Assembly: GCA_008933995.1 (NCBI GenBank)
Contig: WARS01000110.1
Location: forward strand, 2,232,001-2,296,000
Length of the DNA: 64,000 bases
From: Datnioides undecimradiatus
Taxonomy: Eukaryota; Chordata; Actinopteri; Lobotiformes; Datnioididae
Reading direction: 5' to 3'
Position 1 is the first letter of the stretch, and each line of letters begins with the position of its first letter. This document shows positions 1 through 64,000 of the stretch, in pieces. The notes below the pieces were generated by a model. That model was not told the DNA's origin and searched no databases. It saw only the letters and a list, made by a program, of their open reading frames with translations. A program made the position numbers and the translations under genes.

Positions 1-184
1 GTGATAGCTTTACTATTTTGGCTGTGTGGCCCAGTTTTTTGACCTTGTATCATTTATCCTGTATTACCACTGTTAGGATGCCACACATTATGATACAACA
101 CTTGTGCTAGTAATGTTACACAGTTGTGTCTTGACCATTTCTTACCAAGATGCCATCTTTATCTCCACTGATCTCCCCTCTCAG
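1..184 (+). other. 3' end of a pipox intron
   Basis: Intronic sequence ending in a pyrimidine-rich tract and CAG acceptor at 182-184. The exon before it, encoding the FAD-binding N-terminus, lies outside the window. The ATG at 150 lies in this intron and is not a start. Confidence 0.8.
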
Positions 185-398
185 ACAAACAGGACTCCTT
201 GTGATGGGACCGGAGAACAGTCAGAGTTACCAGTTATTTAAAAACACTCTGCAGAGGAACAAGATTCCTATGATGGTTTTGACATCTGACAACTTCAGCC
301 AGCACATTCGCCATGTCAACCTGGCTAAGGGAGATGAAGCGGTGGTGGACATAAGTGCAGGAGTTTTGTATGCTGACCGTGCACTCAGGGCTGCACAG
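185..398 (+). CDS. pipox: pipox exon (first in window)
   Basis: The acceptor CAG ends at 184, and the first base completes a split Arg codon. The exon encodes [16 protein letters not shown] through ADRALRAAQ and matches human PIPOX QTGLLLLG...ALRALQ. It ends on a whole Gln codon before GT at 399. This is the start of the substrate-domain half of the protein. If the human eight-exon layout holds, it is exon 3. Confidence 0.93.
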
Positions 399-3300
399 GT
401 ATAACTAATTTTTGATAGAGCATTAGGTATGTTAGCTTCAGGAACTGAGGTCATGGGTTAAGGATATGGTGTGGATCACCCAAGTCCTTGTGAGTTTTCT
501 ACTTTAGAATAAAAATGTATTTTGTGGCTAAGCTCATATTTTTAGCTCTGTGGGATCTATTTGGGATCTAATATGGAGTTAATCTCCTTAGTTTATTTAT
601 ATATTAAGTTTAACAAAATTTAAAGATTATCAAGGTTTTTCTCTCCTTTGTAAAAACAAAAGACATCCCTTGCACGCTATAAGGACCTTTAACATACGTT
701 TTTCACATAAGGTATTATTTAAAGCATAATTTGCAAATAAGCCAGTATGTTATTAAAAAATATATACTATTAAATTATAAGTATAACAATCATGTCTGTT
801 GCAGGGTTCATGACACAAAAGTTGATTCAAGAAATCTGCAAAATTTCACACTGAACATAATTGTAGGCAATGATCAAATACCAAAAATCTGTGAGAGCAT
901 GTGAAAGTGATAAGACATTAAAGAAACAAAACATTTTATACTACGTTTGTACAAGATCTAGATAGAGAATTATGCTGAAAAATACAAAGATGTGGATAAT
1001 TTAACATATTTCATGCCCATTGTTTTAATCTAATAATAGCTCACACCAGGAATATCTTTTAGCAATAAATTCACATTACTGGACTCTGTCAGCACTGAGA
1101 AAAAGCACTGAAGGAGAACAGACTCATCCATAGCTGTTAGGTCAAGCACAAAACACTGCTTTGTTATTTCAGTAAGGTGCCATTTTCAGTTGACTGGACA
1201 GATTGTCGAGCCGCTTTTTTGTGAAGTAGCAGTCAATTATAAATTAAAGCTTGTAGTGATAGATGTGTAATAGATTTGGAGATCATAGCTTTATGCATTT
1301 TCATGCCATGGGTCTTTAAAAGGCTCTTGCTTTTAATATTATGTCTTAATACCGGTCTATCTCTCAATTGATCTGTCTTGTTACATTATATCAGAGTGGT
1401 GTGTATCTGAATGTCTTTTCTCTTACTTTTCTTCCTTTTTGCTGAAGGTATTCTAATATAATGTTAGGAACCCTAAACAGTTTGATGACAAAAGCCCAAC
1501 ATTATTTATTATTGAGTTACTGTAGTAATGTGGATATCAATACTAAGCATTGTTCAAAACCACATTCACCCCTGGACAAGAGAACGCTGCAAATCAGGGC
1601 AATAATTGATTTTGCTATGAACCACTGACTGAATATCCATATCAGAATTATATTAGAATTCTGCTGATCTGACATTTAACAAAACAAAATACCAGCTAGA
1701 CGTGGAGTCTATAGTCATGCTAGGTTTGTAAGATCTTACTATACGAATTGCACAGTGGTGCTTTGGCTGCTAGCAAAAGGTAGCATGCTAGCATGCACAA
1801 GAAGAGTGATTTCAATTAATTTGAACTCACAGTTAATTTGTTGATCTTAATTTAGCAGGTCACCATTCTGATATCCACTAATCATCACTAACAGCTGAGG
1901 CTGATGAAAATAATAAATAAAACTATAAATTAATTTAGCAAGTATTCAGTCATAGTGTGGCTAATGGTGGGATAGAGGAAAATTCAGGAGATTACAAAAG
2001 TTATGAAGATGCATTCTCTGTGTAAAAATGGATTTTTCAAATGTCTCACCAAATTTCATGGCAACCTTTGTTGAGCTTCTTCAGTACCATAAAAGACAAT
2101 CTTGTTGTGGTGTCGATAAGCTTACACTCTGGGGACCATGAATTTCTGGATTTACATGGCACTACATCCAGTAGTTGGTAACTCAAGGGCTTTTGGGTCT
2201 GTCTTGAACAGATATGAATGTATTATAGCAATTATGGAGAAAAAGAAGTGATAGTGTGTTGTGTGGTGTTAAACTGAACTGATTTATTTTACCTTCAGCA
2301 TAATTGTTTAATTGGTAATTTTTAAGTGAAAGCACAGTTTTGCCTCACAATCCTAAAATGTGCCTGAATTCAAGAGTCAGTTGAATGCTCAGCTGTAGAA
2401 ACCTACTTATTAAGACTTATACAGGAACCGTTAAAGTATAAGGATATATAAGGTTTGTCTTTTGTATGTCTTTTGTTTTTGCACTCTTTTAAGAAATGGG
2501 CAATTCAAATTGACGAACACATTTTTGGAAGCCATTATAGATCAAACAATGTGGTCTGTTATTTCTTTTCCTAGGGGGAGTTTCAGAAGTTGGGTGGAGT
2601 CATAAGAGACAAAGAGACAGTAACAGACATCAAGCCTGGCCCTGTTGTGACAGTGACAACCTCTGCTGGTGTTTATCAAGCCAAAAGTGTGGTGATCACT
2701 GCTGGACCATGGGCTAATAAACTGCTGGCCCACACTGGCTTTCAGCTGCCACTAGAGGTATTTAAATTCTTACCCAATGTCCTATGTGCAGTAGTGTTCA
2801 TACATGTGTAGTTGTGGACTGCTGTCAAAAACTAGGTGTCATTTATAACACTTTGTGCACTACACCATGTGATCATTTTACTGCACCATTTACCAAAAAA
2901 GTATCTGCGCAGTATAGTCTTTGGTTTGTTAAGGGATTACATAACTGAGCTCTAAATTATGGCTTTACAACTGTATGCAACCTAATTAGTTATTACCAGA
3001 AGCTACATATTCTGGCCTCAGGGTAGTTTTTCCATAGTTAAATGATTATCATTGTTATCCTTACTGGCATTGCAATGTTGCTGTTTTTGTCAAAACAATG
3101 TTAAATGCTTCCCATTTTGCAAATGAGAGTTAAGTAAAAGACAAAAGAAAGAAATATAAAGCACTCCATTCACTAGATAACTTGATTCTGTTTTACATAA
3201 TTCAGTGTGAAACTGAGAGCATGTCAGCCATAAATAGATGTAGACACTCACTCGGTCACCGTGCTTAGCCAACTATCCACAGGTCTTTAGACCTCTCAGT

Positions 3301-6300
3301 GGAAAGAATGGCAGAGAAAAGTGACAAAGTTCTTCAACAAGCCAAAGTACTTGTTATTATGCATAACCATTATGCAAGACTTTGACTGTTTACAGCACTC
3401 ACTCCATAATTCATCACATGTACCTTTAAACCATCAACAGCAGTGATATTTCAATAATGATAAAAAGATGCCATTTAGTTCATAGAACTATTATTGAAAC
3501 AGACTTTACAAATGGCTCTATGATAAAGGATGGAATGAAAACTGTAAGAACTTGGGGAAATAAAATGATTTGTAACAAAATGATATATATATATATAAAT
3601 ATATATAACTGTATAACTGCAAAAAGTTATTCGCAGTTAATAAAATTGGCTCACAATTCTAAACAAATATCGTATAACTAGATTCTGTCACTCACATACA
3701 ATTTCCACTTCACAATATCATATTTAACTCACTTTGAAAAACCAATGTATGCATTCTGAAGTATGAGTGAATGCGAGTGGTATAAGCCACACATTTCATA
3801 TTGCATGTTGTACTGGTCGTAATCAGACAATGTCTTATAACTTCGACTTGTTCACCTCTAATTCCATAACACTCAGCTTTCACAAATAGACTGCCTGCCC
3901 TTTAAATGCATACCTAAGAATGCCATAGAAACAAAAGCATTACTCCTCCATATTTAAACAGCATAGAGACCTTAGTCAGCAAGGCAGTCTTTTCCATCTT
4001 GCAATATGCCACACAGCCTGAAAAGAGAAGGTGATGGGAAAACAAGCAGACAGCTGTTAGAGTGGAGAATTGGAGTTGATATTGGAATTGCATTATTCAG
4101 GCAAGCAGCAGGCTGGGGGGCCTGGGGAACGCCATGCCTGAGTGAACTAGTAGAAAAGCACAGGCTCTGAGCTCAATGACTCGCCAGAGCACTTCTGTCT
4201 GAATTTTTATGGTCCCTGGGAATGAGTGCACGGCCAGTTAGTTCATTACCTTGAAAGCTCCTGAACAATGTGTCCTTATTATTCCCACCCTCAGATGGAC
4301 GTCATTTGTACAACCATGTGTACATTTCATTAAATCCTAATTCTCCCTTCACCACAGTGGAGCTACTTTTGTAATGGCATTTCTATAAGATGACGAAAAG
4401 GATGGAGTGGGTGGTGGTATATATATATAAGTTTGTACTTTAAGGTTTAACCAGTAAAGGAATTTATTGCTCACTTGTACAGTAGATGGGTAATTCAAAA
4501 ATTATATCTGTCTATTTGATGTAAAAAACATTGAATTACCTCAGAGGACAATTGCATTTTGCACAACCCAGGAGCCTTTCTTGTGCAGATAATCAGGCCA
4601 AACTGGCCATCTTTAATTATACAGGTATATAACTGGTATAGCTCCAAAATAGTGAGGTTCATACTAAAATTCATTATTTTCAAATTATTATTTTAACTTC
4701 AATCTAGGTAGCAATTTATTGTGTGACTTTTTTGTATTTACCTTGTAACATCATCTTTTCATGACACAGTTTCCTCTACATTCCTCTAATGCAACTCATT
4801 ATCCCATAGTCCTTTGTAAAATCCGAAATGTTTGCATTTGGTTGAAAAGAAAATCCAAATACACTGCGAGTCCTAGGCCCATCCCTAAGCCACCGTGTTG
4901 TTCTTTTGGCAGTATGTTTAGGATCTTTGTGGTCTTGGAAGATCAACGACCTGCCCATCCTAAGCTGTCTAGCACAGGGATACAGGTTACCTCAAGAATT
5001 TGAGTGTACTTGGCTACATCCATTTCCCCTTCAATCCTGATCAATCACTCTATCCCTGCTCAAGAGAAGCACCGCCACAACATAATGTCATTACCACCAT
5101 GCACCATAACAGTGGGTAATGTGTACTCTGGGTGTTGTGCTGTGTTAGCATTTGGCCAAATACTCATCTGACCATAGAACTTTTTGCCACATGGCATCAG
5201 AATCTACCAGCTGTGTTTTGGTTTTGCACAAATGAAACTTAGTATAGCACTCTTCCAGAAAATGGCACTTTTTCAAAGTTGTCTTTGGCCTCTTGGTAGC
5301 TTCCCTGATCAGTGCCCACATGCTTCAGTCATCCAGTTTGGATGGACCACATGATCTAGGCAAGGTGGTTGTGATGAAGTATGCTTTCCACTTTTCAATG
5401 ATACTCTGAACTGTACTGATAGGATGTTTTAGGTCTCTAAAATCTTTGTGTAGACTTCTCCTTATTTGATGTCTTTCTCTGTCCTCATAAGCACGAAAGA
5501 AAAAGGAATTTAACACTGTAGTTACAAGTCTGTAACTTAAACATTTGTATTTGGTCTGTCAAACTCATTTTATAGTTAAGATAACATTTGGAATGGATTT
5601 TAGAACGAGAACTGCTATCTTTATCCAAATCAATTGTGTTGGAAGTGCATGAAGAGAAGATCTTTGAATGGCCAGTATAAACTGGAGATAATATTTAAGC
5701 AATCGTATGGATACTGGTCGTTTTTTTTTTAAGACAGACTTTAACCTAGAGGGACCAGTTTTTCCTTTTTTAATGATCATGTGTTTTGGTAGACATTTAA
5801 AAAAATTATCCACACCACTCATGTATTGCTTAATATATTTGAGGACATTTTTTGTAGGATGTTTTGAAGTTGTATGCCATTAAGACAATAGGACTTCTGT
5901 ACTATAATTTTTGCATGTCAAAGCAAAGGCATAGAATGCACAACAATCGTCAATCGTTAGGTCTGTAGACACAGTTAAAATCTTGGAATTAATAGTTTTT
6001 CTTTTTTACCATAGGTGGTAAAGATCAATGTATGCTACTGGAAAGAAAGGGTTCCAGGATCATACAACGTAAAGCAGCGGTTTCCCTGCTTCTTGCTGAC
6101 AGAAGGTGAGGAGGCCAATGAGCACATCTACGGCCTCCCCTCCAATGAGTACCCAGGCTTGGTGAAGGTACGTTTCATTTCTGGTCCTTTCAGTGTAAGA
6201 GAACAGGAAAGAGACTCTACATGCATACAGACTCAACAACAATGTTCATGGTAATAATATAAAGTACACTAAATTAATGATTTATTTTTGAATGTGATGT

Positions 6301-9300
6301 GATCTGTCTGATGTTCTAGTTGTCATTTGGGTTCATTATTCAACATTATTATCTAAAGCAGTGCTCCGTGTTCACTGAAGCAAACACAGCTTTTCATCAA
6401 ATTAGGATACATGCATACACTGGAGCACTGCTTATCCAAGGATGTGACTTATAATAGACCCTATGTTGCTTCTGGCTAAAAGAAAAAAAATCACATTAAA
6501 TGAGAAGAAATTAATAAGCAACAAGAAAAATGCCCATGATTTGTTTCTTCAGTCTTAATTGTTTTGATATGACCAAGTAGCTAGTCTTAGCTCAAGCTAG
6601 CCACTGTTTCCTAAGTATTGCCATGTAAATGATATTACAGAATACAGATACAGAAAATGTTATAGTAATAAAATTATGATGGGCAAAAAAATCAATTAAT
6701 TTCAGTGTGGTAGTTTGATGTTTGATGATGTTTGTGAAGGAATAGCACAGATGGTATTATAAACGGTAATGATGACTGTATTCCAATCAGGCTACAGGGT
6801 TCTGACACCTGTGCTTTTTTTTCTTTTATATATTAAAATATCTGCTCTAAAAATATGAGGTACAGAAATTATATATGCATGTGAAAACAATTGGACAAAT
6901 ACTTTGTAGTTTTTAGTACAGTAAATGTAGACTCATTACTGTTTGATTTAAACCAAGACAAGCATTTTAAAATAGGATCATTATATTAGGGTCATTAAAA
7001 AAGAATATTGCACATTTATGGCTACGGTCAGATTCTATGTCTATGTCTGTATTTGTGGAGATCTAGTGTTTGTAGTGTTTAAACCCACTTGTGATTAACA
7101 GAACTATAGTTGTAGAATGCTTTCCACAGAATCACCAGTTTCCATTACCCCAACAGGAGTAAGGTTCAGTTTCGAAGTGTTTTTACTTGTATGTTACTGC
7201 TGATTAATTCAAAAAAATGCTGGACAATGAACAATTGACAACACATACTCACTTCATTAGCTTATTAGCCTGTTAGGCTCTAATTGTTGGTGGTGTTTGT
7301 GGGCTGTAATTAACTGAACTAATAACTGAACTAGAATGTTCTCAGAATGCACAGAATGAATGAGTACCTTGACCTCATGTTAACCTTATCATTTAAGCAT
7401 TTGAAGAGAATAAAACTCTTTAACTATAATTAAAATAGACTGTCTATGAAAAATATTCACCCTTTGTAAGTTTTATTATTTAAATGTTTTACAACATTTA
7501 TCAAAGGGTCTAAAGGTTGAATAGGACAGGTTTGTAAAGAATCCACACACACTGATTGAAATGTATACAAATGTACAATTTGAACATTGTATCTATTAAT
7601 TCATATTTTGGATTTGATTTAGTACTGTACAGTTATTGATAGTGTGTTGTCATAATTATGATCAAATATTATAATATTTAAAACTATATTGGTTAGCCAT
7701 GCTCACCCACAGATGCCAGTTACACCTAATGGGTGAACACTAAAATGCATTAATTCTAAACTATTCATCTAAAAAAATGAAAAAAACGTTGCTGTTGAGA
7801 ACCACATAGCCACAGTCGTACATTACTGCCCACTTTAAAACAAAAATACTGTATACTGTATATAGTCACTGTAAAATGTGATTTGTCCTACCTCAGTTTC
7901 AGTTCAGTTGTGGGAGTTGTGCTGGTTTTTGTGTCATCTGATGGCATATCTCTATTTTGGGCATTATGGTGGGGCAGCAGGAGCTCACAGCCTAATAGCA
8001 GACCACATGCATAGAAGAGAGTGGGTGAACAGATGGTGATGCCACGTCGCATTTTTCACTTTGAGACACAGTCATTTGAGCCACTATATGTCCATTTTTT
8101 TTACTGTATTAACCTGTCAGAAAGGTTTCTTAAGCTGAAAATAGATAAAATAGATAAATAAATGAATTAAAAACGCTTTTAATCTTTCAGCTGCCTTACG
8201 GTGCCACTAGTCTGTGTGTGAGAATATAAGTGACGGGATTGACGGGAGCAGCACACAAAAGCAGCTTTGGTTGGAAGGGTGTGTCCGTGTGCGACAGTCC
8301 CTCCAGCTTTTATCATTTATGAAGCTGGCATTAGGAGCCTAAATAAATAACGTAGGTGAAACATACTATTTTCTGACATATTACTTTACATGGCACGTTA
8401 CCTGATTAATTTCTAAATAAATCCTTATAAACACAACTGTTCCAAAAAGCCATGTATCAACTTCAATAGTCAAAACTCTATTTTGCCATTTATATATATA
8501 TACATAATTGACTCCAATAATTAGATTAGATGATTAGATTATTTCAAGTGTGACAGATTTATGTATCTGATTACCTAAAACTTTGAGGCCAAATCTTTAA
8601 TATTGGGATGGGATGTTACATTTTTTGACACCAGCTGTAACATTATACCTTCATTTATTTACTACATTGAACGATACGAGTTAAATACGGGTTAACATTG
8701 CTGAAAAATGTGTGCACTCTGTCTGAAAAATCTAATAATGACACTAACAGTAATGTAGTTCTCATATTAGCACATATAAGAAACATAAATGTCAATGCTA
8801 ATATGATACCAATATGTCTGTAAGGTCCAGATATCGGCAAAACCATTAAACTAACTATGATCAGCAGTTTATCTAATGTTCATGAGTTATCATTTGGTAA
8901 AGTCAAAGACAAAAACAGAAAGTATAGATTAAAACACTGCATCACACTAAACAAACGCATACACAGAGTAGTTGTGCATTACAGCCTGTAGAGACCTAGG
9001 GGCAAATGCATAAACTCTGTGTATGATTACAACTCAATGCAGAAAGACAGAAAGATGCAAACACATTCTTTCGCTAGATTCTTTCGCTGTTTTATGAAAC
9101 TCAGTCACCGTGGAACTGAGCACACATGCACTCATTTCCACTCCTACCTTTTCCTCATAAATGGATGTAGAAACACCCTTAATCATCTGTATGCACGTTG
9201 ATAGTTGTGCCTGCTGCACCACTCAGACATGTCAGTGAGAAGGACAGCAAACAAGCTGCGCACTTTCACAGACTGTCGTGCATCAGCAAGGTTTCCCAGC

Positions 9301-12300
9301 AGTACTAGAACAAGTGTCATTACACACATTTATCTCTGCAAATTCTTCTTGTGTAACTCCAGCTTATGTGTGGAGTTGTCGTGTGTGCGTGAAAGAAAGG
9401 TTTTGTCTGTGGTAGTCCTTACTTTCTATTATCACATAGACATTTAGGAGTTAACCATATTCTTATTGAGAATGCTACTCATTACACAACAGCTGTAAAA
9501 TTGTTTTGAGGAATCAGTTGCTCTGCTTCCTTGCAACACGATATGATAATCATAGACAGAGGCTGGTAAACAAAGCAAAGAGCTCATGGTGCTCCTGCTT
9601 TTTTAGCAGCACTGGATTTCCGGATTTAAGTTGGCTTTACAGCTGCTATGGCTATGGTATGCAAACCTGTCAATTGGATCAACTTGTCAATCTTTGGGAA
9701 GCTCATATGAGATCATAACGCCATTCTGGGAATGTTAGGACATGACGCTCTCTTACCTTCCTGTCTGATCGGATGCATTGCGGTGCTTTCAAGCTGCAGT
9801 CATTTAGTTAGGTTAATATAGAGGAGAATGTAAAAATATGGCCACAAACCTACAACTTTTAATACATGTGGGGAATTTTTTTTCCACTTGACAGACCAGC
9901 CTAATTTTTGTCTTCCTGGTGAAGAAAAGTAACTTGGAATAAAATAGATGGAAGGAAATCTAGAATCTAAAAATGTAAAAAATACAATTGTAAAAACTAT
10001 AGAGAAATAATGTAGATGATGTTACTCTGTGTACAGATATGCTACCACATGGGTAGTAAGACGGACCCAGACCAAAGGGACAAGCAGACTGACCGGTCTG
10101 ATATTGACATCCTCCAGCGCTATGTCGCCCGCTGTTTACCTGGCCTGGATCCTGAACCTGCTGTGGTGGAGAGCTGCATGTATACGGTTTGTATCAACCC
10201 TCCACATCGTAGTTTTCATAATAGCTGTCTCAGTCCATCAAAGTGTTCAGATTTAATTGTAAGGTTAAGCTATTTGATTATATCTTTGGGTTATTGAGAA
10301 ATATCATAACAAATGGGTCACTGGGAACATATTTAATGATACAGTAGCGGTACAAGATACAAGTTAACAATGAAACTGATGAAAATGACAATTTTATTCA
10401 TTTCTTAGGAGAGCAGATCCAAAGTTTCAAAATACTTCTGTCTTGTTTTACAGAGACATAGAATACTAACTTATAAACAATGGGTGGCTGCCTGTATTTC
10501 ATTCACTGCTGGACTTTTTAATGCCATTTTCAAGTGTTATATGCTGTTTAGGCTATGCTGAACTGTGTGTCTGTGTGTGTGTTGTGGGGGGCAGCTGCTC
10601 TGCCCTCCAGCAACACAGCAAGCCACTTTTACCACGATCACATACTGAAGCTGTAGGAAAACATAATTTCTGTGACCTTGTCCAATGCCCCTGAAAATCC
10701 TGACAGTCACGCTTTTCACACTTATCAGCGAGTGTTTTGTTCCATTACCAGCGGTTCTTAAAACAGGACAGAGACTTAAATTACATATGTCTCCACAGTT
10801 GTGGTAAAAGAAAATTGCCTTTTGTCAAAGGTCATTATGTATTCTACATCAGACTCTTTCATCCAGTCAAACACATTTTTAAACACATTTTCCACAAAGA
10901 CTTTGACAGGAACAGCCCCAAAGACCACAAGTCTGGATGAAGAGGAAGTATGTGTGTCTTTGTCAACAATTCCTAGGACAGTATGTATTTGCATAGTTCA
11001 CTGTTCAAGTCTCTATATAGAGGAATAAAGAGGCAGGAGGAAGAAGGCTGCTACACTCTTGACTAAATGTGCACAAATTGCCTTGCTTTTATCGGACAAG
11101 AGCATTGGGCCAAAAAGTCAAAATCTGTGAGAAACTAACTGTGCTATGTGGTTTTGAACCTGAACCGTTTGTATATTTCAAACCAACAGCTTTGTAGCTC
11201 AAGTCAAAAACCTGACAACTAGGTCAGAGTGAATACATTTCTCTTACAGCCCGTAGCCTCTAATTTTAATCTTGGACTTTCCTGCCTGTACTCGTTTTGT
11301 TGTTTTTTGCAGCTAACACCTGACCGTCATTTTGTGCTGGACTGCCACCCCACCTACAAGAACATTGTGATTGGAGCCGGATTCTCAGGTACAAAACAAC
11401 ACAGCTCAAATCAAATCAAAGAAAATCTCTCAGAACAATCTACAATAAGCCATGTTCCTGTTAAAATTGGTTATCCCACTTTGTTTCTCAGCTAAAAGAC
11501 ATAATGTGCATTTATACATGCCTAAACTATGTTTGTCTGCTTTGGAATTTAGTGTTCTTTATTGGTCTAGATATTGGTAATGACAATAATACTATTTGTA
11601 TAACACCTTTCGGTACTGGGTGTTTTTACAAGTAAAATGAAAATAAAGGACAGATATTATAAAATAAGAAAACAACTAACAACATTCAAATACATACAAC
11701 CAATAAGAACAAAGAAATAAAAGTGCAAATTGCTGCTTCGACTGTCAGTAGAAGTGCACCAAGATGTTACCTTTCGGGATTACAATGCTGTCTTCTGAAA
11801 ATTTGTTGGTACAGAGCTAGCTTACCTATGGTCCTGGAGCAGGCCATTCCAGATGCAAGGGGCTTTAATAGTGAAGGCCTGGTCACTTGTAAACTTAGAC
11901 TTAGGTACATGCTGAATCCAAACCTAAGGTTATGACTTGGCACATACAGAGTTGTGTGCTTGGTGAGTTAGTATCAGTATTAGTATTAGTATTAGTAGAA
12001 ACTGTAGTCTTGTAACAGTTGAAGCCAGCACCTACCCAGCTGTAAGAATGACTTTATTACAGATATGGAGAGGCTGTTTCAGAAATGTACAGTTAAAAAC
12101 AAACCCCATGATAATGTTAACATGCTAATGTATAGATGGAACTGTTATCCGTTTTCACTGTTATGGTCAGGGCCCATACTGGTGAAACAACCAAAACAAC
12201 ATTGCCACCCACTGAGCCATACTCCAAAGAGCCATACTCCAAAGAGCCATACTCCATGGTTCTATGGGCGATTAAACAAAAAAACATTAATATGTTTATA

Positions 12301-15300
12301 AACCAGTTTAACTAGACTTTCAAATTCCCAGTGCTTAGTAATAATCAAAAAGCAAGGTTTAGGCTAGACTTCTTATTGAAGGACAATTTGTGTCAACTGA
12401 GGTCACACCTAGGTTTTAGGTTTTTAAGGTGATTTAAAAATGATTCATTGAATGACAGTATATTAACAATTTAGTCATAGGCCTTTAGTCAACTTGTTCA
12501 TTTTCGATATTAAACTATTTAAAATCTTTACTTTTTTGGTTATTATTACATTAAGTAAATTATTTTGGTAGAAAATCAACCCAAAAATCGAATCTAGGTT
12601 TTTCTTTGCAATTCTACAAAGCCCCACCAAGACCAGTTACTCTACTACAGGGTTGTGTACAGATGGGGGAACCCCTTTATTTCTCAGGATCTCAAAACAT
12701 ATATTTTGTCATAAATTTAATTTAAGATCATTGAACATATTTCATTAGCATTTTTGTTGTTTTTGTTAACAACATATGGGGCCTTGTAGGAATCAAAAAA
12801 TTAAAGAAACACGAGAATTTCTGTGTTCCATTTAAGCACGATTGACATGCCCTTAATGTCAGTCTTATCTTAACATCATTTATCAAAAGGCAAAATGTCA
12901 TGACAGTATTCTTAAAAAAAAAGACAACACAGTGTCTGTGTTTTGAAGCCAACGGAGTCAAGTAGAAAATGCCGATGTCAAAATGAAAATGTCAACAGCT
13001 TGATGAGACAGAGAGCAGAAAGTAGTGTATCTGGCACCTTGTACACCAGATGTGTGCTGATGAGTGCCAGCGACAAAAAAGCAGCAGCAGCCAAATGAAT
13101 CAGCATCACTTGTTCCCTCCTCACCCAGAAAGAGCATGGAGCCAAGCATCCAAGTGCTCAGTGTACAGCAGAGAGGAAAGTGTGCGTGTGAGCGTGTCTG
13201 TGTGTTCCAGACATAAAGCACTCCAGAGGTACATGTTTGTACCCATTGTGGGTTGAATAAGATGACAGTCTCAGAAATCATTGTACAGAAAATAGAAAAT
13301 GGTAAGTAGTACTGTTTACACTAGTTGCACAGACAACCACACATGTACTTGAAACAGGTTTGAGTTAAAAAAAAGGCCTTTATTTTGAAGTGTTCCTGTT
13401 TTATTAGTGTATTTTATCACACATAGTGAAAGTCTCCAATTTTAATGCGCTGGTGATGCCACCTAATAATTCCACTTAATGGAATTTGTGCTGTCCGCAA
13501 TTTATAGACAATAACAATCATATCATACTCAGCACTCTGTTGCCTCCACTCTATTTCTCTCTAATCTCTAAGTAATAGAGAGGTTTCTCTCTAATATCTC
13601 TAAGTATTTGTTGCTCACAGGGTTGCATAATGTGAGATGTAGCACCTTCATGCTACACAGATCATTTATGCAAATGTATTAAATCATAATAGAACAAATA
13701 AAATAGTAAGAGATTAAAATATGGTTCTGGGGAAATGTCTGCAGCACTGATTATTATTATCATAATGAGTGGTGAAAATATAGTTTGCAATTTAACGTGA
13801 AAAACTTCTGGACATCTGGAAAAGATTTATTATCAACTTTGACTATGTTTGATCGCCAACTATCACTGTTGTAAAGACAGGGTACATCTTGACAGAGTTT
13901 TGCAGAGTCAGCTAAGAATATTTTCTACACATTAAGTACAATTGCTTGATCAGAGGTGTTGTGATATTCCAAAGGTCTGCTCGTAATCACATCCATGCCC
14001 TTCCTTTCTAATGCCAATGCAATAAAGGGTAAAAATAACGAAACAAGTGGCAGCCATATCTGTTCACACCGCTGCCAGTCAACACAAATGCTGTTAATAA
14101 TGGTAATTAATTACAGCTGGTTTTACTTTATTCTTTTTTGTTCTCTACCTTAATGTAAGTACACTGTGCCCACCCCAATTGTAAAAGTGACAGTCAAAAA
14201 ACATGCGTTTACATTATTGTTTTTTGCTGTTCCTTAAGGCACCTTAAGGCACCATGGCCATTGCTAACTGTTGTGCATTAGTATACCAAATAACATTTTG
14301 CGATCACCAGCACAGTCTGAGTTACATGCCAACATGTAACCACTTTGAGGGGTGTGTGTGCAATCCTGCCCGTGCGCCGTGTCACCATAGACCTTCAACT
14401 TCAGCAGAGAGCAAAGATAGAAATCTGGGTCAAACCCAAGCTTCATGTGGAGGATCAACACTAGCTAGTGATCAAACATCAAACAGCCGTCTGCAGTGCA
14501 AAATGGGGAAACTGGTGCGTCGGATCAGGAGGGTGTGCAGGTTGTTTTCCCCTGGTGTTTGTGGAGTTGTGCACCATGAATTTATCCCCTGGGCACAGAT
14601 AATCACCTGTAAGCTCTACTACCCATTCTGAGGTGTCTTAAGGAAAAAGAAATCTTTCAGACAACCTGAACAATGTGTGATTTTGCTTTAATTCTCCATC
14701 GTGGGAGCAAAGCACCTTGAAAATGCACAGAATGTTTTGGGCTGCATCAACACAATCCTACATCCCCTCCAAATGAAATTCAAGCTGAAGGTTCATCCCC
14801 TTGACACTGAAAGGTGGTCCTAAAGAGGTCCACACGACATCAAACGCATATTGCAGGTGGTGCTTTACAAAGTTACATAATGGGATTTCCAGTGAGCAAG
14901 CCAAGCACGACTGGAGCCCTGGAAGCATTGTATCTGAAATTCTACAGTGGCATTTGCTTTTATTAAAAGCGACGTACATATATGTATCTGTGCAAGGACC
15001 CCACATTGAACGATAACAGCCAAATTTAAATCGGGGAATTTGTTTGTGATAGAAGCAGAAATGAAACATTTTGATTGCAACTCATGTTACCGTATCAAAT
15101 CAATTTACTTTCCCTTACATCCCTCACAGAAAAACTGAAGCAGGCTTTTTTTAGTTTATCATACAAGTCAAAATGCCACAACACTCCTTGCAAGCATTTA
15201 TTCTCTTTTCTTACATGCTGACCTTGTTCTGAACATTTGCAGATGACCAGAAAGAGCTTTGACTGCAAGTGCTTTTTCCCCACTCAAAATATTTTGGGGG

Positions 15301-16049
15301 AGAAAATACAAGTTTCCCAGAAGAAAGCAAATTTATTCTTTTTCCATCTATCTATTTTGTTGCTCCTGTAGGCACCTATGGTTTCAGTAGAATCTATAGA
15401 TTGTTTTAATGAGGAAATTACACATTGTATAAATGAATATAGTCATGTGCACGCAGTGTTTAACTGGACACATCAAACCTCCCACGTATTCTTAGGGACA
15501 TAGATCCTAAACTTTTAATGAGATGTTCTTGTCCATTGTGAAAGGTGAAAGTGCCTGTGCTTTGGGTCTCCACTCATGTCCTTCTCTAATTAACATGGCA
15601 GACGCACCCAGAAGGCCGACTCCACTGCTCCTCTCCTACAGTTACCTTCAGTGACTCTTGGCACTTTTCCATCTCATCATGCAGTCGTGTCCTTTGCCTA
15701 ATTATATCTGTAATTAATATCCTGTACACAATTTTCTGCTTTCAGTGGAGCTTGCTTGGATAAATGGACTAAAAGTCTAAAAATGTTGGAGAAATGAATT
15801 ATATACTAATTATTTTGCTATTCTTGGAGCATTACAAGGAGGGAAGTTAAAACTGCTAGTATTACCTCACTTTCACACCAAATGCACCAAGTGCAACATT
15901 GTGCATAGTAAGGCAATTGTGTTCAGTGAAGGGTGCAGCAGCTCAGTACTTGGTTGCTGCATAACCATAGCAGCATGAAAGAACCTGATTTTCTGGCAGG
16001 ATACTTCGCTGTTGGTCTAGGTTCTACTTCACTAGTGCTTTTGGGGTGA

Positions 16050-16080
<31 letters not shown>

Positions 16081-17486
16081 GCACATGAGAGAGAACCTCT
16101 CCTATTTCTGGCAGGGTTCATGTCACGGAGAGTATGATTATGCTCAGATTATCTTCTGTGAAGTTTATGTCAATTTTGAAAAGATGTTTTAAAGACTAAT
16201 GTGTGGGTGTGGGTGTGTGTATAAAATCATGTATATGTTATATATATGTATACATATGTATATGTATTATGTTATCGAATGGTTATCGAGACATTTCACT
16301 TTTAGTCCAACAAGACTAAATGACAACTTAATGGATTATGGTGATGTGAGTCATGCTCTGGGGACTATGAACAAAGCTGTAACAAATGTAATGGGCCTGG
16401 CCTATCTAAGTTTTCCTGTCTTAATTATAACTTGAATGATACCATGAACATGATACTGAAACTGGTACTTAGTATTACTTTCACATGACTTAAATGATGT
16501 GTTATACTCAGATTATAATGTCTCCTGAAAGCTAGTTTAAACTTTTTTTATTCTGTTTGTTAGCCAGTGTTAATTATTATCTTTACTGTTTGTGTTCAGT
16601 CCCCAGCTTCTCTGCAGCAGCACTAAAGTAGCTCAGAGCCATATTGGGGAAGTTCACAGGGCTTCTCCCTGCTACTGCAAAAAATGTGTTGCTTTCCTCC
16701 CCCTCCTTCACTACGTGCATTTGTCATCAAAGCCCGACACAAGTGCTTTAAAGCAAGTACTGAGGGGTTGCCATGGCTACAAAGTCACCCTGTGGGCTTG
16801 GCCATCTATTGAGGTTTTCCATTCTCCTTCTATGGCGAGATGAAAATCCATGTGGCCAAACTGTCAGAGCCCGGCTTTTATGACTTCAAAGCCAGTCGGA
16901 ATCCACAGGAGCTCCAAGACCTTTGTCAGATGGCAATGTGTCGCATTCCTCAAGCCCTGTTGACATTCACAATTTGCCTCTCAGACCTTAGTAACAAGGA
17001 TGCTGCATTTTGAAAATGGATGCTTTCTCATCTCACTCCTGGGCTTGAGTACATGAATCCATTACACAGGGAAAGGACAAATCTCCTTTAATTTAGCATT
17101 TGGTCCCAGTTTACTTAAGTGAATAGATGCTTGGCGACAGGCATCGCAACAGCTTTGCTCATCTTTTATATATTCACTTACATGGGGTTCAAACATATCG
17201 CCTGACTCAGACAAAGGCCCAGAGATGCAGGCTATTTATAGGCTAACTGCAAGGTGCAGGGCATGGATTTGCTCACATTAGGACATTGATTCATCTGACA
17301 TGTTTTAATGACCTACGTACCGTCCTTGCTCACTGTAATGCCTTTTTCTTTCTAGGTCATGGCTTCAAGTTTGGACCAATCATTGGCAAGCTTCTGTGTG
17401 AACTCAGCCTGGGAGAAATGCCTTCGTGTGACCTTTCACCTTTCAGAATCAAGCGCTTTCAAGCAAAGACTAAATCATCTCTATAG
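185..17486 (+). CDS. pipox: Peroxisomal sarcosine oxidase / L-pipecolate oxidase, 3' part of gene (six exons)
   Basis: PIPOX is a peroxisomal flavoenzyme that oxidises sarcosine, L-pipecolate and related imino acids, using O2 and making H2O2. It belongs to the monomeric sarcosine oxidase (MSOX) family. Six exons (185-398, 2575-2757, 6015-6167, 10037-10186, 11313-11388, 17356-17486) join in frame into about 302 residues. These match human PIPOX from its RQTGLL motif (about residue 89 of 390) to the stop. Visible family residues are the HIYGLPS tyrosine, the GLVK lysine and CYH histidine (MSOX Lys265 and His269, by my alignment), the FAD-linking Cys in ESCMYT, and the lysine in GAGFSGHGFK (MSOX Lys348). 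The N-terminal dinucleotide-binding GxGxxG part lies before the window. All introns are GT-AG. The protein ends in SSL, a weak match to a PTS1 peroxisome signal. Identification comes from remembered family sequences; no search was run. Confidence 0.94.
399..2574 (+). other. pipox intron with an old teleost interspersed repeat
   Basis: This 2.2 kb GT-AG intron is AT-rich. Apart from the repeat entered separately at 1760-2175 I see no coding potential. The acceptor is CCTAG at 2570-2574. Confidence 0.8.
1760..2175 (+). repeat. Degenerate teleost non-autonomous interspersed repeat (MITE-like)
   Basis: The stretch carries phrases I recognise from a very common fish repeat: a GCATGCTAGCATGC palindrome at 1783-1796, CAGCTGAGGCTGATG near 1892, CAAATTTCATGGCAACC near 2050, and CTCTGGGGACCATGAAT near 2128. 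They occur in the order expected for the family, with much divergence between them. The class is not certain; it resembles a non-autonomous DNA element. There is no coding capacity. Confidence 0.55.
2575..2757 (+). CDS. pipox: pipox exon
   Basis: Follows CTAG at 2571-2574 and reads [16 protein letters not shown] through [12 protein letters not shown], then GT at 2758. It matches human LGGIVRDGEKV...SLVITAGPWTNQLL. The block [13 protein letters not shown] is the conserved FAD-domain strand of the oxidase family. The frame is open from the acceptor, and the start is set by the splice site, not by a methionine. Confidence 0.94.
2758..6014 (+). other. pipox intron holding a broken Tc1-like transposon
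   Basis: A 3.3 kb GT-AG intron ending in ATAG at 6011-6014. It contains an AT-dinucleotide-rich patch at 3580-3610 and the Tc1-like remnant at about 4770-5520. The rest shows no recognisable feature. Confidence 0.8.
4770..5520 (-). mobile_element. Broken Tc1/mariner (Tc1-like) DNA transposon
   Basis: On the minus strand the upstream part (5325-5516) reads like the Tc1 N-terminal helix-turn-helix, with [14 protein letters not shown] followed by [10 protein letters not shown]. About 590 bases further on, at about 4890-4950, comes [20 protein letters not shown], the DPKHTA block of the DDE catalytic domain. That spacing (~195 codons) fits a ~340-residue transposase. Between them other frames give [11 protein letters not shown]-like and AKYTQILE-like pieces. 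The frame is broken by several shifts and stops, and the region after DPKHTA does not read on. I could not find terminal inverted repeats. It is an inactive relic in a pipox intron, antisense to the gene. Confidence 0.85.
6015..6167 (+). CDS. pipox: pipox exon
   Basis: Reads [19 protein letters not shown] through [14 protein letters not shown], with AG at 6013-6014 and GT at 6168. It matches human LRINVCYWREMVPGSYGV...HIYGLPTGEYPGLMK. The final Lys codon (6165-6167) aligns with MSOX Lys265, the residue reported to activate oxygen, and the Tyr in HIYGLP aligns with active-site Tyr254. Residue equivalences come from my own alignment. Confidence 0.95.
6357..6432. repeat. Hairpin-forming inverted repeat
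   Basis: The arms AGCAGTGCTCC (6357-6367) and GGAGCACTGCT (6422-6432) are perfect complements, and four more pairs (GTGT/ACAC) follow after a one-base bulge. The loop is about 45 nt. It could be a very short MITE relic or an RNA hairpin in the intron. Confidence 0.5.
8958..9025. repeat. Hairpin-forming inverted repeat
   Basis: CATACACAGAGT (8958-8969) pairs perfectly with ACTCTGTGTATG (9014-9025). A further imperfect stem joins TGCATT and AATGCA on the inner side, with a loop of about 25 nt. The size suits either a MITE relic or a small structured RNA. No expression evidence is available. Confidence 0.5.
10037..10186 (+). CDS. pipox: pipox exon carrying the covalent FAD cysteine
   Basis: Reads [17 protein letters not shown] through [12 protein letters not shown], with AG at 10035-10036 and GT at 10187. 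It matches human VSYHHGNHADPEERD...PEPAVIESCMYT. The Cys codon at 10175-10177 aligns with the cysteine that carries FAD by an 8-alpha thioether bond in this family. The CYH histidine near the start aligns with MSOX His269, and the Tyr two residues after the Cys with MSOX Tyr317. Confidence 0.96.
10187..11312 (+). other. pipox intron
   Basis: A 1.1 kb GT-AG intron ending in a T-rich tract and GCAG at 11309-11312. A short GT-rich stretch lies near 10565-10590. No other feature seen. Confidence 0.8.
11313..11388 (+). CDS. pipox: pipox exon
   Basis: Reads [17 protein letters not shown] then IVIGAGFSG, with the final Gly codon split (G at 11388, GT donor at 11389). It matches human [26 protein letters not shown]. 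This is the conserved C-terminal FAD-domain strand of the family. Confidence 0.95.
11575..11950 (-). repeat. Degenerate teleost interspersed repeat (LINE/SINE 3'-end type)
   Basis: The run from AATACTATTTGTATAACACC through an A-rich block (AGACAGATATTATAAAATAAG-like, 11650-11675) to GGTCCTGGAGCAGGCCATTCC and AGTGAAGGCCTGGTCACTTG matches a fish repeat I know in the same order. Its orientation is inferred from the TTTATATAGCACC-like end, which in such elements is the reverse complement of the 3' tail. It is strongly diverged and non-coding. Confidence 0.5.
12214..12258 (+). repeat. 15-bp tandem repeat, three copies
   Basis: The unit GAGCCATACTCCAAA occurs at 12214-12228 and 12229-12243. A third copy, ending ATG instead of AAA, is at 12244-12258. 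It is a short intronic minisatellite. Confidence 0.9.
16051..16080 (+). repeat. (GT)n microsatellite
   Basis: About 15 uninterrupted GT units within the last pipox intron. Confidence 0.97.
17356..17486 (+). CDS. pipox: pipox last coding exon with stop
   Basis: Begins with GT, which completes the split Gly codon, and reads [16 protein letters not shown] through [14 protein letters not shown] and TAG (17484-17486). It matches human HGFKLAPVVGKILYEL...APFRISRF and a C-terminal AHL. The HGFK lysine aligns with MSOX Lys348, a substrate-carboxylate contact. The last three residues are SSL, while most vertebrate PIPOX proteins end in a canonical PTS1 such as AHL. Whether SSL is enough for peroxisomal import is not shown by the sequence. 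Confidence 0.95.
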
Positions 17487-17869
17487 AGCTAGGACGAAAT
17501 ACTCAGAGAATTAGGTGATTATCAGGAACTATTAATTAACTGTAACTGAAGTATGATTTGATATTGTCGTGGTAATTTGCAAGTTCTCAAGTGGTGTGCA
17601 CTCAAGTGTCTCCATTCAGTATGTTTAGTATGCAGGTTTAGTATAGAGTCACGTGACCAGTTACATTTGGCTTTATCCCATAAGCCAGTTTCTTGGTTTA
17701 AAATTTTGGGAAAGAGGTGCATTTGCTTGCTGAAAGTGCGCAAGGCAAGTAGTAACTTAAAGACTGAAGCATAAAGAAACAGCTATTTTATGTTTTCCAA
17801 CACCTAAAACACCTACATTTTAAAGACAGAAATGCAAATATAACAGGTTAGAGAGTGACATGTTAAAAC

Positions 17870-18112
17870 TAGAACTATATGTCATTTTTACACTTCAGTT
17901 TGTGTATTGAAAAAAAGAACATGTATGGTAGAGTCAGATTTATTATAGGTAGCCAGGCTAGTTATTTCCTCCTGCTTCCAGTTTTATTTATGCAAAGTTA
18001 AGCTAACCACCTGCTGGCTCTTGCATGGTTACCATAGACAAATGAGAGGCATAAATCTTTTAGTCTAACTCTGGAAACAAAAGCGAGTAAGCACTGTTTC
18101 CAAAATGAGTTA
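17870..18112 (+). repeat. Teleost MITE-like interspersed repeat
   Basis: The sequence follows a very common fish repeat in order: AGCCAGGCTAGTTATTTCC, TTCCAGTTTTATTTATGC, AAGTTAAGCTAACCACCTGC, GAGAGGCATAAATC, TAACTCTGGAAACAAAAGCG, CACTGTTTCCAAAATGA. It is non-coding and moderately diverged. The upstream limit is approximate. Confidence 0.65.
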
Positions 18113-18394
18113 TTAGATTGTCATGAATATGAGAGAAGGAGAAACATTATTACTGTAATGCTGTAATGTGTATGGAGGCAATTAAAGAAATCTACTTTCA
18201 CTTTTCCGTAAAAAGACAGCATATTTCTTGGCCACACAGAGTATCAACATAACCAGGTGTCTCATTACAGTAAAATGTGTACATTTACATTTGTTATTGC
18301 CATGAAAGAAGGGCAGTACAATGAGGAGAGGAGTCATTGCTTGTAGCAATATGAAATTAAAAATATTAAAATCTAAAACTAGCTATTGCATGAG

Positions 18395-18534
18395 GTTTCT
18401 GCCTGATAAAAGGAAGATTTTCCCTGCTGCTGTCGCCAAGTATTTGCTCTTGGTGGGAACTGTTGGGTGTTACTAATATGAAGAGTTCTGTCTAGAGCTG
18501 CTCTATATGTACAGTGTCCTTACATAACATAGTT
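18395..18534 (+). mobile_element. Fragment of LINE 3' end (same family as 20460-20706)
   Basis: Shares GGTTTCTGCCTG, TGTCGCCAAGTATTTGCTC, GGTGGGAACTGTTGGGTGTT and TCTAGAGCTGCTCTAT with the LINE 3' UTR at 20520-20640, in the same order and orientation. It is only the tail piece and lacks the terminal ATTGA repeats. Confidence 0.7.
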
Positions 18535-19689
18535 CAAAAAATGTCAAGATTTGGCATCATACTAATGAAATGGAATTCAGGAATTATTCTGCTTTCTTGT
18601 ATTCATGCAAAGAGTACAATTCTTGTAATGTGAAAAAAACATACTGATGTGTACACCTATCCTTGAGAACGATGAAACTTCATTATAATGTTTTAATACT
18701 ACACAATGCAATGCACCTTTAACTGGTTAGTCCAAAGGGCTGTATTCCACCTAACCCACTTTATAAAGATTTGTATTGAAATTAATGACAGACAAAATTG
18801 CCTAGAGAATAACGAGTCTAATTGTTCTCCAAAGCAACAAGAACTTTGTGTAATGACCCAGGAATAAACTATTGCTGCCTTCATTTTGACCAGGGAATCA
18901 GCATTGCCAACTAAATTCTAACATTGTTGCGTAATTGTAAACTCACCCATCTGTGACAAATAGTAATAAAAAAAGGCTATAATCTTATTGGCCTGTATGA
19001 TTTCATGCATCAGTACATTTCTCTCGTGCTGCCTTCACAGCGTTCATCGTTTTGCCAACTAAGTACATGGTTAAAAAGACATCAGCCATTGAGCCATTTG
19101 TCTATGTGAAGCCAGCTGCATGCTTAGGCTTTAGAGGTGGCCTATTGCCTAGATCTATTTCCCAGTGTACCGGTAAACATTTTAATCACTAATCAGATGG
19201 CCCATTACAATGAATGCCAACCAAGGCCATCAGCAGGAATGGGAAAATTATGCAGCGAAACGGCAAAGATCAGTGAGCCATTTGCTCCCTTGCCTCTAAA
19301 TGATTTCAGATGGATAGCAAAGGGCCATTATTCAAAATACAAGAATTAGAAGTACATTAAACATAGAAATGCAAATATTTAGCCGCTAATAATAATCAAG
19401 CAGGGCCAACTGAAACACCTCCTTGGTACAATGTTTAGCTTGTAAAATGCCACAAAGCTTTGAAATGAGCCAGTTTTTTTTTTTCTGCTACCGAGACAAA
19501 TTTGGGTTACAAGCCTCAGTTTCCATTTCTCGAAGGGGCATTATTGGTAATACTTTCAGTCCGAATATTGTGTTATGGTTCCAGTCCAGAGTTCATGCTG
19601 TGTATCAGCAGCTAGAAGAAGAGGCATTGCCAAGTGGCATGGATCTCAAGATAAATCAATCTGAACAACAAACCAGAGAGTTCAACATG

Positions 19690-20706
19690 CATTTGTTACC
19701 TCAAGGCTGGACTACTGTAATTCCTTGTTGTCAGGTTGTCCGACTAGCTCACTGCGAAGCCTCCAGCTCATCCAAAATGCTGCAGCAAGGGTTCTGATGG
19801 GAATTAGCAAGAGAGATCATATTTCTCCAGTTTTAGCGTCTCTTTATTGGCTCCCTATAAAGTCCAGAATAGATTTTAAAGTCCTTCTTCTTACCTACAA
19901 GGCTCTTAATGGCCAAGCTCCATTGTACATCAATGAGATGCTAAGTCCCTATTACCCCAACAGATCGCTTCGCTCCCAGAGTTCAGGTTTGCTTGTGGTT
20001 CCCAGAATTTCCAAAAGTAGAATGGGAGGCCGAGCCTTTAGCTATCAGGCTCCTCTCCTGTGGAACCAGCTGCCAGGTTGGGTCCGAGAGGCAGACACCC
20101 TCTCTACTTTTAAAGTAAAGCTTAAAACCTTCTTGTTCGACAAAGCTTGCAGCTAGTTCTAGTTACCATGCCAACTACACTCATAGTCTAAACTACCCCT
20201 TCATGCCACCCCTTAGTTATGCTGCTATAGGCCGAGGCTGCTGGGGGACGTCCTATGATTGTCTCCACACTTCTCCTCTCCCTTCTCTCTGCTCAAACTC
20301 ATTTAAACCATCACAGATTAACCATTAACTCTGTGTCCTCTCTCCCCTAGTACTGTGCTTGTTTCTCCCTGGTCTCTCTCTCTGTACCTCTCTACAGATA
20401 CCTGTGGCTCCAGAGCGGAACATATGAACTGCCCCTCCTGTCTCTCTCTCTGTCTCTCTCTCTTTCCCCCCAACCGGTCAAGGCAGATGGCCTTGCACCT
20501 AGAGCCAGGATTTGCCCAAGGTTTCTGCCTGTTAAAAGAAAGTTTTTCCTTGCCACTGTCACCAAATGCTTGCTCATGGTGGAACTGTTGGGTGTAATTA
20601 ATAGTAATGAGTGTGGTCTAGACCCGCTCTGTTTGTAAAATGCCCTGAGGTGACTTTTGTTGTGAATTGGTGCTATATAAATAAAATTGAATTGAATTGA
20701 ATTGAA
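19690..20706 (+). mobile_element. 5'-truncated L2/CR1-type LINE with intact-looking C-terminal frame
   Basis: The frame at 19690-20156 reads [57 protein letters not shown] and APLLWNQLP, then stops. This is the typical C-terminal part of a fish LINE reverse-transcriptase protein. A ~550-bp 3' UTR follows, ending in GCTATATAAATAAAATTGA and several ATTGA units. The reverse transcriptase core and endonuclease are absent. The unbroken 143-codon frame and good tail suggest a younger insertion than the other relics here. Clade assignment is from memory. Confidence 0.85.
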
Positions 20707-22160
20707 CACTAACTATTCAGACAGAAATTTATTGTTGTATTGCACTAAGTTGCATGAATTACTAGTTTTATAGTAATAATAAAACATAACAGTGCAATGT
20801 GAAAAGCGTTACTTGTAAGACTTTTGCTTTGGTCTTTTTTCAAAAGTTATATAGTCAGACTAACTTTCCATACTTTTCAGAAGTTTGTAATTACCTGCCA
20901 CAAAAGGTTGACTTGGTACAGCCACATGGCTAAAAGAGCTATTCTGTATTTTTGAAAAGTCCTTTCATTATTCCAGCTAGTAGAACTTTGGCCGGTCCTT
21001 ACAAATAGATATTTCACATGAAGAATTTGCAACAAAAAGAAAGTTTTCACACTGACAACTGAAAGAGAGGAACAGAAACAGACAAACAAAAATCAGTCAT
21101 TGATAAAAGAAATTGGAAGGTAAGAGTCAAAATCAGATATAAATAGGAAAAAGTTTCTGTGTCAATGTAAAGTGTCCAATAATGCCCATAACAAGACTGA
21201 CAGGTGTGTTGCTTGAACAAAGCAAATTCTAAAAACTTCAAAATAGAAATAGAATGTTAGTCGAGTCTTGGCACTTTTGGAACTGGACCACAAAATATAA
21301 GATGAACATAAAATGGACTACTTAATCACAGTTTTAACATGTTCAGTCTAACCATTAAGTTGACTGCAAATAACCCAAAAGTTAAGTTGAAAGGACACTT
21401 TTCAAAAGTTGAGTCAAAATGTTAAATTCTCATATTTTTTATGACTGTAGCTGTGTTTTTTATTGTCATCACTTCTAAAATTAAATGTTTTTTTCTAGTA
21501 GAGGTTGGCTTCCATAGTTTTTCTACTACTTTCTCCAAAGTACTGGTTTGCAGTGAGGTGGTTATGTGTCTGCAAAAGCAAAACACATCATAGAAAGTAT
21601 GAGAACCACTGCTGTATACTGTGATTCAAGAATCACTGCACCTTACATGCAGTAGAAACATGGTGCTGCAGCTATTTTCATAAACCTGTCCTCCATCAAA
21701 CACTGTGAATATCATAGAAAAAACTAAACAGGCCAAATACGATTACCAGTAGTTTGCTAAAGATTGTCACTGAGTGAAGCCCAAAGTTAGAATCTCTCTA
21801 AACGCCGCTGTGGTGTTAGAAAGACAGAAAAGAAAGAAAAAACAAAACACAGTGAGACTGAGAATGACAGCAGAAGTACTGTATTTTCCACTCTGCCGAG
21901 CTTACAGCTCAGTGTCACGACTGTTCCTGCTCTCTCACTATTGTGCAGAAAATCTGCCACTGCTGTCACGGAGGTCTGAGGCCAAAACAAGCTTGAGATC
22001 ACAAGTGACATTTTCCCAGAATCCAAAAAGATCTGATGCAGTGATGAATATTAACAGGGGCAGTGGTAACCTGAAGATATCTTTGGTGAGAGGCACATAA
22101 CCCAGAGTTACTGCCATTGTGTACTGGGTAATGTGTCCATATATAGATCTATGTACATTA

Positions 22161-22194
22161 ATGCATTGCAGAAAATTATGCTTCTGCAATGCAT
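22161..22194. repeat. Perfect 13-bp hairpin
   Basis: ATGCATTGCAGAA (22161-22173) and TTCTGCAATGCAT (22182-22194) are perfect complements around an 8-nt loop. The origin is unknown. Confidence 0.85.
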
Positions 22195-23565
22195 CAGAAT
22201 CTAGAAAGGTTTAGTACTGAGAACAAAACACTTACGCTACCATTCTCAGACTCAACAGGCAATTGGGCATAAATATATGTACCTTGAGGCATCGGAGAAG
22301 ATTTGGCTTCACTCCCTGAAGTGCTTCGCTCCCTGATGTGTGCATGTTTGTTTTGGTTGGTTAAAAATGCAGTTCTGTTTCATGGTACGAGGTTCAATGC
22401 TGAGATCTTATGTAGCATTTGCACTGTTGATATTTAAGTGCGCTGAAACTTTGATTGAAACATCTGTACAGTTAATATAAAATATTTGTAAAAGTTCAAT
22501 CCTCCACCATAGAGATAAGCTCAAATAAATTTTTAATAGACAGTTTAGTTTTTTTATATATGTATTTATATGGATTTTTTTTAATATGAGTGTGAATTTC
22601 ATGGGAGAAAGTAATAAATTAGATTTTTAGTGTAAATTAGTCTTGTTCTTTGAGGATTCTCTTCAAATATTTCTTTTACTTAAGTAGTTTTCATCTCAAG
22701 TGTTTGACTTAGCTACATTTCAAGCCACATCCGTTACAGAGCAAAAAAAATCCATATGAAAAATATCCTGAGGTCAAAAGTTTTTGAAAGCATTGAGGAG
22801 CATGGTGGACACATAGGCTGGGAGGACTGGTTATTCTAGCATATATAGGCTGAAAGGACTGGTTATAATATGTAATAATACTGAGCAGAGAAGCTTCACC
22901 TAGAGATTTTGAAGGACTTCAGGTGTACAAGGCTCACAGAGTGACATTTGTAGAGGAACAACAAACTCCAACACTGTGTTTCCTAGCAACATATTGTGTG
23001 TATGAGTGCTACATGGTCTGAATACACCGTGGTCTCACTGTTGCTTTAACATGTGTGTCTGCTGTTGAATGCTGCAATGATCATGCCATTGAAGTCAATG
23101 CTATGTAGTATGCAGTAGTAACAAGTAATACACTGTAGCTTGATACTCCTGCTGTGGTGTCCAGAATTCTTTTCTAATAACCAGTGATTTTTGCTTACTT
23201 GTCTGATTTTTGTCTACTTCCTCTGTCCTCTAATTGTAGTGAAAGGCAAATGTTTATTTATAATTGACATGAACAAGCCATAAAGTGCAGTCTGCAGAAA
23301 TTGAATTTGATTTGGACATGAGAACTTGGCGGTGTGATGATGTTCCTTATTAGTTTAATCTAAAAAATACTCTGTCTCAATGTAATATATGGAATATAAA
23401 ATGTATTGAAACTCTGACATACATAATTATTTTCTTCCATCATTAACCTTCTGCTATGTTAGACAATCCACGAGTTGTATATATACTGCTCTACCTCTGA
23501 GCCGCAGCCACCATCATATCATATCACCTGTGTCTTGAGACAGAGATATCGTAAATCATGTAAAG

Positions 23566-23568
<3 letters not shown>

Positions 23569-23601
<33 letters not shown>
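23569..23601 (+). repeat. (TG)n microsatellite
   Basis: About 16 uninterrupted TG units in the intergenic region. Confidence 0.97.
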
Positions 23602-23603
<2 letters not shown>

Positions 23604-23667
23604 CCATTCCATAATGGGCCTTAAGAAAAATACACACAATGCTGCAGGCAAAAATATAATATAACAA

Positions 23668-24170
23668 AATGGTGCTTTTGTTTTCTGTCTGAGTTTTCTG
23701 TGCTTTTGGTTATTTCCTGTTTTATTTTGAAAGGCTTCTCCCTCCTGTGCCTCTGTGCACTTGTGTGCTGTGCTTAATTAGCTTAGTGGTTTCACCTCTG
23801 CCTTCTTTGCCTGCACTCCCCAGTCTACATATGTTGCGTCACTTCTGTTGTTCTGTGTCAGTTCCTTGTGTGTGTTCATGTGCCTTCCTGGTGGTTTTTT
23901 TTCTCGTGTTCCCTCGTGTGATTTCGATTTCTGGCGTTTTGGATTTTTGCCTGTTTATGGACTTTGTTTTCTGCCTGCTCCCTGTGGTTTTGTTTGCTGA
24001 GTTCTGGACTGGTTTCAACTGTGCTTACCTGCCTTGACTACCTGTAAGCCTTAGCCCTTCAATAAACTTTTGACAAGCTCTGCCCCTGGTCTCCACCTGC
24101 AATTGGGTCCCTCTCCTCGAGTTTCCTAGTTCCTTTGTGTGGCACATTTGACAAAAACACAGACAGTAAC
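23668..24170 (+). mobile_element. Probable LTR fossil (Gypsy-like, solo LTR or part of one)
   Basis: A T- and C-rich, non-coding stretch with the texture of fish LTRs: long pyrimidine-rich text, a polyadenylation signal AATAAA at 24061-24066, then a short segment ending with CACCTGCAATTGGGTCCC-like sequence, common near the end of fish LTRs. I see no internal gag or pol frames nearby, so a solo or partial LTR is the simplest reading. It is a fossil, and its limits are approximate. Confidence 0.45.
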
Positions 24171-27100
24171 AATATAAGGCCTCATGAGAAAAACCATGAT
24201 CAAGGTTTCATCTTGAATTTAAAATTATCCCATTCATATCCTATTTTGAGGAGTTCCACATATTCATGACGAGAACCCTATCCATTTTGGAGGATTTTTA
24301 AAGGGAACATTACGATTCACAATAAATGCACTTCAAGTTACAGGACCAGAAACCAGTTTTTCCATGATTTTACTAAGGGTGTGAAGTAGCAAAATTGAAT
24401 TCACAGGAAAGTATGTGATCTCTTCATATAATGTACAGTGATGTATGGCACAGCACTTGTCTACTAAACTTCACTGGTCTGTATCAACCTTTTCAACAAA
24501 TTGAATTTGCAGCAGCAAAATATTGGAACAGCACTCACCTCCAGTGATGGTGAAAGGATCAAACAAACAGGCTTTAGGCCCTTTTAAACTTGGGAAAACA
24601 ACTACAGGTTGTTTCAGGTTCTATTGACTCCCAAGCCAGAGACCAGAGATTCCTTCACTGTTGCCTGTACAGGATTCTAGTTTACTTTAGTATGAGAAAA
24701 GCTATTTCCTGCATGAGTATCAACCCATACGTTCTAAAATTAGCATATTTCTGAGTAGTTCCAAATTGAAGACACTTGGAAATGTTAAGCTGCACTAATC
24801 AATATTTTACATACCAATGGAGCAAATGACCAGGTGTAATGTGAAATGAGTTGATTATATGAAGGAGTTCTCAGCATTCTTGATAACCTAGTCTTCTTCA
24901 AGCAGAAATATTGTGCATTTCCAAGGCAGAGTTTGCTCTTGCATATACTGTGCTCTTGCATATACTGTGCATTACTGCAAAGCAAACCACTGTGTTTTAG
25001 ATTTGTGAATACATTTTTGGGAAACCAATAACAACAACACTGCCTTTATTTTTCTTATAACTTGATTATAGGGTGATATTACAGACTAACACAGTACCTG
25101 CATTATTCATATGAACCTGTTAGCTAGAGCAAACATTTGCTTTCAGGCCCCTTTTGATCCCTTCAACACAATCGCATACCACTCCCTGCCTTCACCTTGG
25201 CATTTCATCTGAACCTTGTAGCTTCCACACTGCAATAGCGCGCTATGAATGGCAGCTTCATTATGTGCTCACACAACCAGTGCCCTTATGCTGGAATAAT
25301 GCTATCTGTCCCAGGGTTTTCTGTGTGTCAGCTGGTGGTAATTATAATTATAGTAAACTTGCTGGAGAATATACATGACATGAGGACAATATGAATTGAA
25401 ATTATGGTCTTTCTATGTGACACAGACTTAAGAATTAGGGCAAAGTCTGCTCATCTTCAATCATTTTCCTATTGCTGGAATAGTCAATAAATCTAAAAAT
25501 CTAAAGGACCATTTATCCTCAATATACTGACTCTAGCTTGTCTGCTCACCAAGAAAGTTCCATGATTTCCACACATCCACTTAAAAATGTGCAAATATAT
25601 GCAGTAATAAATTTGTCTTCCCCAACAAGCGGAATGCAGAGCATAAACTTAAACTTTAACTTTGAGGCTATCAAACAGCTCTAAATGTATATAACTCTCC
25701 GTGTTTGTTATTTTATGTTATCATCTTTCACTCAGACTATGTCTGAGTGTCTACATATTCTCAAAATGGTGTTGCATCTGAACTTTAATATATTCATGTG
25801 CAGGAGGTCAGAGAGACTAAGTGGACCGGTTATACTGAGACGGAAAGGCTGAGACCTCTCTGAACTCAGAGGCTGATTTCAGACAAGACAAGTGAATGCA
25901 ACAGCAGAGAAGGACATCAACATTGCCTGGCAACGTAGCACTGCATATGTGTGATACATGTGTAAACACAGTGGACTCTCTGCTTCATTATAGACACATC
26001 TGTGGAGCTTGTACACTTTGTACTATTTGTACGACGTGATCTTATTGTTTGTGTTAATTAGCGTATACCAATGACAGTTATCTGGACTACATCTTTGAGT
26101 ATTGTGTACATTGGAAACCAGGAAATGGGCATGTAAAAAGGCTCTCATAAACACAGCTGGTTGGTTGGGTGAACTGTAACAAACACAATTTTAACAAGGT
26201 TGAATAAACATTGACACACGTGCAGAAAGAAGTCAAAAGCAACAGAAACCCAAATGGGGCAAAGATTCTAATAAAATGATGCCATGGCATCAACGCAACA
26301 GCAAGAAAATGAGGAAAGAAATATCCTGTGCCAATGTTTGTGCCATCAACAAGCTTCTGTCGTAAACCTTGTGAGAAGCAAATGCAAGTCCAATCTGAGT
26401 ACACGTGTTCTCGGATAAGGAGGAAGCAAGCCTAAAATCTGTCTGGAGTCGGCTTGTTTCTACAGGTCCTTTTAAGTCCTGATGATACTTCTTCACTTCC
26501 ACAGAAATCTTTTGATATGTGGCTGTTAGTATAAACTTTGTTCAAAGGGCTTTAGCAACAATATAGGGGCATCTCCGGAGTCTGTGGATTCTGACTGGTT
26601 ACACAACAGGATTTACTGAGCAGCACCGAGTTAGCAGACCGTTGTTGCCACACAGTGTTGCTCTTAAACGGTCAGTTCAACCAAATTTTTATTACATATT
26701 GTATTTTTAGTTATGTATGTTAGTTATTGTATATACTGACTACTTGAAATTTTGATACTTTTAGGCCAACAAAATTAAAATAAATATAGGAATATTAGTA
26801 TGTATCCTTTACTGGACTGTCATTTAGACCTTCACTTTGAAGACCTTGTGCAATATTAACTGGGTTCTTTATAAGATTACGTGGACATGAAGATGTATAC
26901 AAGCAATAAAGAAGAAAAGCATATGATACTCATATATCTTGGTCATACTGAGACACCTCATTGACTACCTTTATTTTCCTGTCTTTTAACTCTGATCTGA
27001 GGATTATCTGAGACTGACTGGGACTGAATGGAATTTCATTTGCTCAAGAAAATCCTAATATAATTCTGAAAGCTCCTTCCAGAAACTATTTCCTGATCCC

Positions 27101-30100
27101 ATACTTTGATTTGTGTTTTCAATATTTTTCATATTATTGAAAACTGCTGACAGTGAGGTCACTAAACTACCCACATGAACCAAAAATGGCATTTTTTTCA
27201 AATGTTATTTTTAAATGCAGAGCAGATATCTGCATGACCACAAATCAGTTAACACGAGAGATAAGTATTTTTGGTGAACTAAAATTTAAAATGTGTTCAG
27301 TGAATCTTTGTATTATCTTAAGCAATGATATCTGGATTAACATTTACATTACATTACCAAAAAATATGATTTTACTGTATGTATGTATAGTATGTAACTG
27401 CATTTAGCACCCAATGTGTAATGATTTGTAACAGCTATCAAAAAATAAAATTGTTTTCATATTATTTTATTTCTTTAAAGTCAAACTGACTTGAAAAATG
27501 CCCTTTTAACCCTTTTCACATCTGTGTTGACATTGTACAGCTATTTATGCCATCTACATATCCCCAAAAATATTAAAAAAGAAATAAATTTCTTTGCAAA
27601 ATCCAACCATGTTTTCTCCCCATAAAACAAAATATGGCATGTGCCAATATAACCAACCAATTTCAATCAATAATGTCAAGATTCTCCTATCAGTCTTCAA
27701 CTTTTAGCAGCACAGACCTAAGATTCACTTGATATCTACCAATAACATGGTACTTTGGTGTGTCTTTGGGAGGTCACTGCCAAATCTATCCAACCCTAGA
27801 TTATTGCAACTATCCATGTTGTTTTGACTCACCCACTTCTCAAGATTAAAAAAAAACAAATTCCTCCATTCCTCCAAATTCCTCAAGATTGAAACCAAAT
27901 TCCTCCAAATGATATTGGAGAACTAGACAAATTCTTCCTGTTTTGTTTCACTCAGAAATACATCACAACATGGAAGTTACATACTCTCAAAATGCCATTT
28001 CACCCAGATTTAATCATTAGTTTTGTAAGTTTATCTGCATAAGTGAAAGAGTGTAATACTTAGATATTAGATATTATTAGATATTATAGATATTATATGA
28101 CTCAGAGTTTAATGTCCTTAAACCAAGGAAGTCAATGACTCAAAAAAAATAATAGAGGCGAGAAAAATTTGTCTTGCAAAATTGCAGTTAGGAAAAAAAA
28201 AGTCTCTTGGACTTTGAGACATTTTAATAATGGTTAGCACTTTTGAAATGACTCAGTAGCACCATCATACAATATATAAACAATGAAAAAATATTTTTTT
28301 TAATTATAGTGGGAGGAAGAATCAAAGCAACCAGTCAATTCAGCTCAGCATCATTGAGGATTCCCTGTCTAAGCGTTGCATGCAGTGACCTCAGGCCTTC
28401 GGGGTGGGATGTTTTCCCATGGTTTCTTTACTCTTATTGAAAAGGAACCCCTTTCGAGCAGCATGCTCTCCAAAGCAGATGACAGTTCAGAGGAGCTGTC
28501 AGCCATTTGCTTGACACAAGGTCAGAGGCAATGACTGCAAGTCAGCCAAAAAACAAGATGGACTGTCAGCCAAGGAGCCCACAGGGAAAGAAGGAAACAG
28601 CAGCCACATTTGGAAGGGTAATGAGCTCGGTTGTGAGGCAGCCAGGAGAGAACATTGAAGGCATTGCATGTTTTTACAGCATCTTCTTGTCACTGTCTCT
28701 CTCTGGGGGGAAAGGTATGCTTGCCTTCCCGCCATTGCTCCCTCCTTCCATCAGCTCAGTCTGTCTTCCTCACCTCTCCTTCCCTGCCAGCAATTTCCAT
28801 CATTCAGCTCATGAATACTGAATGGCCTCAAGTAGTTTTGATTAAGAAGGTACAAAGGTTGCAGACAGTAATCTGCAATCTTGCACCAGTGATAGAGGGA
28901 TTTCTAGGGAAAAAAGGCCAGAGGAGGTATGAGATGGGCTGAAATAATTTATATTTCATTTTTAAACTATTTCAAACCAAACAGAGGTTGCAGCTGTTTT
29001 AGGGCGTGGACTATTTTCATTTTATTCCAGACAGAAGTGAAATATAAGGTATTAACACCCCGAGAGAAATGCCTGAAATTGCCATTTTGCTGTCCTGGAA
29101 ATGCTGAGACAGCACACCAACTTTTGACATGCTGAGCATCTGAGCAGTCGTATGAGAGGTGAAGTTGAGCAGCCGCCTGCTTGCTGTTTGGGGATGTTCC
29201 CTTGTAGCAGAGCCACAGTGAGGGAAAATTCACTATCACTTACCAGCTCCACAGATGATCTGACCTCGCCTCCGATTGCTTCCTGCTGGCTTTTGCTTGT
29301 CAGTGGGACTACACCACAGGCAGGGAGCCACAGATGAAGAGCAAAACGTATTTGACCCGTGAAGAGCAAACTGCATGAGACCAACCTCCCAACCTCTGCA
29401 CTATTTTCCCAAATGTGAAATGTTAGAGAGGACAATTTCTCCACTATTGGCTGGCACTGAATGCTTAATTAATTCCAAGCATCTAGAAATATGTATGAAA
29501 AAAGAATCTAATGATTCCTTAGCCAGATGTTAGTGCATTTAGATTAACTTATTTCTAATTGAGGTGTGGTGTTTTTATCTTGTTATTTATCAGTTTTGCG
29601 GAATAATTCTTATCACCAGTCAGCATAGGTTACTGTGCCACTGCCGCCTACTGCTACAACCATTGCTAATCTCCAGATGGTGTAGCGAACTGTAAATGTG
29701 ACGTGATGTCAATGTGATGTCAAAAAATAAATAAATTCAATAAATTCTGAAGTTAATGAACTGCCTTAAATATGTCAGTTATCAGCTGGCTCAGAGATAA
29801 TTGCTATACAGAAAATCTGAGAGTGTATTCAAAAGCTCCAAATTCCCCCTCAAAATACAAACTAAATATGTCGTTGTTGCGAGTCTCTGTTGAGGATTAC
29901 ACTTTTGAGTTTTGGTGGTGTTTAAAATCACTGTGATATTACTATCTAAACTGATTTTCGGCCACTTGGGGACAGGTGAACAAGCTAAAGGCAGTTCCGT
30001 AGCTATCAGTATGGACACAGAAGTTCTGCGCTTGGGGCTGTCCCTGGTATGGTAGAGATTTTACAATTTTAGTGTTTACTATGAATTCACAATAATTTCT

Positions 30101-32109
30101 CTTGAATGGGTGGAATATAGATACCTGACCTCAGCATTTCTTCAATCATGCTTACAATCCTGGTTGAAAAAAGAAAAAAAAATGACATATTAGCAGCATA
30201 ATATTGTAGCTGATATGACAGTTTATTTACACATACAGCAGGAATGATTGCATTAGGCCGCCTCCCAAAACCCATGTGCTTCTGTATTTTGTTTAGTTTT
30301 TGCTTTTGCTTAGACATCCTGACTGAGACTCCCTGCCACATATTTTTTTAGTATCTCAGTGGAACTTTTCTGGTTAAATAAAGAATAAATAAATGAAAAT
30401 AAAATAAAAGAGATGCTGAGATCAAAAGTGGCGGATGCCCCAGCATGCTGCTCTTATTCTAGTAGCATGTGTCTATTGTAAGTGAAAAGACACTGGCTCT
30501 TGATATACCACTGCTGTTTTATTGGTTTCTGGCACTTATTAACAATGTGTTACTCAGACTCCATTGTCAAAAACCACCACTCATCAGTACATACTAATTC
30601 TTATTGATGTCACTGCTTATTATGAGATTGATTCTGTGCGTGACTTACAATGGGATTATTAGTCCTCTATCAGCTACAGATACCACCCTACACAATGATA
30701 CAGTTGGTGTGCCGCTCTTGTTTTCATGTTGTGGGTCAAGTGTTATGTTGCTCTTTGACCGGACTGGACACTTGAAGTGGTATGGTTGTTCTCAGATGCA
30801 CCAAGACACCTTCCAATTTGTCGAAATTTGCATTTTCTGCCTCCTCTCCTCCTCCAGCAATATAGTGCCTCCATGTGTTTTTGAGTGCCATTTAGGATGC
30901 TATGGCCATGTTTTCATTCTACTTATTATAAAGGTACATTATTTAATATCATGAGTAGATTATATTTAGAACTGGTTTGGATTACACTACACCTGAGAGA
31001 CAGTAAAGATGAGTGATCCCAGGGTCAATTACACTAATGACGTGTGGTGATCATTAGTATCCCATAATAGCTTATATTAGCTATTAAGTTATCAGCTAAC
31101 TGCAGATATAAATACATGGCAAACATGCAAAATACAGTTTTGTTATGTTAACAAGCATTCTGAAAACATTGTTATTATCAGCTAACATTAATGCTAAGTA
31201 ACATGGCAACCTAAGCTATCGGTTAGCCCGTTTAGCTCGCTAAAGTTAACATCAACAGGCACAGAAGCAAGAGCTGGATGTTTGACACCAAAAATAACAG
31301 CCAAGGGTTAATGACATGTTTGTAGATATTACCGCTCGGTCTTGGCTTCTCAGTTAATCGCTTTGATGTGTTCTTTTTCCTTGCTCGAGTGGACATCCCC
31401 TCTGACCTGCTGGGAATCACTGCTGCACCCCGTCTGACGGTTGAGCACAAGCATCGTTTCCCAGTGATAGTGTGACTGAATTTCCACTGCTGGTCCAGGA
31501 TCTGACTCCATGTTGTTGGAAATAGATAATGTATAATTGATGATTGAGCTTTAACTTTTACATCTCCCCTCCCCATATGATAATTGGGCAACTTGTACTC
31601 AAAATTCTTGAATGATGTCATTGCTATAAATAAAATAAATAGGAATTATGGGCAGAAGCTGAATTAAGTTTTTTGGGAGGGACTTCCAGTTTGCCTGATA
31701 CCATCCCCCATTGAGATTTAGTGCTTGTTTGACCTGCAACAGAAAGAACGGATGGTTGTAAAATCGCTGGTGATGAAAAGACCTTTTTCCAAAATTACAC
31801 AAAATGCAAACTATGCAAAAATTAAAGGAACGTAAAAGCAGCTGACTAAATTGATGCACTGGCATATCAATCAATACAGCATATGAAAAAACTGTGAATT
31901 AACATCCCTCAACTAATGGTGAAGTAAGTGCGAAAAAATCACATAAAACCACACTGACTTTGTCATTAGTCCATAGAGAGAAGCATGGATTCACGATACA
32001 TTCATGATCTTCTGTTAATTTGTGCATTAAATCATCATGATTCACACATTAGTTTAGCTTTACTTAAGCATATGATTTGTACCATTACTACAAAGTGCAA
32101 CCCATAATT
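24171..32109. other. Intergenic DNA, no gene seen
   Basis: Nearly 8 kb without a supported gene. It contains a 17-bp tandem duplication (TGCTCTTGCATATACTG, 24934-24967), an 8-bp-stem hairpin (25729-25749), ATATTAG-type short repeats (28063-28098) and, at 30335-30410, TCTGGTTAAATAAAG-like sequence typical of the 3' tails of fish retroposons. A higher-complexity block lies at about 28300-29450. The open frames here (for example 29052-29444 on -) show no known domain. Confidence 0.65.
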
Positions 32110-32985
32110 CATTTTCTATTAAATTCTGCTCGCAAATTTGCTGAAGCCTCTGCTAGTGAGCACTTCTCCATTGCAAGATAATTATCCACCTGACAGGTGT
32201 AACATATCAAGATGTTGATTAAACACCATGATTACTACACGGGCATGCCTTGGGCTGCTCACAATAAACGGCCATTCTAAAATTTGTGGTTTTATCTCAC
32301 AGCATCATGCCCCAGATGTTGCAAGCTTTGAGAAAAGCATAGAATTGGCATGCTGACTACAGGGATGTCCACAAGAGCGTTTCTTGTAAAGTGAACATTC
32401 ATATACATTTTCTGTGATGTTTTTGTCAGAATATTCAACCAGCCTCATGACCGCAGACGAGAACAGCCTTAACCTTTACATCCAGCAAGATCATCTGACA
32501 CCAGTTATTTGGACTGCTGATGTAAGAGCTGGTTTGCCAAACCAAGGAACTTCAGCACAATCAGTCAGAAGTAGTCTCAAAAAATTTCTCTGCTTGGTAT
32601 CATCCTCAGAAAGCTCATCATAACCAACCTGAGTAAGCAAATGCTCACCTTCAGTGGCATCTGGTACCTTCACGGATGCCAAAACTGTTTGCTAACTTAA
32701 GTTGCCCCATGGTGGCAGACACAGACAAGCCTATACAACAAATGTGCCTTCTTTTGATGGCAGTCTGAATACACAGCAATACTGTGACATGATCCTGAGG
32801 CACACTGTTGTGCCTTTTATCTGCCATCATCACATCTTCCTACAGCATGAATATACATGGCCCCATGTTGTAAGGATTCGTAGACCTATGTACGTATGAT
32901 CTATCTATGTAAAGGACACGTGTCACACTGCATGAGGCAAATGGTGGCCACAACAGATACTGACTGATACTCACATCCTGAATTT
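32110..32985 (+). mobile_element. Broken Tc1-like DNA transposon, second subfamily
   Basis: It follows a widespread fish Tc1-like element in order. A 5' terminal region (32112-32280) contains GTGAGCACTTCTCC and CACCTGACAGGTGT. A transposase start-like MPQM is at 32307, and then come LPNQGTSAQSVRSSLKKFL (about 32533-32590), CCCCATGGTGG (32704) and GATCCTGAGGCAC (32790). CAGCATGAATATACATGGCC (32843) is where the family has QHDNARPH. The C-terminal EANGGHNRY and TGA end at 32963. Compared with the family, about 150 bases of the middle and the part between the DDE aspartate and the C-terminus are missing, and there are several stops. The 3' inverted terminal region is lost. It is unlike the relic at 4770-5520. 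Confidence 0.85.
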
Positions 32986-34888
32986 TTTCTTAATTAGTAT
33001 GTATTAGTATTAGTATGGTTTAAAAATGTCTGGTGCAGTTTAAGTATAAATGTCCTTCTGAGGCACATAGTATCTGATTAAACAACATGAAGGGCTTTCT
33101 CAGCTCTCTGAAGTCAGACGTTGAATGAAGGACAAATTATAGAGATGTACTCTGCAATTTCTCTCAAATATCAAAAAATTAGATTGAATATTGATCAGCG
33201 CAGAAAGATTACATCTTAGGTCTCACTCTGATGTCCTTCAAGAACACTTTGAGCACTTATTAAAAAGTCTGAACACACACACGCACACGGAAGATGACTG
33301 TGGTATGAAAGCACTGCTTGACACTAGATGCTTGACAATTCACAGTGAACACATGGAATAGTCTTCAACTGCTAAGCCAAGGTATTCTGTCTATAGGATG
33401 TAATTCAGATTCAATATTATTTGGTCCTCAGAATGTGCTTCAGACACTGGGCCTCTTGCAGGCAATGATATATGCATTTATTGTTATGCATGATTTGTTC
33501 TCATTCCTAGTTAGTGCCAGTTGATTTCTGGGATTTACCAATGTTTACATTTTTGCATCTTAGATAACATAAAATTTTACGAGCCGATATCTTACTAAAG
33601 TAAAAAAAAAAACCCACTGTTTTCATTTGTTCAACATTTTAAGAACATATAATCATATTTAGATTGTATGTTTGAGAATAATAATGATAGTTGGATTACA
33701 ACATTTGTTTGCAGTCTACTGCTCCCAATTGAAACTATAAAAACCACTGGAAGATATTGCATGTGTTCAGCGTCTGAATTGCTTACACACTACTCTTTTG
33801 CCTATTACCATTACGCAGAGAAAGCATTTTTAGATATCTCACAGACCTAATCTGAAAACATGGATGAACTGTGGCTGAGCAAATTATACTTGAATGCAGA
33901 TTTTTGAGTGTTCTTTGAGAGTTGAAAGCAGTAAAAAGGCCTCAGGAAGACCACAGGTAGAAGATGCTATTTGTATAAATTAATTTTATGGTGATTCAGT
34001 TGAACATGAAAAGTTATACTCAGAGCTATTGTGTCTGTAAAGATATCAGTGACAAGGGCTTATGTCCCTAATGTGCCTGGCAGTGCATCACTGTCTTGAA
34101 TTCTTGTGTATAATTTCAAGACTACAACCTCTTCCTGATGTCATCGTGGAGTTCTTGGTTGGGTAGTTTGATGTTTTTATGTCAAACCATATTCTGCTTC
34201 GATCTACCCAAATGGCATTTACAACATCACAGACGTTTTGCTGTTGCTGGATATGTCAATTTCCTGTAACGGCTCTACTGATGCTCTGGAAAATTACCTT
34301 TACATATATTTATTGAACAGTATTTCCATTTCACTACTGCTGAGGTTCACGTTGTCCTTCTTAGAGGCTTTTTTAGCTGCATCTCTTGAACTAGTTTGCA
34401 CTGCCCATATCAAGTGTCCAGTGGGCATTACCTGTGCTAATGACAAACAAATCAGGAATGCACCTCCAGTTTATGATCAAGTGGGATTCATCGTTCATTC
34501 AGATTTATATGGTTCACAACATTTGGTCTGAAGTTGACCTGATTTTTTCTCTCAATAGAAGATTAAGAAAAAAAAATGAGACAAATCCAAACAAACGGTG
34601 CTGTGTGAGACCAATTATCATGCAGTATTGTGTGTTACATCTCTATTCATCAAAATTATCATTTACACATTCTGTACTTTTTAAATTGGGTGAATTGAAC
34701 AGATGTATCATCTTACATTGAATGTGATGCCTGCGTCAGAAAACACAAGCAGCTGGTGCTCCAGTAAGCTTCTGCTGCTGGCTGAGGGATTGCAGAGGAA
34801 TTGTGTGAATGGGTGGTCTAGAGTAGTTTCACTGTCATGACAGTGAGGAAAGAGAAGTTTTAAAGTCTCGTGATTTTCACTGTGCACG

Positions 34889-34932
34889 TGTAAACTGCAT
34901 GTAAACTGCATGTAAACTGCGTGTAAACTGCG
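34889..34932 (+). repeat. 11-bp tandem repeat, four copies
   Basis: Units TGTAAACTGCA (34889-34899 and 34900-34910) and TGTAAACTGCG (34911-34921 and 34922-34932). A further partial TGTG follows. Confidence 0.93.
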
Positions 34933-35294
34933 TGTGTCCTGACCGCGTCAGTTGCAGCATCAACTGTCAGGCAATGTAAGCCCAACTAAGCAGTAAAATG
35001 CATGGAAGAAAATTCTGTGTTATTTTACCTGGTGATGGTGCACAATATTGGAAACGGGTGGCATAGGGCACGCTGCTGTTCTGAATGGCAGAATGGCATA
35101 ACTTAGGAATTATAACCGCATGCAATGATTCTGCACCTTTGACAGCAAGAATGCATAGACTGGCCTGGTGAATGCGTGTGTGGCCCTTCAGTCATTTACA
35201 CACGAGATGGAAATTCACATTCCATCACATACTTGTAAGCAATGTTGTCCTTTAACCTTAACTTTGTGCAAAGGGCATGATGTTTACCATCTCG

Positions 35295-35375
35295 TTTATG
35301 TACCAGTTTAACATATTAGCATGCTACTATCTTCTGATTAGCTCTAAACACAAAGCATGATTACGGCTAATATCT
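35295..35375 (-). repeat. Possible fragment of a teleost interspersed repeat
   Basis: TTAGCATGCTA followed by TGATTAGCTCTAAACACAAAG resembles, in reverse complement, part of the same common fish repeat seen at 1760-2175. It is short and diverged, so this is a weak call. Confidence 0.35.
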
Positions 35376-38300
35376 ATAGTTACTTAACATTTCAGTCACA
35401 CCAATTGATCTACCTATATTTCCTTCCCCAGAGCTATGCTGTTTGTATGGATAAGACCTGCAGCCAAGGAAAACTACCACAGTAAGTAGCCCAGAGAGGT
35501 TGCATCAGACTTTTTCTGTTAAACTAGAAGTCTTCAAGACAACTGTTATGGTGTGTGGGATACAGAATTTACCTTTATGTATGCTGGGACTCATTGGGTG
35601 GCGAGAAGTCACCACCAACCTTCTTTAACAAGTCAAGATTACGTGACAGAACTCTGACTAAATCTCTGACTACAGAAATGATAGGGTCTATTTGTTCAAG
35701 TAAACTTTTGATGTTCTTCTGAAATGAAAGCCTGCATTTATCAATCTGACATCTTAAATCGCCATCACTGTGTAAAGTGGATCTTTCTAGCCGAAATTAC
35801 TGTTATTGTTATTGGTTCTTACAGCTCAGCTTTTGAGCTGAAAAACAATCATTTCCCCTTAAATTGCAAAGACAAAAGCTAAATCGGTGAGTTTTATGTC
35901 CCTTTAAGGCATTCACGGGGTCAAAGCTGCTGTTGCCATTTCTCAAAGCAGATGAAAACAGCAAAGTGGATGCATCAGAAAAAAAAAAAAGTTTCTCTTT
36001 TTAATGTTTCATCCGCATGCACGCATATTTAAGTGTGAATGGAATAACGTGAACTGAATACACACAGCAGCAAAACACTTCAACTCAGACAAATCCAGTC
36101 TTGAAGGCATTCTAAAACAATCACCATTATTTATTTACAATATATTAAACTGTAATGCAAAATTTATAACAAGTGGTCAATTTGTTCAATAATGAAAATA
36201 AACATTAACTATTTTCAAAGCTAGCACGAATCATACACATATTTATATATAAATACTGTGTGCAGTCAGCAATATTATACCTGCTGTTTTGTTTTCTGCT
36301 TTTTTCTGTCAAAGCCAGACACTTTCATCAGTGTCAATAAGATCAAAACACACTTCCACACTTGTGTTGACTGCATAGAGAATAAAAATAAGGATGACAG
36401 TCTACAAAAAGAATGTATAATAGAATCACACCCAACTTCTCCCACAATGAAAGACATCCACAAATTTATTTCAGCCCCAAATGCCATGTCAAGCTCTTTT
36501 GGACTTTAAATGGCTTTAAAAAACACCTTAATGCTGCTCAGTAAATAACAAACAGGTAACCAAAGGGTGTGATGCAACACTTGGCAACAATGAAAATGCA
36601 GGTTTCTACTTGTTGTTTACATTTCACAGTATTGTTATAACAGGCTGTAGTGTGTCCAGTTAATGCAGTAACAGTTACGTACCCAATGAGGCTTTATAGT
36701 AGAAGGCTGGTGATATTCTACATCTTTATTTTCATCAAAATCCATGAATCCAGGGATAGCTCAATTAATTTCAATGGACACTGCATTCGGCTGATCTGCT
36801 TGAAGGGCTCACAATCAACTTTGGTGAAATTTGACACTTGATATTTGCGCCACTGGTCAATAGCAAATCATCTGGAGAGTGCTGAATATTGAGACTACAG
36901 AGAGCCAGATAGCCCAAAGCAGAAGATATCGGAGCATATCGGGTGACGGGTCTGTCACTTTTTATTAAAAAATTTGTGCTTCACAGAAAAACACTGTCAT
37001 TTTCAATCTGTAATGATGTGTTTTAAGGATAAACCGTCCGTGCAACTCTGATCTTTTGCATGCCCTGTTGTCTTATCTGTACTCTAAGCTAACAGTCTTT
37101 TCACACAAAACAGAGAAAATTGGTTAGTTACACTGAACACATCATGACGAAGAGTTATGGACAGCTAAGGCCTTTTTCTGTCTTTGTAAATAGTCAACTG
37201 ACATATTAGAGTAATAGTAATTGTAAACCACTTTTTAGGACAGGCTGTGTGTATTCAACTCTGATATGCACTGGTTCAAATGTATTTCTGACATTGGCTC
37301 ATTAGCTGTGTTCCATCTCTTTTTATATCTACTGTAGTTTTGTAACTGGAGTACAATAACTGTTGCACAAAGAGGAGGATATTGTGTCTAGCACCTGTGT
37401 GTTCCCAGTGCGTTATGAACTACAAGGCCAGCAATTTAGTAATTAATTTAAACAATATATATGCAATCTATCTTTTTCAAGATTTTTGTCTTCTAAATCT
37501 GAGATCTGATGACACCCGAGCCAGCTCCATTTGCTGAAGCAGACCAGGACACATGACTGAAAGCTCCGACAAACTTGTTAAATGGATCTATGGGCATAGA
37601 ATATTTTGTTCCCAAAGATCAAGGAAACACCCTGTGGGTTTTTCATCTTCTCATGTAATTTGATGACAATAAAATGTAGAACAACATCAGCTTTTTCCTT
37701 CAACATGCTGGTTGAGGACACCATCTGCTCAGTGGTTTTAGTAAGAAACCAACAAAATGACTCGTGCCCAAAGTCAAGTACATTCCCTTTGGAAAAGGAA
37801 AGCACATCAAATTTAAAACAAAACACAGACGGCATGAGAACAACAAGCACAAGGACAAAGCCAAAGTGTCTTCATCACTAGACAATTCTGGCAAGTACTT
37901 CAAATCAAGTTGAAAGATAAGACAAGGCATTTCAGAGAGGTAAGCTCAAAACTTGTGTAAATTAATTAGCATTTTGCTTGACAGCGGTCTTCTCAAAATC
38001 ATAAACAAACAATTTAAATGCTTTACTTTCTTGGTGGAGCAGTTAGTAGTGCAATCTTATTCTCTTCTTCCGCTGGAAGAGAGAAGAGATAGCTTACTAA
38101 CAAAAGCCAGATAAACTTTTGAGGAAAAAAGGCAAACAGATGATGATGAGAGCATCTACACTATACAGCGCAGCAGTTCATGAAACACAACAGCTGCAGA
38201 GAAGCCAGCTGTAGGGGAGTCCACTTAAATGAAATGGCACTTTTCCCAAAAAGGAAAGAAGGAGGAAAAAGGGCTGGGACATTTCCTAGTACTTAGCATC

Positions 38301-38685
38301 AGTTGGCAAGAAGTAAATCAGTGTGCACACATAATGGAACAAAGGGTGTTTTTTTGGCAATACAATGTAATATGGTAATACATATTATTGTGATGTACTA
38401 TATGTAAAGAAGAGTGACAAGGAGAGAGAAAGAAACTTATCATTGCAACCTCAAGTTCTTTGGCTCAGGTACAACCATGATGAAGAGAGTTAAACAGAAT
38501 GGGCGCTCAAGCCAAGCAATTACTGCCTTCATGCGACCAGCAGAGTGAAATTGTTGATAACGGAGCTGCTGTGTGAGCAGTGAGGTTAGACTGATGAGTG
38601 TCGAGTGAAAAAGACAATGTGGTTTCCCACAAAAAACCCTGCGAGGGTCTGGCATAGGAACAATTTAGGATTACCTACAGTGTTT

Positions 38686-38691
38686 TAATGT
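38686..38691 (-). terminator. Candidate polyadenylation signal (ATTAAA) for the short myo18a isoform
   Basis: On the minus strand ATTAAA lies about 140 bases after the stop codon at 38832. It is the nearest usable signal for the distal last exon. The call rests on the motif only. Confidence 0.4.
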
Positions 38692-38831
38692 CTGTGTTTT
38701 CCTGCAGGGTTGTGAGTCTTTAAGTGTACACTTGTGTTGGACTGACCACTTTTTGGGTCCGCATTGCATGCAAGACAAACTGCAGAGTTGAATGCGGGTG
38801 TGTTTCAGAGGGTGAATGCTGACAGCGACGA

Positions 38832-38997
38832 CTATGATGTGGTCTCATAAGGCCTGTCCTCGGCATCATCGTCTTTCATATGGCTGCCATATCTGTATCG
38901 AGAGTAGTAAGAACCTGGGGTCGCCCCGCCTTCTTTTTCTTCTTCCTCCTCCTCATCATCCGATCTCTCGAAGCAGTAGTGTCTTTGGCCGGGGGGG
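38832..38997 (-). CDS. myo18a: myo18a distal last exon: standard short acidic C-terminus
   Basis: On the minus strand, ACCCAG is followed by a C that completes a Ser codon begun by AG of the exon ending at 42902. It then reads [20 protein letters not shown], later [17 protein letters not shown], and ends ETTS-stop (stop at 38832-38834). With the upstream exon this gives SLKSSSPPG, against human SLKSSSPTS, and RSDDE is also shared with human RSDDEHD. Length, phase and sequence all agree with the common mammalian C-terminus. The minus-strand frame was too short to appear as a long open frame and was found by splice logic. Confidence 0.9.
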
Positions 38998-41900
38998 CTG
39001 GGTGTAGGGAAAAAACAAATAGACGCTGATGTTTATATCAAAAAAAGTGAGCACAGAAGAATTTGGTGTCAACGAGAGCTCAAAGCAAGTAAAAACATCG
39101 CAGAAATAAAAATGGCAGGGGAAAAAAAAAGGTAGAAATTATCATCATCCTTTTGACATGTATATGTTCCGTTTACAGTACAGTTTCATTTCGCAGTGAG
39201 GTTAGGTTTCTGCTAGCATCTAGTGGGCGCATAATAATCTCATGCAATGTAGTATCACACTAGTGTGAAAAATGGATATGAAGTACTAAAATACTGAACC
39301 TGTGCCATTTAAATTAGCGCTTCATTGTGAGAATCTGACACGTTTTAGTGACATACAATTCCGTCTAAAAATGGTAAAGTTGTGGATTGAATTGTGACAA
39401 AGAACAAAATAAGAAGCCTACAGAAAATATAATAACATGTTTCGAGTCACTTTCAACATCATCTCAAATAATCCTGAACGAACTCTGACACAAGGACAAT
39501 CCAATACCTATCATCAGTTTTATTATCTACATCATCTTTTTCACATTATTTATTATACAAACTGCTTGGTGCTTAAATATTGCAAACTGGGGGTTAATTA
39601 CTGTCAACTGGCCATCTCAAATGAATTTGCTAGCTGGTGTAAATCAATGCTTGGGGTCTAACTATGCCTGGAATTACGGGACTGGGAGGAAAAATGCATT
39701 GTGGCCTGTCTAAATTAACTCGCGTTATTTTTATCTCTCAGGGAATACAATTCAATATGACATATTATGGTCAAATAAATGCTAACTTAACATCAACGTC
39801 AAGAATACCATCTACTGACTACTCTTTCTGCTGTGATAAAATTCATCATATTCTTCTGCTCCCAGAGGATGCTTGACGAAAGCCTTACAGTATGAAACTA
39901 ATGACAAGTCAGACAGAAAGTGTGGTCACTTACGTTCGCTTGAAAGTGAGAATGTGTGGTGTTAACAATCAAAATTTTTTAGCATTCTTAAAAAAACCAC
40001 ATCACCAAAAATGCAACACACATGTTAGAAGTCAAGTCAAAATCAGACTGAATGGAGAACTCTTGAAGTGCTGATTAATAATAGCAAAAATGCTTTGATT
40101 AGTCAGGTGACATCATGCTTCCAGAACACTCTTCATGGTCAGTCTGTATCAGGCAACCACCTACTGCTTGCCTCAGTCACTGTCTGGCCGATACAGGTAC
40201 TTCATCATCAGGCTGTCCACCTTCTTCTTCCTCTTCTTATCGTCCTTTTTGTTCAGGGGCTGGCTCTCGCTCTGTGGCCTAGCTTCCAGCTCTCCTTCTT
40301 GACTGGACACAGTTCGAACTGGAGCCCTCTTCACACTGCTGGAGCTTCGGTAGGAAATGGTTGAGGCACCAGAGCTTGACTCTGACCCAGAGTCAGACTC
40401 AGAATCTGAAGACGAAGAAGATGAGGAAGAAGAAGATGAGTCCTCCCTCTTCTTGGACTTTTTCTTGGACTTCTTGGACCTCCTCTTGGAGCTGCTCCTG
40501 TGGCGATGGTCATCAGAGGAGCTGTCAGAATCAGAGCTGTGGCTTCGCTTCTTTTTCTTGCTCTTGCCTTTGCTTTTGCTGCGATGGCGACTGCTGGAGC
40601 TGCTGGCACTGCGGGACGGTCTCAAGCAGTCCACAGCAGATGCAGAGCGTCTAAGACCACTGGCAGGGCGAGTACTGTCATGGTCATGAACACCTTTGCT
40701 GTTGTCTTCATCATCCTTGGATTTTTCGTCTTCACCCTCAGAGTCTTCCAAACTTCTGCGCTTAAATTTGATAGGTTTGAAACTCAGCACCTCATTGATT
40801 GCTTTCTCTAGGTCAGGGTCGAGGTAGTTGCGATGACTGACTGTTTTGATATCCAAGTTATCGACTGGGTCATTATCAGCAGCTGAGGATCTGGCTTGTG
40901 GTGGTGGCATAGAGATACTGCGTCCAGTAGACGAGTGTGGACTGTGTGCAGACCTCTCGGTGAAGGCCATACTTCGAGTATCATCAATATCAACGTCAAA
41001 CTCACTCAGACGGCAGCTGCGCGCAAGCGACATATGGGAATCAGCCCGGCTAACACTTCCAGGACTGCGACCGCCAGACCGTCTGCTAAAGCAAGGGCTA
41101 CTGGGACTGCTGCGATATAGTGATCGCCCACCTCTGCCCTCATCGAAGCGTGAGAGGCACTGGCGGCGTCCAAGTGGACTTGATGGACCTAAGCTGATGG
41201 TAGACTTGGCATCATTCTCTGGGCTTAACCCAAGACGTGTAGAGGCCCGACTTGGTGCAGCAAATGAAATGGTTGATTCATTGTCAAAGTCACCCCAGCG
41301 ACTGTCCATGCCTTTCCTGGCTCTGCTATTTGCCTCAGAATAGGTCTGGGATATGACTGATTCTCTGCCATTCATGTCATCCCCTGCCTGAGACTTCCTC
41401 CTGGAACTCACTGAGTAGGTGTGTTCTTTAAGATCTGAAGTTTTGGGTTTTGCCTTATGTAAAGACAGAGTGTCTTCTGGCTCAGCACTCTCCTTGAGAG
41501 CACTAAAGAGGGCATCCCCTTTGCCACCAATTGAGTCAAGGTTGGATCGTTTTCTGTAGCTGAGGGAGCTCATCACTGACATTGGCCTGCTTGACTCTAC
41601 CTCTTTGCCCTCTTTATTTATCTCCTTCCATTCCTTACCCTCCTTCCACTCTTTCCCTTCCTTTGCGTCTACATTTAAAGCACATCTAGAAAGAAACAGT
41701 GGGAAAAATGAAGGAATGAAGACAGTGGGAGAGAGAAGGAGAAAGATGAGATTTTGGGTCAAGTGGAGGTGAGTGACGGAAAATGAGAAACAAATCAATC
41801 AAACTTAAAATCACAAAACAAAAATGTGATGAGAAATGTATGAACTGAAATTAAACACAATGAAAGTACAATGATAAGATTGACATATTTATGGGAGTGC

Positions 41901-44900
41901 AACAGGAGACATTTGATAAGGGACTTAAATGGGCTTTAGCTGAACTGAAATATCAAGACAGACACCAACATCAGTTCACTGCTAACATCAAAAATGAAGA
42001 CCACAGTAATGAGAAAATCCCAACTTCTATTCTGTTGGAAAATGCTTACATTTCCTTTCAAATTCCCAAATTACTTTTGACCGTAGTTGTTTTAAGTTAT
42101 TGAAAGTTGTGTCAAGATAGACTTGACTTTGCGTAAGCAATAGCAATAAGCATATAAGCGACTGGATTAGGATTCATAATGTTTTTGAACCTAGGTCACA
42201 GCATCTAACTGCTACTGCAGAAAACGGACAAGATTTGCTTAAAGAAAAGAAAAGGAAGAATATTTCCTACACCAGTTGTTAAGTAATGTTTATATAAAAC
42301 TGACATTTAGAGCTGAGGTTTAGGGTAACCTCAACTATTGTGTGTTTGTCTCTATGTGTGTGTATTATACCAATATGTATACATATACAAATACATTCAC
42401 TTGAACTTGGAAACTAAACTCCTGCAAGGCTGGATAGCTTGGTAAATCAGTCAGTGTGTGTTTATGGGAACATGCTGCCAAGAAATGATTTAAAAACTCA
42501 AAAAGTTTATAAAAGTTGGGAGTGGCTCAGCTGGGGGAGGTAAGTTAAATCTTCTGGTAAGGAGACAAATCTGGGACGATCTAAGCTGTCAGCTTACAGA
42601 CACATTCATTTATCTCAGCCCACAGCTCAGGTAGACTATGCCAGCTGGCCACTGGGCATGTGGATAAATCTACCGTGCAGGTGGAATGTCCCCTATTAAC
42701 CAAGCAGGTGACAATAAAGACAAAGTAGCTTGAACATGCTTTAAAGAAATAGCAGCCCCTTGATTTCAGCTTAGAAGTCTGCTAACCTTTATTTCCTTCG
42801 GGTCGGATCATCTAAACCAGACAGCCCAAAAGCAGTGAAATGTAAGATTGCTTACTAACTGCTGCTGAAGTCATAGTAACAGCAGCTGCCTTTGTACTGA
42901 CCTGGAGCTCTTGAGGCTGCCATCATCTGAGAGGTTCTTGGTGGAACCTTTGCTTTTGGACAACCAGGACTTCACTCCATCCACACGATCCTCCAACTCA
43001 GAATCTGTGTCTGAATCACCCTGACTGGTGAGACAGAGACAGGAAAAGAAATCAGGGGAAGCAAAGGGGACAGATTGCAAAGGAGGTTATGAATAGAGAA
43101 ACAAGAGAAGATGCAAGATATAGCCACTCAGAAAGGAGAGAATTCGGTCAAAGAAATGTTATTGTGAAAGGAGAATCAACACTGGTAGAAATGTTCCTGT
43201 AAATCGCTGTAGCTATGGAACCAGAAAATGAAGAACAAGCTTTAAGTGTTAGCGCGGATGCAAAGAGGGATTTTGGCACATATTCTGGATGATAGTCAGC
43301 ACGTGCAGTCAGCTCAAAGTGCCCCAGTAAACACACAAACATGCCTGCAAGAGGTTGTACACAGCAACTCCTCACTGTTGTCACTGTTAGATGAGTGCTA
43401 TCACGGTCCAGCAGTTAGCTGGCACTGAGGAATCCAACAAACATTTTACCTTTACTATTCCAAAGCAACATCAGAGCTCAAGTAGCACTGCGGTATGAAT
43501 AAAACCCGAACATCCAGCTTACATTTCACCACGTTTTTTGGAGTTGTAGCCATTACTCCAGGCAACAGTGAAAATGTACTGCTGACATCTGCGAAAGATG
43601 TAACTCTGCTAGACACAGTTTGACATTGCAAATCAATCACCACTCAAGCTGGCTGATTTTTAAATTCAAAACTCATCTGTATATAAAATACTTTTGAAAG
43701 TGATAAAAAGGTAGGTCATGTCTGTCAAAAAAGGGGTTTTGCTGATTTCATGCAACTGATAATACGTTGAACACCTGCCAGGTTGTCTGACCACTCATGT
43801 TACTATAATGTGAAATGTTTTTATTGACAGGTCATTATTAATTAAAGATTTTGTTGTCCATATTTCAATTTGGCAATCAGAAATTTCTTCACAAAATGAG
43901 GTATAATGGTGCAGTGGGTGTATGGTGATACTGTTCTAGGGGTGTTATCATTGTGGCTTGTTTGCTGAAATGCACTGGTATGCAAAGTAAATAAAATGGT
44001 AGACTGAGGTCATGGAAATGACTTTTTTGTGTGTTAAACTCGAGTAAAGCAATCAATTCAACTCAAGGGAAATGCACCTACATTACAATGGACGTTATGG
44101 ACTATTTTCCTATGCATGTGGCAAATTGAAATGCTTACTTGTTGTTTTTAGATGTATGAATACAAGATGGCACATGCTAAAGAAATCATGAATTTACTTT
44201 GAACTGCAGAGTTTAAGAAAATGCCAGATTTATCTTTCACCTGGTAATTATTTTTTTCATTAGACCTACACATAGACACACACACAGACAGACAAACACA
44301 TGCAGTCTAATGCAGACACTTATAATTTTTGTTCTTGACAGAATGATTTGGTACACAGCTGGGCACTGCACTGCTTTTCCTCTCAATTATCATTACACTT
44401 TCACAAACCACTGCGAGCCATGGAGTAAAATAGAGGGCTTGTCATAAAATTTGACACGGATGAAAAGAGCGCAACACTCATTAAGTGCCGTCAAAGCCCA
44501 GTGCTTGTGTGGTGCTGTGAAATTAAGTTGTTACAGCTTAATAGTCCTACAGAGACATCAGAGGGGTGGCTCAACATCTCTGCATCTGTTTCAGACAGCC
44601 TCCCATCTTGTTGAGGTAGACAGAGAAAATATTCTTGTCTTGGGCACACAGAGCTCTGAAAGATGCAGTACCACCTATAATTAAAATCATTAGCAGTCAG
44701 AGACAAAGGCTCCCTGGTTTTCAAAGGGGAGAATTCAAATAATTGTCTGCCCTGTGAGATCCAAATGCAGAGCCTACTAGCTTCTATGGAATACAATAAC
44801 CTTGGATGGCCATGCTGGGTCTGTATTCATGCCAAAAATGAGGAGGGAGGGATGAGAATAAGGACAGAGGCGATGGACTCTTAAGCTGTAATTAGCTTTG

Positions 44901-47900
44901 CAGAACATGCCTTGACTATTAGACAATCTAGGGATTTGCTGCTGCCTACTGCTTTTGTGACAGAGCAGCAAAGTGTCTTTGTATTTAGCATTGTGGACAC
45001 ATAGTGAGTGAGAGACTGCTCCGACGTCAGGTAGCAGACCCTAAACTCCAGACGTTTCCTTACCTGACCCTTTTTTAGAGTTAGAGCTTTGCAAGGATTT
45101 GTGTGTTTGTGTGTGTGTGTGTCTAGTTGTGGTGAGTCAACTCTTACCTACAGCCCTCTTAAATTAGTCTTTTAACCTTTGTCTTCACTGCCAACATTCA
45201 ATTTAAATAACTCCTGCCTTGTGAAAATGGGAAAATGGAAATGGGGAAATTAAGTTTCCACTTACTCTGTGGAAGTAACCTTAGTCACACTGCTGAGTTT
45301 CCCACAACCAGCAACACTGTTTGAAAGCAGTACTAAAATGATAATTTAGCTTGTGGAACAGCGACACTTTCTCCTTGAAATGGTCCTGTAAAATACATTT
45401 TAGAGGAGACATAATTGCCTAATTGTCTTTATTATGTTGCAGACATTACGGATAGTTATAGGAAAGGACATAGGGAAGACTTTACATCTTGCATCTTGCA
45501 TGTGGTTAGGCCACTCAACACTTTCCCTTAAAATGACCCCAAAACCATCTCCACCAGCAGATACTGCAGCAAAATAAATGAAATATTTTGACCAGATGCA
45601 AACTTGAGGCACAACTCCAGTCCTTAAGCTACTTTATCTAGAAATTGTATGTAATTACAATTTTGTTTGAAAATGAGATTGTATACTGGTGCAGTCTCGA
45701 CAAAGCATTGCTTTCATCATGTTAGTCTCATAGTTATGTTTTTATTAAATTAATCCTAATCTTTCTGCTGCAACATTTTGATTTTTATTATTCTTCAAGA
45801 CTTTCTTATCTGTATACAATTTCATGATTTAGCCTGAGCACATAGAGGGACCTCTCAGGTCTATAGCTAACACCACAATGGTGGGCACTATGTAATTGAG
45901 TGCTTCACACATGGTGTCAACCACAATTTATGTCCTTGACCACCAACCATTAGTTAAGCCCTGCCGAAAGCCTTGGGGAAGCAAACAAACACTGTGCTGA
46001 GGAGACATTAATTGTCTGTGACATTCTGCCGCCATTGGTTGTACATCTCTGTTACACACTATTACATTCATCATTAGCTTCTATGGATCCTCCTGCTCTG
46101 CTCAGCTTTGCTTCACTGTGTCCCTGGGTCTTATAGACGGCTATGTTTATGCCTCAGATTCTGAAACTGTCAACCTAGTGCAGTCTCTTTGGCTTTGGAG
46201 CACAAACAGGCATATGCATCTATTCTAAGACCACCAGGAAACATACGCTTGGAAAACTCCTGTCATCCTCAGGGTCACATGATAAGGTAACATTGTTATC
46301 CTGTCTCATCGTCATTCATTTATCAAGGTTCGGATCATGGGATCAGCAGTCCTAGTCCGGACAATCCTCTTCCCAGCCACTTCCGCTAATTTCTCCAGGA
46401 GCCAAGGCATTCCCCAGCCCAGCTTGTGGTCATAGGGGAGCAATGTAGGCTTCCTGGTCTCTACATAGAAATTTGAACAGAACCAAAACCAAATGGCAGG
46501 CCGGGAGTCTGACTTAATGCTGGCAATACAAACTAAACTTCACATCCAAACCTACAGATATTGAATGACCCATAGGAAGAATTTTCCAGATCCACAAAGG
46601 ACATGTACACTGGTTGGGAAAACTTTTATGTCCATTCCAGCACCCTCATGAGGGCAGAGAGCTTATCCTGTGTTCCATGTCCAGAATGAAAATCACATTG
46701 TTCCTCTTGAATCCGAGGTTCAAACTCCTCTCCAGCACCCTGGCAAAGACCTTGATAAGAAGGCTGAGGAGTGTGATACCCCTGTTTTTGGAACACACCT
46801 TCTAGTCCCCCTTCTTGGAAAGGGGAACCACCACCTCAGTCTGCAACTCCAGAGGTCCACGCGGTGTTGCAGAGGCGTGTCAGGAAAGACAGCCCCACAA
46901 TATCCAAAGCCAAGAGGAACTTAAGGCAAACATTTTGGTAGAACTGGTCCTGAGGAAAAAAGCCCATTACAGCACCTAGATTCTAAATGGACAAATATCT
47001 AATTTAAAAGTAAACTTGGGTAAGTAAGCTATTTATTCTGCTAGAGAAGCATAGTTGGAATTGTAGAACACCCTACTATTAAATATTAAATTGGAAAAAA
47101 CAAAAAGGAGTCTCAGAAGTGACAGATTATTTATGCCATTAATAGTGTGTTTTGATGTAATTTGGTGTTTAGTGTACCTAATTAACTAGTTACTGTATCT
47201 TGCCTAATATCGAAAAAAGTCAATAAAGAACATTTAGGGAAGTCAAAATTCTAAAGGCATTAGAAGCCTTTTCAGTTAGTTAAGATAAATTCCTTTAATA
47301 ATCCACACCAGGGAAAATTCCAGGGACGCTGGGGAAACTCCAGTGAAACTAGTTACTAGTTAAACCAGTTAACTAGCTGCAGCTCAGGTTATAAAACTAA
47401 ATGAACCATACAGATAGTATTAATGTATATATACTGTATAATATACTGCATGCTATCCAAAAAGCACAGTATAAACTGTTGCAGCCATATCTAAAGCATT
47501 TCAGCTGGCAAGCTAATGCTTACAGTATTGGGTGTCTTAAGCTGATTACAAGTTCACAGAGCTTCCTTCCTTCTTACTCAACATTATCTTCCATTAGCTG
47601 CAATGTTAATTGATGAAATACTTAATTGAAGTGAATAAGCTACATAGATGAAAAGCCTTGTGCTTAGTGTATCGACCTTGGGCTAAACAGTATCTGTCCA
47701 TGTTTGTATATCAGAAGACAATAGCAAAAATGTTGGTTAGTTTAAAATCTATGCTTCTATAATTAAGTGACTGGCCATTAAAACAACAACAAAAAAGAAT
47801 AATGGCTGAATTGTAAACTTGTTAAATTGCATCTTTATACAAGTGGAATTATACTATATTAATATTACTACATTGAAACCTATAGCTACATCATTTAAAT

Positions 47901-50900
47901 TAAATGAAAACAGTAAGGCTTGTGTTCATTTTTCAAATGCAACATTACACATCAAAACACCCTGCAGTTTCAATTAATAGTCTTTTATACCACCAGAAAA
48001 CCAAAAACTGACAGAGTACTAGAATGGCTGGGAGCCAGAGGTTAAAGCGGCATGTGCGCTACTTGTCTAGTGAGCAAGACAGCTTTTTGTAAGACATTTG
48101 AGGGTTCTGCATTATTAAGCAAGTGAGTCAAAGATTGATGAGGAACACACCCCCTTTTTTTCTACTGTCAGGAGTGCAGTCACCACCGAGCCGCGGTCAC
48201 ATCTAGCCCTAGAGCGGGCAGATGAAATATTAAGAGGGCCCCGGGAGTGAGAGGCTGAGTCGTTGTCGACTGTTGTTCAGAAGACACGAAACAGCAGTGC
48301 CCAACATGACGCCCTCAGACCAAGGCAAGGTGGTAAATAAACACAGCTGGATATACCCCTTGGCGGGGTAAGAAAAACTGTGAGGAAGATCTTGGCCTTG
48401 AGGGGGATGACTGGAAAGATCATGACATTTGGTCCTTTCAATTCAAGGCTTTGCAAAGTGGTTAACCATACAGGGAATCGGAAGAGTGAGGCTTGATTCA
48501 TGCTGGGAATCGTGTAACGTATTGTCAGTGGTATTCATGCATCTCAGCATGTGAGGGCATGCAATGATGAGTGGAGTAAACTGGGGTTATGAGGGACTTG
48601 CTGAGCACTGTTGATGATGCATTATCCCTGAGCCTTCACACATCAAAGGAAAATCCCCCCTTGGATTTACTGTATATCTGCCTCCTCCACAGGGAATGTC
48701 TTTCAGTTTGAATTGTTGAATATGTTTGGATCAGGAAGTGAGCAATTGGTCTTTGATTCTGATGGGCTGACACTAAGACCTGATGTCTGAAAATAGATGA
48801 ATATTTTGTAGAGCAAAATCAACAATCCAAACTGACCAAGACTGCCAGGTGGATTCCAAATATCATTTCAGTCTTTTTCTGTCAAGGGAGTTTTCCTTTA
48901 AATATCAGCTTTATTCTACAGTGTGACAGCTATAGTGTGATGCACTAACTGGACCGAAACTAAACCCAGAGGAAAAACTCAGATTTTCTCTCTCAACTAT
49001 CAACATCTTGACTAAATGTTCAAAGACTGTAGAATGCTGCATCATTTCCAGTGAAGCAAAAGAAAAGAAGTTCAAGTTCCTCACGTTCTGTTTTGTCTTT
49101 TCTGATACTTTGTCACCATGTCTTGCAAACTAGCCGTGATGATGATGGGTGGAAGGACATACACGAAAAGAAAACAAAAGAAGACATTAAAAGAGAAAAA
49201 CATGAAACAAGAATCAATCAAAAAATAACATAAAATGTGAATGATGTTAAAAAATATCTCTAAAAATAATTATGCACGATATGGCAAATGTTGTGGTAAC
49301 CCAGTTTTTTGCTTTTTCAAAGTAACTGTACTTGTATGCATTGTGTTTTTAGGGACATTGACTCAGCATGCAACCTCATTTTGATCTTGTGACTTGCATC
49401 AGATTGAAGAAGCCTCACAGAGCATATTCTAACAAGTCACAGAGCTGTTTACTGCCGTTGTGGGGAAGAAAAATAAGTAAGGCTCAGCAGGCATCTCAGA
49501 GAGTGTGTACCTTACATGGCACACCAGAGACAGGACTTTTTACTAGGTGTAAATAATACAGTCTGACTTCCCTTATATTGAACCCTGTGATCATTTCAGT
49601 ACAACCAACTTATTCCCTCACTGCTTTATCCCCCCCAATTGTTATGTCTGTGAGGTCAAATCACATTTTAGCTGGGATGGCTGCTGTCTGTTTGAGGAGG
49701 AAGGGTATTAAAGGCGCAGTATATGTACGTGTTACCAAAAATGAAATGTCTGGAAAGCTTTGCTGGATTTCTGCACTTTAGTGATATGTCATTGGTCATT
49801 ATCATCATATTGGCGTTATCATACATGACAACTGTTCGACTCAAATTTACTCATGTTAAATGAGTGAATATGGGTCTCTCCTTTCTTTGTAGGGTTTACA
49901 TTAAAAAAGTGGATATCACATGTTTATGTAATACAGCTGGTGAGCACAAGTTGTTGTTGTTTTGGTCTCTGTACAGGTTTCTGGAACAAGGCACCCTCAC
50001 TGTGACGGCAAGATTCCCAAGAACGTCTATGTGCCTGGCTGTTGTTCATCAAAGCTTTGTTCTACACAACTCTACACTACATAAGACTGATATTGATCCT
50101 CTAAGCTCACACTATGAAAAAAACAAACAAACGCAGAAAGGCGACAACATGAAACTATCTGACCCCAGGAACCTTTCATAGCAGAGTGAGTATTTATAGG
50201 GAGGATTAGCTGCAATGTAGCTTCCTAATAGAGTAAATAAAATATTGACAAATATACCTATATAGGACTAGATAAAGTCAGTTACTGTAAAGCTCCTCAC
50301 TCTTATGGCATGGTATTGCTTCTTTAAACATGGATATTACTCCTCAAATGCTGATTCATAAAAATGCACAAAACTGTCCCAAAGCTGAAGGGTGAATTGT
50401 TTGGTAACCTAAAAACACAGGTAGTGTTACACCCCCTGCAAATAATAATAATAATGTTCCTAATAATATTTGAAGAAAAAGAAGAGAACGCAGAACACAT
50501 TGTCAACCTTGGGAACAGCTGTTTGATCATCTTTGTCTTAAATCAAGGTCCACCTGCTAGCTTTATCTCAAGAGTTCAACAGCATTTTGTGGTCTTCATC
50601 AACCAATGCAATTAGCACAGCTACAAAAACAACTGGTGCAATGTAATACCACAAAGACTGGGTTTTGCATATGTATATGGTGTCTATATGGTGACTCAAT
50701 CATTCCTTCCTAAGTCCTCCACCTTTTAGAACCTCAAGGTGTTCTAAAGCTATAGGTTAATTTTTCTGTACCTGTTGATAAGGTCCTCATTGTCATCACT
50801 CTCCATTTCATCTTCAATAGCTGCCTGGAGATCACCGATTCTTTTGAAGGCCAGCTTGAGGTCTGCTTGCAGGCTTTGGTTAGCAGCCTCCAAGCTCTCA

Positions 50901-53900
50901 ATGTCCATTTCCTGATAACGAGAAAAGAGTCAACTGAGCCATTTTGCTGAGTCATTCGTTAAGTTAAATAATCACTGTTTGCCACATCCTTACCAGTTCG
51001 TGTTTTTTGCGACTGGCCTCAGCTTCCTTTTTAGCCAGCTCGCCCATTTCCTCTTTGATGTCGCGGATCTGTCTCTGCAGACGTTTATTCTGCTCCTTCT
51101 CGCGATTCTCGCTGCTGCTGCGCTGATCTCGTTCCTCCGTCAGCTTCTCGAGGTTCTCCTTAAGACGAGCTACAAGGCTCTGTGCAGTAACAGAGAGAAG
51201 ATTCAACAATATGGTCACATTTGATACCATATATATTATCAACTATATAATAAACTTTTTATATCAATATAATTCACATAGTTGAATGCTGTGTTAAGAA
51301 ACATAACCCATTTCTTCTGTAAAGCCAACAACTGAAAACACTCCGTGTGGTTTAGGTGAACAGTGACGCTTGTGTAGAACGTGAGCTAGGAGGAGGACTC
51401 ATCTGTTATGGTGAATTTTTTTGTGTTGTTATGAGTACTATGTGTATTTGGACATATCTGATGGGAAGAGAGGACAGTACCATTTGTAAGTATGTTCTGC
51501 GTTGTTGTTCAACTGAATTAACATTCTCAGAGATGGGCCTATTTTTATTTAGAATGGGCTATTTATTTCAGATGATTTCCTGTTTACATACTGGACAGAA
51601 CACGAAAGTAAGTGGGACAAAAACCAAACAAAACTTTAACCTGGCATACAGTCCTAGTAGAGTATCTCCCCTCCATCCTCCATCAACCTCCAACTGATGG
51701 CATCATGATTAATGAACAACATTGGTCAATTGCCTGCTTTATATACAAATACATCAGAAAGATCAGGTCCTGTCTGACTAAGCATGCTGCTCAACTCCTG
51801 TACCAACACTAGTCTTTCTTTGACTACCTCTACTACCACAATGCTGTTCAAGCGTTGTTTTTCATGAGTAATTGCAAATAAATGTCCTACCTTTACTATC
51901 TTTTCTCTCTATCTCTTAATTCTTAAGCCCCGTCTCCAATTTTTTTTATAATAATAGTAATTGCTAGGAACTTATATGTTACTTCATGCCCCTGCAAGTG
52001 TCTGTCTTGTTGCCAGAATGTACCTCATTTACATGCTGGTTTGGACAAAGCATTAACAAATTCAATGACAATCCATCCAATAACTAATAACACTACAGAC
52101 TGCAGGTTGTGCTGGGTGAAAAGTCAGAGAATTTCACAATTCTAACCTGTCCATACAGAGTTTTATCCCACTCCATTTTCGATAGTGAGATATTTTGCTA
52201 GATAACTGAAAAACATCTGTCATTCACCTGCTAAATAACATCAGAAAGATCAGGTCCTATCTGTCTGAGAATGCAGCTCAACTCCTGTCAAGGTATGAGT
52301 CAAAGGTACAGGAGTACTCATACCTGCTTGATAGGAAAAGTCAAGGGATCACTAACGTTGTTAGTCATATATACCTAATATAAATACCTGTACCAAATAC
52401 AAAAGCAGTTTATCCAAAATTTGCGAGCATATATCATTAAGGAAGTCATTCACAATGCTAAACCTCGCATCAGTAGAAAGACATCTGAACAATTACAATA
52501 TCCTTGTTATTAGATCGATTACTTGTTCAGACTTCAATGCATTCGCAGAATCAGAGCACATTAATGAAAGAATACATTTCATGACCGCTCTGGAATAATA
52601 TGACATGTGACTGTGATTTGGTAGGTATGGATACAAGAACTTTCCTCAACCAAACCCAGTCAGAAAATAATAACTACAGATGAGGTTGTTTATATCGATG
52701 ATGAATTGGAATGGTGCAGAAGAATTTTAATACAAATATGTTACGTGTGAGCAATGTTTTAACAACTGACTCCAATGTAATTCATCAAATCTGCAGGGAG
52801 TCTGTATTCAGTGTGTGCATCAATGACGTCAGCACACTTTATAAGTGCTTTAGCTCCTGCATTAGCTACAGGCCCTATTCATATTTCACACACTGAGTGG
52901 GTGTTGTGCTGTGCCTCCTCACATCTGTATTGATTGAGCTCTGCTCCCTCCAGCTTTGATGAGTTGTGATACTCAGGTAACCTAAAATAAACACTAGCTG
53001 CAGTTCTTAATGCTGATCAGATGTCATAAAAAAAAAAACAGAATGGCAAAATGTGTTTAAAATTGTGCATATTTTCGAAACTTTGCATACCACAGGCTAC
53101 AAATTCCCCTATTTAAACAGAAAAATATATTTACAATAAAGGTTGAGCAGGGGGAGTACAATGAAGAAGTTAAACATGGTCTGAAAGGATGCCAGAAATG
53201 CAACATGTTAGTTATACCCTCTTGTTTTTTGAGATCCAATGTTTTTAACCTGTTTTGTTTGAAAATTCATGTTTGAGCTGGCTGAGAGCTCTTTGCACAA
53301 CTAATGAATATTAAAATTTGTCTCATGTGAAATTTTAATGTAATTTGAAAATAAAATGAAAAACAGAATAGTCAGGTGAGAATAACACATGCTAGAGGAC
53401 AAACTAAAGCATGCGTGGTTTTATCAAAATTTTATGGCGTTACAGTACATGTCTATGTTGTACCATTATTGTTCAGTTCACCGTGACCTTTTTCTAATCT
53501 GTTTCTGCAGTTGATCTCTGACCCTAGCCCCACATTTCACCCTCCCACCAACACCCTCCATGTTGTCCATATGATAGAGCTTCATCCCCCAGAAGCCTAC
53601 CACCGCCAGCACCACCAGAAGCACTTTCGTGCCAGTCTTAAGCACTCACCTCCAGGCGTTTGACCTGGGTCTTCTCAAACTCCAGCTTGGATTCGAGCTC
53701 ACGGATCTTGGCCTCCTGTCGGCTGACAAGGGATTTCTCCACCATGGATTGCTCCTGGAACTCTAATTGGCTTTGGAGGGCTTGCATCTAAGGCACAAAC
53801 ACACGTCACTATATTTGTTAGTGCCATCCATCGGCTGGAATAAAATCTGAACTTTTTGTCTTGATTGAAAATGTCTCGTCACAAATAGTAGCTATTCTAT

Positions 53901-56900
53901 GTGGAGTGCTAGAAAGGCTATGTCCTACTTTTCATTTTATGCAACTATGATTGCTTGTAGGCACTAAATCAATTTTCATTGCTATCCAGACAACACCCAG
54001 CTCTATATAGCTGTTGATCCTTATATGCCTCTTTAAACTGCTTTAAAAAGGAGCTTTCATGTATTTTTTGTGGTAAAACTCTTCCCCTCCCGAAATTCCA
54101 ACACCGATCACAAGAGTAGTCGTTTTTTTGAATTCTCCTCTGACTGAAGATTCTAATCCCCTGCTGTGTTTTGTTGTATTAAAAACCTTTAGCTCGTTCA
54201 CTTTGGAAAAGCACTTTGGAAAAGCAGGTAATATTATAAATTAAAAAAAGTTTGTAGAAAAGTTTTATATTCCCCCTCAAAGTAGGGTATGATTTAAAAA
54301 AAAAAAAAAAGCTGGGTAGGTACTGGTACTGCATCAGAACAGTTACACATTTTGAAATGATTGCCAATCTATGTGACAAATTTGGACAAATTATTGTCCA
54401 TGACACAGCTATATCAAAATAACACTAGGAGACCTCTGAGACACAAAGAGATAAATGCTCTTAAACTGAGGTCTCAGTTGGTATCACTGTTTGTAAGACT
54501 GTAGGGCTTCGGTCATAGTAAGACAGTGTGTACAACTTGTACAGGTGGTCCCTTGTCATACTGGTCTTATCTCCATCTTATCTTGGCTGAGTTTGATTGT
54601 CTGGTACAACTGTGTCTGATGGAGAAAAAGATTCATGAGGCAGCAGTCATTGCGGGGATGACAGCACAAACATGTTCAGCATTATTACTTGGCTGAGTTG
54701 GGAAACCAAGTTGGCCATCTGTGTCACATATTGCCATTGCCAATCCTGCTTGAATGACACATCAATTAAATTAAGGGTTGTATTTGTCAAAGAGAGCAGT
54801 GCAAAGGCAGAGGAAATAGGCTGAAGCAGTGCTTTGCTTGTTTGTAAATGCAGTTCTTCACTGGACACTGCAGCAGAGGAAACTCTTGATACTTTTCTCT
54901 CTCAGGGGAGGGCCTGCCTTAAAAACTGTCAAACAGCTGCCATATGGTTCAAATTTCCAAGTTCTTTAGGCAGCAATACCTTATTTCATTATCGATAGAT
55001 ATGCAGAAAAACATGACTTTTCATGCGCATCTCAATTTTCAAGCAATATAAAGGTTTTCAGTTCAAATCCCCAAAATTATGCATTGACGTTACGATGCTT
55101 TTCTAAGCTGATTGTAGGGTTGAACAAAATCATTCAACACTCAAATCTCCCCCTGCTTATCTGAGGGATCTTATAGTCAAACTCCAAACTTACTGTCCTT
55201 GTCACATCAGTGATATGCTAAGGGCAGAAAGGCAAAATCTACCTTCTCCTGAACCTCCTGCTTCTCCTTGAGGGCATCCTCCAGCTGGGCTTGGAGGTCA
55301 CTGATCTGAGCCAAGTTTTGGGCAGACTGAAACCACACAGACATAGAGAAGAAGTTAAGTCAGTGATCAACATAATGCTACAGTATGCAGGCTATACACA
55401 GCTGTGCAACTTTGCAAAATCTAACCTAAATCCATCAAATGTCAAATCAAATATATCAAGAAGACTGAGTAAAACATGATGACATCACAGTGACATTAAC
55501 AGGACAAATACATCTGCATGAAAGATTTTTTTTTTTAGTCTGGTGAAAGTATATCAATAAATCTCATTTCAAAGTGACCTGTGTGAAATTTTTGAGACGA
55601 GTGCTTTTTTCACAGTAGATGAAGCACTCTGCTACGGCGAGTCCCACTGGGAATTCAACTGCCTCAATTTAGACAAGAAGGATGGATTCATTTGGAGCCA
55701 GTAGAGGCAGATCACTCATCATTCCATCAACGATGTAAAGGAAGCGCTTTTACTCCGCTCTCATTTCCACTTGCTGCTCATCTGCATATACAGCTACTTT
55801 AATACTCATGGGGGGGAGGGGGGTGTACCGAGAGCTCGCCAAATACCACTTCTTTTCAAAAACGACTCAATTGGCAGGGATGGAATGTGTTAAAACATTT
55901 CAATATAAGGCTTAATCCAGGAATTTCATCTTTTAGAGATTATCTTGAGATTGCTTTGTGACATGATATTGTTGAAGACATGACATGAAATGTGGAGCAT
56001 TACTCCAGCTGAACTAGTGGGAAAATTTCTTGGTTATAATTAAAAATCAAACACTAAAGAGTCAATGTCATTAATTCATTATATGATTGGTGATTCTGTT
56101 TATAGTTTTTTTATTGTTGATTGTTGAAGGCAATGTTACTTTAAACTAGTCACATCTGGAACACAGAAATGCAGACATAAAAATCAACTTGTGGCTGTGG
56201 AGAGTTTGGAACTGTTAAATGCAAATAAATGAAAAGACAGAGACATGCATCTGAAAGCAGTTGCAGCTGCTTGTAGTGTTGATCAGTCTTATTGTGTATT
56301 TTGTCCTCCATACCATTATACTGTACTACATGTCCTAATCCGTCACACTCCATGCCTCTGCAGGATAGGTTCAAACTCAGTTAGAATCAATTACTGCCAC
56401 TGCTTTCTGCATTGGCCAGTGCAAAAAGATGCTTCAGGTTATATAATTCTGAAGATACACATGAACATCTCCGTGGACCTACACAGAGGAGGGTGTTATA
56501 ATTAACAGAGACGCACAAGAGCTAACCTCCCAAATCTCAAAACGCACTGTGTTTTGTGGGAATTCAAATCATCAAAGTTGATTCAACTTAAATTAAAAGT
56601 TAAAATAGGGTGTTTTTTTGGATGCACACGTCATTTTCATAAATACATAACATCTGGTGGTTAAATGTAATTGAAGAATATCCAAGTAGTAAACAAATTA
56701 GGTTTGAGATGGAGTACACAAGCGAAAACAAATGTTATATTTAGGTCTATAATTCTTTCAGAAGCACTCTCAAAACACAATATTTGTGCGGTATATATGA
56801 AACAAGTAGACCTGGGCCACAGCAGCCTTGTGTTTCTTCATCAGCTCATTGAGATCCTCCTGGTCCTCCTCCATCCTGGACTGAAGATCATTTTTCTCTC

Positions 56901-59900
56901 TCTGCAAGCGGCTCAGCTGCTCCTCCAGCTGAGGGAACATGAAGCAAATCAAGGACATTTGTAAAAAGACCAATTGAGATGCATATTCACAATACCAAAC
57001 AAAATTAGACAAAGAATGAAAGCTGGTTCTCCAACTAAAACCTTTATATAGAGAATACAGAATAAAAATAGACAAATAGGATTTATGCTTCAGGCAGGGT
57101 TAAGCTCTAACCATTTTGGTTGAGTCAAATGTATTGTTTTCTGTTATTGTCCAATTATGTTTTGTTTTGTTTTGAAATCAGAAATTTACTTTGTTGTAGC
57201 TTTCGGTGATGACACAAATATTTGTCATATGATTACAATTGTGTGGAAAGATAAATCAAATATTCAGAAACATAAAATCACATTGCAGCTACAGTTGGAA
57301 AACCTGTTTAAGCCTGGAACTAATTCTCAGTCATGAACCAGCCTGCACTAGGTGATGCAATTCATGTTTACATGCACAAGTAAACTGGCTGATGAGCAAC
57401 ACATATGCAAATATGCATATACAAATATTTGGTTGTGCCCATTCATTTTAGTAGGGGGTGCAGGGCTAAAAAAATGGAGAAATACTTGAAGATGAATATG
57501 TAAATATCAAGTTTGCCACAATTTAATTTAGAATATCACTAAATATAAAGGGAGGACAATAATATACAACACAAAAATTGTTAAACTAATAAAAACTTTC
57601 TTATTGTCAGTTAAATTAACCAGTTTAAGATATAATGTCCTCCCTCCTTAGGCAATGATTATAACTTATCTTGTTTGACATCTAATACAGAGCAATTTCT
57701 TACTTACTTAACTTATTCCAATACGAAAAATGCTTCTTGTTTTAACAAGATACATTTATATATTTATATTAATTTGTGCATTAATCAGAATGTTTTGTAA
57801 CATGTTATAACAACAGAACTTTCGAGAAATGATTCGGTGTGTATTAAGAAGAAATTCAACTGTATTATTTTATGCATTTTTTTATTTTTTTTTTGCTATG
57901 TCACACCTTCAAGACACTGAACCCTCATATTAAAATTTAATTGAGAATTAGAAGTAATAAGGGGAATATTTTTTAGTCAGGCTTGCACCATTTCCGCTGA
58001 GGAGAACTCTTACTGGTTTCTGCACAGCTCATCTCTGATCACAGGGCCCGACAGGGGTTATTCAAGGTCCCAGTAATAACCAAGATATCCAATTAGAGGC
58101 TAAAAGCTAGCAGTGACTGCCTCGTACCCTTAGCTAAGGGGAGGTGCTGAAGTAATCCTATTTCTGTAATGACTGGGATAATATACAAAAGAGGGAGAGA
58201 GGTTGGTGGCGCAGGGCTATGGATTAATAAATTATGACTAATGTGACTTTGTGAAAAGGCTAATGAATCCATTTGCACATAGTGAGCAGATGAGAGAAGT
58301 CAGGGACAGAGATGACACTGATGCATCCATTAAAAAAAACCCAAAACAACAACAGCCCAAACAAGATGTAGTCTGAACCCCAAATCGTTCAATCAAAAAA
58401 CAGCTTCAAAGCATGCACTTGAATTATGGGAGTAAGATTTATTTATTCCTTATCTATTTTTATTAATACCACCCACTGCTGAGATGTACCAAGGTGTACT
58501 TAAGTAACTAAAAATATCCAAGTGGAATCTGGGGCAAATTCATTTACATATCACGCCTTCCAATTTTAGATCCACCGTTGGCCTCAGTGAGGGCTGATAA
58601 AAGCTTTGAAAGCAGCTCTGGCTCTGCAAAGTGGGAAAAATATTGTGATGGACGTTTGAAAAAAAAAAAAAAAAGCGACGGTCGGCGGCATCAAACCTCC
58701 ATTTAGCACGTTTAACAATAGGCTGTCAGTGCAATCTCAATCCAATTACGTGACTTGGCTCTTTGTTTTTTCGCTTTTTTTTTTTTCTTCTCAGGATCTG
58801 TGAAAAATAAAGCTGTTGAAAACATGCGAGACAATTTTCTCAAAACACTGCAATTATGGCAACAGAACGGGAGAAGAGCAGGAGTGGGACAAAAAAAAAA
58901 AGGCAAAAACGCCAGACCATCTAAAAGAAATGTTATTTGCATGATTTTATCTTTGTTGAATTGCAGTGTATGATGTGGCCAGGGCTGCATCAAAAGAATC
59001 CCCCCTCCATTTATGCAATAACCATTTCTGTCATCAGTTCTCGAAGCCTTTTACTTTCCCAGCAGGCTCAATGTGTGCTGCAGAGGTTGTCCTCAAAGAC
59101 ACCATTTCAAAACAAACAGCTGGTGAAACATTCATCTCAGCTCTAAAGTATTTCTTTTCTACCTTCTAAGGACCAACAACAGTGTGAAGACAATTAAGTT
59201 GCATTTGCTTTCTAAAGACTGTGGGGGTTTTTTGTACAATACTGGAATACATCTATAAACGTCTCCAAAAAAACCTCAAACGAAACCAAATTGATGACTG
59301 AGAATAAGTCATCCATGGCTAGAGAAATAGGGGCCAAAGAATACAGGAATACAAGCACAAAATCGCCTTTGTTTCATTGGTGTGAGGCAGATGACTTCTG
59401 TCTAATACTCTTTTTTTTTTTTTTTTTTAAATTCACATGAAGCTGTTTTTTGATTAGCGTATCTCTGTTTGGTTTGTTTCGTACATAGGGTTAGGGTCAC
59501 ACGACGATGCACGTGTACGTACATAAAGGTGACGCGACAGAAAGTCCTGCTAATGGTGTCACACGCTGGTCATTATGAGGTTGCTACAGAAGGCATAAGT
59601 GGCAGAAAGGAAAAATGGAGGTCTCGCTCCACAGCGTTCGATGTAAAATACTAAGATGAACTTTGCAAGTGTTTCACAGGAAGGGAATAAACTCACATTT
59701 TCGTTAGAGCTCGGTGATACATTCAATTCATTTTGCTAAGTGACACTAGACATAACTTTGGTTTGTTTACATGGAAACTCTGCTGTGCATCTTTAAGAAT
59801 TATTGCTTTTCAGCTGATGCTACTCGTGCTGATAAACACAGCGGGTCCACCGCAGTGTCGCGCAGTGTTGGGTGCTGGGAAGAGCTGCAGTGGTATTTGC

Positions 59901-62900
59901 AAAGTCATATCTAATGACATTGAAAAGATTTAGCTCATGGTGATGATGAGATGCGTTGTAAGACGCTAGCTTACTGAGTGCATGTTTACCTCTTACACTC
60001 ACTCCTGAAATGAGATTCCATCTGCAGGTCCTCCTGTACCAAGCATCTTAACATGATTTTGTATGTTTTCCTGTTCTATTACACCATAACATGGACTAAC
60101 TAAAGTGCAAAAGGATTACAGCTTTAGCCTCAGATTCTCTGCATCAACACACAGTGCTGACCTTGCATTATATCATATTTGCAGCCATTAGAGTGAGATT
60201 AAGGGACATATTTACATGAGTCAATGAGAAACATTAAGTCAGCTGTAGATCAAGTTTTCAACTATCTCCTTTTAAAGCAGTAAGGACAACACTAAAGTTA
60301 ATGGGACATCGAAGTAAATTGTGATATAAAGAAACAGCTAAAATAATAAATAATAATTACGTCAATATTTAAAAATGAAATAAGTAAACAGCCTCAATTC
60401 AAGTTGAAAAGTCTTATAAGCTTCTCTTAAATTTAAGGTTTCTAAATACAGTTAATCAATTTAATCAATACAAATGACTGATTATAATTGTAGTCGCATG
60501 CCAAAAATGTCTTTAACATACTCATTAGTTGACCATTACTATTTCAAAGAGCTTCTCCAGTTAATTCAAAAACAGAAATATCCCAAAATACTGGAAAAGA
60601 GCTGACTGTAACAATTTTAACTGAGTGAGCACATGCATTCTCATTTGCTGCCCCTCTCTCTCCGTTTATAGGGTAACAGAAGAAACACAATCTAAGTTGT
60701 GAGAATGCAAAAGTCATCCTCGCCTTTAAATTCACCCATACACACATCTATCTATCTATCCATTCATCCATCCTCCTTTTCTTAGTGTCTTCACTAGACC
60801 TGAAGCTATGTCAACTTAATTATCTTTACTCTTCACTGCACGGTGGACATAATATTCACCTTTCCAAAATATGCAGTCAAACTTTTCACGGTGCCATGTC
60901 TTATTTAAATGACGGTTCTGCAGTTTCAGCAGTCAGTAATTTCTCTTTAACAGGCAGGAGAAAAAGCACGAGGAGATTAAACCTCACTGATACAGGGTGC
61001 AAGATTGGGGGTAAATGAATAGCAGGAAGTATGAGGGAAAAAAAAAGGTGGAGGAAAAAAAGCAGTTTGACCGACACGTGGAACCACATTGCCATGGGAA
61101 CGGGGCAAAAAGTAAAATAAGTCGTGCCAAAAGGACAGAAAAAATAAAGGTCAAAAAAGATTAGGGGAGGCTGAGATAGGAGGAAAAGAAAAAAGTAGAA
61201 TAGACTAAAGATGTAAAGAGAGATGTACAGATAGTTTAGGAGAACTGTTTTTTGCTGGGAAAAAGAAAGATACTAACCTACACATGGAAAATTCAGTAAT
61301 AGAAACAGAAAAAAATTTAGCGGGATAAAAGAGGGAATGATAGGGGCACTGAGGATGAGCTCTGAGGGAACAGGTCTGTCCTCTAACTCATTATTTCTGG
61401 CTAAAGGCAGTGATTTGACACCAACGCAGATGGTGCATCATTAAAAAAGGCACCAAAAACACAACCTAGGTGATCACCACTGATGATCACTTTCAAAAGC
61501 TGTGACAGCTTCGATCTTCCCCTATTCATCAACGTTACGCAATAAACGTAACTCATAAATGGGATTACACTTGTCCCTGTGGCTGTGTCACTCTGCTAAA
61601 CCCGTTAGAACTTCTGCTTTTAAAGGCTGAGAGGAGGATCCAGAGAGGTATACTGACCGCCTGTTTGGTTTTGGAGATGTCCTCCATCTGAACGTGCAGA
61701 TCTTCAATCTCCACCTCCATGGACTTGCGAGCTTTAACTGCAGCTGCACAGGTGAACTCTGACTCCTCCAGCTGGAGTGGATAAAAGAGTGGAAAATCTA
61801 ATCAGTAACATCAGTGCAGGTTATTCCCAAATGCACATTTATATTTTACATGCAGATATAGACACTGCACTATACTTTCAATTGATTTTAGTCTCTTTTT
61901 AAAAAGAAAATACAGTTATTCTGTACTATCTCAGACCAAAGGCGTGCAAACTGTGAGGTCTCCCTAAGGAGACATGAGAGGCATGAGCTGGCTTTCCATC
62001 AAAATTTCTACTCTTTCTCAGAGTCATAACAGTCAAAACTGAGCATACAGTAATGATATACAGATTTTCATGACTCACTTCCAAATATTCTGATGTTGAT
62101 TAGGAATGCAAATGTTCAATTCAATTCAATTCAATTCAATTTTATTTATATAGCGCCAATTCACAACAAAAAGTCATCTCAGGGCACTTTACAAACAGAG
62201 CAGGTCTAGACCACACTCATTACTGTTAGTTACACCCAACAGTTCCACCATGAGCAAGCACTTGGCAACAGTGGCAAGGAAAAACTTCCTTTTAACAGGC
62301 AGAAACCTTGGACAGATCCTGGCTCTAGGTGGACGGCCATCTGTCTTGACCGGTTGGGGGGGGGTACAATATAGAATAATGACAGCAAATGACAGCAATA
62401 GGCAGCAGAGGACACGGGGCAGGTCGGTGGAGCCACATATATCTAATTAATCCAATTTTTAAATAAAATAAAGATGCCTCTTATAATGCTAGAAAAAAAA
62501 ACCTAATAAATACTTTTAATCTGTCTTAGACTTGAAATTGTACCTTATTCTTGTAACTGGTGCAGTAAGTGTATATACAGAGGGATTTTGCATGATTGTA
62601 CCTGGTTCTTAAGCTGGGCAATCTCCCTTTTGCTGGGCGCGTTGTTCTTAATGTGGTCCAACATGATCTGGGCGTCAGCCAGCAGAGCCTTTGTTCTCTT
62701 CAGGTCTTTCCTCAAACGTTTCTCAGTCTCTATGTCGCCACTTCTCACCTGGGAAGAAGGTACATTGAGATTCCGCTACTAAATCAGGATTAACTTCAGA
62801 TCTTACCATTTAAACAACCATTCCCAAAATAATGCACCATATACATTTGAGTTGAATTTATACACAATATTGAATATTTTAGCTTCAAACCATTAATGTT

Positions 62901-63425
62901 AATTCATACACAATAATATTCCTAATATTGAAGTAATTTGCAAGGATTAAATCATCATCTCACTGACAAATACACCATCTCACACTCACTTTAGCCATAG
63001 TAAAAGGCACATCTCCACATACACAGTGCTCATGCTTTAGCTTTAGACCAAATAACATACAAACATCGAGTTCAAATACAGCCCTGCACACAGAGGTTAA
63101 CATTAATTCCTGTTGAAAGATAAATGTCTTGCAATATCACACAGATTTGTTGGTAAAGTCGAAACTTTTAATCTGAAGTGACGGACTTCACCTATGATCT
63201 CACTATCTACAAGGGTGCTGCAAGAAATCACACCAACATGTTTTTTTATATTATCTATCTAGGATCCTGTTCTAGGTTCAACAGGACTGGAATCCATCCC
63301 CCAGTGTACAGTGTAATTACCTTGTCCTGTGCTGACAGAAGCTTTGACTCCAGCTCTCTCTTCTCTTTCAGCACTTTCTGCTTCTCATCGTATTCTTCTT
63401 CAAGCTGGACTTCCATTTGCTTCAG
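38832..63425 (-). CDS. myo18a: Unconventional myosin XVIIIA, coiled-coil tail and alternative C-termini (3' part of gene)
   Basis: MYO18A is a myosin-like, non-canonical motor that binds actin, can co-assemble with non-muscle myosin II, and acts in Golgi, lamellipodial and muscle settings. Ten shared exons (63321-63425, 62602-62748, 61658-61771, 56812-56928, 55243-55326, 53650-53787, 50994-51179, 50772-50911, 49085-49129, 42902-43024) join without a break into ~399 residues. These match human MYO18A from [12 protein letters not shown] to [10 protein letters not shown]. Either of two last exons then follows: 38832-38997 (54 more residues) or 40173-41685 (503 more). Almost all of the shared part is heptad-rich coiled coil, high in Glu, Lys, Leu and Gln. 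The motor, IQ, PDZ and N-terminal KE-rich parts lie beyond base 64000. The tail-to-tail neighbour pipox is conserved in human. Which teleost duplicate this is (aa or ab) cannot be told here. Confidence 0.95.
38998..40172 (-). other. 3' UTR of the long isoform / intron before the distal exon
   Basis: For long-isoform transcripts this is 3' UTR; for short-isoform transcripts it is the end of an intron. Minus-strand AATAAA motifs lie at 39548-39553 and 39519-39524. No protein-coding signal is seen. Confidence 0.6.
39548..39553 (-). terminator. Candidate polyadenylation signal (AATAAA) for the long myo18a isoform
   Basis: Lies about 620 bases after the stop codon of the 40173-41685 exon on the minus strand; a second copy is at 39519-39524. 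If used, transcripts would end here and exclude the distal exon. Confidence 0.45.
40173..41685 (-). CDS. myo18a: myo18a proximal alternative last exon: 503-residue Ser/Arg/Lys-rich tail
   Basis: On the minus strand, TTTCTAG precedes an A that completes an Arg codon begun by AG of the 42902-43024 exon. The frame then stays open for 503 residues to a stop at 40173. The segments in order are: a Lys-Glu repeat ([14 protein letters not shown]), a Ser/Arg-rich part with many RxxS-type sites ([28 protein letters not shown]), a more ordered-looking block [20 protein letters not shown] then [14 protein letters not shown] (about 40740-40835), an RS/K-rich part ([19 protein letters not shown]), an 11-Ser run with acidic flanks, and KYLYRPDSD at the end. 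Most of it looks disordered. A muscle isoform of mouse Myo18A with an extended C-terminus (Myo18A-gamma) has been described. That this exon is its counterpart is inference. Confidence 0.85.
41686..42901 (-). other. myo18a intron before the proximal last exon
   Basis: Minus-strand GT at 42900-42901 and AG at 41686-41687. The acceptor has a pyrimidine tract (TGTTTCTTTCTAG). No other feature is seen; short TG runs lie near 42345-42362. Confidence 0.8.
42902..43024 (-). CDS. myo18a: myo18a exon, last shared exon (branch point for two C-termini)
   Basis: Reads Q then [20 protein letters not shown], then [19 protein letters not shown] and AG of a split codon before GTCAGT. It matches human [25 protein letters not shown]...[10 protein letters not shown]. 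The start is placed at 43024 (after ACCAG), not at 43020 (after CAG four bases later). Only the former matches the phase-2 donor of the previous exon, giving NRTQGDSD of the same length as human NKLEGDSD. Confidence 0.92.
45101..45122 (+). repeat. Short (TG)n-rich microsatellite
   Basis: Interrupted TG run (GTGTGTTTGTGTGTGTGTGT) within a myo18a intron. Confidence 0.9.
46310..46930 (-). mobile_element. Broken non-LTR retrotransposon (LINE) fragment
   Basis: On the minus strand, successive frames give [10 protein letters not shown]-like, [19 protein letters not shown], a [20 protein letters not shown]-like piece and [11 protein letters not shown]. This is the fingers/palm part of a LINE reverse transcriptase (PLFKKGD...NYRGITLLS...FRPGRGT...VDLEKAFD). 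A jump then leads to the element's C-terminal/3' end ([16 protein letters not shown]). The catalytic YADD part is deleted, and there are several stops and frameshifts. Clade is not fixed from memory. It is an old relic, in the same orientation as myo18a. Confidence 0.75.
49085..49129 (-). CDS. myo18a: myo18a 45-bp micro-exon
   Basis: Found by homology and splice logic, as it is too short for a simple open frame. On the minus strand, GCTAG is followed by T, which completes Ser, then [14 protein letters not shown] and AC of a split Thr codon before GTGAGG. It matches human [15 protein letters not shown]. It enters with phase 2 and leaves with phase 2, so skipping it would keep the frame and remove 15 residues just before the end of the coiled coil. 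Confidence 0.9.
49130..50771 (-). other. myo18a intron
   Basis: A 1.6 kb GT-AG intron (minus-strand donor GTACAG at 50766-50771). No repeat or gene recognised. Confidence 0.8.
50772..50911 (-). CDS. myo18a: myo18a coiled-coil exon
   Basis: Reads [38 protein letters not shown] and DDNEDLIN plus AG of a split Ser codon. It is nearly identical to human [19 protein letters not shown]...EDLINS, and is the most conserved stretch of the tail in this window. The heptad pattern continues to the acidic ending. It starts in phase 0 and ends in phase 2, unlike all earlier tail exons. Confidence 0.95.
50912..50993 (-). other. Very short myo18a intron (82 bp)
   Basis: Minus-strand GTAAGG donor at 50988-50993 and TTATCAG acceptor ending at 50912. 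It is the only intron under 300 bp in the window. Confidence 0.9.
50994..51179 (-). CDS. myo18a: myo18a coiled-coil exon
   Basis: Reads [40 protein letters not shown] and [20 protein letters not shown] then EL (62 residues, phase 0 at both ends). It matches human [17 protein letters not shown]...EASRKKHEL. Strong charged heptads; part of the dimeric tail rod. Confidence 0.95.
51180..53649 (-). other. myo18a intron with two LINE scraps
   Basis: A 2.5 kb intron. Two short LINE-like pieces lie at 51739-51800 and 52236-52300. The C-rich stretch 53470-53649 next to the donor was examined as a possible exon and rejected. The rest is unremarkable. Confidence 0.7.
51739..52300 (+). mobile_element. 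Two scraps of the same LINE region
   Basis: 51751-51800 (ACATCAGAAAGATCAGGTCC...GCTCAACTCCTG) and 52238-52292 (ACATCAGAAAGATCAGGTCC...GCTCAACTCCTG) are near copies 490 bp apart. The first reads [17 protein letters not shown], like the YIRKIRPYLSEHAAQLL motif of fish LINE reverse-transcriptase C-terminal regions. The sequence between them is not recognisable as LINE, so they may come from a duplication or two insertions. Confidence 0.55.
53650..53787 (-). CDS. myo18a: myo18a coiled-coil exon
   Basis: Reads [39 protein letters not shown] and TQVKRLE (46 residues, phase 0 at both ends). It matches human [20 protein letters not shown]...FERTQVKRLE. Flanked by TTAG and GTGAGT on the minus strand. 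Confidence 0.95.
53788..55242 (-). other. myo18a intron
   Basis: A 1.5 kb intron with a poly-A run near 54295-54310; no other feature. Confidence 0.8.
55243..55326 (-). CDS. myo18a: myo18a coiled-coil exon
   Basis: Reads [20 protein letters not shown] then EKQEVQEK (28 residues, phase 0 at both ends). It matches human [33 protein letters not shown] acceptor and GTAGAT donor on the minus strand. Confidence 0.93.
55327..56811 (-). other. myo18a intron
   Basis: A 1.5 kb intron. A high-complexity segment at 55600-55800 next to a G-rich run (55810-55830) may be conserved non-coding DNA. Nothing else is seen. Confidence 0.65.
56812..56928 (-). CDS. myo18a: myo18a coiled-coil exon
   Basis: Reads [39 protein letters not shown] (39 residues, phase 0 at both ends). 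It is almost identical to human [46 protein letters not shown] acceptor and GTCTAC donor on the minus strand. Confidence 0.96.
56929..61657 (-). other. myo18a intron (4.7 kb)
   Basis: Mostly AT-rich. Contains a TCTTGTT/AACAAGA fold-back near 57735-57750, a high-complexity stretch at 57990-58330 that may be conserved non-coding DNA, and poly-A/poly-T runs (58659-58674, about 59410-59428). No exon or gene is supported. Confidence 0.65.
61658..61771 (-). CDS. myo18a: myo18a coiled-coil exon
   Basis: Reads [38 protein letters not shown] (38 residues, phase 0 at both ends). It matches human [44 protein letters not shown] acceptor and GTCAGT donor. Confidence 0.96.
61772..62601 (-). other. myo18a intron with a LINE 3' end
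   Basis: An 830-bp intron, about 40% of it a LINE 3' end (62115-62440). The rest is unremarkable. Confidence 0.8.
62115..62440 (-). mobile_element. LINE 3' end, same family as 19690-20706
   Basis: In reverse complement it ends in the same tail (GCGCTATATAAATAAAATTGA then ATTGA units). It shares CCCAACCGGTCAAG, GGTTTCTGCCTGTTAAAAGG, CTTGCTCATGGTGGAACTG and GTGTGGTCTAGACC with the + strand copy at 20460-20706. Only the 3' UTR is present, so it is heavily 5'-truncated. It sits in the sense orientation of myo18a. Confidence 0.85.
62602..62748 (-). CDS. myo18a: myo18a coiled-coil exon
   Basis: Reads [49 protein letters not shown] (49 residues, phase 0 at both ends). It matches human [34 protein letters not shown]. 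The NNAPSK segment is the usual short break in the heptads. Confidence 0.96.
62749..63320 (-). other. myo18a intron
   Basis: A 570-bp GT-AG intron with no recognisable feature. Confidence 0.85.
63321..63425 (-). CDS. myo18a: myo18a coiled-coil exon (most upstream in window)
   Basis: Reads [35 protein letters not shown] (35 residues, phase 0 at both ends). It matches human [35 protein letters not shown] acceptor and GTAATT donor on the minus strand. The gene continues past base 64000. Confidence 0.95.
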
Positions 63426-64000
63426 CTAGACACAGAAAAACACGAGAAAAAAAAACCAAGGTAAGTAAATTCCTAGTTTCATCTGATCACACAGAGTGTA
63501 GAAAACAAATAGCTGCTGACCTCTGACAAAAAGCAACTGCTGGCATAAACATAATGTGTATTTAACAGGTCCTAAATCCCTTGAAGACCCTGTTAGTTCC
63601 CCTAAATTAAGAAGTTATTATAACTTCAAGGTTTTTATCTCTTTAAAAGCATGACTGTTAAATAAGCTTAATGCGAATAGAGTAAAAAGGTATCGTGTCT
63701 GTAGTGTTGACAGGGGTTCGGACCCTGAGAAGCACACATGGGCTAAACCCCTGGGATTTGGGTAATTTTGGAAGTTTGAGATACGGATCCGATGGTTGGG
63801 CCATAGTTAAGATCCTCATTTGATGATTTTTTTTTTTTTTTTTTTTTTCAAATCAGTCATCATTTCTGAAGACACCATGTTGAGAAAAAGAGAAAGTCTT
63901 GGTGAGATGAGGCATTAAATATTTAGTAATCTTAGTAAAACCATAATTATCCACAACAGTTTCAAAGGAAACTTGGTCAGAAGCTGTAGAGGCATCTTGT
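63426..64000 (-). other. Part of a further myo18a intron
   Basis: Intron sequence to the end of the window, with a poly-T run at about 63828-63849. No further exon is seen. Confidence 0.75.

Follow-up and report, generated by a model that had tools for sequence, protein, structure and literature searches.

Background

In the mouse, Myo18A-gamma is a striated-muscle isoform of 2409 residues (Horsthemke et al. 2019, as reported in PMC11112018 and PMC7900500). It is characterized by a long serine-rich C-terminus and a proline-rich N-terminal extension without PDZ domain (PMC11112018, PMC7900500), and its first ~19 residues are described as resembling the start of Myo18B. Myo18A-alpha starts with a KE-rich region and a PDZ domain, and the C-terminus of Myo18A-alpha/beta binds beta-PIX and GIPC3 (PMC11112018). 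With regard to splicing, one cassette exon of mouse Myo18a is activated by QKI (PMC5062968) and human exon 48 has been linked to RBFOX2 (PMC8686545).

Zebrafish (PMC5099880) and rockfish (PMC8228858) carry two copies of the gene, myo18aa and myo18ab. The rockfish copies are listed with 2720 and 2301 residues (PMC8228858), and a zebrafish knock-down that targeted both genes stressed the PDZ domain (PMC5099880). Alternative C-termini of these copies are not described in the parts of both papers available to us.

Here, we analyzed the 3' end of myo18a in Datnioides undecimradiatus. The window, i.e. the complete stretch of 64,000 nucleotides under analysis, contains this end, and a second copy is located on another contig (C478) of the same genome.

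Results and discussion

Exon composition of the 3' end

The tail exons of myo18a were found on the minus strand of the window (Table 1). Ten of them were assigned to the long coiled-coil tail by reading and colinearity, and each had a counterpart in the second copy (10/10). Three tail pieces, each scanned singly, did not reach the Pfam cut-off.

Table 1. Features of the myo18a 3' end and their positions in the window
Feature	Position	Strand	Remarks
Candidate poly(A) signal of short form (variant ATTAAA)	38684..38689	-	weak
Distal alternative last exon	38832..38997	-	Ser + 54 residues, stop TAG; phase- and position-matched in second copy
Candidate poly(A) signals of long form (two AATAAA; 39554, 39524)	39519..39554	-	not above chance frequency
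Proximal alternative last exon	40173..41685	-	Arg + 503 residues, stop TGA; 57% identical to second-copy counterpart
Conserved 32-residue block in proximal exon	40758..40853	-	97% identical in second copy
Polypyrimidine tract before proximal exon	41686..41745	-	60 nt, 87% pyrimidine, 15 PTB-type tetramers
Last shared coding exon	42902..43024	-	acceptor and donor in frame with upstream tail exons; counterpart in second copy
Tail exon, 15 residues	49085..49129	-	boundary set by eye
Coiled-coil tail exon	50772..50911	-	boundary set by eye
Coiled-coil tail exon	50994..51179	-	counterpart in second copy
Coiled-coil tail exon	53650..53787	-	counterpart in second copy
Coiled-coil tail exon	55243..55326	-	counterpart in second copy
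Coiled-coil tail exon	56812..56928	-	counterpart in second copy
Coiled-coil tail exon	61658..61771	-	counterpart in second copy
Coiled-coil tail exon	62602..62748	-	counterpart in second copy
Coiled-coil tail exon	63321..63425	-	counterpart in second copy; myo18a extends 5' past window

A sequence-only reading of the window had proposed two alternative last exons joined in phase to a donor at 42902. Coordinates and phases were confirmed and both joins read through. The last shared exon ends in ..AGCTCCAG, followed by gtcagtac, and leaves AG for the next exon. This is completed either by the first base A of the proximal exon (AGA, Arg), followed by 503 codons of which 117 encode serine, or by the first base C of the distal exon (AGC, Ser), followed by 54 codons. 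Behind ..SLKSS the long end therefore comprises 504 residues and the short end 55; the net difference is 449 residues and not 503, as had been assumed. The short Myo18A end of mammals also follows an SLKSS-type stretch, and the distal exon of the fish likewise gives a short end in frame behind it.

The proximal open frame

From stop to stop the proximal frame has a length of 541 codons, approximately 38 of which precede the acceptor and fall within the polypyrimidine tract. This length was reached in none of 100 dinucleotide shuffles of the window (longest frame 189 codons) and in none of 2000 shuffles made of the local sequence on one strand (longest 360 codons). The synonymous-codon score of the frame (-0.045) was the best among the six frames and was matched by 0 of 67 overlapping intron windows (maximum -0.147). 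Since four of the five other frames (-0.084 to -0.133) outscored the intron windows as well, this score is weak evidence and probably reflects base composition. Searches of Pfam, PDB and Rfam with the long exon and the window gave nothing usable, the Pfam (E 9.6) and PDB (E 3.1) rows corresponding to chance. Furthermore, no relative was present among the viral and prokaryote contigs scanned, and six peptides derived from the long tail had no match in a full-text literature search.

Comparison of the two myo18a copies

Both last exons were present in the second copy with identical order, phases and junction residues (Arg and Ser, respectively), which backs the proposal of two alternative last exons. 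The long exons shared 252 of 443 residues, and their nucleotide differences were distributed over the three codon positions as 130/125/259. With pN of 0.28 and pS of 0.77 (95% bootstrap of the ratio 0.32-0.43), the long exon is, as judged from these substitutions, under purifying selection. In a neutral simulation with an equal number of changes none of 1000 runs retained as many as 252 identical residues (the highest number was 170), and all of them acquired stops (minimum 4). In contrast to the conserved exon, the flanking non-coding sequences gave no match at E 0.01 in any of four comparisons. Within the long exon, the 32-residue block was identical at 31 positions, and a genome search with it (E up to 10) returned only these two places. 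The tail ends in a fixed 10-residue sequence which is the same in both copies.

The silent sites of the long exon are saturated between the copies. Together with the rockfish paper (PMC8228858), from which only parts are considered here, this leads us to infer that the duplication was the teleost-wide one. The presence of both last exons in both copies, with a conserved exon between unconserved flanks, supports a choice of C-terminus older than the duplication that gave rise to the two copies. The suggestion that the isoform switch is ancient can thus be followed back to this duplication, and no further.

Splice acceptors and regulatory motifs

Acceptors were scored with an approximate consensus matrix. 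Among the 343 AG sites between 42890 and 38601 the proximal acceptor (41685) ranked 3rd and the distal one (38997) 6th, with scores of 10.7 and 9.5, respectively, in agreement with the initial description of both as good acceptors. In the second copy the proximal acceptor was weak (1.2) and the distal one reached 6.7.

Each form had also been credited with poly(A) motifs of its own. This holds for the long form with its two AATAAA; for the short form only the variant ATTAAA is found nearby, and the next AATAAA follows at 36966. Since the frequency of poly(A) motifs between 38000 and 43100 (4 found vs 4.7 and 1 vs 3.3) does not exceed that of the entire minus strand, they are weak evidence in either case.

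Over 60 nt, the proximal acceptor was the richest in PTB-type tetramers of 12 compared (next highest 9). A mechanism based on this tract was set aside, as over 100 nt the proximal acceptor and the shared exon tie with 16 tetramers each, and no more than 4 are present over 60 nt in the second copy. Neither QKI motifs (ACUAAY, 2 found vs 3.1 expected) nor RBFOX motifs (UGCAUG, 2 vs 2.2) were enriched between 38000 and 43100. A cassette exon with mammalian residues (SYW and the like) was not found between the exons, and no match could be made between the exons of the window and the QKI-activated cassette exon or human exon 48, as far as these are covered in the available parts of PMC5062968 and PMC8686545.

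Upstream parts of the gene

Of the motor part, which lies 5' of the window, one exon was scanned and matched Pfam Myosin_head (1.6e-18); further motor exons were colinear between the copies. In both copies the P-loop reads GKSGSGKT. According to the part of a review considered here, the E of GESGAGKT is replaced by S in Myo18A; in the fish it is replaced as well, but by K.

A KE-rich/PDZ first exon was located at C44:2384705 and on C478 (frame from 8744939), with 60% identity over 323 positions. Only the C44 copy was scanned with Pfam, and the PDZ domain was detected there (6.8e-10). Between this exon and the motor, both copies carry a further, separate start-like block as well as a proline-rich open frame. 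The start-like blocks (MAFSSRFSFWEQK.. and MAYKSRFSFWEQK..), which may resemble the start of Myo18B, were the only two places returned in a genome search with that short query. The proline-rich frames (C44:2358544-2357300 and C478:8735186-8734272) were 33% identical over 211 positions, and the C44 frame had no match in Pfam.

Thus, as in the accounts of mouse Myo18A-gamma available to us, the same gene has a long serine-rich C-terminal exon and a PDZ-less proline-rich frame, a likeness at the level of the gene. The mouse protein is described from the A-band of striated muscle. As regards architecture, the connection drawn in the initial reading with the muscle isoform of the mouse is upheld, and the assignment of the 503-residue exon as the fish Myo18A-gamma C-terminus is partly supported by this analogy.

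Alternative explanations

The 503-residue frame might be a separate single-exon gene or a retrocopy within the last myo18a intron. This would account for a single exon without interruption, followed by an AATAAA of its own, and for the lack of any Pfam family or solved structure above chance. However, the frame occupies the same position in both copies and agrees there with the myosin frame in acceptor, phase and junction residue. Similarity between the copies starts with residue 2 of the exon, before the first ATG in frame, and is absent from the preceding intron. A separate gene or retrocopy is thus highly improbable. Serine-rich tails are cheap to evolve, and the long exon could be a real but fish-specific exon of independent origin whose likeness to the mouse tail is limited to its serine content. 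We consider this unlikely: conservation in the face of saturated silent sites indicates that the exon is not recent, the same loci show the gamma-type N-terminal arrangement, and a long serine-rich C-terminus is what the available descriptions report for mouse gamma.

Alternatively, the long end could be constitutive and the distal exon a relic or the source of a minor form. In the order of transcription the proximal acceptor precedes the distal one, and in the window copy it scores slightly higher. The distal exons are poorly conserved (11 of 40 aligned residues identical, pN/pS bootstrap 0.39-0.95), and a genome search with the window's exon did not return its C478 counterpart. Nevertheless, frame, phase and an SPP..RSD(D/E)E core of the distal exon are retained in both copies, and in the second copy its acceptor outscores the proximal one; a constitutive long end is thus quite improbable.

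Proposed arrangement and its meaning

This fish myo18a gene very probably has mutually exclusive alternative last exons, the long one being the gamma counterpart, with a choice that predates the duplication. Use of acceptor 41685 with cleavage ~0.6-0.7 kb behind the stop would yield the 504-residue serine-rich tail, probably disordered, with two conserved stretches and the fixed 10-residue end. If 41685 is skipped, the transcript would continue to 38997 and encode a short acidic tail of alpha/beta-type. Both ends would be made, the long one presumably in striated muscle, where a tail docking to the sarcomere may take the place of the C-terminal end that binds partners. The weak proximal acceptor of the second copy, the PTB cluster not kept there, the lack of QKI or RBFOX enrichment and the low similarity of the distal exons speak against this arrangement.

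The gene architecture of Myo18A-gamma is thereby placed in a fish at its N-terminal as well as its C-terminal end. Since the choice of C-terminus survived duplication in both copies, a myosin-18A specific to the sarcomere is probably old among vertebrates. For fish genetics, 41685-40173 and its counterparts offer a clean deletion target, which would remove the gamma tail and leave the short-tailed forms untouched.

More tentatively, and with some doubt on our side, the gamma tail could be the more constrained end, its 32-residue block and 10-residue end being undescribed sarcomere-docking motifs kept since the duplication. The conserved blocks of this tail are linked by freely varying sequence rich in serine and lysine.

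Two last exons at the 3' end of myo18a

The genome searched comprised 581 Mb and included the window (C44:2232001-2296000; C44 and C478 are the contigs carrying the first and the second myo18a copy, and bare positions refer to the window). Ten myosin-18A tail exons run on the minus strand from 63425 to 42902 with in-frame joins. The last of these, the shared exon, can be joined to either of two last exons, here named proximal and distal. The join 42902-41685 yields Arg and 503 more residues with a fixed ten-residue end, the join 42902-38997 yields Ser and 54 more residues, and both read as described in the sequence-only reading. This had put the longer C-terminus at 503 extra residues. Because of the Arg and Ser at the junctions the tails past ..SLKSS measure 504 and 55 residues, respectively, and the true difference is 449. 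Apart from this length the earlier observation is real and correct.

The 541-codon open frame of the proximal exon was matched in none of 100 whole-window shuffles (maximum 189) and in none of 2000 local-stretch shuffles (maximum 360). Good acceptors had been proposed for both exons, and with an approximate consensus matrix those at 41685 and 38997 ranked 3rd and 6th among the 343 AG sites of the stretch. A poly(A) motif follows each stop as claimed, although such motifs were no commoner there than expected. A donor-like GGTAAG at 41639 (-), inside the proximal exon and within an 18-nt tandem repeat, outscored every other GT site in the stretch (256 in all) and could create a 46-nt internal exon.

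Positions of the features of the two myo18a loci and of the neighbouring gene
Feature	Position	Strand	Remark
Oxidoreductase pieces (FAD-dependent)	window 1-11500	+	1 of 3 scanned pieces above Pfam cut-off
Distal exon	window 38997-38832	-	short ending
Proximal exon	window 41685-40173	-	long ending
Shared exon	window 43024-42902	-	ends in AG
Proximal exon match, second copy	C478:8685214-8686611		two adjoining matches
Proline-rich open frame	C44:2358544-2357300; C478:8735186-8734272		between PDZ exon and motor
Start-like block	C44:2359455; C478:8736130	C44 copy -	between PDZ exon and motor; 44/52 nt conserved as DNA

Both endings in a second copy

Searched against the genome, the 503 residues matched themselves and one other place, on C478, where the matches (55 and 58% identity) lie in a 470-residue open frame. 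Teleosts likewise have two myo18a copies. The C478 locus has a counterpart of the shared exon, likewise ending in AG. Its proximal exon starts with A, again giving Arg, and encodes 467 residues of which the last ten are identical to those of the C44 copy. Its distal exon starts with C, again giving Ser, and reads ..SPP..GRSDEED..TLAESA. The distal exons share only 11 of 40 residues, and when that of the window was searched against the genome, it matched itself and, at chance level (E 1.99), one further row, but not the C478 counterpart. That the two are related is thus argued from their place and phase and from a short core that both have.

The proximal exons share 252 identical residues over 443 aligned codons. 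Silent sites are saturated (pS 0.77) whereas replacement sites are not (pN 0.28; bootstrap range of pN/pS 0.32-0.43), and the third codon position holds 259 of the 514 differences. When 514 random changes were simulated under neutrality, identity never reached 252 residues in 1000 copies (maximum 170), and every copy acquired at least 4 stops. None of the four non-coding comparisons between the copies (intron before the proximal exon, stretch between both last exons, 1.5 kb past the distal stop and 76-80 nt ahead of the shared exon) reached E 0.01, whereas the proximal exon gave seven matches. As judged from these comparisons, the conservation of the proximal exon is the pattern of selection on protein.

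The long tail contains 117 Ser among 503 residues (charge-hydropathy index -0.19) and is probably disordered. Two stretches are conserved, at about residues 26-67 and 273-315. A 32-residue block of 97% identity was returned by the genome search at both copies only and is therefore, at this sensitivity, not common to other myosins such as Myo18B. The role expected of the conserved blocks is docking, and that of the serine-rich linkers regulation.

Probable relation to the gamma isoform

In a six-frame comparison, which also showed scattered low-complexity and chance matches, the exons of both loci were colinear through motor and tail, and all 10 tail exons of the window were matched. The one motor exon scanned matched Myosin_head (1.6e-18). 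The P-loop consensus is GESGAGKT, with S replacing E in Myo18A (PMC11112018), whereas both fish copies read GKSGSGKT, with K at this position. Far upstream, both copies have an alpha-type start, namely a first exon that encodes a PDZ domain as well as KE-rich sequence (C44:2384705; PDZ 6.8e-10 in this copy, the one scanned). A third, distant match to a tail exon (C464:10473365-10473547, 38%, E 1.4e-4) is perhaps another myosin or Myo18B.

Mouse Myo18A-gamma is described as a striated-muscle isoform of 2409 residues with a long serine-rich C-terminus and, without PDZ, an N-terminal extension with a polyproline helix; its first 19 residues resemble Myo18B (PMC11112018; PMC7900500). The proline-rich frames of the fish copies (33% identity over 211 positions) both contain repeated SPPxGFIPxPKP-like (PPxGFIPxPKP-like) units and likely encode the gamma N-terminal extension. 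Since these frames and the long serine-rich ending resemble gamma of the reviews, both hallmarks are present as DNA in both copies of the fish gene. The start-like blocks read MAFSSRFSFWEQKGSL and MAYKSRFSFWEQKGSL. After ..CAAAAG both copies continue with GGAAGTCTC, where neither has an ordinary GT donor in the phase needed to reach the proline-rich frame. This would fit either an undetected small exon or an atypical splice site kept in both copies.

The likeliest explanation of the two last exons is that they are the fish version of the known Myo18A isoform switch. Both would compete for splicing from the shared exon: use of 41685 together with its own cleavage signal would produce the gamma tail, and passing over it the short tail. 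The alpha C-terminus, also present in beta, is described as binding beta-PIX and the GIPC3 PDZ domain (PMC11112018). As this end belongs to the alpha/beta C-terminus, a switch to 41685 would remove it and add the 504-residue serine-rich tail. A PTB-rich tract upstream of 41685 is striking in the C44 copy but absent from the C478 copy, and QKI and RBFOX motifs around both last exons were at background level.

The switch had been proposed to be ancient. Both endings are indeed found in both copies, but this comparison traces the switch back only to their duplication. This was likely the teleost genome duplication, because silent sites are saturated and a rockfish study assigns myo18ab to that event (PMC8228858). 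Its table lists Myo18aa with 2720 residues, a hint only that this annotation may include the long tail. Among the papers listed by full-text searches of open-licence literature on Myo18A, no title or abstract opening described a fish gamma C-terminus; public gene predictions may well already include the proximal exon.

Neighbouring gene and repeats

The oxidoreductase piece above the cut-off (2575-2811, +) matched Pfam DAO (3.7e-8). The pieces probably represent pipox, which lies tail to tail with myo18a; human PIPOX and MYO18A are arranged likewise. Two frames, 19665-20156 (+) and 46629-46835 (-), resemble LINE reverse-transcriptase fragments by eye; neither matched in a Pfam scan. A 193-nt repeat forms an inverted pair (20466-20658 and 62169-62361, 93% complementary) and is probably an interspersed element.
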